Of a stretch of 37,464 nucleotides of DNA, positions 1 to 37,464 are shown in pieces (position 1 is the stretch's first letter; each line of letters opens with the position of its first letter). The DNA lies in the IMG/VR virus record IMGVR_UViG_3300044613_002880, positions 1-37,464 of that record. One strand, given 5' to 3'. A program made the translations under genes and the position numbers. A model generated the notes under the pieces. It was not told where the DNA came from. It made no database searches and worked only from the letters and a program-made list of their open reading frames with translations. The stretch is from a virus.

Positions 1-25
1 TGTGTCATAGAGACTTGCCCCACAC

Positions 26-54
26 TTGCAATGCACCGGGGTCGGTGCTATACT
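26..54 (+). promoter_or_regulatory. Promoter-operator copy 1 (palindromic spacer)
   Basis: TTGCAA (26-31), a 17-base spacer and TATACT (49-54) make a good sigma-70-type promoter. The spacer contains the inverted repeat GCACCG-gggt-CGGTGC. A GTCATAG box sits upstream at 4-10 within TGTGTCATAG. The first ATG with an AGGAGAC ribosome site follows at 99. The same layout recurs seven more times in the first 11 kb, so a repressor site inside the promoter is inferred. Confidence 0.85.
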
Positions 55-98
55 CTTGGGGTCGGGCCGAAACACTCAAACTCAGGAGACGAGACACA

Positions 99-1187
99 AT
101 GAGCACCGCAATCGCAACCGCCGCCTGGAAGTCGTACAAGGTTGGCGTCGAGATCAACGGATGGAGGATCGTCGAGGTCGTCCGCAAGACGACGACCAAG
201 GGCTACCGGACGCGAGTCTTCACTCTCGAATGTCTGGACACGGGTCGCCGGGTCCGCAAGTCGAGCCGAGGCATCACGCTCTTCGCCGAGGGCCAGCCGA
301 TCGACTTCGTCGAGCAGCCCGTCGTCGAGGTCGAGCCGGTCGTCGAGGCGAAGCCGGAGCCGGTAGTGGCGGTCGCCCCTGGCGAGGTCCGGCACGCCAA
401 CTACCCCGCCCTCCTGCGGTGCGTGGCCGCTCGCGTCAACGTGTGGCTCGTCGGCCCAGCCGGGAGCGGCAAGACGTCCGCAGCCGAGAACGTGGCCCGC
501 GACCTGGGGCTCAAGTTCTACTCGAAGAGCGTCGGCCCGCAGACGAGCGAGTCGGCCCTCTTGGGCTACCAGGACGCCAACGGGCGGACGGTCCGGACGC
601 TCCTCCGCGAGGCGTTCGAGCACGGCGGTGTGTTCCTCCTCGACGAGGTCGACGCTGGCAACCCGGGCGTCCTCGTCGTGGTCAACAACCTCACAGCCAA
701 CGATTCGTGTGCCTTCCCGGACGCGGTCGTGAAGAAGCACCCAGACTTCGTGCTCGTGGCCGGGGCCAACACGATCGGCCAGGGTGCCGATCGCCAGTAT
801 GTCGGACGCAGCCAGATCGACGCGGCCACGCTCGATCGGTTCGCGAACCTCGTCTGGGACTACGACCCGGGCATCTTCGCCGTCGCCGCCGGAGTCTCGC
901 TCGACGCCCTCAGCGAGTTCCCCAAGCCGTCGGCCGTCCGGTTCGAGGCGAACGTCACCACGGCCCAGGCCGAGGCCCGCGTCGTCGAGTACGTCCAGAC
1001 GGTCGTCCGGGCGTTCAACGCGGCGGCGGGCTTCGGCAAAGCCGTCCGGGTGATCATCGGGACCCGCGCCGCGAAGCACGGGGCCGCCCTGATCCGCCAG
1101 GGCTTCTCGGTGGCCGACGCCCTCGACGCCTGCCTGTGGAAGGGCCTGGATGCCGACACCCGGGCCAAGATCGAGTCCTGCTTGTAA
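99..1187 (+). CDS. MoxR/CobS-like AAA+ ATPase
   Basis: A 362-residue AAA+ ATPase of the MoxR/CbbQ type, a group that remodels partner proteins by ATP hydrolysis. Walker A is GPAGSGKTS (residues 119-127), Walker B VFLLDEVD (178-185), the sensor-1 Asn lies in VAGANT (220-225) and a likely arginine finger is R247 in LDRFA. The first 65 residues form a separate small domain (YKVG...NGWRIVEVV) resembling the DNA-binding-like modules of phage HNH and AP2 proteins, joined by a Val/Glu/Pro-rich linker (70-95). The start at 99 was chosen because AGGAGAC lies at 84-90 and any earlier in-frame ATG would overlap the promoter. MoxR proteins usually act with a partner, and the next gene is the obvious candidate. 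The substrate is unknown. Confidence 0.88.
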   Translation: MSTAIATAAWKSYKVGVEINGWRIVEVVRKTTTKGYRTRVFTLECLDTGRRVRKSSRGITLFAEGQPIDFVEQPVVEVEPVVEAKPEPVVAVAPGEVRHANYPALLRCVAARVNVWLVGPAGSGKTSAAENVARDLGLKFYSKSVGPQTSESALLGYQDANGRTVRTLLREAFEHGGVFLLDEVDAGNPGVLVVVNNLTANDSCAFPDAVVKKHPDFVLVAGANTIGQGADRQYVGRSQIDAATLDRFANLVWDYDPGIFAVAAGVSLDALSEFPKPSAVRFEANVTTAQAEARVVEYVQTVVRAFNAAAGFGKAVRVIIGTRAAKHGAALIRQGFSVADALDACLWKGLDADTRAKIESCL

Positions 1188-1210
1188 TGCACCGGCATCG
1201 GTGCTATACT
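1182..1210 (+). promoter_or_regulatory. Promoter-operator copy 2
   Basis: TTGTAA (1182-1187), 17 bases, TATACT (1205-1210), with spacer palindrome GCACCG-gcat-CGGTGC. The -35 hexamer overlaps the TAA stop of the ATPase gene. This copy and copy 7 lack a clear GTCATAG box. Confidence 0.85.
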
Positions 1211-1236
1211 CACCCCACCACCAGGAGAACGAAGAC

Positions 1237-2067
1237 ATGATCGTCCGATTCGACTCTTTCGAGAAGTTCATCGAGCAGGCCCTCGTCGTGCCCAAGAAGC
1301 AAGACTCGTCGAGCAGCCGCCAGACGCGGGAAGGCAAGGACCCGTGGCATGGGACCAACACTTTCGAGCAGGCCGTAGAGATCGCCAAAAAGGGCTGGGC
1401 CGAGGGTGCCGCCGAGGCCCTCAAGATTCGGGCCACCGTCGAGGCCGCCGTCCGCGACCTGATCAACGCCCGCTCTACGGTCTACTCCTACGACGTCGCT
1501 GGGGAGTTCGTGGACGTGGGCCGGTTCCTGTCGGGCGAGCCGGAGTGCTTTGGGATCGAGTTCAACGACGGCGGCTCGATCGCTCGCCCCGTGGTGAAGA
1601 TCGTCGCGAATCTCGCCGCCAGCGGCTCGGTGACGCCAAAATCCCTGTTCATCCGGGGCGCGGCCATCGTGGCCGCCATCGACATCCTGGAGGCCCTGGG
1701 GCGTCGCGTAGAGGCCTGGGTGGCCCACGGGTCAGCCAGGGGCCGTGGCGTCAACGCCGGTGCCCACGAGACTCATGTCCTGGTGAAGAGGGCAGACCAG
1801 CCCCTGGACGTCGACCGGCTGGCGTTCGCGGTCGCTCACCCGGCCTGCCTGCGTCGGCTCTGCTTCTCGGTCATGGAGCAGCACGGCCACCTTGCCAACT
1901 CCACCTACCCGCACCGGGTGACGGTCGAGGGGGACGCGATCGTGACCGAGCACTCCCTGCGGTCGGTCGACTTCTCGAAACGGGAACTGTTCGACCTCGT
2001 CTCTCGCATCTGCGGGCAGGCGGGCGTCGACATCCCGGAAAGCGAGATCGAGGCCCTCGCGTCATAG
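1237..2067 (+). CDS. Phage hypothetical protein, possible partner of the AAA+ ATPase
   Basis: A 276-residue protein, start fixed by CAGGAGAAC just before ATG 1237. Residues 35-60 contain a W-x-G-T-x-T-F-E-x-A...K-x-G-W-x-E-G pattern that I recall from other phage hypothetical proteins (possibly the group catalogued as DUF7192). The C-terminal half has a His-containing stretch (AHETHVLVKRADQPLDVDRL) and no recognisable catalytic motif. It has its own promoter copy but directly follows the ATPase, as partner genes of MoxR ATPases often do. No function can be assigned. The stop codon is part of a GTCATAG box (2061-2067). Confidence 0.8.
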   Translation: MIVRFDSFEKFIEQALVVPKKQDSSSSRQTREGKDPWHGTNTFEQAVEIAKKGWAEGAAEALKIRATVEAAVRDLINARSTVYSYDVAGEFVDVGRFLSGEPECFGIEFNDGGSIARPVVKIVANLAASGSVTPKSLFIRGAAIVAAIDILEALGRRVEAWVAHGSARGRGVNAGAHETHVLVKRADQPLDVDRLAFAVAHPACLRRLCFSVMEQHGHLANSTYPHRVTVEGDAIVTEHSLRSVDFSKRELFDLVSRICGQAGVDIPESEIEALAS

Positions 2068-2073
2068 CCCCCC

Positions 2074-2102
2074 TTGCAATGCACCGGGATCGGTGCTATA
2101 CT
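2074..2102 (+). promoter_or_regulatory. Promoter-operator copy 3
   Basis: TTGCAA (2074-2079), 17 bases, TATACT (2097-2102), spacer palindrome GCACCG-ggat-CGGTGC. The GTCATAG box at 2061-2067 lies six bases upstream and also supplies the stop codon of the preceding gene. Confidence 0.85.
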
Positions 2103-2127
2103 GCACGCACCCAAGGAGACGCCGACA

Positions 2128-3063
2128 ATGGACCTCAGCAATTTCAACCCGATCGCGATCGACCTGACCTACCTGGAGCGGCTCGCCGCCAAGACTCGCG
2201 CCTGGGAGGCCGTCGAGAAGGCGGCCGCCCGCGTCCTGGACGAAGCCGGGAAGCAAGTCTACGTCCTGTCCGGCAGGTACGGCCGGTGGGTCACAATCCG
2301 CCGTGAGGTGACTCATCTCGCCGTGGCTCGCGGAGTCACCGAGGCTGAGGTCGCCCCGTACATCCTGGAGGTCCCTGCGGCTCTGGCTGAGGGCCTCGCT
2401 CCGAAGTCGGCTCCGCTCCTAGCCGACGCCGAGATCGCCTGCGCAGCGGCCCGGGAAGCCTGCCGTGAGTGTGAAGACGAGTACGATCGCCGCCCCTGGG
2501 CTCGGTACTGGCTCGTCGTGTCGAGCGACGGCCACATCCACCGCTCGTGCCACTGCTCGACGTGCAACAAGGGCAAGAACCGCACCCGGTTCGCCCTGGC
2601 GGCCTACCTGTCCGGCAAGCCTGTCGAGGAGGCCGTCGCCGACCTCGGCCCGGCCCTGTGCTCGGTCTGTTTTCCCGACGCCCCGGTCGAGTCGAAGGAA
2701 CAGGCCCGCATCTCGTCCAGGCTCGCCCTGACGCTCGCCGAGGAGGGCTGTGAGGCCTTCCAGAAGGCCCGCCAGGAGGCAGCCGCCAAGGCCGCCCTGC
2801 GGTGCCCTGGCTCGGGCCAGCAAGGCGTCCCAGGCAGCCACCGGGCCTTCCACTCCTGCCCGGCCTGCGGCGAGTCTCAGCGGGCCACGCCGGGCGGCAA
2901 GTTCCGCCCCCACAAGCCTGCCCAGTTCTGGATCGAGAACGACGACTGGAAGGCCTGGACGGGCTCTGCCTGGGGGCCAAAGACGAAGGCCGCCCTGTAC
3001 GGCTCGCTCGGGGAGGCGGAGGCCGTGGCGGCCCAGGTGGGCGGGAAAACAAGGCGGAAATAG
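2128..3063 (+). CDS. Cys-rich zinc-binding phage protein
   Basis: A 311-residue protein starting at ATG 2128 after AAGGAGAC. The middle contains DGHIHRSCHCSTCNKG, then TRFALAAYLSGK, then CSVCFPDAPVE: an H/C-rich signature seen in hypothetical proteins of phages and plasmids from high-GC bacteria (recalled, not searched). A second Cys cluster near the C-terminus (CPGSG...HSCPACGESQ) looks like a zinc ribbon. Ala/Glu-rich helices link the two. Two bound zinc ions and nucleic-acid or protein binding are inferred. No enzyme motif is visible. Confidence 0.8.
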   Translation: MDLSNFNPIAIDLTYLERLAAKTRAWEAVEKAAARVLDEAGKQVYVLSGRYGRWVTIRREVTHLAVARGVTEAEVAPYILEVPAALAEGLAPKSAPLLADAEIACAAAREACRECEDEYDRRPWARYWLVVSSDGHIHRSCHCSTCNKGKNRTRFALAAYLSGKPVEEAVADLGPALCSVCFPDAPVESKEQARISSRLALTLAEEGCEAFQKARQEAAAKAALRCPGSGQQGVPGSHRAFHSCPACGESQRATPGGKFRPHKPAQFWIENDDWKAWTGSAWGPKTKAALYGSLGEAEAVAAQVGGKTRRK

Positions 3064-3080
3064 GCCCTGTGTCATAGGGC

Positions 3081-3109
3081 TGGACAATGCACCGATGACG
3101 GTGTATACT
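3081..3109 (+). promoter_or_regulatory. Promoter-operator copy 4
   Basis: TGGACA (3081-3086), 17 bases, TATACT (3104-3109). The palindrome is GCACCG-atga-CGGTGT and its last base is also the first base of the -10. TGTGTCATAG lies just upstream (3068-3077) and here is non-coding, so its conservation is not explained by protein sequence. Confidence 0.82.
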
Positions 3110-3151
3110 GCACCCAGACGAAGACGAGACACCACTAACCAGGAGACTTGA
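3083..3151 (+). repeat. 69-bp direct repeat, promoter plus leader (copy A)
   Basis: This stretch runs from the -35 region through the operator, -10 and complete untranslated leader to the ribosome site. It is identical to 4952-5020 except for one base in the operator centre (A at 3098, C at 4967). The copies lie 1869 bp apart in front of unrelated genes, which points to recent duplication or gene conversion of a whole expression cassette. Confidence 0.9.
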
Positions 3152-3154
3152 ACC

Positions 3155-3808
3155 GTGAACGCCACCATCAACAACACGCTCGCTGCTGACGCCCGCAAGG
3201 CCTTCACCGAGGCCGTCGCCCTGCACGCCCGCTGCGAGGCCGAGATCGCCGCTGGCCGGTTCGTCTACCAGGGTCCCTCGATCTGCGGCTCGGAGGGCGA
3301 CGGAGTGTCGTCGAAGGTCGCCTCGGACCGAGCCCTCCGCGAGGAGTACGGCCGGGCTGTCGATCTTTTGACGAGGCTCCTCGATCGGCTCGTCGTCGAG
3401 CACACCGGCTTCTCCGGGACGTTCGTCGACCTCGTCGAGGCCCAGCGGAGCAACGGCTACCGGCCGACGTTCCGCGAGAAGGGCGACGAGGCCGTGGCCG
3501 TCCTGGCGGACGCCTACGACTTCGTGGCTGGCCTCTGGGGCCTGCCGGAGACGTCGTACCGCCCGGAGCGGCAGGTCGCCATAAATCCGGGCCAGCAAGT
3601 CTGGACGATCTTCACGGACCACGTCTGCGAGCATATCGTCAAGGAAGTCTGCGAGGGTTGCGTCCGCCTCAAGGGTCGTCGGTCGACTTGGCTCAGGGAA
3701 GGCGAGTTCTTCCTCGACAGGCGTTCTGCCAGCCTCGCCCTCGCCGCCAAGTTTCGCCAGCGAGCCTCCGCGCTTTTGAAGGTGGCCGAGGAACTCGAAT
3801 CTGCCTGA
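3155..3808 (+). CDS. Hypothetical protein, diverged paralogue of the next gene
   Basis: A 217-residue soluble protein with a GTG start at 3155, set by CAGGAGA at 3140-3146. Residues near 85-135 share HTGF, Y-x-PTF-x-E, D-x-V...LA-x-A-x-D and YRPER, in the same order and similar spacing, with the protein at 3849. The two genes therefore look like an old tandem duplication. The first codons (GTGAACGCCACC) are shared with 3849, 6073 and 7855, whose bodies are otherwise different. No known domain is recognised. Confidence 0.78.
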   Translation: MNATINNTLAADARKAFTEAVALHARCEAEIAAGRFVYQGPSICGSEGDGVSSKVASDRALREEYGRAVDLLTRLLDRLVVEHTGFSGTFVDLVEAQRSNGYRPTFREKGDEAVAVLADAYDFVAGLWGLPETSYRPERQVAINPGQQVWTIFTDHVCEHIVKEVCEGCVRLKGRRSTWLREGEFFLDRRSASLALAAKFRQRASALLKVAEELESA

Positions 3809-3810
3809 TT

Positions 3811-3820
3811 GTCCGGATAC
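3811..3820 (+). promoter_or_regulatory. GTNYGGATAC motif, site a
   Basis: GTCCGGATAC followed by GCACACC, immediately after the stop codon at 3808 and 28 bases before the next GTG. It belongs to a family of about thirteen intergenic copies. No matching -35 is seen. Promoter function is inferred. Confidence 0.5.
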
Positions 3821-3848
3821 GCACACCCCCAACCAGGAGACTTGACCC

Positions 3849-4946
3849 GTGAACGCCACCTACACCGCCGACCAGGGCATCGCGGCCCTCGAACTCGCGA
3901 TCAGGCTCAACCACGACATCGCGACCGAGCAGTTCTACGACCAGGGCGGCACCCGGCAGAAACTCCGGGACGCCCACGCCCGGCTCTACGCGATCGCCGA
4001 CCAGTTCTTCCGGTCGCACACCGGCTTCGAGAGTTTCGACGCCGTCCTGGCGGCCGCAGGAGCCCAGAACGCCTACACGCCGACGTTCCACGAGGACTAC
4101 GGCAACGACCGCGTCCACTCGTTCCTGGCCCAGGCGTTCGACTACGCGGCCGAGTTGAACGGCCTGAAGGTGCGGGCGTATCGCCCGGAGCGGTCGCCGC
4201 GGTCGCAGTCGGGCATCCTGGGGCTGCCGCCGTTCCCGAAAGGACCGCTCACGAGCGAACTCGTCCGGGTCGCCAGCCAGACGGCCGACCTCGTCCGCAA
4301 CGGCGCGATCGCGCAGGCCGTGTCCTACGCCGAGTCTCAGCACCTGTCCGCCAAGGCCAGCCAGTTCCCGGACCGGCACGTCGAGTTCCTGAAGCGGATC
4401 GAGGACGGTGCCAAGCGGCTCCTGAAGCACCCCGGCTACTGGGAGTTCACGTTCACCGACGCCACAGGAGCGATCGTTGAGCGGCTCGTGATCCACGAGA
4501 GCGAGCGGGGCGAGTTCGCACGCGACGTCGAGGCCGGGAAGGTCGAGTGGCTGAAGAACCCGGCCATTGTCCGCCACGAACGGGGCTGGCCCTGGAACGG
4601 CCTGGAGGCCGCTGGCACACGGTTCTGGAAGCAGTGCCCGACGGTCAAGGAGGGCGACTGGTGGCAGGAGCACATCAACCAGGGCCACCGCGACGGGCAG
4701 GTCGTCGCCGTCGACGTCGAGCGGGGCCAGTATCTCTGGGAGTACGAGATGCCCAAAGGCACCACGGGCCTCGTTCTGTACGGCTGGAAGCGGGGCATCC
4801 AGACCCGGCGGGTCGTGTCCTACAACAGCCTGTCGGACCGCTGGTTGCGGCTGCTGGCCGGATTCAACGGCCTGATCGGCAACCCCCAGGGCGGTGCCAG
4901 AGAGTTCCAGGCCCGCTGGAAGGCTTTCGTGGAGGCCGCGTCATAG
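3849..4946 (+). CDS. Hypothetical protein, longer paralogue of the preceding gene
   Basis: 365 residues, GTG start at 3849 after CAGGAGACTTGA. The N-terminal third matches the preceding protein (HTGF, YTPTF, YRPER). The rest is unique: a basic and Gln-rich segment, a WEFTFTD...IVERLVIHE stretch, then a Trp-rich C-terminal half (PWNGLEAAG, GDWWQEH, GLVLYGWKRG). That half reads like a folded domain but matches nothing I recognise. The gene ends in GTCATAG (4940-4946), which is also the upstream box of promoter copy 5. Confidence 0.8.
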   Translation: MNATYTADQGIAALELAIRLNHDIATEQFYDQGGTRQKLRDAHARLYAIADQFFRSHTGFESFDAVLAAAGAQNAYTPTFHEDYGNDRVHSFLAQAFDYAAELNGLKVRAYRPERSPRSQSGILGLPPFPKGPLTSELVRVASQTADLVRNGAIAQAVSYAESQHLSAKASQFPDRHVEFLKRIEDGAKRLLKHPGYWEFTFTDATGAIVERLVIHESERGEFARDVEAGKVEWLKNPAIVRHERGWPWNGLEAAGTRFWKQCPTVKEGDWWQEHINQGHRDGQVVAVDVERGQYLWEYEMPKGTTGLVLYGWKRGIQTRRVVSYNSLSDRWLRLLAGFNGLIGNPQGGAREFQARWKAFVEAAS

Positions 4947-4949
4947 CCC

Positions 4950-4978
4950 TTGACAATGCACCGATGCCGGTGTATACT
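4950..4978 (+). promoter_or_regulatory. Promoter-operator copy 5
   Basis: Perfect TTGACA (4950-4955), 17 bases, TATACT (4973-4978), palindrome GCACCG-atgc-CGGTGT, with GTCATAG three bases upstream. Confidence 0.87.
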
Positions 4979-5020
4979 GCACCCAGACGAAGACGAGACA
5001 CCACTAACCAGGAGACTTGA
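4952..5020 (+). repeat. 69-bp direct repeat, promoter plus leader (copy B)
   Basis: Second copy of the promoter/leader cassette described at 3083-3151, differing at one operator position. It leads to an ATG gene here rather than a GTG gene. The identity ends right after the ribosome site. Confidence 0.9.
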
Positions 5021-5023
5021 GAC

Positions 5024-5512
5024 ATGGCCGCATTCAAGAAGATCACGATCAGCCCCGAGTCGACGAACCACTGCGACAACGCCGAGAACGTCGCGTACCT
5101 GTACCGGGGCTACTACATCTGGAAGGCCGGAGAGAGCGGCCTGTTCGATGCCTGGAACTTCGCCCCAGCCGTCTACCACACCCCCAAGGCCGCGCTGGGC
5201 GAGACGTTCGAGCCCTACTGGGACGACGACGGCGACACGGAGAGTGCCGCGACTCGCAGTTCCTGCATCAAGGCGATCGACCGGAAGTTCGAGAACGGCA
5301 CGGCCAAGTTCTTCGCCGGTTACGACCCGGACGCCGAGAAGAACGTCACGATCACCGTGTCGTTCAACGACGCCCGGGCGATCCTGGCGGCCCTGAGCCG
5401 TCGCTGCGACGAACTTGCCAGCCTTGGCGGCCCGCAGGCCGACGAGTTGCTGGCCGAGACCAAGACCATCTACCAAGACATCGACCGGCAGGCCTTCCAT
5501 CCGCAGTCCTGA
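5024..5512 (+). CDS. Hypothetical acidic protein
   Basis: 162 residues, ATG at 5024 after AGGAGACTTGAG. The N-terminal half is aromatic (YLYRGYYIWKAG, FDAWNFAPAVYHTP). A central acidic stretch (WDDDGDTES) precedes a helical C-terminus. No signal peptide, membrane segment or known family is visible. It is expressed from promoter copy 5 and followed by a variant GTNYGGATAC motif and the next small gene. Confidence 0.75.
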   Translation: MAAFKKITISPESTNHCDNAENVAYLYRGYYIWKAGESGLFDAWNFAPAVYHTPKAALGETFEPYWDDDGDTESAATRSSCIKAIDRKFENGTAKFFAGYDPDAEKNVTITVSFNDARAILAALSRRCDELASLGGPQADELLAETKTIYQDIDRQAFHPQS

Positions 5513-5514
5513 TC

Positions 5515-5524
5515 GCCCGGATGC
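5515..5524 (+). promoter_or_regulatory. GTNYGGATAC motif, site b (variant)
   Basis: GCCCGGATGC followed by ACACACC, directly after the stop codon at 5512 and about 31 bases before GTG 5556. It is the weakest intergenic member, but position and the ACACACC tail match. Confidence 0.35.
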
Positions 5525-5555
5525 ACACACCACCCTCAACAAAGGAGACCTACCC

Positions 5556-5975
5556 GTGAAGACAAAGACCGTAAAAACCGAAGCCGACATTTTCCACAAC
5601 CGCGTCGTCAAGACCTTGAAGGAGATCAGGGCCAACTTCGAGGAGGCCAAGAAGGACTTCCTCGACTGGGCCAAGAAGAACCCGGCCACTGCCATCGAGG
5701 ACCGTGGGTCGCACGTCGCAGCCTGCCAGGAGTACCACGTCAGGGCCGAGCGTCTGCGTCACTTCCTGGGGCTCGTGGGGGCGAAGTATGGGTACGCCAC
5801 CCGCAAGGAGGCCGTGCAGGCCTGCCTGGACGAGGCCCGCGAGGTCCTGATCCGCGAGGCGGCCAGCGGCAACTCGTCGTGCAACGTGGCGAACGGCATC
5901 GATCAGGCCCGCCGTCGTGGCCTCTACGACGCCGTGCGGACGTTCGAGAACCTTGTCGACCACGAGTTCATCTGA
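5556..5975 (+). CDS. Hypothetical helical protein
   Basis: 139 residues from GTG 5556, chosen because AAAGGAGACC precedes it. An earlier in-frame ATG lies inside the preceding gene. The sequence is charged and almost entirely helix-forming (KTLKEIRANFEEAKKDFLDW, then long Ala/Glu/Arg helices). There are no Cys clusters, membrane segments or enzyme motifs. It resembles the many small regulatory or host-interaction proteins of early phage regions, but the function is unknown. Confidence 0.75.
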   Translation: MKTKTVKTEADIFHNRVVKTLKEIRANFEEAKKDFLDWAKKNPATAIEDRGSHVAACQEYHVRAERLRHFLGLVGAKYGYATRKEAVQACLDEAREVLIREAASGNSSCNVANGIDQARRRGLYDAVRTFENLVDHEFI

Positions 5976-6003
5976 GAGAAGACCGAGCACTGTGTCATAG
6001 GGC

Positions 6004-6032
6004 TTGCAATGCACCGGCATCGGTGCTATACT
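6004..6032 (+). promoter_or_regulatory. Promoter-operator copy 6
   Basis: TTGCAA (6004-6009), 17 bases, TATACT (6027-6032), palindrome GCACCG-gcat-CGGTGC identical to copy 2. TGTGTCATAG (5991-6000) lies three bases upstream in non-coding DNA. Confidence 0.86.
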
Positions 6033-6072
6033 TGGGCAGTCGAGCAAATCACCATCAACAAGGAGACGACCA

Positions 6073-6552
6073 GTGAACGCAACCTACACCAAACTTCGCG
6101 ACGGCTCGTGGGGCATCCGGGTGACTGGCACGGCCAAGGCCGGTGACGTCGTCACCGTCACCAAGCGGTCCGGCGAGACGGTCAACGCGACCGTGGGCCG
6201 CGTCGTCTGGAGCGGCAACGGCGTGTCTCTGTGCGAGGTCGCCGCAGCCGCCAAGCGTGGCCGCCGGGCGGCTGCCAAGCCCCGCGTCCAGCACGGCCCG
6301 GAGGTTCGCATCGAGTATCCCAGCCAGGGGCAGACCTACAGCAAGGATGAGCACGGCGTGTACGCCTACGACGAGTTCCCCGCGTCGTCGGTCCTGGCCG
6401 GGCAGCAACGCCGGGCGTTCAAGACGTCCGGCACCCTGGAGCACTGTCAGGCCTACTGCCAGGAGCACTACGGGAGCGTTCCCGGGCACGTCTCCGGCTG
6501 CGGCTACATCAAGCCCTACGTCGGCCACCTGTCGGACAGTGCCGACTACTGA
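6073..6552 (+). CDS. Two-part phage hypothetical protein
   Basis: 159 residues from GTG 6073 after AAGGAGACGACC. The N-terminal domain (residues 1-55: T-x-LRDGSWGIRVTG, GDVVTVTKRSGE, GRVVWSGNGVSLCEV) is a compact beta-rich module that I recall recurring at the N-terminus of phage and conjugative-element proteins. A basic Ala/Arg linker follows. The C-terminal part has three Cys (EHCQAYCQEH...SGCGYIKPY) that could bind metal. Biochemical role unknown. Confidence 0.78.
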   Translation: MNATYTKLRDGSWGIRVTGTAKAGDVVTVTKRSGETVNATVGRVVWSGNGVSLCEVAAAAKRGRRAAAKPRVQHGPEVRIEYPSQGQTYSKDEHGVYAYDEFPASSVLAGQQRRAFKTSGTLEHCQAYCQEHYGSVPGHVSGCGYIKPYVGHLSDSADY

Positions 6553-6554
6553 TT

Positions 6555-6564
6555 GTCAGGATAC
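6555..6564 (+). promoter_or_regulatory. GTNYGGATAC motif, site c
   Basis: GTCAGGATAC followed by ACTCACC, overlapping the end of the upstream gene's stop region and 32 bases before GTG 6597. Confidence 0.45.
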
Positions 6565-6596
6565 ACTCACCCCCACCCTCAGCCAGGAGACTTCCA

Positions 6597-6866
6597 GTGA
6601 ACACGACCACCCTGACACTCACCGACAAGGAACTCGATTTCCTCAAGGCCAGCCTCCACCGCTCCAGGCAGCGTGGCGAGGACGAGGAGCGAGTCTCCGA
6701 GAAGGCGGGCAACGCCGAGGCTGCCGCCTTCTATCGCCAACTGTCCCGGGCCGCGTCGAGCCTGCTTCTTGTCATCGAGGTGCAGGCGGCGAAGCCGGAG
6801 GAGGACGACGATGACACCTGCCCGGAGTGCGGCGAGGACTGCGGCTTTTGCCAGTGCGAGGACTAG
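6597..6866 (+). CDS. Small zinc-ribbon protein
   Basis: 89 residues from GTG 6597 (CAGGAGACTTCC upstream). A helical N-terminal part (LTDKELDFLKASLHRSR) is followed by an acidic linker EEDDDD and a terminal Cys cluster CPECGEDCGFCQCED. The Cys cluster suggests a zinc ribbon, and the acidic stretch suggests protein rather than DNA contact. The function is unknown. Confidence 0.75.
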   Translation: MNTTTLTLTDKELDFLKASLHRSRQRGEDEERVSEKAGNAEAAAFYRQLSRAASSLLLVIEVQAAKPEEDDDDTCPECGEDCGFCQCED

Positions 6867-6869
6867 CCC

Positions 6870-6898
6870 TTGACAATGCACCGGCCACGGTGTATAAT
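6870..6898 (+). promoter_or_regulatory. Promoter-operator copy 7 (perfect consensus)
   Basis: TTGACA (6870-6875), exactly 17 bases, TATAAT (6893-6898): the textbook bacterial consensus at every position. Palindrome GCACCG-gcca-CGGTGT. TAGCCC upstream matches the other copies although the full GTCATAG does not. Such a promoter would be very strong unless repressed, which fits an operator role for the palindrome. Confidence 0.9.
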
Positions 6899-6940
6899 GC
6901 CCCAGACGCGAACGATTAACCATCAGCCAGGAGACGAACC

Positions 6941-7546
6941 GTGAACTACATCCCCGCCCCCAAGTCGATCGAACTGCACCTCTCGCCGTCGCCGGAGTTC
7001 TCGCGGTACTCGAAGAAGGTCAAGGCTCTCCCCGGCGGCCAGTACAGCGAGTGCCGTGGCAACTCGCATCAGCGGTACGTTCAACTCCCCTGGACGGCCG
7101 AGGGCCGGGCCCTTGCGAACAAACTGGTCGCCGAGTTCGGGCACGTCGCCACAAAACTCCACCGGGGAACCGTCATCATCGCGCGTGGTGTGCCGGGTGC
7201 CTTCCGTGGCAAGCACGTTCACGCCCACGTCGTCGTCCAGTACATCGACAAGACCGAGGCCGATCCGTGCGGCAAGTTCCTGGCGAAGTACGAGGCGGCC
7301 TTCCTCCGGGCCTTCCCCGAGGCGACGGAGCCCGAGCCCGTCGTCGCCCCGGCTCCGAAGGTGCTCCGCGAGTTCCTCGACCTCAACAACGGGGTCAAGT
7401 TCTGGGCCGTCCTCGAAGCCCTGCAACAGTACATCGACAACGGCAACGACTGCCTGGACGGCGACGCGGAGTTTGACGCCAAGATCGCCGCCGCCGAGAC
7501 GTTCCGTGATCAACTCGACGCCGCCCTGGCGTCACTCGCCGACTGA
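6941..7546 (+). CDS. Hypothetical protein
   Basis: 201 residues from GTG 6941 after CAGGAGACGAACC. The N-terminal half is beta-rich and basic (SRYSKKVKALPGGQY, KLHRGTVIIARG, GKHVHAHVVVQY). A Pro-rich hinge (PEPVVAPAPK) separates it from a helical C-terminal part ending in two predicted amphipathic helices. The alternating HVHAHVVV is the only unusual stretch. No family recognised. It is the first gene of the operon behind the perfect promoter. Confidence 0.76.
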   Translation: MNYIPAPKSIELHLSPSPEFSRYSKKVKALPGGQYSECRGNSHQRYVQLPWTAEGRALANKLVAEFGHVATKLHRGTVIIARGVPGAFRGKHVHAHVVVQYIDKTEADPCGKFLAKYEAAFLRAFPEATEPEPVVAPAPKVLREFLDLNNGVKFWAVLEALQQYIDNGNDCLDGDAEFDAKIAAAETFRDQLDAALASLAD

Positions 7547-7548
7547 TT

Positions 7549-7558
7549 GTCCGGATAC
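7549..7558 (+). promoter_or_regulatory. GTNYGGATAC motif, site d
   Basis: GTCCGGATAC followed by ACAAACC, right after the TGA stop and 22 bases before GTG 7581. Matches site a at all ten core positions. Confidence 0.5.
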
Positions 7559-7580
7559 ACAAACCAAAGGAGACCCTCCC

Positions 7581-7760
7581 GTGAAGTTCATCATCACCCT
7601 CAACACCGACAACGCCGCCTTCGACAGCGAGGACACGTCCGAGGTCCGTCGCGTCCTCGCGAAGGCGGCCGATCAGATCAGCGATCCGACCGCCAGCGGC
7701 GGTAGCGTCCGAGACTCGAACGGCAACACCGTATGCACCTGGACAAGCGAGGAGGACTAA
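7581..7760 (+). CDS. Small phage protein
   Basis: 59 residues from GTG 7581, preceded by AAAGGAGACC. The pattern F-I-x-T-L-N-T-D-N-A-A-F then RDSNGNTV is one I recall from short hypothetical proteins of phages of high-GC bacteria. No catalytic or binding motif is visible. It is the last gene before a hairpin and a change in gene-junction style. Confidence 0.7.
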   Translation: MKFIITLNTDNAAFDSEDTSEVRRVLAKAADQISDPTASGGSVRDSNGNTVCTWTSEED

Positions 7761-7794
7761 CTTTCGCCCCCACCAAGCAAGCAATCGAGACTCT

Positions 7795-7819
7795 CAGACT
7801 CGCCGTCGTGGCGACTCTG
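7795..7819 (+). terminator. Hairpin, possible terminator without U-tract
   Basis: CAGACTCGCC (7795-7804) pairs with GGCGACTCTG (7810-7819) with one mismatch and a five-base loop. No T-run follows, so intrinsic termination is doubtful. It lies in the 94-base gap that separates the promoter-rich block from the overlapping gene chain downstream. Confidence 0.35.
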
Positions 7820-7854
7820 GTCCAAAGGAAACACAAGTTGCAGGAGACTGCCCA

Positions 7855-8349
7855 GTGAACGCCACCAAAAGCCAAACCCCCGTGCTCGACTTGATCAACG
7901 CCGCGAAGGCGGCGGGGTGGAAGTACGAGCCCCCGCAGCGGAACCCCAACGCCCTGACGCTCGGCGGCACGACGCACTCGACGCTCATCGCCCCAGGCGT
8001 GAAGGTCGCCGTTGGCAGCCTGCTCCTCTACTACCACGACGGACGAGTTTGGCGAGGGTGCCCCGTCACCGACGCCTCGGAGACTCGCGTCGTCATCGAG
8101 GCGATCGTAGTGGGCCCTGACTTTCGCAGGCACGGTATCGCGACCCGCGCGATTCGAGCGTTGCAGGAGTTGGCCGCCGGGCTCGGGCTGGAGTTGTGGG
8201 CCGAGGCGACGCCGATCGAGGCGTTCAAGGCCAAGGGCCAGCGGACGATCACGACGAGGAAACTCGTGAGGTGGTACAAGTCTCTCGGCTTCGTCGACGC
8301 GTACCCGGGAGAGGGCGATCGAATTCTCAAGTGGAGCAGCGTCCAGTGA
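7855..8349 (+). CDS. GNAT-family acetyltransferase
   Basis: 164 residues from GTG 7855 (CAGGAGACTGCCC). The acetyl-CoA-binding region is clear: VVIEAIVVGPDFRRHGIATR carries the R-R-x-G-x-A/G loop of GNAT enzymes, followed by a helix and a second strand (LELWAEAT). The C-terminal VRWYKSLGF is the usual last GNAT motif. The substrate cannot be deduced. Phage GNAT proteins may modify host proteins, toxins or small molecules. It begins a chain of overlapping genes that runs to 10589. Confidence 0.82.
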   Translation: MNATKSQTPVLDLINAAKAAGWKYEPPQRNPNALTLGGTTHSTLIAPGVKVAVGSLLLYYHDGRVWRGCPVTDASETRVVIEAIVVGPDFRRHGIATRAIRALQELAAGLGLELWAEATPIEAFKAKGQRTITTRKLVRWYKSLGFVDAYPGEGDRILKWSSVQ

Positions 8350-8645
8350 AGACAACCATCCAAACCGAAGACGCGTGGGGTCGACCCATCTACACCTTCA
8401 CTGTCACATTCCAAGAAGTCGGCGGCGAAGGCCGGTCGTGGTCTGGAAAAATCCGCGAGACGGACGAAACGATCAAGGGGCAGTGGCCGAGAGCGGTCAA
8501 ATGCCTCGCGAAACACTTTGACGTCGCGACGAACGCGTTGGGTTACTGCGTCCGCTGGGACGCCGGAAAAATCGTGATGACTCTGAGGTCTGGCGAAGTG
8601 TGCGAGATTCCTGTGACGGCAACTTATCGAAGGAGGTATCAGTGA
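8346..8645 (+). CDS. Hypothetical protein
   Basis: 99 residues. GTG 8346 overlaps the preceding stop as GTGA, indicating translational coupling. Beta-strand-rich N-terminal half (TIQTEDAWGRPIYTFTVTF), one Cys-containing middle segment, and a basic end YRRRYQ. No known family. Confidence 0.68.
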   Translation: MKTTIQTEDAWGRPIYTFTVTFQEVGGEGRSWSGKIRETDETIKGQWPRAVKCLAKHFDVATNALGYCVRWDAGKIVMTLRSGEVCEIPVTATYRRRYQ

Positions 8646-8812
8646 GAATTGAAATCGAAATCACGGCGACGGAGAAGGAGGCTCTGCGACGCGCCATCGC
8701 GGGGCTCGCGGCCGACGAGGCCAAGCGGTGGCTCGGCCGAAAGAGGCCCAGCAAGATTCAACTGGCGTGCGAGAGTCTGTACGAAAAAATCTTCGATAGA
8801 AAGGTGGTCTGA
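8642..8812 (+). CDS. Small hypothetical protein
   Basis: 56 residues from GTG 8642, which overlaps the previous stop by GTGA. AAGGAGG lies just upstream. It consists of a beta strand (RIEIEITATE) and two basic helices (ALRRAIAGLAADEAKRWLG). Similar in size and layout to ribbon-helix-helix proteins, but the match is too weak to call. Function unknown. Confidence 0.62.
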   Translation: MRIEIEITATEKEALRRAIAGLAADEAKRWLGRKRPSKIQLACESLYEKIFDRKVV

Positions 8813-8813
8813 C

Positions 8814-9254
8814 GTGAACTACGCAATCGTCGATCTCGGCACCTTGTGGGACCACGAGGCAGCCAACTGGAGAGACAAGGTCTTCGTGGTCAGCCTCGAA
8901 GACAGCGACAGCCTCGTCGGCATCGGGAACGTATTCGCGGACGTCGGCCAGCCCGACAAGCGGTTCATTTACAGGTACGCGACGGGCAAGTGGGGTGAGG
9001 TGATCGGCGGCAACGATCACCGGCCGTACCACGGCCCCGTGCCATCGCTCGAAGTCTGCGACGTGTGCGAGCGAATCTTCTACTCGAAGACTCGCTGCAC
9101 GAATCGTCGATGCGGCAATTGTCACCGAGAGCACTGTACCAAAAATGGTGCAACCGAGCCGGGGCACGGGCGGACGTGGCCCGAGCCAGTGAACGTCGGA
9201 GAGCATGAAGATCGGCTGAACGTCATTCGCGAACAGATTGGAGGGCGACGATGA
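8814..9254 (+). CDS. Cys-rich zinc-binding protein
   Basis: 146 residues from GTG 8814, one base after the previous stop. The N-terminal half is an unrecognised beta-rich domain. Residues 80-107 carry CDVCERIF...TRCTNRRCGNCHREHC, enough Cys and His for two zinc sites of a ribbon or treble-clef type. A nucleic-acid-binding role is plausible. No nuclease signature such as HNH is complete. Ends in an ATGA overlap with the next gene. Confidence 0.7.
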   Translation: MNYAIVDLGTLWDHEAANWRDKVFVVSLEDSDSLVGIGNVFADVGQPDKRFIYRYATGKWGEVIGGNDHRPYHGPVPSLEVCDVCERIFYSKTRCTNRRCGNCHREHCTKNGATEPGHGRTWPEPVNVGEHEDRLNVIREQIGGRR

Positions 9255-9622
9255 TCCAAGACCCACAAGGCAAGAACCGACCCGTCTACACCGTCAACGA
9301 AAAGAGCGTGAGCCTCTGGCTGCCACGGGCGGACGGAGGTTACGAGTACGAGGAGACCTACGCCAACTTCGAGGACCTGAAGGAGGCCTATCCGGACGCG
9401 GTCAAGAACGTCTTCCGTCGATACCAGCCAAACCGGCGACGGCACCCGGACGTTCACTTTCGCCCGTCTGGGCTCGCGGTCTACTGCCGGAAGTATCTCG
9501 CCCCGGAGGCGACTCTCCAGGCAGATCAACTCGGGAACGCCCAGACGACGACGGACGTCGCCCGCGTGACTTGTAAGACGTGTCTCAAGGCAATCATTTT
9601 TCTCGCACGGAGGATCGCATGA
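9251..9622 (+). CDS. Hypothetical protein
   Basis: 123 residues, ATG in an ATGA junction with the preceding gene. N-terminal YTVNEKSVSLWLPRADGGYEYEE has strand-turn-strand character, followed by an acidic helix and a basic middle part. CRKYL...CKTCLKA near the end supplies three Cys. No family recognised. Confidence 0.68.
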   Translation: MIQDPQGKNRPVYTVNEKSVSLWLPRADGGYEYEETYANFEDLKEAYPDAVKNVFRRYQPNRRRHPDVHFRPSGLAVYCRKYLAPEATLQADQLGNAQTTTDVARVTCKTCLKAIIFLARRIA

Positions 9623-9834
9623 GTTATCGAACCACACGAGTCGCCCTGAGTTCTCCCGACATCATCACCCCTGGCAGCATCGTCCGGCTGGGCGATCGGC
9701 TGCACAAGGTCGTGACGCCGCGAATCCTGGAGGACTGCCTTACGAGGGAATGGGTATACGATGCGTCTTTGTACGGATACGCTGACGCCAAGCCAGTGAA
9801 GGTCGAGTTCGTTTCACCACCGGAGAGAAAGTAA
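9619..9834 (+). CDS. Small hypothetical protein
   Basis: 71 residues from ATG 9619, overlapping the previous stop as ATGA, with GGAGG upstream. Strand-rich sequence (PGSIVRLGDRLHKVV) reminiscent of small SH3-like barrels, but too short to classify. Stop and next start overlap as TAATG. Confidence 0.65.
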   Translation: MSYRTTRVALSSPDIITPGSIVRLGDRLHKVVTPRILEDCLTREWVYDASLYGYADAKPVKVEFVSPPERK

Positions 9835-10172
9835 TGAACATTCTTTTTTTGGACGAAGAGCAATCGCAAGTGATCCCCGCTCTCGCGAAGGCGATGGCTG
9901 ATGCCTCCTCCAAGTGCGCCGCCGCCGCCGAGGCGGAGGGGAACAATGAACAGCGAGACCACTTCCTTGACAGGCAGAAGCAGTACGAGTCTCTGTCCGA
10001 CTCGCTTCAGCACTTCAACGACGTCGACGACACCGCCGCGTACTACTTCTCGACGCCGCTCGGGAGAGCGTACCTCACGGCGGCGTTCGTCGCACTCCGA
10101 CTTCGCGTCGGGCTGGGGCACGCGTGGAATAAATACGTCAAGCCGGAGTTTGAAGCAAGGGAGGCGACATGA
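9834..10172 (+). CDS. Hypothetical helical protein
   Basis: 112 residues. ATG 9834 overlaps the previous stop in TAATG. Ala/Glu-rich helices dominate (AKAMADASSKCAAAAEAEG). The C-terminal part contains a mildly hydrophobic helix (YLTAAFVALRLRVGLG) that is too interrupted for a confident membrane call. Function unknown. Confidence 0.66.
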   Translation: MNILFLDEEQSQVIPALAKAMADASSKCAAAAEAEGNNEQRDHFLDRQKQYESLSDSLQHFNDVDDTAAYYFSTPLGRAYLTAAFVALRLRVGLGHAWNKYVKPEFEAREAT

Positions 10173-10348
10173 ACTGGCTCTTCGGTAGCAAGAATAAGAC
10201 GGACGACCTCCAGGCCCTCGCGACGAGGCTGGAGGCGGACAACGACCGGCTCCGCCGCGAGAACGCCGTGCTCACGAATCTCGTCCGTGCGTTGCGTGAC
10301 GTGAACGAACACCTCGACAAGATGAGGCAATATGAAACGACGAATTGA
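10169..10348 (+). CDS. 59-residue coiled-coil protein
   Basis: A short ORF in an ATGA overlap with the previous gene. After MNWLFGSKNK the rest is heptad-like (LQALATRLEADNDRLRREN, then VLTNLVRALRDVNEHL): a leucine-zipper-type coiled coil with a short hydrophobic N-terminus. A dimeric adaptor or regulator is possible. The following gene starts inside it at 10332. Confidence 0.62.
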   Translation: MNWLFGSKNKTDDLQALATRLEADNDRLRRENAVLTNLVRALRDVNEHLDKMRQYETTN

Positions 10349-10589
10349 CCTTCAGAAGGCGGTCGCGAAGGCCGGTGGCCGAGTCGACGGGTGCCCCCCG
10401 TGCTGGTGTGGCGGAGAGAGACTTGTCGACTCGCCTCCGGACTTCGACCCCTCGAAGCCAGAGTACGTCGACTGGCACGAGGCATTCGACTGCTATGAGA
10501 CCGAGCACCTGGAGGTCTATCTCACGCGGTGCTCGGCCTGCTCACGGCTCTATAATCACGTTTCCAAAAGAACGCCATCGGTGGTATGA
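10332..10589 (+). CDS. Hypothetical Cys-rich protein
   Basis: 85 residues from ATG 10332, overlapping the coiled-coil gene by 17 bases, with GATGAGG upstream. The arrangement CPPCWCGG and CSACSRLY suggests one zinc site, and the acidic middle contains DWHEAFDCYETEHLEVYL. Last gene of the overlapping chain. A degenerate promoter-operator lies at its 3' end. Confidence 0.66.
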   Translation: MKRRIDLQKAVAKAGGRVDGCPPCWCGGERLVDSPPDFDPSKPEYVDWHEAFDCYETEHLEVYLTRCSACSRLYNHVSKRTPSVV

Positions 10590-10590
10590 T
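10562..10590 (+). promoter_or_regulatory. Degenerate promoter-operator copy before the HTH gene
   Basis: TTCCAA (10562-10567), 17 bases, TATGAT (10585-10590). The spacer keeps CATCGGTG, the right half of the operator of copies 2 and 6, but the left half is lost. The element overlaps the end of the preceding gene. It could give autoregulation if the HTH protein binds the operators, which is inference only. Confidence 0.45.
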
Positions 10591-10616
10591 TGACCGCACC
10601 CCCTGGAGAAACTTAG

Positions 10617-10865
10617 ATGAAAGTCACGAAACTTCCCCCTGACCCCGTCTCGACAAGAGACGCCGCCCAGGTGCTCGGAATGTCCATGTCCCACATCCGC
10701 ACTTTGGCACGCAAGAAGATTTTGAAGGCCACGGCCTGGGGGCCGACGCTGGCGTTCAGCCTTGCGGACGTGAGGGCATACGGCAAAGAAAAAGCCGACG
10801 GCCGCAAGAAGGGCAAGGTTCGAGGTGCCCACCCCGGCGGCTTCAAGCCCGATCTTGTGTCATAG
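10617..10865 (+). CDS. Small helix-turn-helix DNA-binding protein
   Basis: 82 residues, ATG 10617 after CTGGAGAAACTTAG. Residues 12-45 (STRDAAQVLGMSMSHIRTLARKK then GPTLAFSLADVRAYG) form the winged-helix layout of the excisionase/MerR-like HTH_17 group: aligned helix, recognition helix and a wing ending in D-V-x-x-Y. The C-terminal tail is Lys/Gly-rich. It is the only recognisable DNA-binding regulator in the promoter-rich block and has a degenerate copy of the operator in front of it. It could be a regulator or excisionase. The stop codon lies in a GTCATAG box. Confidence 0.78.
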   Translation: MKVTKLPPDPVSTRDAAQVLGMSMSHIRTLARKKILKATAWGPTLAFSLADVRAYGKEKADGRKKGKVRGAHPGGFKPDLVS

Positions 10866-10902
10866 TTGAAAAAGTCCTGTTTTCCAGCGATTTTCAGGCC
10901 AC

Positions 10903-10931
10903 TTGCAATGCACCTAGATCGGTGCTATACT
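10903..10931 (+). promoter_or_regulatory. Promoter-operator copy 8
   Basis: TTGCAA (10903-10908), 17 bases, TATACT (10926-10931). Palindrome GCACCT-agat-CGGTGC has one mismatch. The GTCATAG box (10859-10865) is 37 bases upstream instead of 3-15. The extra bases contain A- and T-runs that may act as an UP element. Confidence 0.82.
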
Positions 10932-10969
10932 TGGGGCAGTTCGAGACAACAACCAGGAGAGCCAAACCC

Positions 10970-11359
10970 ATGTCCGCATTCGTCGTCAGCAAAAAACACG
11001 TCGCCGCCCTCGCCAACTACGCCGTCTCCAAGAAGGTCTGGCTCGGCGGCAAGTCTGCCGGGCCCGCAGACTTCGAGAGCATCTACAAGACCCTTGCGGC
11101 CGAAAACGTCCGCAGCGTCTGCCACCGTTACGCCGACGAGAAGCCGGAGGCCTACGCCGACTTTCTCAAGCCCGCCGGTCGCAACACGGTCCTCTACACG
11201 CCGGTCGCCGTGATCAAGTTGGCCCAATGCCTCGACTACCAGTCCTGCGAGACGGACGACTGGAAAGAGACTCAGGCCTGCCGGATTTTGAAGTCGATCA
11301 CCAGCGCGGCTATCGACGCCCTGCCCGGCTACCAGGAAGCACCGTGGGCGATCGCTTGA
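10970..11359 (+). CDS. Phage/plasmid hypothetical protein
   Basis: 129 residues from ATG 10970 (CCAGGAGAG upstream), expressed from promoter copy 8. The opening MSAFVVSKKHVAALANYAV is one I recall from a recurrent small family in phages and plasmids of high-GC bacteria. The middle (NVRSVCHRYADEKPEAY) and the Cys-containing LAQCLDYQSCETDDWKE are helical. The family function is unknown to me. Confidence 0.76.
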   Translation: MSAFVVSKKHVAALANYAVSKKVWLGGKSAGPADFESIYKTLAAENVRSVCHRYADEKPEAYADFLKPAGRNTVLYTPVAVIKLAQCLDYQSCETDDWKETQACRILKSITSAAIDALPGYQEAPWAIA

Positions 11360-11384
11360 CAGAAAAGTACGGACTCGGGTACAC
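11356..11384 (+). promoter_or_regulatory. Promoter with GTNYGGATAC motif, site e
   Basis: TTGACA (11356-11361), 17 bases and GTACAC (11379-11384). The spacer contains GTACGGACTC (11367-11376), a variant of the recurrent motif, followed by GGGTACACACC. The -35 overlaps the stop of the preceding gene. The next GTG is 34 bases after the motif. Confidence 0.5.
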
Positions 11385-11410
11385 ACCTCACCCCCAGAAA
11401 GGACACGACA

Positions 11411-11704
11411 GTGGAGCAAGTCACGTTTCAGGAGTTTGCGAAACGCTACTGCGAGCGGCAGGAGCAGACGCCGGAGGGCCTCGCCGAGGTGCTCCGGGAG
11501 AAGAACACCCTTTTCAAGCCGGTCGGCTGGATGCTCCTCCAGTGCATCGTGCTCGATTCCAGTCGGATCGGGCAATACACGATTTTGCCCTACGGAGGCG
11601 GTGCGACTCTCCAAGAAGTTCCGAGTCGTCCGTTCAGCCCTCGCGGGCTGGCGAGCGACATCAGCGAGGTTGTGTGCTTTATTCCGGCAGAGGAGGTGCC
11701 ATGA
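11411..11704 (+). CDS. Hypothetical protein
   Basis: 97 residues from GTG 11411, with AAAGGACACGAC upstream. Helical N-terminus (TFQEFAKRYCERQEQTPEG) and a hydrophobic middle (VGWMLLQCIVLDSS) that is too short and polar for a clear membrane span. No family recognised. Ends in an ATGA overlap. Confidence 0.65.
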   Translation: MEQVTFQEFAKRYCERQEQTPEGLAEVLREKNTLFKPVGWMLLQCIVLDSSRIGQYTILPYGGGATLQEVPSRPFSPRGLASDISEVVCFIPAEEVP

Positions 11705-12012
11705 AGACTATCCGCCAGCACGAGTATAGAGTCAGCGAGCGTGTCGTCATTCGCCCTGGAGATTCTTTCCGGGCGAAGGGCGGTCCGTACTGGAAATCGA
11801 GCGACGGAGCGAAGATTCGCCTGACGTCGACGGGCCCATTCAAGTTCATTGCCTACGTCAAGCGTGGTGCAGTTGGCTGGATTGAGTGTGTCGACCGAGA
11901 GGGCTGCTTCGCGGTGCTCCACGTCGAGGGTCGCCGGAGGCGGATCGACTGTTCTCTGGTTCCGAGGCCCTACACGATCACCGGAAAAAAGAGGCCTATC
12001 GCGAAGGCTTGA
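11701..12012 (+). CDS. Hypothetical basic protein
   Basis: 103 residues, ATG in ATGA overlap. Beta-rich and strongly basic (VSERVVIRPGDSFRAKGGPYWKS, VEGRRRRIDCSLV, TGKKRPIAKA). The PGDSFRAKGGPYW opening resembles small barrel domains found in phage proteins of unknown role. Nucleic-acid contact is possible from charge alone. Confidence 0.66.
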   Translation: MKTIRQHEYRVSERVVIRPGDSFRAKGGPYWKSSDGAKIRLTSTGPFKFIAYVKRGAVGWIECVDREGCFAVLHVEGRRRRIDCSLVPRPYTITGKKRPIAKA

Positions 12013-12047
12013 CAATAGTGCGATTGCTGGATAAATTGTCTGGACAA
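12009..12047 (+). promoter_or_regulatory. Promoter plus GTNYGGATAC-like motif, site f
   Basis: TTGACA (12009-12014), 17 bases and TAAATT (12032-12037), followed at once by GTCTGGACAA (12038-12047) and GTGAACC. Here the motif variant lies downstream of a complete promoter. TTGTC-TG-GACAA is palindromic at this site. It drives the DUF932-like gene at 12079. Confidence 0.5.
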
Positions 12048-12078
12048 GTGAACCCAAACCCCCGAGGAGTAGATTGAA

Positions 12079-12837
12079 ATGAGCGAGATCAAAAACAAGT
12101 TGTGCCTCCACGCTGGTGCCGCCCTCGTCGATCGCGACGCGGTCAATGCAGTGGCGACGCCAGAGCCGACGGTGTCCGAGAAGAACCGGCTGTGGCAGCC
12201 GGTGGCTCACGGTGCCGTCATCGATGCGGTCGAGAACTCGATCGTCGGCAGCGGACTCTCGATCGCGGATCGGGCGTTCGCTCTGACGAAGGACGGTGCA
12301 AGGTTGTTCGGCCTGATCACTCTCGCGAGCGACAAGCCGGACTACGCGGTCACGATCGGCGTCCGGAACAGTCACGACAAGTCCTTCCCAGTCGGCCTCG
12401 CGCTCGGGAGCCGGGTCTTCGTCTGCGACAATCTGGCGTTCTCCAGTGACGTGAACATCGCCTCGAAGCACACGCGGTTCATCTACGACCGCCTGCCACG
12501 GCTCGTGGCGGACGGCGTGGCTCAACTCGTGGCTCACCGGGCGAACCAGGACCGTCGGATCGAGTGCTACAAGGACCTGGAGATTCGCGGGCAGGCCCAC
12601 CTCCACGACCTCGTGCTCCGTGCCTACCGGGCGCAGGCGATCCCGGCGCAGGCGATCCCGCGAGTGATCGAGGAGTTCGAGGAGCCGCGTCACCCGGAGT
12701 TTGTTGCTCCAACTGGCTGGTCTCTCTTCAACGCGTTCACCGAAGTGCTGAAGCCCTTCGGCGAACTCCAGAAGCGTACCCAGCGGCTCCACGGCATCAT
12801 CGACGCGGAGGTTGGCCCTCAGTTGCTGGCGGTGTAG
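12079..12837 (+). CDS. DUF932-like phage/plasmid protein
   Basis: 252 residues, ATG 12079 with CGAGGAG upstream. The order W-x-P-V-x-H, I-x-x-V, DRAFALTKDGARLFGLITL, IGVRNSHDKSFPVGLALG-x-R-V-FVCDNLAFSSD is the hallmark of the DUF932 family (phage/plasmid-like protein). These are common in mobile elements and often sit near replication or recombination genes. The biochemical role is unsettled. Length fits the shorter family members. The C-terminal half has an internal five-residue duplication. Its position opens the DNA-metabolism module. Confidence 0.85.
   Translation: MSEIKNKLCLHAGAALVDRDAVNAVATPEPTVSEKNRLWQPVAHGAVIDAVENSIVGSGLSIADRAFALTKDGARLFGLITLASDKPDYAVTIGVRNSHDKSFPVGLALGSRVFVCDNLAFSSDVNIASKHTRFIYDRLPRLVADGVAQLVAHRANQDRRIECYKDLEIRGQAHLHDLVLRAYRAQAIPAQAIPRVIEEFEEPRHPEFVAPTGWSLFNAFTEVLKPFGELQKRTQRLHGIIDAEVGPQLLAV
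12631..12660 (+). repeat. Perfect 15-bp tandem duplication
   Basis: GCGCAGGCGATCCCG occurs twice back to back and gives AQAIPAQAIP in the DUF932-like protein. It is in frame, so length changes by slippage would keep the gene open. Confidence 0.9.
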
Positions 12838-12846
12838 TTTCGGAAT

Positions 12847-12856
12847 GTACGGACAC
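12847..12856 (+). promoter_or_regulatory. GTNYGGATAC motif, site g
   Basis: GTACGGACAC then GGGCACC, nine bases after the stop codon at 12837. A strong hairpin starts within the motif tail (12862). Confidence 0.42.
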
Positions 12857-12861
12857 GGGCA

Positions 12862-12893
12862 CCGGCGGGGCAGGCACGAGGCCTCCCCGCCGG
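12862..12893 (+). terminator. Very stable GC hairpin (leader or terminator-like)
   Basis: CCGGCGGGG (12862-12870) pairs with CCCCGCCGG (12885-12893). AGGC/GCCT extends the stem inwards, leaving one bulged base and a five-base loop. No U-tract follows, so a factor-independent terminator is unlikely. It lies between the site g motif and the ribosome site of the next gene, so it may instead be a 5' leader hairpin. Confidence 0.6.
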
Positions 12894-12922
12894 GCCGCCC
12901 CTAACACACGAAGGAGAGACCA

Positions 12923-13240
12923 GTGAGCAAAAACAAAGGACCATTTCGCTGGCCGTTCGCCAAGTGGCGGCAGCAGTGGATCGCCGAGGGCGATCGGCTT
13001 GTCGCCCAGGCGGAGGAGGTCAAGAACGAGGGTCTCGTTCGTCGCAGCCGCTACGAGGCGGCAGCGAAACTGTACATCAAGAGTGCTGGATTCTACCGTC
13101 GTGCGGGCCTCGGCTTGTGCGCGGCGACGAGTTACCAGGACGCTGCCGACTGTTACTCGGTGCTCGGCGACGATACCGGCTGCAAGAGTTGCGAGGAGAA
13201 GGCAGAAGCGATCCCAGTCTATTACGAGGAGGCGGTTTGA
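12923..13240 (+). CDS. Small TPR-like helical protein
   Basis: 105 residues from GTG 12923 (GAAGGAGAGACC). The basic N-terminus (KGPFRWPFAKWRQQW) precedes helical pairs of TPR character: RYEAAAKLYIKSAGFYRRAG and AATSYQDAADCYSVLGD share the small-residue and aromatic spacing of tetratricopeptide repeats. Protein-protein contact is likely. The partner is unknown. Confidence 0.68.
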   Translation: MSKNKGPFRWPFAKWRQQWIAEGDRLVAQAEEVKNEGLVRRSRYEAAAKLYIKSAGFYRRAGLGLCAATSYQDAADCYSVLGDDTGCKSCEEKAEAIPVYYEEAV

Positions 13241-13242
13241 TC

Positions 13243-13545
13243 ATGTTTTACGCACAGTTTTCGGAGTTCGCCAACAGCGACGGGACGCCCTCGGCGGACA
13301 TCGTCGAGGTCGAAATCGTCGCCAGGAACCCGACGAGGCCCGACCGGACGATTGTTCAGTACCCGGGTCCGATGGGCTTTTGCACCGATGTGTTCACTCG
13401 GGAACTCTTCGGCACCCGCGAGGCTGCGGCCGAGCGTTTGATCGAGAGGCTTGAGAGTTTCAAGTCCGAGAAAAAAAGTCGTCTGGATGCCGTGATCGAA
13501 AAAATTCGATCGGCATACTTGCCAGACCCGGCAGTCGTCGGTTAG
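13243..13545 (+). CDS. Hypothetical protein
   Basis: 100 residues from ATG 13243, two bases after the previous stop, with GAGGAGG as ribosome site. N-terminal beta-rich half (YAQFSEFANSDG...VEVEIVARNP) and a charged helical C-terminus (AAERLIERLESFKSEKKSR). No known family. It directly precedes the helicase gene but has no helicase-loader signature. Confidence 0.66.
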   Translation: MFYAQFSEFANSDGTPSADIVEVEIVARNPTRPDRTIVQYPGPMGFCTDVFTRELFGTREAAAERLIERLESFKSEKKSRLDAVIEKIRSAYLPDPAVVG

Positions 13546-13566
13546 TCTCCGCTCCCTCTAAACAAA

Positions 13567-13576
13567 GTACGGATAC
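13567..13576 (+). promoter_or_regulatory. GTNYGGATAC motif, site h
   Basis: GTACGGATAC followed by AGGTAGG, 15 bases before ATG 13592. Here the motif tail doubles as the ribosome site. Confidence 0.48.
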
Positions 13577-13591
13577 AGGTAGGCAACAGGC

Positions 13592-14959
13592 ATGGACGTC
13601 TCCCAGGCATGGGGGCACCAGCAGTCCGCCAAGGACTGGCTGATGCCTCGTCGTTTTGGTCACTTGAACCACGAGGTTGGCTGCGGCAAAAGCCGCACCG
13701 TCCTCATGGCAGTGACCGGCAAGAAAACGGTGCTCATCGTCTGCCCGATCGCTGTCGGGCCTGCGTGGGAGAAGCAAGGAAGGCTCTTCGACCAGGGCCG
13801 ACGCTTCGTCGTCGCCGTGAAGGGGACGGCGGCCCAGCGAGTGAAGGCGATTCGCGAGGGGCTCGCGTCAAGCGGCCCCGTCGCGATCGTCGTGAACTAC
13901 GACTCGGTCTACCGTGGCGAGATTGGCAAACTCATCCAGGCCACGGCCTGGGACGCGATCGTTTGCGATGAGAGTCACCGGATCAAGTCTGGCGGGGCTC
14001 GGGCCTCGAAGTTCCTCTGGAAACTCGGCAAGTCCCGCCCCGATGCCCTGCGGCTGTGCCTCACCGGGACGCCGACGCCCAACAATCCGCTCGACTGGTT
14101 CGGCCAGTTCAGGTTTCTTGACGACTCGATCCTCGGCACGAGCGAGCGGGCACTTCGAGAGCGGCTCTGCGTTCTCCACCCGCAGTACAAGGGATGGATT
14201 CTCAACTGGAAACGTGACGGGCTGGAGGCCCTCGCCAAGAGGATCGACGACCACGTTCACCGCGTGCAGGCAGCCGACGTCCTGACTCTGCCGGAGGCGG
14301 TCCACACTCAGGTCGAGATTGAACTGAACAGCGTCGTCAGGGCGTTTTACGACGTGCTCGAAGAAGAGATGATCGCCCGCATCGAGAGCGGTGAGGTCGT
14401 AACGGCGGCGAACAGGATGGTCGTCACGGCTCGCCTCCACCTCGCGGCGAGCGGCCATGCAAAGCCGGACGGCGGCGACGTATTCCATCGAATCTGCGGC
14501 GAGCCGGACAAGCGGCTGTGGCTGAAAGACTGGCTCGAAGACTTCCCGCTGCGGGAGCCGCTCGTCGTGTTCGTGCGATTCCTCGAAGACCTTAGAGAGG
14601 TGGCCGAGGCCTGCGAGGCGTCAGGTCGGACCGTATCGCTTCTCTGCGGACACAAGAAGCAACTCGAAGAGTGGCAGGAAGGCAAGGCGGACGTGATCGT
14701 CGTCCAACAGCAGGCAGGCGGCGCGGGCGTGGACCTCACAAGGGCCGCGTACTGCGTCTTCTACTCGCTCTCGCACAGCCTCGGCGACTTCGAGCAATGT
14801 GTCGGTCGGTTGCACCGCCCAGGGCAGACGAAATGCTGCCGCTACTACCACGTCGTAGCAAAAGACACGATCGACGAGGCGATTTACGAGGCACTTCAAG
14901 ACAAGGCGGACGTCGCCGAGTCTGTGTTTTCGAGGCTCACACGGAGGGTTGGCAAGTGA
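13592..14959 (+). CDS. SNF2-type DEAD-like helicase (superfamily 2)
   Basis: 455 residues with the complete SF2 motif set: Q-like HQ (9-10), motif I VGCGKS (29-34), motif II CDESH (125-129), motif III LTGTPTPN, motif V QQQAGGAGVDLT and motif VI QCVGRLHRPGQ. The last is typical of SNF2/RapA-like phage helicases. These translocate on double-stranded DNA using ATP. Phage members are thought to help replication, recombination or protein removal. The gene overlaps the exonuclease gene by GTGA, as in many phage replication modules. Confidence 0.92.
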   Translation: MDVSQAWGHQQSAKDWLMPRRFGHLNHEVGCGKSRTVLMAVTGKKTVLIVCPIAVGPAWEKQGRLFDQGRRFVVAVKGTAAQRVKAIREGLASSGPVAIVVNYDSVYRGEIGKLIQATAWDAIVCDESHRIKSGGARASKFLWKLGKSRPDALRLCLTGTPTPNNPLDWFGQFRFLDDSILGTSERALRERLCVLHPQYKGWILNWKRDGLEALAKRIDDHVHRVQAADVLTLPEAVHTQVEIELNSVVRAFYDVLEEEMIARIESGEVVTAANRMVVTARLHLAASGHAKPDGGDVFHRICGEPDKRLWLKDWLEDFPLREPLVVFVRFLEDLREVAEACEASGRTVSLLCGHKKQLEEWQEGKADVIVVQQQAGGAGVDLTRAAYCVFYSLSHSLGDFEQCVGRLHRPGQTKCCRYYHVVAKDTIDEAIYEALQDKADVAESVFSRLTRRVGK

Positions 14960-15792
14960 TTATTCATAGTCTGGATACGGGCCTGCGGGTCGATTACGAC
15001 ATGGGCAACGACGCCTATCACGCAGAGAAAGAACACGTCAGTCGCTCGAAGGCTCACCGCTACCGGGGCCTCGCGGGCGGCCGTGCGCAGCGGTACGAGT
15101 CGGAAGGCAAGTCTCTGTTCTCCGGCAACGCCGCGACGAGTTTCGGCTCGATCGTCGACGCCGCCTTCGAGGCGGTTGTTAGGGGCGTCGACTGGAGGGC
15201 TCGGTGCGTCGTGCCGCCGCCGGGCGTGCTCGCCTCCGACGGCAGCCGTCGCGGCAACGCGTTCAAAGAGTGGAGATCGAGTTTGCCGGTCGGGGCCGTC
15301 GAGTGCTCCGAGAACGACTTCTCGAAAGTCGCCGACATGGTCGCAAGTCTCTGGGAGCACAAGCGGGCCCGCGAACTGATGGAGCAAGTCGCCCACTCCC
15401 AGATGAGCGTTTTCTGGACTGACGGCAACGGCCACAAGAGGAAGGCCCGCGCCGACGGCGTCACCCGTAGCGGCGCGTGGTTCGATCTGAAGACGACGTC
15501 CTCGGAGTGGCGTGAACTCCGCTGGAGTTTCGTTCGCTTTGGCTACGACTGGCAGGCCCGCTGGTATGCGGACGCGGCGGCCGCAGCCGGTGCGGAGCCA
15601 TTTGTCTTTCGGTTCGTCGTCGTCCAGACGTTCGCTCCTTTCGACGTGAAGGTCGTGACTCTCACCGACGATGCCCTCGATCGGGCCGGTCGCGAGATCG
15701 ACGAGACGCTCTTCGAGATGCGTCGTCGCGAGGAGACCGGCGCGTGGGTGCCGGAGTCGTATCACGAAGAAGAAGTTTTGGAGTTGGGTTGA
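14956..15792 (+). CDS. PD-(D/E)XK exonuclease (RecE/Cas4-like)
   Basis: 278 residues from GTG 14956, which overlaps the helicase stop (GTGA). An ATG at 15001 is an alternative, but it would lose RVDYD, part of the usual family opening. N-terminal MGNDAYHAEKEHVSRSKAH matches the Y-H...S-x-S start of the phage exonuclease VIII-like group. The catalytic core is RADGV (D167), FDLKTT (D177 and K179) and the downstream Q-x-x-W-Y (Q200-Y204). 5'-3' resection of double-stranded DNA for recombination is likely. A GTNYGGATAC copy lies inside the first codons. Confidence 0.88.
   Translation: MIIHSLDTGLRVDYDMGNDAYHAEKEHVSRSKAHRYRGLAGGRAQRYESEGKSLFSGNAATSFGSIVDAAFEAVVRGVDWRARCVVPPPGVLASDGSRRGNAFKEWRSSLPVGAVECSENDFSKVADMVASLWEHKRARELMEQVAHSQMSVFWTDGNGHKRKARADGVTRSGAWFDLKTTSSEWRELRWSFVRFGYDWQARWYADAAAAAGAEPFVFRFVVVQTFAPFDVKVVTLTDDALDRAGREIDETLFEMRRREETGAWVPESYHEEEVLELG
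14969..14978 (+). promoter_or_regulatory. GTNYGGATAC motif, site i (within CDS start)
   Basis: GTCTGGATAC then GGGCC, located ten bases after the TGA of the helicase gene but inside the exonuclease reading frame if GTG 14956 is used. Position relative to the upstream stop is like other sites. Confidence 0.38.
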
Positions 15793-15806
15793 TTTACGGA
15801 GAGAGC

Positions 15807-15825
15807 CCGCCGCAGAAAGCGGCGG
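15807..15825 (+). other. Short GC hairpin in the leader of the next gene
   Basis: CCGCCGC (15807-15813) pairs with GCGGCGG (15819-15825) around AGAAA. A weak motif-like TTTACGGAGA sits just upstream (from 15794). No U-tract follows. It is the third motif-hairpin arrangement in this module. Confidence 0.4.
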
Positions 15826-15866
15826 AACGTCTCTTCGCGTGTTGGTAGGCAACTAGGAGGACAATT

Positions 15867-16616
15867 ATGTCCACAGTTATCACGGTGTCCGGCGGCCCCA
15901 GGGCCCTCGGACTTTCGGCCGACGGCCAGTTCCGGCTGAAGGATTTGCAGCAGGTGAAGATTCCGGGCCAGGGCGGAACCACCTGGACATGGACGACGAT
16001 CATCGGCGACCGCTCGGCGAAGGAACTCGTCGGCACTCCGGTGGCGTTGAGCCCGGTCCAGTACGACCTGTGGCCGACGACGGGTCAGGCTTCGGAGGGC
16101 ACGGTTCCTTACCTCCGCAGTCACGACAACGTCACGGCCCACGTCGTGGGTGACGATCCTGGCGACCTCGATCTGAAGTTGATCGAGGCGGCGAAGAACC
16201 CCGACGGCACGATCGACTGCCGCAAACTCGTCTACTTCCAGTGGACCGAGAACGCGGCGGGTGAGAAGCGGATTCCTCCGCGAGCCAACGGCACGAGCGT
16301 CATTGTCCTCCAGCGTGAGGAAGACGGCGCGACGGTCTACGTTCGCCTGAGCAAGACGTCGAGCCCAGTGGTTCAGCGGTTCTTCTCGGAGGTGGCGAAG
16401 CAGGGCCTTCTGCCATTCCAGACGGTCGTTTCCCTTGGGCTCGAAAAAGTCCAGGGCAAGAAGGCTCCCTACAGCCGTGTCGTGCCGAAGTTCGTCCGGG
16501 CTCTCGATCCAGAGTTCCGCGACTTCTTCCGCGAGGACTTCGAGCGCATTAGCCCGCTCCTGCGGGGGTCGCTGGAGAAGTACCCGAAGGTCGATTCGGA
16601 TTCGGTGCCGTTCTAG
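15867..16616 (+). CDS. Hypothetical protein in single-strand-binding/recombination position
   Basis: 249 residues, ATG 15867 after AGGAGG. The order exonuclease - this gene - primase is where phages often place a single-strand-binding or annealing protein. The N-terminal half is beta-rich (VSGGPRALGLSADGQFRLKDLQ...TTWTWTTIIGD), compatible with an OB-like fold. However, I see no definite ssDNA-binding signature, and the C-terminus (PKVDSDSVPF) is only mildly acidic. Context suggests a recombination accessory protein. Low confidence in function, high confidence in the gene. Confidence 0.72.
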   Translation: MSTVITVSGGPRALGLSADGQFRLKDLQQVKIPGQGGTTWTWTTIIGDRSAKELVGTPVALSPVQYDLWPTTGQASEGTVPYLRSHDNVTAHVVGDDPGDLDLKLIEAAKNPDGTIDCRKLVYFQWTENAAGEKRIPPRANGTSVIVLQREEDGATVYVRLSKTSSPVVQRFFSEVAKQGLLPFQTVVSLGLEKVQGKKAPYSRVVPKFVRALDPEFRDFFREDFERISPLLRGSLEKYPKVDSDSVPF

Positions 16617-16621
16617 TTGTT

Positions 16622-16631
16622 GTACGGATAC
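16622..16631 (+). promoter_or_regulatory. GTNYGGATAC motif, site j
   Basis: GTACGGATAC, five bases after the TAG at 16616. Its GGGCC tail is the first part of a 31-bp palindrome. Confidence 0.48.
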
Positions 16632-16632
16632 G

Positions 16633-16663
16633 GGCCCCGGGCAGCACTGTGCTGCCCGGGGCC
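16633..16663 (+). other. Near-perfect 31-bp palindrome (5' leader hairpin?)
   Basis: Fifteen bases (16633-16647, beginning GGCCCCGGG) pair perfectly with 16649-16663 around a single central T. A run of six T comes only about 14 bases later (16677-16683), too far away for a classic terminator. The hairpin starts two bases after the motif, so a transcript starting there would carry it at its 5' end. Confidence 0.65.
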
Positions 16664-16698
16664 GTTCCGTCTCATCATTTTTTCAAGGAGGAATTCAA

Positions 16699-18321
16699 GT
16701 GATTCAGTACAACGCCGATGAAGTGTTCGCAGCCGCCGCAAGTCTCGCGGCCCGTGGCTGGAAGGTCGTGAAAATCTACGGCCTCCGCGACGACCTCTCC
16801 TGCACCTGCGCCCGTGGCCGATCGTGCCCGTCGGCCGGAAAACATCCCGTCGATCACGAGTGGCAGACAACCGCCACCGACGACGAGAACACGATCGCCG
16901 GGTGGTTCGAGAACACCAACGCCAACGTCCGCTGGAACATCGGCGTTCGGCTCGGGGCGTCGTCCGGGATCATCGACGTCGAGGCCGACGACGACAACGC
17001 ACTCCGCGTCATGCAGGAGTACGGGCTCGACAAGATTTACACGACGGCGTACCAGGGCTCACGCGGGCCGCACTATCTCTTCGAGTATGAGGAGGCCCTG
17101 CCCGCGTCCGGTGTCGTGAAGGTCGACGGGCTCGAAGTTCGGATCGGGGGCGGCGAGAAGGGGACGCAGAGCGTGTTCCCCATGTCGTGGCACAAGACCG
17201 GCGTCCAGTACAAGTGGCTCCCGGGTCGATCGCCGGATGAGGTGCTCCCGGCCAAACTGCCTGCCAAGTTCCTGGAGCGAGTCTTCCAGAAGTCTCGACA
17301 AGGCACGGGCGGTGCCGTCGCTCAGGCTCGCGAGGTCTGTGCCGGTGGCGGCGAGGGCGAGGTGATGAAGGTCTCGACCGGCGGCAGGCACGCGTTCCTC
17401 GTCGGGCTCGCCAGCCGCTATTGCTGGCTGATTCGTCCGGAGTACACGGAGGAGCACAAGAGAGAGGTCTGCGACTGGATGCTTTCCCAGAACGATCGCC
17501 ACTGCGATCCGCCAAAAAGCCGCGACGAGGTGGTCGCGATTGTGAATAGCCAGTTCGCGTTCTACATGGCGAGGGCGGAGGAGCGTCGAGTCAGGCGGCC
17601 CCTGGAGCGGATCGGCCTCGTGTGGAACGGCGAGACGGGAGAGTACGAGCCCGGCCAGTGGCGGCTCACCGTGATTCACAGCGACCCGAGGAGTTACAGG
17701 CTCTCGATCATGCACCCCAAGATTCGAGGGGAGCGAGTTGCCGTTCATATCGACGCCCACACGCTCCGCTCGGCGTCCCTGATGGCTGACGCGATCCTTG
17801 CTTCGACGGGCACGTTCAACCCGGCGACCCCGTCCAGGACAGCCTGGGCGAAGGTCTGGGACGGTGAATCGACTCGCGAGGAGGGCGGCCCCTGGCAGCA
17901 TACCGAGGGGCTCCTCGCCCGCCTCCTGGAGGACTGCGAGGAAGAGTTCCCGCCAGCCGAGTGCAAGACCTACGCGAGGACGGCGAACTGCCTCCTGGCC
18001 TATCTCAGGAGGTTCGGGGCCTCAAACTCCGACGACGGAGAACTGGCGGAGACAGGCACTCCACAGTGGATCAAGAACCGCCGGACGGGCCAGGACGAGT
18101 TGCTCATCAAGTGGGAGACCATGTGGGAGGCCGTCTGCAAGAGATACCCGTTCGTGACGAACCGAGACGTGATCGACCTGCGTCGCCGCCTGTTGCAGGT
18201 CGTGACGCCGGGCCTCGATCGGTTCACGGATCGCCTAGAGACGGTCGGGGGCAACCGCAGCCGGTGGATCGTCTGGTCAGACGAGCACCTCCGCGCCCTG
18301 GAGAAGTTGTCGATCGAATGA
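16699..18321 (+). CDS. Bifunctional DNA primase-polymerase (Prim-Pol)
   Basis: 540 residues from GTG 16699 (AAGGAGGAATTC upstream). The N-terminal Prim-Pol domain is clear: GWKVVKIYGL (20-29), a zinc-type C-x-C...C-x-S-A-G-K-H-P (35-50), metal motif GIIDVEAD (90-97) and S-x-G-P-H-Y (121-126). The remainder contains a helical primase C-terminal-like region (HAFLVGLASRYCWL) and a long charged C-terminus. No Walker A is seen, so a helicase is not fused on. Primer synthesis for phage replication, with the UvrD-type helicase downstream. Confidence 0.88.
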   Translation: MIQYNADEVFAAAASLAARGWKVVKIYGLRDDLSCTCARGRSCPSAGKHPVDHEWQTTATDDENTIAGWFENTNANVRWNIGVRLGASSGIIDVEADDDNALRVMQEYGLDKIYTTAYQGSRGPHYLFEYEEALPASGVVKVDGLEVRIGGGEKGTQSVFPMSWHKTGVQYKWLPGRSPDEVLPAKLPAKFLERVFQKSRQGTGGAVAQAREVCAGGGEGEVMKVSTGGRHAFLVGLASRYCWLIRPEYTEEHKREVCDWMLSQNDRHCDPPKSRDEVVAIVNSQFAFYMARAEERRVRRPLERIGLVWNGETGEYEPGQWRLTVIHSDPRSYRLSIMHPKIRGERVAVHIDAHTLRSASLMADAILASTGTFNPATPSRTAWAKVWDGESTREEGGPWQHTEGLLARLLEDCEEEFPPAECKTYARTANCLLAYLRRFGASNSDDGELAETGTPQWIKNRRTGQDELLIKWETMWEAVCKRYPFVTNRDVIDLRRRLLQVVTPGLDRFTDRLETVGGNRSRWIVWSDEHLRALEKLSIE

Positions 18322-18330
18322 AACAAGCCG

Positions 18331-18451
18331 CTTCCTATATAGGAGACCAACAGACCCAAAACGCACTAAATCTAAAGTCCAAAGTTCAAACACACCATTT
18401 TCGGGTCAGAAGTCCCTTTCATGTAAGGGTTTAGGTCTCCTATATAGGAAG
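18331..18451. repeat. 18-bp inverted repeats in AT-rich gap; candidate replication origin
   Basis: CTTCCTATATAGGAGACC (18331-18348) and its exact reverse complement (18434-18451) are 85 bases apart. Each arm contains the 12-bp palindrome TCCTATATAGGA. A second inverted pair TCCAAAGTTC (18378-18387) and GAACTTTGGA (18451-18460) and a small hairpin CCCTT/AAGGG (18414-18429) lie in the same stretch. The gap 18322-18507 is about 42 % GC in its core against 60-65 % around it. It sits between primase and helicase genes. An origin or a two-operator control region are the main readings. Confidence 0.72.
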
Positions 18452-18507
18452 AACTTTGGATTGTTCTCTCAGGTTCAACAAGTTCACTTTCTGAGGAGGT
18501 AGGCAAG

Positions 18508-20172
18508 ATGGCGAGCATAGAGAGGTGGATCGGCGGACCTGGGACGGGGAAGACCCGGCTGATCCAGGGCGAACTGACCGCGAGCCGCGAGGCCCTCGGC
18601 CTCTCGACGGCGGAGGTCGGGTGCTGCACGTTCACCCGCGCCGGGCGGGCGGAGTTGAGCGAGCGGGTGGCGGCCTCGTGGGGCTGCGAGCCCGAGGCTC
18701 TGACCAAGCACGGTTGGTTCCGGACCGCGCACTCGATCGCGTTCAAGCAGGCCCAGATCGAGGAGGGTCGTCTCCTCGAAGGCGGAGACGGGGCCGAGTG
18801 GGTCAGCGACGCCGTCGGCCAGAAGATCGTCGCCAAGCGGTCCCAGGACGGCGGGACCGAGTTCGAGAGCGGCGAGGGCAACAACTCGGCGACTCTCTCT
18901 CTCAGGGCCTGGGAGTTGGCCCGCCAAACCATGACCACGCTCTCCAGCGTGATCGAGTTGTGGTCGAGCATCGGCGACGACGCCCCGGGGATTTCAGAGG
19001 CCGAGTCGATCGTCAGGAAGTACGAGATCGCGAAGACCCGCGAAGGGCGTATCGATTTCACCGACTTGGTGAGCCTCTACGCAGGCGTCAAGCACTGCCC
19101 GCAGGAGGGCCCGAGCGAGGTGCAGCCTGTCGGAGACGTTCCCGAGTCTCTCCGCGTCCTCGCGATCGACGAGGCCCAGGACTCGTCGGCGATCGTCGAT
19201 CGAATCTGCCGTCGCCTCGCGTCGTCGCCCAACATGGAGAGAGTCTTGATCGTGGGGGACCCGTATCAATCGATCTTCGGTTTCGGCGGCTCAGACTTTC
19301 GCCACTTCCTCGCGTGGGACGCGGAGGAAAAAACGATGGAGCAAAGTTTCCGCTGCCCCGACATCGTGATGAAGTTGGGCGAGTCGTGCATTCGACAAAT
19401 GAGAACGGGCTACCGCGACCGGGGCATCAAGCCAGCGACTCACGACGGGCGGATCGAGCACGCGTTTGACGTGACCGACGCGATCTCTCGAATCAAGCCG
19501 GACAAGTCGACGCTGATCCTCGGCCGGTGTGCGTTCGCTCTCGCCGAGTACGAGGCGGAACTTACGACGGCGGGAATCCCGTACTCGTGGATCGACGCGT
19601 CGCCCGGCGGCAGTGCATTGTCTGGATACAGGGCGTTGTGGGACCTGGAGCACGGCGAGGTCGTGAGCGGACCGGAGTGGGCTGCCGCCGTCGCGATCCT
19701 GGCTGTGAAGCACAAGGAGTTGGGAAAACTCCTGCATCACGGTGAGAAGACCGCCTGGGCGAAGGGGAACAGATCGGACGTCGATCTCGTTCTGCCCATC
19801 CCAGAGTACCTGGAGAGGGCGGGCTGCGAGCAGCCGCTCATCGAACTGATCAAGGCGGGCAGGTGGGCCGAGGCGATGGACACAAAGCACGCCGCGAAGG
19901 CTGACGCGTGGCGGCGATGCGCGGTGTCGCACGGCCCCGAGTTGGCGACGAGCCCGAAGACTCGCCTCTCGACGATCCACTCGGCGAAAGGGTGCGAGGG
20001 CGACACGGTGATCCTGTCCACGATTTCCTCGAAGGCAGTCGAGACGGCGAGGCTTTCACTCTCTTCGCGATGGGACGAGGAATGCCGCGTGAACTATGTG
20101 GCAGTGACCAGGGCGAGGGAGAATCTGATCGTGGTAGACGACGGAGGAAAGTACCGCCTGGAGTTGCCGTAA
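18508..20172 (+). CDS. UvrD/Rep-like superfamily 1 helicase
   Basis: 554 residues, ATG 18508 after GAGGAGG. All SF1A motifs are present in order: I GGPGTGKT (9-16), Ia TFTRAGRAEL, II IDEAQDSS, III VGDPYQSIFGFGGSD, IV EQSFRCP, V STIHSAKGCEGD and VI NYVAVTRARENL. It is shorter than host UvrD (about 720), as phage members often are. 3'-5' DNA unwinding in phage replication or recombination is expected. The stop overlaps the next start (TAATG). The gene contains an in-frame GTCTGGATAC (19620-19629), probably by chance. Confidence 0.92.
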   Translation: MASIERWIGGPGTGKTRLIQGELTASREALGLSTAEVGCCTFTRAGRAELSERVAASWGCEPEALTKHGWFRTAHSIAFKQAQIEEGRLLEGGDGAEWVSDAVGQKIVAKRSQDGGTEFESGEGNNSATLSLRAWELARQTMTTLSSVIELWSSIGDDAPGISEAESIVRKYEIAKTREGRIDFTDLVSLYAGVKHCPQEGPSEVQPVGDVPESLRVLAIDEAQDSSAIVDRICRRLASSPNMERVLIVGDPYQSIFGFGGSDFRHFLAWDAEEKTMEQSFRCPDIVMKLGESCIRQMRTGYRDRGIKPATHDGRIEHAFDVTDAISRIKPDKSTLILGRCAFALAEYEAELTTAGIPYSWIDASPGGSALSGYRALWDLEHGEVVSGPEWAAAVAILAVKHKELGKLLHHGEKTAWAKGNRSDVDLVLPIPEYLERAGCEQPLIELIKAGRWAEAMDTKHAAKADAWRRCAVSHGPELATSPKTRLSTIHSAKGCEGDTVILSTISSKAVETARLSLSSRWDEECRVNYVAVTRARENLIVVDDGGKYRLELP

Positions 20173-20969
20173 TGAAGACCCTGCTCGCGTTTCTCTTGCT
20201 CGCCGGTTCTGTGTTTGCTGGAACGATCGATCCAAAGGCCTCAGACCAGAAGCATCTCGATTACGGGAGCCAGTTCGAGTGCGTTGCCAAAATCTCATGC
20301 CGCTACACAAAGTCCGGCGTCACGGGATGGGCATCGTGCGTCATCATCTCAGAGCACTGGATCGTGACGGCCGCCCACGTCGTCGCGGAAGCCGAAGACT
20401 GGGTCGTGTACGTCTCCGGCGAGAAGTATCCGCTCGACCGGGTCTACGTTCACGAAGACTTCGAGACAGGCAATGGCAACGACATCGCGGTCGGCCATTC
20501 GGAAAGAAAGATTGCCCTGTCTTTCTTTCCGGCGTTGTACGGACAGGAGGACGAGCAGGGGCAGGTCGTCTCGATCTGCGGTCACGGCATCGCTGGCACG
20601 TTTGCGACCGGGCACGTCCTGGCCGACGGGAAGAAACGCGCGGGCTCGAACATGGTGGACTACGTCGACCCGAAGGGGCTCCTCGTGTGCTCAGTCGGCA
20701 GCGGCACGGCCACGCAACTGGAGTATCTGATCAGCCCTGGCGACTCGGGCGGCGGCCTATTCGTCGGCAAGGAATTGGCGGGCATCAACTCGGTCGTCAT
20801 GTCGGTGGGCAGGGCCCCGCTCTCGAAGTGGGGCGACGAGTCTGGGCACACAAGAATCTCGAAACACAAGGAGTGGATTTGTGAAAGAGTTGCTGTTCGA
20901 GAAGGCCCCGGAGGAGAGGGACGGGCAGGCAAAAAAGAAGGTCTCGAAGCGGAAACGCCAGGAGACTGA
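20172..20969 (+). CDS. Secreted trypsin-like serine protease
   Basis: 265 residues. A clear signal peptide MKTLLAFLLLAGSVFA with cleavage near A16-G17 is followed by a trypsin-fold domain. The triad is H69 in TAAHVV, D104 in GNDIAV and S192 in PGDSGGG. Cys residues are present but pairings are uncertain. The last 30 residues overlap the next gene in another frame and are basic and low in structure. Export across the inner membrane is expected. A phage-encoded secreted protease could act on surface proteins, in lysis, or in defence against other phages. Unusual within a replication module. Confidence 0.88.
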   Translation: MKTLLAFLLLAGSVFAGTIDPKASDQKHLDYGSQFECVAKISCRYTKSGVTGWASCVIISEHWIVTAAHVVAEAEDWVVYVSGEKYPLDRVYVHEDFETGNGNDIAVGHSERKIALSFFPALYGQEDEQGQVVSICGHGIAGTFATGHVLADGKKRAGSNMVDYVDPKGLLVCSVGSGTATQLEYLISPGDSGGGLFVGKELAGINSVVMSVGRAPLSKWGDESGHTRISKHKEWICERVAVREGPGGEGRAGKKEGLEAETPGD

Positions 20970-21378
20970 GGTCGTCTCGACGGCTTCGGACTGGGTCCCG
21001 GCCGAGCCCAAGCCCTACCTCGCCTCGATCGACGGCCACTACTCGTGCGACAAGTGCGGGATCACGCTCCTCGACCTCGTCGAGGTCCGGAAAGTCGACG
21101 GCCACGAGAAATGGCTCGTGACTTGCGGCTGGTGGTGTATGCACTCTTGGCTCGTCGACCCGATCCCAGGCCTGATCGACGAACAGGACCGCAAGGACAC
21201 GCAGACGGAAGCGTTTCGCGTCCGCGACGGCCTGTTTGCGGGCAAGACTTTCGACGAGATTGCGGCGACTGAAGTCGGACTGATGTATATCGAGGGGCTC
21301 GTGAAAAAGAGCAATCGCACCGTCTTGGCAGAAGCGGCCGCAAAATGGTTGACAGAAAACAAAGGACGGATACGATAA
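20881..21378 (+). CDS. Zinc-binding protein with ExoX-C-like domain
   Basis: 165 residues from GTG 20881 (AAGGAG at 20869-20874), overlapping the protease gene by 89 bases. A Lys-rich start is followed by CDKCGIT and CGWWCMHSW, likely one zinc site. The last 45 residues (FAGKTFDEIAATEVGLMYIEGL) match the small ExoX-like C-terminal domain pattern often attached to phage exonucleases. No exonuclease catalytic domain is present here, so an accessory nucleic-acid-binding role is inferred. Confidence 0.74.
   Translation: MKELLFEKAPEERDGQAKKKVSKRKRQETEVVSTASDWVPAEPKPYLASIDGHYSCDKCGITLLDLVEVRKVDGHEKWLVTCGWWCMHSWLVDPIPGLIDEQDRKDTQTEAFRVRDGLFAGKTFDEIAATEVGLMYIEGLVKKSNRTVLAEAAAKWLTENKGRIR
21349..21376 (+). 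promoter_or_regulatory. Promoter with GTNYGGATAC motif, site l
   Basis: TTGACA (21349-21354), 16 bases, TACGAT (21371-21376). The variant motif GGACGGATAC (21364-21373) overlaps the -10 and is followed by GATAACCCACA. The promoter overlaps the end of the upstream gene and points towards the terminator-like hairpin at 21405. Confidence 0.52.
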
Positions 21379-21404
21379 CCCACACGTCACGGATTGGCGT
21401 GTAT

Positions 21405-21454
21405 GGCCGAGAGGCCAGCACAACGGAATGGCTGGCCTCTCGGCCTCTTTTTTT
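21405..21454 (+). terminator. Intrinsic terminator or attenuator abutting a start codon
   Basis: GGCCGAGAGGCCAGC (21405-21419) pairs perfectly with 21431-21445 around an 11-base loop, followed by TCTTTTTTT (21446-21454). This is the only textbook intrinsic terminator in the window. The ATG of the next gene is the very next base (21455). With a promoter about 30 bases upstream, conditional read-through (attenuation) is possible. Confidence 0.85.
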
Positions 21455-21943
21455 ATGCCCGAAATTCTCGACGACTGGACCGTCGCCCAGGCCTGGGAGC
21501 ACACATACGGCTCCCGTCCTCGCCCACAGTGGCAGGACATGGACGAGGCCAAACTCTGCGAACTCGACGCCGTAGTCGCCTCGTATTTCGACGACGAGAG
21601 TCTCGAAGGACGCAAGCGAGGCGCGGCGGCCATGATGTACTTGGAGCCGAGGCTCGTCCGCTCGCAACTGCCGCCTGGACCACGCAAGCGAGAGCGGCAG
21701 CACGTCTCAGAGATCGTGATCCGCTCCCTGACTCGCCACTGCAAGCGGCTCGGACTTCCTGGGCCGTGCTACAGCCACGCGATCCGCTGCCTTCGCAGTT
21801 GGTGGCTGGAACGGCTCGATGAAGATGACTGGCATCTCATCTGGGACTCGCTCGGCATCAGCGGCGACAACGTGACCGATCAGTCGATTTGGGATTTTTA
21901 CAAGTTCGCCGGAGCCCAAGTCCGGTACTCAAGTTGGAGTTAA
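21455..21943 (+). CDS. Hypothetical protein, paralogue of 22489
   Basis: 162 residues from ATG 21455. An ATG at 21428 in frame lies in the terminator loop. The later start was chosen because MPEILDDWTVAQAW aligns with the start of the paralogue at 22489 (MKISCLENWSVADAW). Both end in W-x-x-IWD/VWD-x-LG...DFYKFAG...Y. The start has no visible ribosome site, only the T-run of the terminator. All-helical and unknown. The pair flanks the ferritin-like gene. Confidence 0.75.
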   Translation: MPEILDDWTVAQAWEHTYGSRPRPQWQDMDEAKLCELDAVVASYFDDESLEGRKRGAAAMMYLEPRLVRSQLPPGPRKRERQHVSEIVIRSLTRHCKRLGLPGPCYSHAIRCLRSWWLERLDEDDWHLIWDSLGISGDNVTDQSIWDFYKFAGAQVRYSSWS

Positions 21944-21946
21944 ACC

Positions 21947-22414
21947 ATGCCCGCAGGCAACCCGCAGGTAATCGAGTCCCTTCAGTCCTCGCTTCGTCTC
22001 CACTGGTCGGCGATCGAGGCCTACCTCGCCCAGAGCGTTCACTTCGCGACCTGGGGCTACCCGAAACTCGCAGCCGTCTACGCAGAAGAGTCCGAGGACG
22101 AGAAGGCTCACGCCAAGCGTCTCATCGAACGCCTGGAGTTTTTCAACGTCGCCCCGGACATCGACCACGACCCCGTCGAGTGGCCTCGCCACGACTTCCC
22201 GGGCGTGCTCGACGCCAACTACGAGATGGAGTTGCAGGCCACGACCGTCGAGCGTAGCGGCTACACGATCGCCCTGGCGTCCGACGACCCGATCTCGGCG
22301 GAGTTGTTCCGCGTGAACCTCGTGTCGAGCGAGGCCTCGCTCATCGAGATCGAGGCGATCCAAGAGGTGATCGGGCAGATCGGGCTCGACAACTATTTGG
22401 CGAATCAGACGTGA
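21947..22414 (+). CDS. Bacterioferritin-like diiron protein with altered ligands
   Basis: 155 residues, start fixed by TTGGAG at 21934. Collinear with bacterioferritin along its whole length, for example AIEAYL...WGY-x-KLA, EESEDEKAHAKRLIERL and GLDNYLANQ. Relative to the family's iron centre: E18 is replaced by H19, E51 is kept as E52, H54 as H55, E94 as E95, E127 as E129, and H130 is replaced by L132. The haem-binding Met52 position is K53. So cage formation is plausible, but ferroxidase chemistry is changed or lost and haem is probably not bound. Residue matching is by eye. Confidence 0.84.
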   Translation: MPAGNPQVIESLQSSLRLHWSAIEAYLAQSVHFATWGYPKLAAVYAEESEDEKAHAKRLIERLEFFNVAPDIDHDPVEWPRHDFPGVLDANYEMELQATTVERSGYTIALASDDPISAELFRVNLVSSEASLIEIEAIQEVIGQIGLDNYLANQT

Positions 22415-22452
22415 GTCGCGGCAGCGACTAATTAAAAACGGGCACGTTGCCC
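22414..22452 (+). other. Two short hairpins between genes
   Basis: AGTCGC/GCGACT (22414-22419 with 22424-22429) and GGGCA/TGCCC (22440-22444 with 22448-22452) flank the A-rich AATTAAAAAC. The first, followed by AT-rich DNA, could weaken transcription. Neither has a proper U-tract. Confidence 0.35.
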
Positions 22453-22488
22453 AAGGGTTGGTTTAGTCACTTACTGGAGGGTTTAGTG

Positions 22489-22980
22489 ATGAAGATTTCT
22501 TGTCTTGAAAACTGGTCGGTCGCTGACGCGTGGAGAAGTTGCTACCGCGCAGAGCCAAAATTTCCTCTGAAGCCAAGGACGCAGAAGATCGGCGATTACA
22601 CGGACTGCGATCACGCAGTCGCCCGCTGCTTCGGAAGGATTACGAAAGACAGTCTTGCGAAAGCGGACGCGGCCATCCGGACAATTTACCCAAAGTTGGT
22701 TCTTTACCCTCTCCCGAGCGCGGCGGCGACTCCGGCTGAGAAGATCACCTACCTGAAAACCGTAGTCCCGAAGATCGTCGAGGAATACGCGAGAGAAGAC
22801 GCGATACCGAAAAGCGAATGGCGGAGGACGGTCGCTGCCTTGAAGCGTTGGGATATGAACGGAGTCGACTACTGGTTCCTCGTCTGGGACGCCTTGGGCG
22901 TGGGGCACAGGGACACAATGGAACTTGAGGACTTCTACAAGTTCGCGGGGCTGATGCTGCAATACACGGATTACGCATAA
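22489..22980 (+). CDS. Hypothetical protein, paralogue of 21455
   Basis: 163 residues from ATG 22489 with CTGGAGG at 22474-22480. Shares the ends but not the middle of the 21455 protein: ENWSVADAW-x-x-x-Y at the start and DYWFLVWDALGV...LEDFYKFAG at the end. Base composition is slightly lower in GC than the ferritin gene. Helical, with no catalytic motif. Because both copies border the ferritin-like gene they may act with it. That is inference from position only. Confidence 0.76.
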   Translation: MKISCLENWSVADAWRSCYRAEPKFPLKPRTQKIGDYTDCDHAVARCFGRITKDSLAKADAAIRTIYPKLVLYPLPSAAATPAEKITYLKTVVPKIVEEYAREDAIPKSEWRRTVAALKRWDMNGVDYWFLVWDALGVGHRDTMELEDFYKFAGLMLQYTDYA

Positions 22981-22999
22981 GGCTGAAGCGACAGTCTTA

Positions 23000-23009
23000 G
23001 TACGGATAC
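23000..23009 (+). promoter_or_regulatory. GTNYGGATAC motif, site m
   Basis: GTACGGATAC followed by ACGCACC, a full match to the consensus, 22 bases before ATG 23032 and 19 after the previous stop. Confidence 0.52.
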
Positions 23010-23031
23010 ACGCACCGGCAAGGAGGCCGCG

Positions 23032-23808
23032 ATGCCATTGGTGATTGCAGTTTGGCCCAACGACTCGATTAGCGTTATTCAGTGCCCTGCTGGCTTCAGC
23101 ATGGCTGAACTCTTCTGGGCTATCGACGAAGAGGGCGACCCTACGATTACGAAGTTGTACTTGATCAAGCGAGAGGACAGGTGGTCTCACGCGACTTTTG
23201 ATTTTGAACGCTGCGATGATCAGCCGGAATTTTCGTCTGGCGTCATTCGCGTCGCTATGGGAGGCGGAAAGGTGGACGTCAATTCAGGAAAAAGAAAGAG
23301 ACTTCACTGGCCCAAGAACATCGTCCGCGATGCGTACAGGTACATGGGATATAGGACCGATGCGCATGAGGCAAAAACCATGACGGGGTCGCAGATTTCT
23401 GAAATGCCAGCAGAACCAACAACCGTGTATGAAGTGAAAGAAATCAGGTCAATGGAGTCATTTTGTGGCGTTTACTTTGCATTTAATGAGGACGGCTCTT
23501 GCCATTACGTCGGAGAGGCCGAGGACGTCACGGGCAGAGTCCGACAAAGCAGAGAAGAAATTGGCTCAAGAAAGATTGGATTCATTCGCTGCGAGTTGCA
23601 CGAGAGAAAGCGAATTGAGGCATATTTCGTAGCCATGCTCGACCCTCCTGGAAATGGTATTTCTACGCACAGGATGCTCAAGTCGGCTGAAGAGAAAAAA
23701 GCAAAGAAAAAAGCCAGGATGCTTCAGCGGATTGAAGAGAAAAAAGCAAAAAGCACGGACGTCAATGTCGGTCAAAACCCTCTCCAAGAAACACAAGCCG
23801 TACTCTGA
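23032..23808 (+). CDS. GIY-YIG nuclease-like protein with unknown N-terminal domain
   Basis: 258 residues, ATG 23032 after AAGGAGG. Residues 140-210 form a GIY-YIG-type core: GVYFAFNEDGSCHYVGEA (GVY...YVG), R near EDVTGRVRQ, and ERKRIEAYFVAMLDPPGN with the catalytic Glu. The first 130 residues are unrecognised. The C-terminus is a Lys/Glu coiled coil (EEKKAKKKARMLQRIEE). GC is near 50 %, well below neighbours, suggesting transfer. It may be a homing-type endonuclease or a repair nuclease. The 3' end overlaps the next gene by 44 bases. Confidence 0.76.
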   Translation: MPLVIAVWPNDSISVIQCPAGFSMAELFWAIDEEGDPTITKLYLIKREDRWSHATFDFERCDDQPEFSSGVIRVAMGGGKVDVNSGKRKRLHWPKNIVRDAYRYMGYRTDAHEAKTMTGSQISEMPAEPTTVYEVKEIRSMESFCGVYFAFNEDGSCHYVGEAEDVTGRVRQSREEIGSRKIGFIRCELHERKRIEAYFVAMLDPPGNGISTHRMLKSAEEKKAKKKARMLQRIEEKKAKSTDVNVGQNPLQETQAVL

Positions 23809-24679
23809 CCTCCTCTCCGAGGACGAAGACCCGTTCTCGACGAACAAGGTCACGGGCTACTCACTGAACGTCCCGATCATCGGCACCTGCCAGCCTACGA
23901 TCGTCTGCGCAGACACCTGCTACTTCGCCGCAGGCCCCTCGACCTGGACTGCAAGTCTCAGGAAGCAGCACCGTCTGATGAACTCGATCAAAGCCGATCC
24001 CCGGGGCGTCGCGGAGCGAATCGTGAAGTCGGCGCGTCGGAAGAAGATGACGTTCATCCGCTGGAACGGTGGCGGAGACTTGTTCGAGGAGTCGGTCGCG
24101 TGTCTCGACGCTGTGGCCGTCGCGATGCCGGACATTCCCCAGTGGGTCGTGAGCCGCATTCCGAAGATCGCTGCCCAAGTCACGCCCAGGCCTAACGTCT
24201 ACTTGCACTTCAGTGTCGACCGCTCGTCGTGGGCTCGGCTCGAAGAGTTTCGCGGCCTCGCCCCGGCTGGCCTCCAGTGGTTCTGGTCGTATCAGTGCGA
24301 CAAGGACGAGCAGCCCGCGAGCGGCGACATCGCCCCGGTGATCTTCCGCGACGGCTATGACCCGAAGGGGTCGCCATTGTTTGGAAACGATTGCCCACTC
24401 AATTCAAACGAGGACATCACCAACGTCTGCGAGGGATGCAGACGCTGCTTCAACGGAGGGGCCGTTGAAAGGGCAAAGGAATGCCGTGGATTGTCTACGA
24501 GACGAGGAACATCGTCACAGGAGACTTGTACGTCGGAGTCTGCAAAACAACTCGACCTAACTTTCACCTCTACCTCGGCAGCGGATCGGTCCTGCGAAAC
24601 GCGGTCCGAAAGTACGGACGAGATTACTTCGAGCGGACGACGCTCATCGAAGTCGAGACGGCAGAGGAGGCCTACTTAA
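23765..24679 (+). CDS. Gp88-like protein, C-terminus probably disrupted
   Basis: 304 residues as read, from ATG 23765. Residues 20-235 resemble the phage 'gene product 88' family: GYSLN-x-P, T-C-x-P-T, CADTCYFA-x-G, KQ-x-R-L, WNGGGDLF, QWFWSYQCDKDEQ, NDCPLN and CEGCRRCFNG with clustered Cys. The last 65-70 residues are Ser/Thr/Arg-rich and are simply the next gene read in another frame. The native end therefore probably lay near 24460 and was replaced when the GIY-YIG gene entered. Function of the family is unknown; the Cys pattern suggests metal. Confidence 0.74.
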   Translation: MSVKTLSKKHKPYSDLLSEDEDPFSTNKVTGYSLNVPIIGTCQPTIVCADTCYFAAGPSTWTASLRKQHRLMNSIKADPRGVAERIVKSARRKKMTFIRWNGGGDLFEESVACLDAVAVAMPDIPQWVVSRIPKIAAQVTPRPNVYLHFSVDRSSWARLEEFRGLAPAGLQWFWSYQCDKDEQPASGDIAPVIFRDGYDPKGSPLFGNDCPLNSNEDITNVCEGCRRCFNGGAVERAKECRGLSTRRGTSSQETCTSESAKQLDLTFTSTSAADRSCETRSESTDEITSSGRRSSKSRRQRRPT

Positions 24680-25029
24680 TCGAGGCGTCCGTCGTCGACG
24701 AGGAGTGGGTTGCGAGACCAGACACCTACAACCTCAAGACCGGCGGCATGGGAGGCATGGGATTTAGTTTCCCCATGCCAGAGGCGGCGAAGGAAAAGAT
24801 CAGGCAGTACAGGCTCGGAAGAAAGCACACGGAGGAGACGAAGTCAAAAATCAGAGACTCCGTGAAAGGACGAGTGTGGACTGATGAAGATCGCAGAAGG
24901 TGCTCGGAGGCCGCAACCAGATCAAACACAGGCCGAGTTTTGAGCGAGGAGACGCGACGCCTCCTGTCCGAGCGACAGAAAGCGGCGTGGGCGAGGGGTA
25001 GGAAGTCACGCAAGGGAGATGCCACTTGA
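24481..25029 (+). CDS. GIY-YIG homing endonuclease with NUMOD3-like repeats
   Basis: 182 residues, ATG 24481 after AAAGGA. The nuclease domain reads IVYETRNIVTGDLYVGVCKT, YLGSGSVLRNAVRKYG, and AYLIEASVVD with the catalytic Glu. The C-terminal DNA-binding part has NUMOD3-like repeats (GRKHTEETKSKIRDSVKGR, TGRVLSEETRRLLSERQKAAW), as in T4 Seg enzymes. A free-standing homing endonuclease is the best reading. Its 5' 199 bases overlap the preceding Gp88-like frame and its end overlaps the VRR-NUC gene by 11 bases. Confidence 0.87.
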   Translation: MPWIVYETRNIVTGDLYVGVCKTTRPNFHLYLGSGSVLRNAVRKYGRDYFERTTLIEVETAEEAYLIEASVVDEEWVARPDTYNLKTGGMGGMGFSFPMPEAAKEKIRQYRLGRKHTEETKSKIRDSVKGRVWTDEDRRRCSEAATRSNTGRVLSEETRRLLSERQKAAWARGRKSRKGDAT

Positions 25030-25318
25030 ATCGACCATAACAAAATCGATCGTCGCGTCGGCCAAGTCTCGCGGGTGGTGGACTTTCAAGATCGCGGGCG
25101 GCCCGATGCAGACCTCGGGCATCCCCGACCTGCTCTGCGTGAAGAACGGGCAGGCAGTGTTCCTCGAAGTGAAGCAGCCCGGGAAGAAGCCGAGCGAATT
25201 GCAGAAACATCGGATGCACGAGATACGGACGATCGGCGGAGCCACGGCGGAGACCGTGACCAGCAAGCAAGAAGCGGAAAGGATTCTCGATGAGAGAGAT
25301 ACCACTCACACTCCCTGA
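25019..25318 (+). CDS. VRR-NUC domain nuclease
   Basis: 99 residues, ATG 25019 inside the end of the homing endonuclease gene. It is a minimal VRR-NUC domain: TSGIPDLLCV (D37), AVFLEVK (E50, K52) and S-x-LQ-x-x-R (Q62), i.e. the PD-(D/E)XK core typical of stand-alone phage VRR-NUC proteins. These are thought to cut branched DNA such as Holliday junctions before packaging or during recombination. The next gene starts within its last codons. Confidence 0.88.
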   Translation: MPLESTITKSIVASAKSRGWWTFKIAGGPMQTSGIPDLLCVKNGQAVFLEVKQPGKKPSELQKHRMHEIRTIGGATAETVTSKQEAERILDERDTTHTP

Positions 25319-25763
25319 GTTGTCCACGGCTCTGAACGCCGCCTGGATGCGGATCGTCGCGAGCGCGGCGGCGGGGCTCAATCACAGGTCGACGTACAGT
25401 CGGCCGATGGTGCGTCGCATCCACGAGGAGTTCATCGGGGCCTGCGGAGAACTCGCCGTCGCCAAGGCGGCTGGCGTCTTCTTCCTGCCCAGCGTAAACA
25501 CGTTCCATCGTGTCCCCGACTGCCTGGGCGATTGCGAAGTCCGGTCTACAGACCTCTCCGACGGCAGCCTGATCGTCCGCGACAACGACTCCGACGACCG
25601 GAAGTTCGTCCTGGCGATCGTCGCCGACGACACGGTCCGCCTCGTCGGCTGGCTCACGGGGGCCGAGGCCAAGAAGCAGGAGTGGCTCCGAGACCCGGAC
25701 GGCCGCCGCCCGGCGTGGTTCGTCCCTCAGTCTTCTCTCCGTCCGATCGAGGAGGTGCTTTGA
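25290..25763 (+). CDS. Hypothetical protein, possible restriction-endonuclease-like fold
   Basis: 157 residues from ATG 25290, overlapping the VRR-NUC gene by 29 bases. GACGELAVAKAAG, FHRVPDCLGDCEVRST, GSLIVRDNDSDDRKFVLAIV and GWLTGAEAK follow the E...D...E-x-R/K order of PD-(D/E)XK-like folds, with R in place of Lys in CEVRST. I recall a widespread phage family with this layout. Nuclease activity is uncertain because the catalytic Lys is not evident. Confidence 0.7.
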   Translation: MREIPLTLPELSTALNAAWMRIVASAAAGLNHRSTYSRPMVRRIHEEFIGACGELAVAKAAGVFFLPSVNTFHRVPDCLGDCEVRSTDLSDGSLIVRDNDSDDRKFVLAIVADDTVRLVGWLTGAEAKKQEWLRDPDGRRPAWFVPQSSLRPIEEVL

Positions 25764-25993
25764 TGGGCTGCATCACGTCTCGAAAAGAATGGCCGCCCCA
25801 GCCCAGGAAACGCCCCGTCGTCAGGACGGAGAAGCGTCTCGTCATGGAGGGCGGGAAGTGGGTCAGCAAACTCGTGCAGATCACCGACTACACGATCGAC
25901 TGGCCGTCGCTTAGGTGCTCGGGGTCGAGCCGGTCGGCAATGGAAGACACCTCCGGATACCAGGAAAATGCAATCCGAAACATGGAAGACTGA
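25763..25993 (+). CDS. Small hypothetical protein
   Basis: 76 residues, start in TGATG with the previous stop and GAGGAGG upstream. Basic, Pro-containing N-terminus (RKEWPPQPRKRPVVRTEKR), a strand-rich middle, and a disordered Ser-rich end that overlaps the next gene. A motif-like CTCCGGATAC lies in its 3' part (25951-25960). Confidence 0.62.
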   Translation: MGCITSRKEWPPQPRKRPVVRTEKRLVMEGGKWVSKLVQITDYTIDWPSLRCSGSSRSAMEDTSGYQENAIRNMED

Positions 25994-26234
25994 GATCGCC
26001 GAAATCAACCCCGAGGCCCTCCTGGCCGATGGGTTCGAGGACGCCGCGATCGGATACGTCGTCAATCAGCACCACGCCCAGGTCGTCGTCTACGACTACG
26101 AGAAGTGTGTCGGCGTGCTCGTGACTCGCGACGGCATGACTGACGAAGAGGCGAGAGAGTATCTCGGGTTCAACACACTTTCCGCGTATGTTGGAGAGAA
26201 CGGACCTATTTTTGTTGCGAGGTTTAATCAATGA
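25968..26234 (+). CDS. Small conserved phage protein
   Basis: 88 residues from ATG 25968 (CAGGAAA just upstream, rather close). NPEALLADGFEDAAIGYV, DYEKCVGVLV, DGMTDEEAREYLGFNT, and YVGENGPIFV follow a pattern I recall from many short phage hypotheticals, so the gene is secure. Function unknown. Overlaps the previous gene by 26 bases and the next by ATGA. Confidence 0.76.
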   Translation: MQSETWKTEIAEINPEALLADGFEDAAIGYVVNQHHAQVVVYDYEKCVGVLVTRDGMTDEEAREYLGFNTLSAYVGENGPIFVARFNQ

Positions 26235-26644
26235 GTTGGCTGTTCGGCGGCGTGATCGCTGCCATCGACAGGCTCACCGCAGAAACACGGCGACAGACGC
26301 AATGGATGCGTCGGCCAAGTGTGAGAGTTTGGCAGACACATAGGAGGGCAAATATGCTCATCTATTCGGTAACCGCTTCGGCTCCGTCCGCAGCGGATGT
26401 GGTTGAGAGGCGGTTGACGGTTGAAGTTTCCGGCCAGGACGCGGTGAGCACCACCCACCCGGGCGAGGAGACGAACCTTGGCGAGATCGCGGTCCCCCAG
26501 GACTCGACTGCTCGTCTTTCCCTGGTCGACGTTGACGACGCCGGGAACGTGAGTGAACCGGCCGTGTTCGAGTTCACGGCGGTCGACACGATCCCCCCGG
26601 CCGCCCCGGGGCAGTTCGGCGTCACGCTGGTTCGAGAAGAGTAA
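26231..26644 (+). CDS. Fibronectin-like hypothetical protein, two possible starts
   Basis: 137 residues from ATG 26231 (ATGA coupling), or 96 residues from ATG 26354, which has a much better AGGAGGG ribosome site at 26342-26348. The shorter form begins MLIYSVTASAP and consists of beta-sandwich-like sequence (RRLTVEVSGQ, LSLVDVDDAGNVSEPAVFEFTAVDTIPPAAPGQFG), as in fibronectin-type virion decorations. The upstream part MSWLFGGVIAAIDRL is amphipathic and basic. Both forms may be made, or the first 41 codons may be a separate short gene fused later. Confidence 0.66.
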   Translation: MSWLFGGVIAAIDRLTAETRRQTQWMRRPSVRVWQTHRRANMLIYSVTASAPSAADVVERRLTVEVSGQDAVSTTHPGEETNLGEIAVPQDSTARLSLVDVDDAGNVSEPAVFEFTAVDTIPPAAPGQFGVTLVREE

Positions 26645-26651
26645 TTCAGAC

Positions 26652-26683
26652 GCAGGCGGCGAGGACATCAACTCGCCGCCTGC
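26652..26683 (+). terminator. 12-bp perfect hairpin
   Basis: GCAGGCGGCGAG (26652-26663) pairs with CTCGCCGCCTGC (26672-26683) around an eight-base loop, eight bases after a stop codon. TTCCCTGTTT follows, a poor U-tract. Termination is plausible but may need a factor. Confidence 0.55.
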
Positions 26684-26705
26684 TTCCCTGTTTGGAGATT
26701 TCAAG

Positions 26706-26798
26706 ATGGTGAAGATTGAGAGAAAGGTTTCAGCCCCAAAGAAACCCGAGCCCGTGAAAGTGAAGATCGAGGAGAAAAAAACGGTGAAAATCCGTTGA
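26706..26798 (+). CDS. 30-residue Lys-rich peptide
   Basis: ATG 26706 with TGGAGATTTCAAG upstream. The product alternates Lys, Val, Glu and Pro (KVSAPKKPEPVKVKIEEKK), so it is highly basic and probably unstructured. It follows a hairpin and ends just before a motif copy. Gene status is supported by the ribosome site and lack of other reading, but remains uncertain. Confidence 0.45.
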   Translation: MVKIERKVSAPKKPEPVKVKIEEKKTVKIR

Positions 26799-26804
26799 CC
26801 GTTT

Positions 26805-26814
26805 GTATGGATAC
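26805..26814 (+). promoter_or_regulatory. GTNYGGATAC motif, site n
   Basis: GTATGGATAC followed by GGGTACT, 18 bases before ATG 26833. An upstream TTGACC (26795-26800) is too close to act as a normal -35. Confidence 0.45.
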
Positions 26815-26832
26815 GGGTACTGTACGGTCCGC

Positions 26833-27240
26833 ATGGATGCTGTAGTTTTCACCGTCGGACGCCTCTCGGACTCAGACGCCTCCGTCATCGCGTCGTCGAT
26901 GACTCGGCCGGGCTCCGAGTTTCAAGAAGAGGTCAAGTCTCGCGAAGGCAGCACCACGCCGATCGCGATCATTCGCGACGCCGGAGACCCGGTCGTCGCC
27001 TGGGCGGCGACTCACGACTGGCGAGGGATGCAGACGCTAGAGGGCTACACGAAGGAGCCGTTCCGCCGTCGTGGCCTCGCCCGTGCTGCCGCCTCGCTGC
27101 TCGCGGCCGCCGGACACATTGACTCACAAAGGACAACTGCGGTCTTTGCGCCTTACTGCGTGGAGATCGCTCGGAGCGTTGGCTGCCGTGACGTTCGCCT
27201 GTTCGAGCGTCGAGGCGGGGAGTGGTTGGAAAACTCGTAG
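26833..27240 (+). CDS. GNAT-like acetyltransferase
   Basis: 135 residues from ATG 26833. An ATG at 26803 would place the motif inside the gene, so the later start is preferred, although its ribosome site is weak. PFRRRGLARAAASLLAAAG is the acetyl-CoA loop and helix of GNAT enzymes, and the preceding strand-rich WAATHDWRGMQTLEGYTKE fits the core. The last motif (CVEIARSVGCRDVRLFER) is recognisable but diverged. Substrate unknown. It is the second GNAT in the window and not closely similar to the first. Confidence 0.76.
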   Translation: MDAVVFTVGRLSDSDASVIASSMTRPGSEFQEEVKSREGSTTPIAIIRDAGDPVVAWAATHDWRGMQTLEGYTKEPFRRRGLARAAASLLAAAGHIDSQRTTAVFAPYCVEIARSVGCRDVRLFERRGGEWLENS

Positions 27241-27257
27241 AAGAAGGGATTCTTCAC

Positions 27258-27650
27258 ATGATTGCGTACCTTTTGATGCTCGTGGCCCAGGTGGCCGTTT
27301 CGCCGGAGCCGTGCTCGGTCCTGACTCCAGGCGAGAACCAACTCGTCGAGAAGACGAACGAGGCTCGCATCACGAACGGACTCGCTCCGCTTGTGATCGA
27401 CTGCCGACTGATGGGCTCGGCTCGTCGCCACGCTCGTCGCTTGGCAAGGGAGATGGCTTTCTACCACTCGACCGGAGTGGCGGAGAACATCGCCACGGGC
27501 CAGCCGTTTGCGAGCGACGCTGTCGTCGTTTGGCTTCACTCACCAGGGCACCGAGCCAACATCCTGGGCAGGAACTACAGCCGAATCGGCGTGGCCGGGT
27601 TCGTAGCCCCCAACGGCAAGACCTACTGGGTGCAGCAGTTCGCACCGTGA
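27258..27650 (+). CDS. Secreted CAP (SCP/PR-1) domain protein
   Basis: 130 residues from ATG 27258 (AAGAAGGGA upstream). A short signal-like segment MIAYLLMLVAQVAVS is followed by a compact CAP domain: NEARITNGLAPLVI, SARRHARRLAREM, HSTGVAENIA, VVWLHSPGHRANILG and YWVQQFAP. The His and Glu of the CAP cavity (H-S-T-G-V-A-E-N) are present. CAP proteins are extracellular; bacterial roles are poorly known. In a phage it may act on the cell surface or as a virion component. Confidence 0.86.
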   Translation: MIAYLLMLVAQVAVSPEPCSVLTPGENQLVEKTNEARITNGLAPLVIDCRLMGSARRHARRLAREMAFYHSTGVAENIATGQPFASDAVVVWLHSPGHRANILGRNYSRIGVAGFVAPNGKTYWVQQFAP

Positions 27651-27668
27651 CCGTCCCCTCCGGTGGTT

Positions 27669-27707
27669 CGCCCTCGCCAGCGGCTGGGTAGGCCGTTGGC
27701 GGGGGCG
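27669..27707 (+). terminator. 15-bp hairpin after the CAP gene
   Basis: 27669-27683 (CGCCCTCGCCAGCGG) pairs with 27693-27707 (CCGTTGGCGGGGGCG) using two G-U pairs, loop of nine bases. No strong U-tract follows. Probably slows or ends transcription after the CAP gene. Confidence 0.5.
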
Positions 27708-27768
27708 GGCCATTCGGGATTTCTCAGAGAGGAAGAAATGATCGGTTGGCTTTTTAGGAGGATTTTCG

Positions 27769-28095
27769 GTGGACACGACAATTCGGCGGGACGAATTCGA
27801 GAAACTCTGGCTGAAGACAACGCCGTCGGAAATGGCGGCGAAGTACGGCATCTCACGGATGGCGATTTACTACCGAGCAAAATCGTTCGGGCTGCCGACG
27901 CGAGCGGAGATCGAGGAGAGCCTGGAGAGTCCAACCGCCGAAGAAATCCTGGAGCGAGCCGCCGAGGTGCGAAAAAGGTGGTCCCACGAGGAGGAGCAAA
28001 AACGCCTCGTCGGAAACCGGGGGACGGGAAGAAAGTGGACCGCTCCAGAGATCAGGGTCGGTGAAATAGAATCACCTTCGTTTTCGAGGATTTAA
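27769..28095 (+). CDS. HTH-containing protein, paralogue of 30759
   Basis: 108 residues from GTG 27769 (TAGGAGG upstream). EFEKLWLKTTPSEMAAKYGISRMAIYYRAKSFGLPTR is a homeodomain-like helix-turn-helix. A helical region with W-S-x-E-E...R-x-V-G follows. The protein at 30759 shares F-x-K-x-W-L-x-x-T-P, R-x-x-GLP-x-R and the W-S-x-E-E-x-x-R segment. Such HTH proteins can be transcription regulators or terminase-small-like DNA binders. No evidence decides here. Confidence 0.76.
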   Translation: MDTTIRRDEFEKLWLKTTPSEMAAKYGISRMAIYYRAKSFGLPTRAEIEESLESPTAEEILERAAEVRKRWSHEEEQKRLVGNRGTGRKWTAPEIRVGEIESPSFSRI

Positions 28096-28655
28096 TGAAC
28101 AGACTTACTCGCGCCCTCAGTATTCCTGGGTGGATGAGCCCAGGCGAACTGGCTTGGCTGGAGAGCCAAGCAAAGACGGCCGCCCTTGCAATTGAGTTGG
28201 GCTCCTGGAGGGGGCGTTCGAGCGTGGCCCTAACGGCCGCCGACTCCCTTGTCTGTGTCGACAAGTTCTTCGATCAAGCCCAGGAGACAGGCACCGGGCA
28301 GGACCTTCTTCCGTTTTTTCTGGAGTCGACGCTCCCCTTCCGGGATAAGGTCACGGCAATTCGGGGAGACATCAGTAGCGAAGAGTTCTCAGAGTCTCTC
28401 GTGAGCCAGTACGGAGGAAAGGCGGACCTCGTCTTTGTCGACGCCTCGCACGACGAGGCGAGCGTCCGAAGGGACATCGCGCTGGCTCGTCGGCTGGGCA
28501 GCCCGTCTGCGGTCATCTGCGGGCACGACTTCTCGCCAGCGTGGCCGGGCGTTATGGCTGCCGTAACGTCCCTCGTTCCTGGATTTTCTGTCGCTGCGGA
28601 CAGCGTATGGTGGAGAGTAAATGAAACTTTCGATACTGACAGTCACTCGATTTGA
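28095..28655 (+). CDS. Class I SAM-dependent methyltransferase
   Basis: 186 residues, ATG in TAATG with the previous stop. AIELGSWRGRSSVAL is motif I for SAM binding, SLVCVDKF motif II, and DLVFVDASHDEASVRRDI the post-motif region of the Methyltransf_24-type group often found next to glycosyltransferases. The target may be a sugar or glycan rather than DNA, because no DNA-methylase catalytic motif is present and glycosyltransferase-like genes follow. Confidence 0.84.
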   Translation: MNRLTRALSIPGWMSPGELAWLESQAKTAALAIELGSWRGRSSVALTAADSLVCVDKFFDQAQETGTGQDLLPFFLESTLPFRDKVTAIRGDISSEEFSESLVSQYGGKADLVFVDASHDEASVRRDIALARRLGSPSAVICGHDFSPAWPGVMAAVTSLVPGFSVAADSVWWRVNETFDTDSHSI

Positions 28656-29268
28656 AAGACACACGCCTCGATTCCTTCGGCACTTCCGCGCTCTCGCGGA
28701 CATCCTCGGGGCAGAGTTCGTCGTTGGGTGCGACAGGTGTGAGCCAGCAGAGTGCGGCGCAGACATTTACGTTCCTGTCGAAACACGAGGAATGATCGAG
28801 CACGCCCTCATAGAGGCGCACGACGCGTGCTCGGGCGAGTACGTTCTACGACTCGACGATGACGAGACACTAAGCGCGGCTGCGATCTTCGCCGTGGCGG
28901 ACTGGTCGCGACTTGATTCTGACGAAAAGGTTTACGCATTCCCGCGAGCGAATCTTTGGGGAGACGAAAAGCACGCAATCGTCTCGGGCTCGTTGTTTCC
29001 GGACCTGCAAACAAGGCTGATGCCGCGAGGTAGAGAAAACAGGACTCGCCTTCATCAGGGAATAGACACAAGTTCGACGATCCCTGGGATGATCCTCCAT
29101 CACAAGTTTCTCGTGAAGACGAGGGAGGAGAGGGAGGAGGTTGCCCGCAGATACGAAGAGATCGACCCCGGCTGCGGGAGCGGGCACTACCTCCAGTTTT
29201 CCGTCCCGGAATCGTGCTTCGATATTGAGGTTCAGCCGGTTCTCTCCGGGTGGGTTTCACGAAAATGA
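28621..29268 (+). CDS. GT-A glycosyltransferase-like protein
   Basis: 215 residues from ATG 28621, overlapping the methyltransferase by 35 bases. MKLSILTVTRFERH is the usual nucleotide-binding first strand, LRLDDDETLS carries the D-x-D-type metal motif, and HQGID...HHKFLVKTREER the later acceptor part. Transfer of a sugar from an activated donor to a phage or host glycan, or to DNA, is expected. It starts a run of three such genes. Confidence 0.8.
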   Translation: MKLSILTVTRFERHTPRFLRHFRALADILGAEFVVGCDRCEPAECGADIYVPVETRGMIEHALIEAHDACSGEYVLRLDDDETLSAAAIFAVADWSRLDSDEKVYAFPRANLWGDEKHAIVSGSLFPDLQTRLMPRGRENRTRLHQGIDTSSTIPGMILHHKFLVKTREEREEVARRYEEIDPGCGSGHYLQFSVPESCFDIEVQPVLSGWVSRK

Positions 29269-29909
29269 TCCTCCTCATCCAGTCCTACTCAACCGGCGAC
29301 AAAACTCGCGACGCTGAGATCGCGAGGTGCAGGAAGGAGAACGAGGGGTCCGGAGTCTTCGACCGGATCGCGACAATCGACGGAGACAAGGAGAGATGGA
29401 CGCTCGGCGGATTGATGGACGTGTGCCACAAGGAGTTTCCGGGCGAAGTCTGCGTCGTCGCCAACAGCGACATCGTCTTCGACCCCTCGTGCGGACAGGC
29501 CGCATCCCTGCTTGAGAAGTGCTCGCTCCTGGCACTGACCCGGTGGGAGTCTCCTAAGTCGCCGTCGATGCTCGGCCACTACGAGAGCGAGAAGTTCTTC
29601 AGCGGCACTCAGGATAGTTGGTTCTTTGTTGGCGATTCGATCCCGTCGATCGACATCGAGATTCCGATGGGCCACAGCGGCTGCGACAACGTGCTCGTGG
29701 GCTGGGCTGTGGCGAACGGAGTTCGCATCGCGGACCCCGCCCTGTCTCTCAAGACGTTCCACGTCCACGCCGACGAGGGCAGGCCAGAGCGGCCGAGTGT
29801 CTACGGGTACTACGGGTATCCCGAGTTAACCACGTCCGATCTTTCTCCGTATGTGCTCTGCCACCAATGCGAAGAGAAGGGATTCAAGCACCTTTGCAAA
29901 TTCAACTGA
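29265..29909 (+). CDS. Glycosyltransferase-like protein
   Basis: 214 residues, ATG 29265 in ATGA with the previous stop. ILLIQSYSTGDKTRDAEI is the first strand-loop, VVANSDIVFD replaces the D-x-D with N-S-D, and GCDNVLVGWAVANGVRIADPALSLKTFHVHAD is a pattern I recall from phage glycosyltransferase-like proteins (GCDN...H-x-H). A short Cys-containing C-terminus (CHQCEEKGFKHLC) may bind zinc. Confidence 0.76.
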   Translation: MILLIQSYSTGDKTRDAEIARCRKENEGSGVFDRIATIDGDKERWTLGGLMDVCHKEFPGEVCVVANSDIVFDPSCGQAASLLEKCSLLALTRWESPKSPSMLGHYESEKFFSGTQDSWFFVGDSIPSIDIEIPMGHSGCDNVLVGWAVANGVRIADPALSLKTFHVHADEGRPERPSVYGYYGYPELTTSDLSPYVLCHQCEEKGFKHLCKFN

Positions 29910-30868
29910 GCCTTGCAGAGATTCAGAGACATGACGTCGACCTGATCCTTAAGCCGGACCCAGAGTTCGCGGCCGAGTACGACCGTCGAGTGATGCTCGG
30001 CAAGCAGGCGGCCAAGTTTCGTTCAGTAGCGTTCGTCGCCATCTGCCGCAACGCGATGCCGTTCCTGCCATTCACCCTCAAGCGTGTCGAGCAGGCCGGG
30101 TCGATGTTCCGCCACGCGTGGACGTTCGTCTACGAGAATGACTCCACGGACGAGACCAAGGATTTTCTCACACACTGGAAGTCGAGCGGCCCCGAGCGTT
30201 TCGTCGAGATGCGAAACAACGGGCGACCGCATCTCAACTACACGAAGACCGCCGAGAGGACGCACGCGCTCGCCGAGTACCGCAATCAGTGCCGACTCTG
30301 GGTCGCCGAGAAGACGAACGCCGATTACGTCGTGGTCTTCGACGCAGACCCCTGGGGCGGATTCAGTGTCGACGGAATCGCGAACACGATCGGTCACCTC
30401 GAAGACTTCCGCGATTATCAAAACGCCTCGTGCTTCGCGAGTTACTCGTGGTGCCAGTGGGGCCCACCGGCCTGGACGCAGCCAACCGTGTGCCACTACG
30501 ACGCCTGGGCCGCGAGGTGGACGTGGTGGAAAGAACGCCAGGACATGATCTGGTTCCATCTCTGGCACCCGCCCGTCGGCTCGCCTCCGGTCAAGTTCCA
30601 CAGTGCATTCGGGCAACTAGCCGTCTACAGGGCGAGAAATTACATCGGCGGTCTCTACGAAGGGGGAGATTGCGAGCACGTTTCGTTTCACAAGTCTCTG
30701 GGAGGGGACCTCTATATCAACCCGTCATCGCGGGTTGTCTCCTTCTGGATTCCTGAACATGAGCGGCAAGAAGCCGAAGGTCGTCGTATGCACGGCGACT
30801 TTCACGAAAATGTGGCTGGCGGGGACGCCGACCAGGATCATCGCCGAAACGCTGAAGATCACGGCTGA
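29894..30868 (+). CDS. Glycosyltransferase-like protein, start uncertain
   Basis: About 324 residues if started at TTG 29894 (AAGGGA 11 bases upstream); ATG 29993 is the first ATG in frame, and CTG 29906 overlaps the previous stop. The coding-like sequence upstream of 29993 (KPDPEFAAEYDRRV) favours an early start. FVAICRNAMPFL, FVYENDSTDETKDFL and YVVVFDADPWGG are the family's nucleotide, acceptor and D-x-D motifs. Later Trp-rich segments include WFHLWHPP. The last 36 residues overlap the HTH gene at 30759 in another frame and look non-native. Confidence 0.74.
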   Translation: MQIQLSLAEIQRHDVDLILKPDPEFAAEYDRRVMLGKQAAKFRSVAFVAICRNAMPFLPFTLKRVEQAGSMFRHAWTFVYENDSTDETKDFLTHWKSSGPERFVEMRNNGRPHLNYTKTAERTHALAEYRNQCRLWVAEKTNADYVVVFDADPWGGFSVDGIANTIGHLEDFRDYQNASCFASYSWCQWGPPAWTQPTVCHYDAWAARWTWWKERQDMIWFHLWHPPVGSPPVKFHSAFGQLAVYRARNYIGGLYEGGDCEHVSFHKSLGGDLYINPSSRVVSFWIPEHERQEAEGRRMHGDFHENVAGGDADQDHRRNAEDHG

Positions 30869-31148
30869 TCGCTGCGACGTCACCCGAAGAGAGTTAGGCC
30901 TGCCTCGCCGGGAGAGTTGGCATGGCGCAAAGACGGGCCACCGCAAGGCCTACGTCCCGAGCGAGTCCGAGATCAAACAGAAATGCCTGGAGTTCCAGGC
31001 AGGATGGAGCGACGAGGAGCGAGCGCGGCGGCGAGTGGGATGGAAGCCCGAGCCCGACCCAGTCGTGATCCGGTCGTTCCCGGACGCGATCTTCGAGGTC
31101 GATCGTGACGTTTCCACGTTCTTGGAGGACCTCACCGATCGCTGTTAG
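30759..31148 (+). CDS. HTH-containing protein, paralogue of 27769
   Basis: 129 residues from ATG 30759, inside the end of the glycosyltransferase-like gene; an in-frame ATG at 30735 is less likely. FTKMWLAGTPTRIIAETLKI is the start of a homeodomain-like HTH that aligns with the 27769 protein, as do GLPRRESW and WSDEERARRRVG. A Pro-containing C-terminal extension ends in DVSTFLEDLTDRC. The two paralogues bracket the methyltransferase/glycosyltransferase set. Confidence 0.74.
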   Translation: MSGKKPKVVVCTATFTKMWLAGTPTRIIAETLKITADRCDVTRRELGLPRRESWHGAKTGHRKAYVPSESEIKQKCLEFQAGWSDEERARRRVGWKPEPDPVVIRSFPDAIFEVDRDVSTFLEDLTDRC

Positions 31149-31157
31149 TCTGGATAT
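31148..31157 (+). promoter_or_regulatory. GTNYGGATAC motif, site o
   Basis: GTCTGGATAT followed by GAGTAGG, starting at the last base of the TAG stop at 31148 and 27 bases before ATG 31185. Last member of the family in the window; none is found near the tail genes. Confidence 0.45.
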
Positions 31158-31184
31158 GAGTAGGCGATCACACGGAGGTCGATC

Positions 31185-31454
31185 ATGCCAGACGCCAAGA
31201 ATCTCTCGGTTTGGGAGAAAATCCGCATCATTCAAGAGTGGGCACCTGTCGCAACCTACATCCAGGCGTTCCTGGCCGAGCGTGACACTCACGGCAAGGC
31301 CGTGATCGTTGCCGACGCCTGCGAGTGGCTCGCCGGTAAGTCTCAAACCAAGGTCGACGACGAACTCGTGTCGCACCTGACCGCCGTTCTCAAGTCGCCC
31401 CAGGGCGAGTCCCTGCTTCGCTGGGTCTCGGCCAAGATCGAGGGCGAGAAGTGA
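31185..31454 (+). CDS. Small helical hypothetical protein
   Basis: 89 residues from ATG 31185 with ACGGAGGTCGATC upstream. WEKIRIIQEWAPVATYIQAFLAERD, VADACEWLAG and HLTAVLKSPQGESLLRWV form amphipathic helices. No membrane span or enzyme motif. First gene of an overlapping chain (TGATG) that leads to membrane proteins and the papain-like protein. Confidence 0.7.
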   Translation: MPDAKNLSVWEKIRIIQEWAPVATYIQAFLAERDTHGKAVIVADACEWLAGKSQTKVDDELVSHLTAVLKSPQGESLLRWVSAKIEGEK

Positions 31455-31693
31455 TGGACTATGACTTCATTATTCGCGCCGGTGCCGTGGTGGCGGGAGT
31501 TGCTCTCCTGGCGGGTCCGCGTCTGGTGGCAGTTGCCAAGACGTTCCGACTTCCCGTCGCCGCAAAAGAAGACGTGATGGCCGACGCCCACACGATCCTG
31601 GAGATCGCGAGCCGACTCAAGACCGCCGGAAACCTGAAGGGCGTCGAACTGTGCAAGTCTCTCATCGACACCATCCTGGGGGCGAAGGCGTGA
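31454..31693 (+). CDS. Small membrane protein (holin-like candidate)
   Basis: 79 residues from ATG 31454, with GTG 31451 an alternative. The N-terminal segment IIRAGAVVAGVALLAGPRLVAVA is one transmembrane helix; the rest is helical and charged. A single-span small protein before other exported proteins fits a holin or a virion-membrane protein, but nothing specific is visible. Ends in GTGA with the next start. Confidence 0.64.
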   Translation: MDYDFIIRAGAVVAGVALLAGPRLVAVAKTFRLPVAAKEDVMADAHTILEIASRLKTAGNLKGVELCKSLIDTILGAKA

Positions 31694-32163
31694 ACTTCCG
31701 GACCGTCGCGGCAGTCGCTCTTATCGCGGTTGGCCTCCTTGGCCTGCCGTCGCTGCCAGACGTTCAGCCAAGCGTTTCCGTTTCGGAGCCATCAGAAGAC
31801 ATGAAAACCGCAGTCAAGTCGGTCGTGAAGGTCGCCGCGAAGATGAGCCCGATCGACCGGCTCTGGCTACAGAATATCTACGAGAACTTCGCGAAGGTCG
31901 TGTCGGCCGACGGCATCGTCGAAGAGCCGACGATCACCTCGACTGACTCGCTGCGGGCTGTCCACGTTGCCGTGCTTAAGTTCATCTGGAGAGGCATGGC
32001 GGACAACTCGCCCTCGAAGTACGAGGGGCTCGCCGAGGCGATCGACGATGCGATGAACTCTGCCATCTCGGACGACTCTCGGCCCCTGACGCCCGAGATG
32101 CGGACGAAGGCGGCCGAGTTGTGCAAGGCAATTGCCTGGGCAGGGCTCGGAAAGGACCAGTAG
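31690..32163 (+). CDS. Membrane-anchored or exported hypothetical protein
   Basis: 157 residues from GTG 31690. The N-terminus FRTVAAVALIAVGLLGLPSLP is a signal sequence or membrane anchor. The rest (SPIDRLWLQNIYENFAKVV, RAVHVAVLKFIWRGMADN, MRTKAAELCKAIAWAG) is helical and would lie outside the inner membrane. No family recognised. Its coupling to the membrane gene upstream and the papain-like gene downstream suggests a shared envelope function. Confidence 0.68.
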   Translation: MNFRTVAAVALIAVGLLGLPSLPDVQPSVSVSEPSEDMKTAVKSVVKVAAKMSPIDRLWLQNIYENFAKVVSADGIVEEPTITSTDSLRAVHVAVLKFIWRGMADNSPSKYEGLAEAIDDAMNSAISDDSRPLTPEMRTKAAELCKAIAWAGLGKDQ

Positions 32164-32164
32164 C

Positions 32165-33103
32165 ATGGCCGCTGCGTGGAGGCCCGAGGGCTACGTCCCC
32201 AATCCGAAGGCCGCCGAGAAGTACGTCTCCAGTCTCAAGTGGCCGACGCTCGCTGAGGCCGGGCCGGAACTCAAGAGCGACGATAAGCGTGACGTCGTCC
32301 TCTGGCCCGCGATCATCAAGGTGAAGCCCAACTACTCGCGAGTGGCCCAAGCCATCGGCAGTTGTGTAGGGCATGGGTTCGCCGGATGTATTGATGCTCT
32401 GTCCTCGACGGAAATCGTCGTCCACGGCGAGGCCGAAGACTGGCCCGGCCGATGCCTGGAGGCGTCGATTTACAGCCTGTCGAGGGTCGAAGCCAGGGGG
32501 CTCACTCGGAACTACGGAGGAGATGGAAGTTACGGAGCCGCAGCCGCAAAAGCGGTCACCGAGTGGGGCTGCCTCCACTACGACGTCGACTACAACGGCA
32601 CCATCTTCAAGGAATACTCAGGAACGAGAGAGAAGCAGTGGGGAGCAAGTGGCCTGCCCGATGAACTCGAACCGTTCGCGAAGAAGCGGCGAGTGGCTAC
32701 GGCAACACTTGTCACCAACTTCAAGCAACTCTGCGACGCGATCTCCAGTGGATATCCGGTCGCCCAGTGCAGCCAACAGGGCTTCGTGTTCAAGAGAGAC
32801 GAAGACGGATTCTGCAAAGCGAACAACGCTGGCTGGAGCCACTGCACGGCGTTCATCGGCAAGAGAATGGGTAAGAGGCCCGGGGCGTTGTACTGGCAGA
32901 GTTGGGGGCCGAAGAGCAACTCAGGACCTCACTACTCTGGCGTGCCCGGCAAAGAAATGCACCCGGCCTTCGAGGGCTGCACGTTCTGGGTCGACGCTGA
33001 CGTCGTCGATCGGATGCTGAAGGGCCAGGACAGTTACGCCCTATCGGGCTACAAGGGATTTCCTCCCCGCAAACTTCCACGATGGACGGGGGGAATCCTG
33101 TGA
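32165..33103 (+). CDS. Papain-like (C1-type) cysteine protease homologue
   Basis: 312 residues from ATG 32165. QAIGSCVGHGFAGCIDA resembles the C1 active-site Cys helix (C67), GWSHCTAFIGKR the His motif, and ALYWQSWGPKSNSG the last motif. In papains the last motif is N-S-W-G with a catalytic Asn; here it is Q-S-W-G. Activity is therefore uncertain. No signal peptide is visible. A virion or lysis-associated peptidase, or a binding-only relative, are options. Lies within the membrane/lipoprotein chain. Confidence 0.76.
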   Translation: MAAAWRPEGYVPNPKAAEKYVSSLKWPTLAEAGPELKSDDKRDVVLWPAIIKVKPNYSRVAQAIGSCVGHGFAGCIDALSSTEIVVHGEAEDWPGRCLEASIYSLSRVEARGLTRNYGGDGSYGAAAAKAVTEWGCLHYDVDYNGTIFKEYSGTREKQWGASGLPDELEPFAKKRRVATATLVTNFKQLCDAISSGYPVAQCSQQGFVFKRDEDGFCKANNAGWSHCTAFIGKRMGKRPGALYWQSWGPKSNSGPHYSGVPGKEMHPAFEGCTFWVDADVVDRMLKGQDSYALSGYKGFPPRKLPRWTGGIL

Positions 33104-33363
33104 AGCGTCTCCTCGTCGCCGTCGTCCTCGTCGCCGGGTGCGGGTCGCCGCCCGACAGGATGGACCTTCTCTGCGAGTGCTTCGCGACGGCCGCCCGCGA
33201 CGCGTGCGGGGCCAAGACCTCGACGCCGAAAGTTGAATGCTGCGGCAAGTGTGGCAACACGGGGAAGGTTCGCAGCGGAGACGGCCAAGCGATCGTTGAC
33301 TGCCCGTGCCCAGACAACTGTAAGTGCAAATGCAAGGACGGACGATGCGTGACCAAGAAATGA
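33100..33363 (+). CDS. Cys-rich small lipoprotein
   Basis: 87 residues from GTG 33100 (GTGA junction). VKRLLVAVVLVAGCGSPP is a lipoprotein signal with lipobox V-A-G-C. The mature part has ECCGKCGNTGKV and CPCPDNCKCKCKDGRC, a dense Cys array like that of a DnaJ-type zinc finger. Placement after the papain-like gene recalls outer-membrane spanin subunits, but such a Cys array is atypical for spanins. Confidence 0.74.
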   Translation: MKRLLVAVVLVAGCGSPPDRMDLLCECFATAARDACGAKTSTPKVECCGKCGNTGKVRSGDGQAIVDCPCPDNCKCKCKDGRCVTKK

Positions 33364-33710
33364 AGATTGTGCAGGAAACGATCTGGAAGCAACTTCCGAT
33401 CGTCCGCAGGAATCTCGTCGGCCGTGACCGGGTCAACGACCTGATCGCAGTCTCGATCGAACAGTCGCCGGTCGAACTCTTCCGGCACATCACGTCGAGC
33501 AACCACTCCCAGGAGATCGTCCTGGCCGCCTGGGGCCAGAACGTGAAGCGAGGATACTGCCTCGTGAGGGAGTCGACGGACGAGAAGCAGTTTGGGCCGA
33601 TTTTCTGGATTCTGATCGGGCCCCTGCTCCAGGTGATCCTTCAGAAACTGTTGGACTGGTATTTCCGTTCGCCAAAGAACGCGGCATTGATGAGGGGGTG
33701 GAAGCGATGA
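33360..33710 (+). CDS. Small protein with C-terminal membrane span
   Basis: 116 residues from ATG 33360 (ATGA junction). Soluble N-terminal two thirds (KQLPIVRRNLVGRDRVNDLI, VELFRHITSSNHSQEI), then FGPIFWILIGPLLQVILQKL as a single membrane helix with a short basic end. No family recognised. Part of the overlapping envelope cassette. Confidence 0.66.
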   Translation: MKIVQETIWKQLPIVRRNLVGRDRVNDLIAVSIEQSPVELFRHITSSNHSQEIVLAAWGQNVKRGYCLVRESTDEKQFGPIFWILIGPLLQVILQKLLDWYFRSPKNAALMRGWKR

Positions 33711-33991
33711 CCGACGGAATGAAAAGGACCCTATTCGACGCCGCCGAGCGGTTCGGGGTCCCGGTCGTGGTCCTGGGGGCGGTGCTCTGGATGTTCCGCG
33801 AGGCCGCCACTTCGGTCCATCACACACTAATCGTTCCAATAGTCGAGTCGCACACGCAGTTCCTAGAGACGACGTCCGAGACTCTCCATGAGATCGGGAA
33901 GACTCAGAATCAGCAAGCAGAGACGCTCAAAGAACTGGCCGACAGCCAGAAAGAGATTCATAGAGAACTGACAAGGAGCAAATCACAGTGA
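33707..33991 (+). CDS. Membrane-anchored coiled-coil protein
   Basis: 94 residues from ATG 33707 (ATGA junction). FGVPVVVLGAVLWMFREAA is a transmembrane helix near the N-terminus; the remainder is a long coiled coil (FLETTSETLHEIGKTQNQQAETLKELADSQKEI). The architecture matches several phage holin-like or inner-membrane spanin-like proteins. Last gene before the tail genes. Confidence 0.68.
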   Translation: MTDGMKRTLFDAAERFGVPVVVLGAVLWMFREAATSVHHTLIVPIVESHTQFLETTSETLHEIGKTQNQQAETLKELADSQKEIHRELTRSKSQ

Positions 33992-34020
33992 TTATCAGCG
34001 TCACCGTACTGTAGAGAACC

Positions 34021-34341
34021 ATGCCATCCTACGACCAGCAACCGGGAAAACTCAGTCTGTCTTTCAAGGCCGGAGACGACTTCTCGGCCTTGGTCGACTT
34101 CTCTCCGATCACGATGACTGGCTACACGGTCACTGCGTCACTCAATTCGCTCGTCACCGGGGCCGAGGTAACGCCGCTCACGGCCACGCTGTTCTCGGCC
34201 GTCGACGGCAAGGTAAACGTGTCTCTCAGCAAGACTCAGACGTCGCAACTGGCTCGCGGCACCTACGGGTGGTCGCTGGCCTGGACGGCTCCGGGCAACG
34301 TCAGGCGATCAGCACTCACCGGCACCGTTGAGGTTTCCTGA
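34021..34341 (+). CDS. Tail-associated hypothetical protein
   Basis: 106 residues from ATG 34021; ribosome site weak. Beta-sandwich-like sequence (GDDFSALVDFSPITMTGYTVTASL, ARGTYGWSLAWTAPGN) resembles small baseplate/upper-fibre proteins. Stop overlaps the tail-fibre start (TGATG), so the two are probably co-translated. Confidence 0.72.
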   Translation: MPSYDQQPGKLSLSFKAGDDFSALVDFSPITMTGYTVTASLNSLVTGAEVTPLTATLFSAVDGKVNVSLSKTQTSQLARGTYGWSLAWTAPGNVRRSALTGTVEVS

Positions 34342-36605
34342 TGCCCGGGATCAACGCCAACGTCAGCGAGGAGCAGATCAGCGTCTCCGTGTCTGGCGAC
34401 AACATCACGGCGACGGTGTCGGGTGGGGTCGGGCCTGCGGGGACGGCGGCAAAGCACACGCACACGCTGGCGGATATTGACAGCGGCGTCGGCCTAACCC
34501 TGGCGGACGGCGATGCCCCAGCGTTTCTCGGAGAACTCACCGCAAATAGTTTCACCGATGCCGTCGATGCCGTGGGCGGGGTCCATGCTGGCAACGCCCT
34601 GACGGCGATCACAGTATCAAGCATTTTGGATCAAGGCGACAATCCGACCCCGCTTGGGACTGTTGTCACGACTGCGTACAACCAAGCAAACTCTGCGGTC
34701 AACGGCGTCGTCACAGTGGGCACGGTCCTGACAACTGCGCCCGTAACGTGGGCAGCCAATCAAACGCACAACCAAGGCAGGCTGTACGAACGAGACGGCG
34801 TCTTGTATCGCCGCATTGCGACGGGCTCGACGGGCTCGACGTTTGACGCCTCGCAGTACGCGAGGCAGACGCCTAGCGTAGGGGCGACGGCCGGGACGGT
34901 GGCGGCAGGGAACGACGCTCGACTCAGCAACGCGAGAGCACCGCTGCCCCACGTTCACGCCATCTCGGACGTCAGCGGATTGCAGGCTGCGATTGACGGC
35001 AAGCAAGCGTCGGGAACATACGCCACCCTCGTTAGCGGTCTGGTGCCGTCGTCACAACTGCCCTCCTATGTGGACGACGTTCTTGAGTTTGCCAGCCTCG
35101 CATCACTCCCCGCTACCGGCGAGAGCGGGAAAATCTACGTTACAGTAGACACGGCCAAAATTTACCGCTGGTCGGGCAGTGCCTACGTTGAGATCAGCCC
35201 CAGCCCCGGCTCGACGGACAGCGTGACCGAGGGGTCGACAAATCTGTACTACACAAACACGAGGGCTGCGGCGGCCGCTCCGGTGCAGAGCGTAGCCGGT
35301 CGTACTGGCGCAGTCACCCTCGCGAAGGGCGACGTGGGCCTTGGCAACGTCGATAACACGAGCGACGCCAGCAAGCCCATCAGCACGGCGACGCAGACCG
35401 CCCTGGATGGCAAGGTCTCGACCTCCGACTCCCGCCTCTCCGACTCTCGCGAGTGGTCGGCTGCAACTGCGAGCCAAGCCGACGCAGAGGCTGGCACAAG
35501 CACAAGCCGGTTTGCGTTCACGCCCGTCCGCGTATTTCAAGCGATTGCAGCGTGGTGGGCTGCTTCGTCCGCGAAGACGAAACTCGACGGCATCGCTACC
35601 GGCGCGACGGCTAACTCGTCAGACGCGACCCTTCTGGCGAGGGCGAATCACACAGGGACGCAAACGTGGTCAACGATTACTTCCACCCCGACCACCCTGT
35701 CGGGCTACGGGATCGCCGATGCTGTTGGTTCATCTGACGCGAGGCTGACTGATGCCCGCACGCCGACAAGCCACGTTCACGGCAACATAACCAACGCCGG
35801 GGCGATCGGCTCGACAAGCGGGCAGATCGTCGTGACTACGACAAGCGGCGTTTTGACGACAGCGGCTTCCATCAGCAACTCGCAGGTGAGCGGCCTCGGC
35901 ACGCTCGCCACGCAGAGTGGCACGTTCAGCGGGACAAGCAGCGGGACGAACACGGGCGACCAGACAATCACACTCACTGGCGACGTTACCGGCAGTGGCA
36001 CCGGGTCGTTCGCGGCGACGCTCTCCAGCACGGGCGTCTCGGCAGGGACATTCACCAGCGTCACGGTGGACGCAAAGGGGCGAGTGACGGCTGGCAGTTC
36101 GCCCGCCGTGGCCTACTCGTCGTTGTCTGGAACGCCGTCGACGTTTGCGCCTGCCGCACACAACCAAGCCTGGAGCACGATCACCTCGACGCCAACGACG
36201 CTCTCGGGTTACGGGATCACCGATGCGGCGGCAGCCTCTCACACCCACAGCGCATCGGACGTGACCAGCGGCACGCTCGCCCTCGCCCGACTGCCCGTAA
36301 CGGTGGAAACTTCGTCCGCGCTCGGCAACAGCGGCACCGCGACCACGCTCTCGCTCTCGTCGGCCAGCGTGCAGCGCGTCACACTCAACGGCAACTGCAC
36401 GTTCACAATGCCGACCGCCGTGGCCGGTGCGTCCCTCACGCTCATCCTCACGCAGGGCGGCAGCAACACGGCGACGTTCACGGCTGTTAAGTGGCCCGGT
36501 GCGTCGGCCCCGACGATCACGACCGGGGCTAATAAGGTGGACGTTCTCACGTTCGTGAGCGACGGCACCAACTGGTACGGCTCCGCAGTGCAGGACATGG
36601 CATGA
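34341..36605 (+). CDS. Tail fibre protein
   Basis: 754 residues from ATG 34341, rich in Gly, Ser, Thr and Ala. Repeated fibre modules: NDARLSNARAPLPHVH and SSDARLTDARTPTSHVH, H-x-H pairs, VAGRTGAVTLAKGDVGLGNVDN, and two copies of WSTITSTPTTLSGYGI. The last 100 residues (SSASVQRVTLNG...TFTAVKWPGA...FVSDGTNWYG) form a terminal beta domain of the kind found at fibre tips. A trimeric fibre is expected. The two WSTIT repeats differ in codons, so the duplication is old. Confidence 0.9.
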   Translation: MPGINANVSEEQISVSVSGDNITATVSGGVGPAGTAAKHTHTLADIDSGVGLTLADGDAPAFLGELTANSFTDAVDAVGGVHAGNALTAITVSSILDQGDNPTPLGTVVTTAYNQANSAVNGVVTVGTVLTTAPVTWAANQTHNQGRLYERDGVLYRRIATGSTGSTFDASQYARQTPSVGATAGTVAAGNDARLSNARAPLPHVHAISDVSGLQAAIDGKQASGTYATLVSGLVPSSQLPSYVDDVLEFASLASLPATGESGKIYVTVDTAKIYRWSGSAYVEISPSPGSTDSVTEGSTNLYYTNTRAAAAAPVQSVAGRTGAVTLAKGDVGLGNVDNTSDASKPISTATQTALDGKVSTSDSRLSDSREWSAATASQADAEAGTSTSRFAFTPVRVFQAIAAWWAASSAKTKLDGIATGATANSSDATLLARANHTGTQTWSTITSTPTTLSGYGIADAVGSSDARLTDARTPTSHVHGNITNAGAIGSTSGQIVVTTTSGVLTTAASISNSQVSGLGTLATQSGTFSGTSSGTNTGDQTITLTGDVTGSGTGSFAATLSSTGVSAGTFTSVTVDAKGRVTAGSSPAVAYSSLSGTPSTFAPAAHNQAWSTITSTPTTLSGYGITDAAAASHTHSASDVTSGTLALARLPVTVETSSALGNSGTATTLSLSSASVQRVTLNGNCTFTMPTAVAGASLTLILTQGGSNTATFTAVKWPGASAPTITTGANKVDVLTFVSDGTNWYGSAVQDMA

Positions 36606-37464
36606 TCTCCGCACGGATAGGGTTCCTGCGATCCGGCGCGCCCACCTTCTCGCCGCTGGGCTACACGCGACTCTGGTGTCTCACCGAGAAGGCCACCGGC
36701 AACGTCACCGGCACCGCCGCCTCCGACACTGGAGTGTACGCAGTCAAGTGGTGGGATGGCACCACGACCATCTACAACAGCGGCGACACATTCAGCAAGG
36801 CGGCGTCTGGCAAGAAGGCGTTTGATGTTTATCCCGCGCAATTAGCATTCGTCGATTCTTCAGCACAGTCGCACAATGTAGCCATTAATGGTAGTGTTCA
36901 ACTTAGCACAGAGCAAAGTAAGTTTGGCGATAAGTCTGCGTTTTTTACTGGCAATGGTGGCTACCTTACGATATCCAGTAATTCCGCATTTGGAATGGGT
37001 ACCGGAGACTTCACGATTGAAATGTTCGTCTATCCGACCGAACAAACCTTAGTTGGTGGCCTAATAAATTTTGGCACATACGACAATGGACTGCTTTGGC
37101 GACATGGATATAACGTAGACCAGATATATGTCACCGCCGATGGCGGCTCCGTAACCGGACACCAAAACTGGGGAGCCATAGCAAATGCTCCGCTCAATAC
37201 TTGGACGCATATCGCAATGGTAAGGAGCAGTGGCACCATAAAGGTATATGCCAACGGTGTTGCTGTTCTTACCTTCGCCTCGTCTGAAAACTTGGGTGCC
37301 TCAAAAGGCGTAATGATCGGAGCATGCGCACATAACGCGAACGAAGCATATTTTGGCTACATTGACTCGCTGCGCGTCATCAAAGGATCAGCATTATACA
37401 CATCTAATTTTACACCTCCGTCGAGTGCGTTGACCGCCGTGTCCGGCACTGTTTTGCTATTGAA
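36602..37464 (+). CDS. LamG-domain adhesin or fibre protein (partial, 3' end outside window)
   Basis: At least 287 residues from ATG 36602 in ATGA with the fibre gene. The first 75 residues (LGYTRLWCLTEKATGN...VYAVKWWDG) are high in GC. From about 36825 the gene falls to about 45 % GC and encodes a LamG/concanavalin-like domain: FVDSSAQSHNVAINGSVQL, QSKFGDKSAFFTGNGGYLTI, GDFTIEMFVYPT, NTWTHIAMVRSSGTIKVYA, YFGYIDSLRVIKG. This form is one I associate with marine phage adhesion proteins. It probably binds a surface glycan. Confidence 0.85.
   Translation, partial: MISARIGFLRSGAPTFSPLGYTRLWCLTEKATGNVTGTAASDTGVYAVKWWDGTTTIYNSGDTFSKAASGKKAFDVYPAQLAFVDSSAQSHNVAINGSVQLSTEQSKFGDKSAFFTGNGGYLTISSNSAFGMGTGDFTIEMFVYPTEQTLVGGLINFGTYDNGLLWRHGYNVDQIYVTADGGSVTGHQNWGAIANAPLNTWTHIAMVRSSGTIKVYANGVAVLTFASSENLGASKGVMIGACAHNANEAYFGYIDSLRVIKGSALYTSNFTPPSSALTAVSGTVLLL

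Follow-up and report, generated by a model that had tools for sequence, protein, structure and literature searches.

In pRN1, the replication origin is a 100-bp stem-loop directly downstream of the ORF904 Prim-Pol gene, and the authors who described it proposed a similar stem-loop origin for phage BIP-1 (PMC4234260). In phage P4, the alpha protein is a primase-containing initiator that binds origin repeats with a winged helix (PMC4234260), while the two origins of SPP1, oriL and oriR, share direct repeats that are bound by one initiator, gp38 (PMC6316719). A winged helix that reads short repeats is also found in TcpK of plasmid pCW3, which binds tandem GGAACTTTA oriT boxes mainly through its wing (PMC6137059).

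Here, we analyzed the IMG/VR virus record IMGVR_UViG_3300044613_002880 over its full length of 37,464 bp (hereafter the window); it is apparently a partial genome, as no small terminase gene was found in it. The window carries a Prim-Pol gene, an AT-rich gap and a UvrD-type helicase gene in direct succession, and to our knowledge the origins of phages with Prim-Pol primases have barely been mapped. Judging from comparison of this gap with its counterparts in related phages, we propose with a probability of about 0.68 that it is an iteron-type replication origin of an uncultured tailed-phage family.

Anatomy of the gap between the Prim-Pol and helicase genes

A first-pass annotation of the window, made from the letters alone, had singled out positions 18322-18507 as a candidate origin lying between genes for a Prim-Pol and a UvrD-type helicase, and domain searches confirmed both families (PF09250 and PF00580), with the two genes on the same strand. 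The gap measures 186 bp and has 42% GC, versus 64% in its flanks. Its features are as follows.

16699..18321, plus strand: Prim-Pol (AEP) gene, 540 aa (PF09250, E=1.3e-20)
18331..18348, plus strand: inverted-repeat arm 1, CTTCCTATATAGGAGACC, with a homologous arm in relatives
18375..18381, plus strand: iteron-like copy S1, AAGTCCA (word slot compared across relatives)
18382..18388, plus strand: iteron-like copy S2, AAGTTCA, adjacent to S1 (word slot compared across relatives)
18403..18433, plus strand: spacer block GGGTCAGAAGTCCCTTTCATGTAAGGGTTTA, containing the hairpin at 18414-18429; AAG..TTT partly conserved across relatives in the alignment
18434..18451, plus strand: inverted-repeat arm 2, GGTCTCCTATATAGGAAG, with a homologous arm in relatives
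18450..18456, minus strand: iteron-like copy S3, inverted, reading AAGTTCT on the minus strand and forming the second inverted pair with S2
18471..18477, plus strand: iteron-like copy S4, AGGTTCA (word slot compared across relatives)
18480..18486, plus strand: iteron-like copy S5, AAGTTCA, 9 bp after S4 (word slot compared across relatives)
18493..18499, plus strand: Shine-Dalgarno sequence of the helicase gene, GAGGAGG, identified from sequence
18508..20172, plus strand: UvrD-type superfamily 1 helicase gene, 554 aa (PF00580, E=2.6e-23; phrog_1967)

The gap had also been described as both the most AT-rich and the largest intergenic stretch. The former holds, since its GC content is the lowest of the record at scales of 100, 150 and 186 bp; the latter cannot be certified, as unannotated stretches of 458, 316 and 297 bp (60-62% GC) are longer according to a simple gene finder that may have missed genes. 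A GC-skew profile, which the annotation had suggested as a check, has no turning point at the gap and gives no origin signal there.

The 18-bp perfect inverted repeat was found at 18331-18348 and 18434-18451, with TCCTATATAGGA in both arms. Allowing up to two mismatches, this motif occurs within the 37,464 bp only in the two arms (expected 0.23), and the arm core CTATATAG is confined to the same two places (expected 0.01). The inverted-repeat score of the gap was matched by 0 of 60 dinucleotide-type shuffles. Of the smaller structures noted earlier, the second inverted pair (18378-18387 and 18451-18460) is real and turned out on comparison to be built from two of the five iteron-like words, and the small hairpin (18414-18418 and 18425-18429) is present in the window, surviving in the nearest relative, L003, only with two G-U pairs.

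Elsewhere in the window, positions 1-12100 hold an array of clear sigma-70-like promoters (TTGCAA or TTGACA, 17 bp, TATACT or TATAAT), many of them immediately upstream of genes that have an AGGAGAC-type leader, and 14 sigma-70-like sites were counted in the early region against 1.6 expected. A trypsin-like protease gene follows directly after the helicase gene (20172-20969), and further downstream lie genes for a NUMOD3-motif protein, probably a homing endonuclease (24481-25029), and a CAP-domain protein (27258-27650).

The gap is conserved in related uncultured phages

DNA searches with the gap in phage and plasmid collections returned no match, searches with the full-length primase and helicase returned one close relative only, and no primase relative was found in the genome collection. 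That relative, L003, has a primase 83% identical to that of the window and a gap of equal length without indels, and its record likewise contains the CTATATAG core only at the two arm sites. The two gaps are 79% identical, against 55-58% identity at fourfold sites of the flanking genes, which indicates that the gap is under selection. A search with the C-terminal segment of the helicase brought in 15 further records (L140-L154) besides L003; the helicases of L003 (3408-5927) and L143 (1709-4213) contain an intein inserted after GDPYQ (PF14890, E 9e-9 and 7e-9, one just below and one just above the curated cut-off), which is absent from the window's helicase.

We compared 16 gaps, namely those of the window, L003 and 14 of the records L140-L154, with L146 left out because it begins inside the helicase; 11 of the 16 are distinct, the identical sets being L140-L142, L144/L145, L147/L148 and L151/L152. 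In all 15 records other than the window, an AT-rich gap of 174-193 bp lies at the Prim-Pol/helicase junction, with 38-45% GC between flanks of 61-66% GC, so that the gaps are moderately AT-rich, without a distinct element of very high AT content. The two CTATA-core arms have their centres 101-105 bp apart in all 11 gaps measured, corresponding to 9.6-10.0 helical turns, while gap length itself varies from 174 to 193 bp. Pairing between the arms extends over 18 of 18 positions in the window and 15 of 15 in L149, with weak complementarity in L141 and L147, so a long stem-loop is not conserved in all family members.

In viral and genome contigs scanned for the paired CTATATAG pattern, none of the matches listed had homology to the family helicase or primase. 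One stretch, at L094:8783-8894 in a 62% GC contig, carries CTATATAG sites spaced at about 104 bp within a longer inverted repeat, and the part of the contig that was examined showed no primase or helicase homology to the window's phage family.

Iteron-like words change in concert within each phage

Each gap contains 4-5 copies of a word of about 7 bp at homologous positions. Two of them stand side by side in the stretch separating the arms, another follows arm 2 in inverted orientation in most gaps, and one or two more precede the start of the helicase gene. The word itself is specific to each clade: AAGTTCA in the window, L003 and L143-L145; AGATCCA in L140-L142; GGGGTAT in L147, L148 and L154; and AGATTCC in L149-L153. 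Agreement among copies was greater within a phage than between phages, with as strong a result in 2 of 720 permutations for the direct copies, 10 of 720 for the inverted copy and 13 of 720 for the arms, figures that are descriptive rather than an independent test because, although slot positions were set on the alignment, the pattern was first noticed in the same sequences. Wrong-orientation controls of the permutation test were not significant, and the copy number of 7-mers within any single gap did not exceed that in shuffles. Iterons recognized by a cognate protein would be expected to behave in this way, differing between clades and agreeing within a phage.

A second cluster lies beside the terminase gene in three relatives

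Our analysis also revealed a second cluster, built from the same word and arm core as the first, in all three genomes that cover the HNH/terminase region (G003, G010 and G012). It follows the HNH gene (PF01844) and precedes the small terminase gene (PF05119) where the record extends that far. Scans of these three whole records returned the two clusters as top matches and no comparable third, whereas the window, G006 and G016, whose records lack the HNH/terminase region, have the first cluster only. The parts of the second cluster are ordered differently from those of the first; its arm spacings vary, and we claim no helical phasing for it. A terminase search among the smaller relatives added only G009, with a terminase identical to that of G010. 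In several family records the sequence breaks off at most a few hundred bases from the small terminase gene (the end of L168, the start of L160 and the end of L171), and these breaks possibly mark physical genome ends.

Competing explanations

The main rival to an origin, which we consider unlikely, is a transcription control region in which the words and arms serve as binding sites for a phage regulator that controls, possibly by DNA looping, the helicase operon and, at the second cluster, the terminase operon. Both clusters do lie upstream of codirectional genes, and an arm spacing of about ten turns in 11 of 11 gaps would suit the two-operator loop that the first-pass annotation had offered as its own alternative. 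The CTATAT core is moreover similar to a -10 box, preceded in L003 by TTTGAG at a distance of 17 bp, but this -35-like match is not kept in the window, and the coding strands of all gaps and second clusters lack sigma-70-like sites. The single hit in these regions is weak and on the minus strand (L147/L148), while the same genomes carry 8-9 near-consensus sites elsewhere. Nor is the element part of the phage's many clear promoters: the scattering of the motif over other promoters that would have favored regulation was not seen, the arm motif being absent from all other promoters of the window.

It is more improbable still that the gap acts as a structured RNA leader of the helicase mRNA, with the arms paired and the inner word either forming a pseudoknot with the inverted copy or pairing with the copy near the ribosome site, so as to tune translation. 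The window gap folds better than shuffles (z -4.3), and between the window and L003 three paired positions have changed on both sides and 5 of 7 single changes keep G-U pairs; the L003 gap, however, folds no better than shuffles (z -0.8), the gap has no Rfam match, and folding is just as good for the minus strand and for single-stranded DNA. The concerted change extends to direct copies, between which no pairing is possible, an observation after which our early idea of an RNA pseudoknot lost ground, and the second cluster stands upstream of a different gene with its parts rearranged. Least credible, and in our view very improbable, is a packaging or genome-maintenance site at which the small terminase or an HNH-linked factor binds the words, with the primase-side copy as a second recognition site: the second cluster lies between the HNH and small-terminase genes, a usual place for packaging sites, but the first cluster is found in every record covering the Prim-Pol/helicase junction, where a packaging site is not expected.

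Prim-Pol as a candidate initiator

The window's Prim-Pol consists of an N-terminal Prim-Pol domain, middle domains and a C-terminal predicted winged helix, and its AlphaFold2 model has pRN1 ORF904 as best match (Z 12.4). Pfam found no helicase domain, SF3 included, within the protein. The winged-helix topology is predicted for the C-terminal 143 residues (about 398-540), whose structural matches include TcpK as the best, CRP-type regulators, and the C-termini of the SCCmec Cch and SaPI Rep replication proteins. All of them score modestly (best Z 5.8, Foldseek E 0.01), and a profile search of PDB sequences with this domain did not find TcpK, so that no sequence homology was detected. On the opposite strand, the window's word reads AGAACTTTG, and in the alignment the sequence of the wing differs between iteron clades. 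This evidence suggests, without proving it, that Prim-Pol is the origin-binding initiator that recognizes the words through its C-terminal winged helix; another phage protein could also be their binder.

Discussion

Our results support, and do not prove, the origin interpretation of the first-pass annotation. We favor an iteron-type origin because the layout of iterons plus arms is conserved and the words change in concert within each phage, because a second copy exists beside the terminase gene, and because the Prim-Pol, with its predicted winged helix, is similar to pRN1 ORF904, the gene of which is likewise followed directly by the origin. At such an origin, Prim-Pol made from the gene just upstream would use its C-terminal winged helix to bind the five words of 7 bp, and the inverted CTATA arms, acting as a second set of sites or as a stem, would order the complex and help to open the AT-rich DNA. 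Prim-Pol would presumably then synthesize primers at the opened gap, with the UvrD-type helicase or host helicases extending the bubble. The second cluster of the relatives may serve as another origin, or it may arrest forks close to the packaging region.

Comparison of uncultured phages yields predictions of a site and its words, of the protein likely to bind them and of a further site. Clade-specific words could make it possible to relate specificity to the sequence of the wing in the winged helix, and the presence of a copy next to the terminase gene raises the possibility that replication and packaging are linked. A bolder and quite tentative reading, which we would sooner doubt than adopt, is that of a two-site origin system not described before, with a stand-alone Prim-Pol bearing a TcpK-like winged helix, a rapidly changing 7-bp word recognized by it at two sites in each genome (next to the Prim-Pol gene and next to the terminase gene), an SF1 UvrD-type helicase instead of SF3 or DnaB, and replication linked to packaging.

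Among described systems, TcpK provides the best fold match of the Prim-Pol C-terminus, and GAACTTT is common to GGAACTTTA and the other strand of the window's word; TcpK is, however, a conjugation protein without detectable sequence homology and with another box spacing, and other clades of the window's phage family use other words. P4 likewise combines a primase-containing initiator, repeats at the origin and a winged helix (binding in the window's family being predicted), but its primase belongs to the bacterial Toprim type and forms a fusion with a helicase. The likeness to SPP1 is one for which we claim no sequence relation; the SPP1 initiator is not a primase and works with a DnaB-type helicase, and oriL is located within the initiator gene. 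In both pRN1 and the window, a Prim-Pol replication gene is followed directly by an inverted-repeat region of about 100 bp, the primase fold is common to both (at the Z given above), and a C-terminal winged helix is present in pRN1 and predicted in the window. In contrast, pRN1 lacks iterons and carries an SF3 helicase in the same protein, a fusion not found in the window, where iterons are accompanied by a separate UvrD-type helicase as the next gene; the stem, too, is weak in some relatives of the window phage. The gap element combines traits of pRN1 and SPP1, and differs in its iterons, in the lack of a fused SF3 helicase and in having a UvrD-type helicase as its neighbor.
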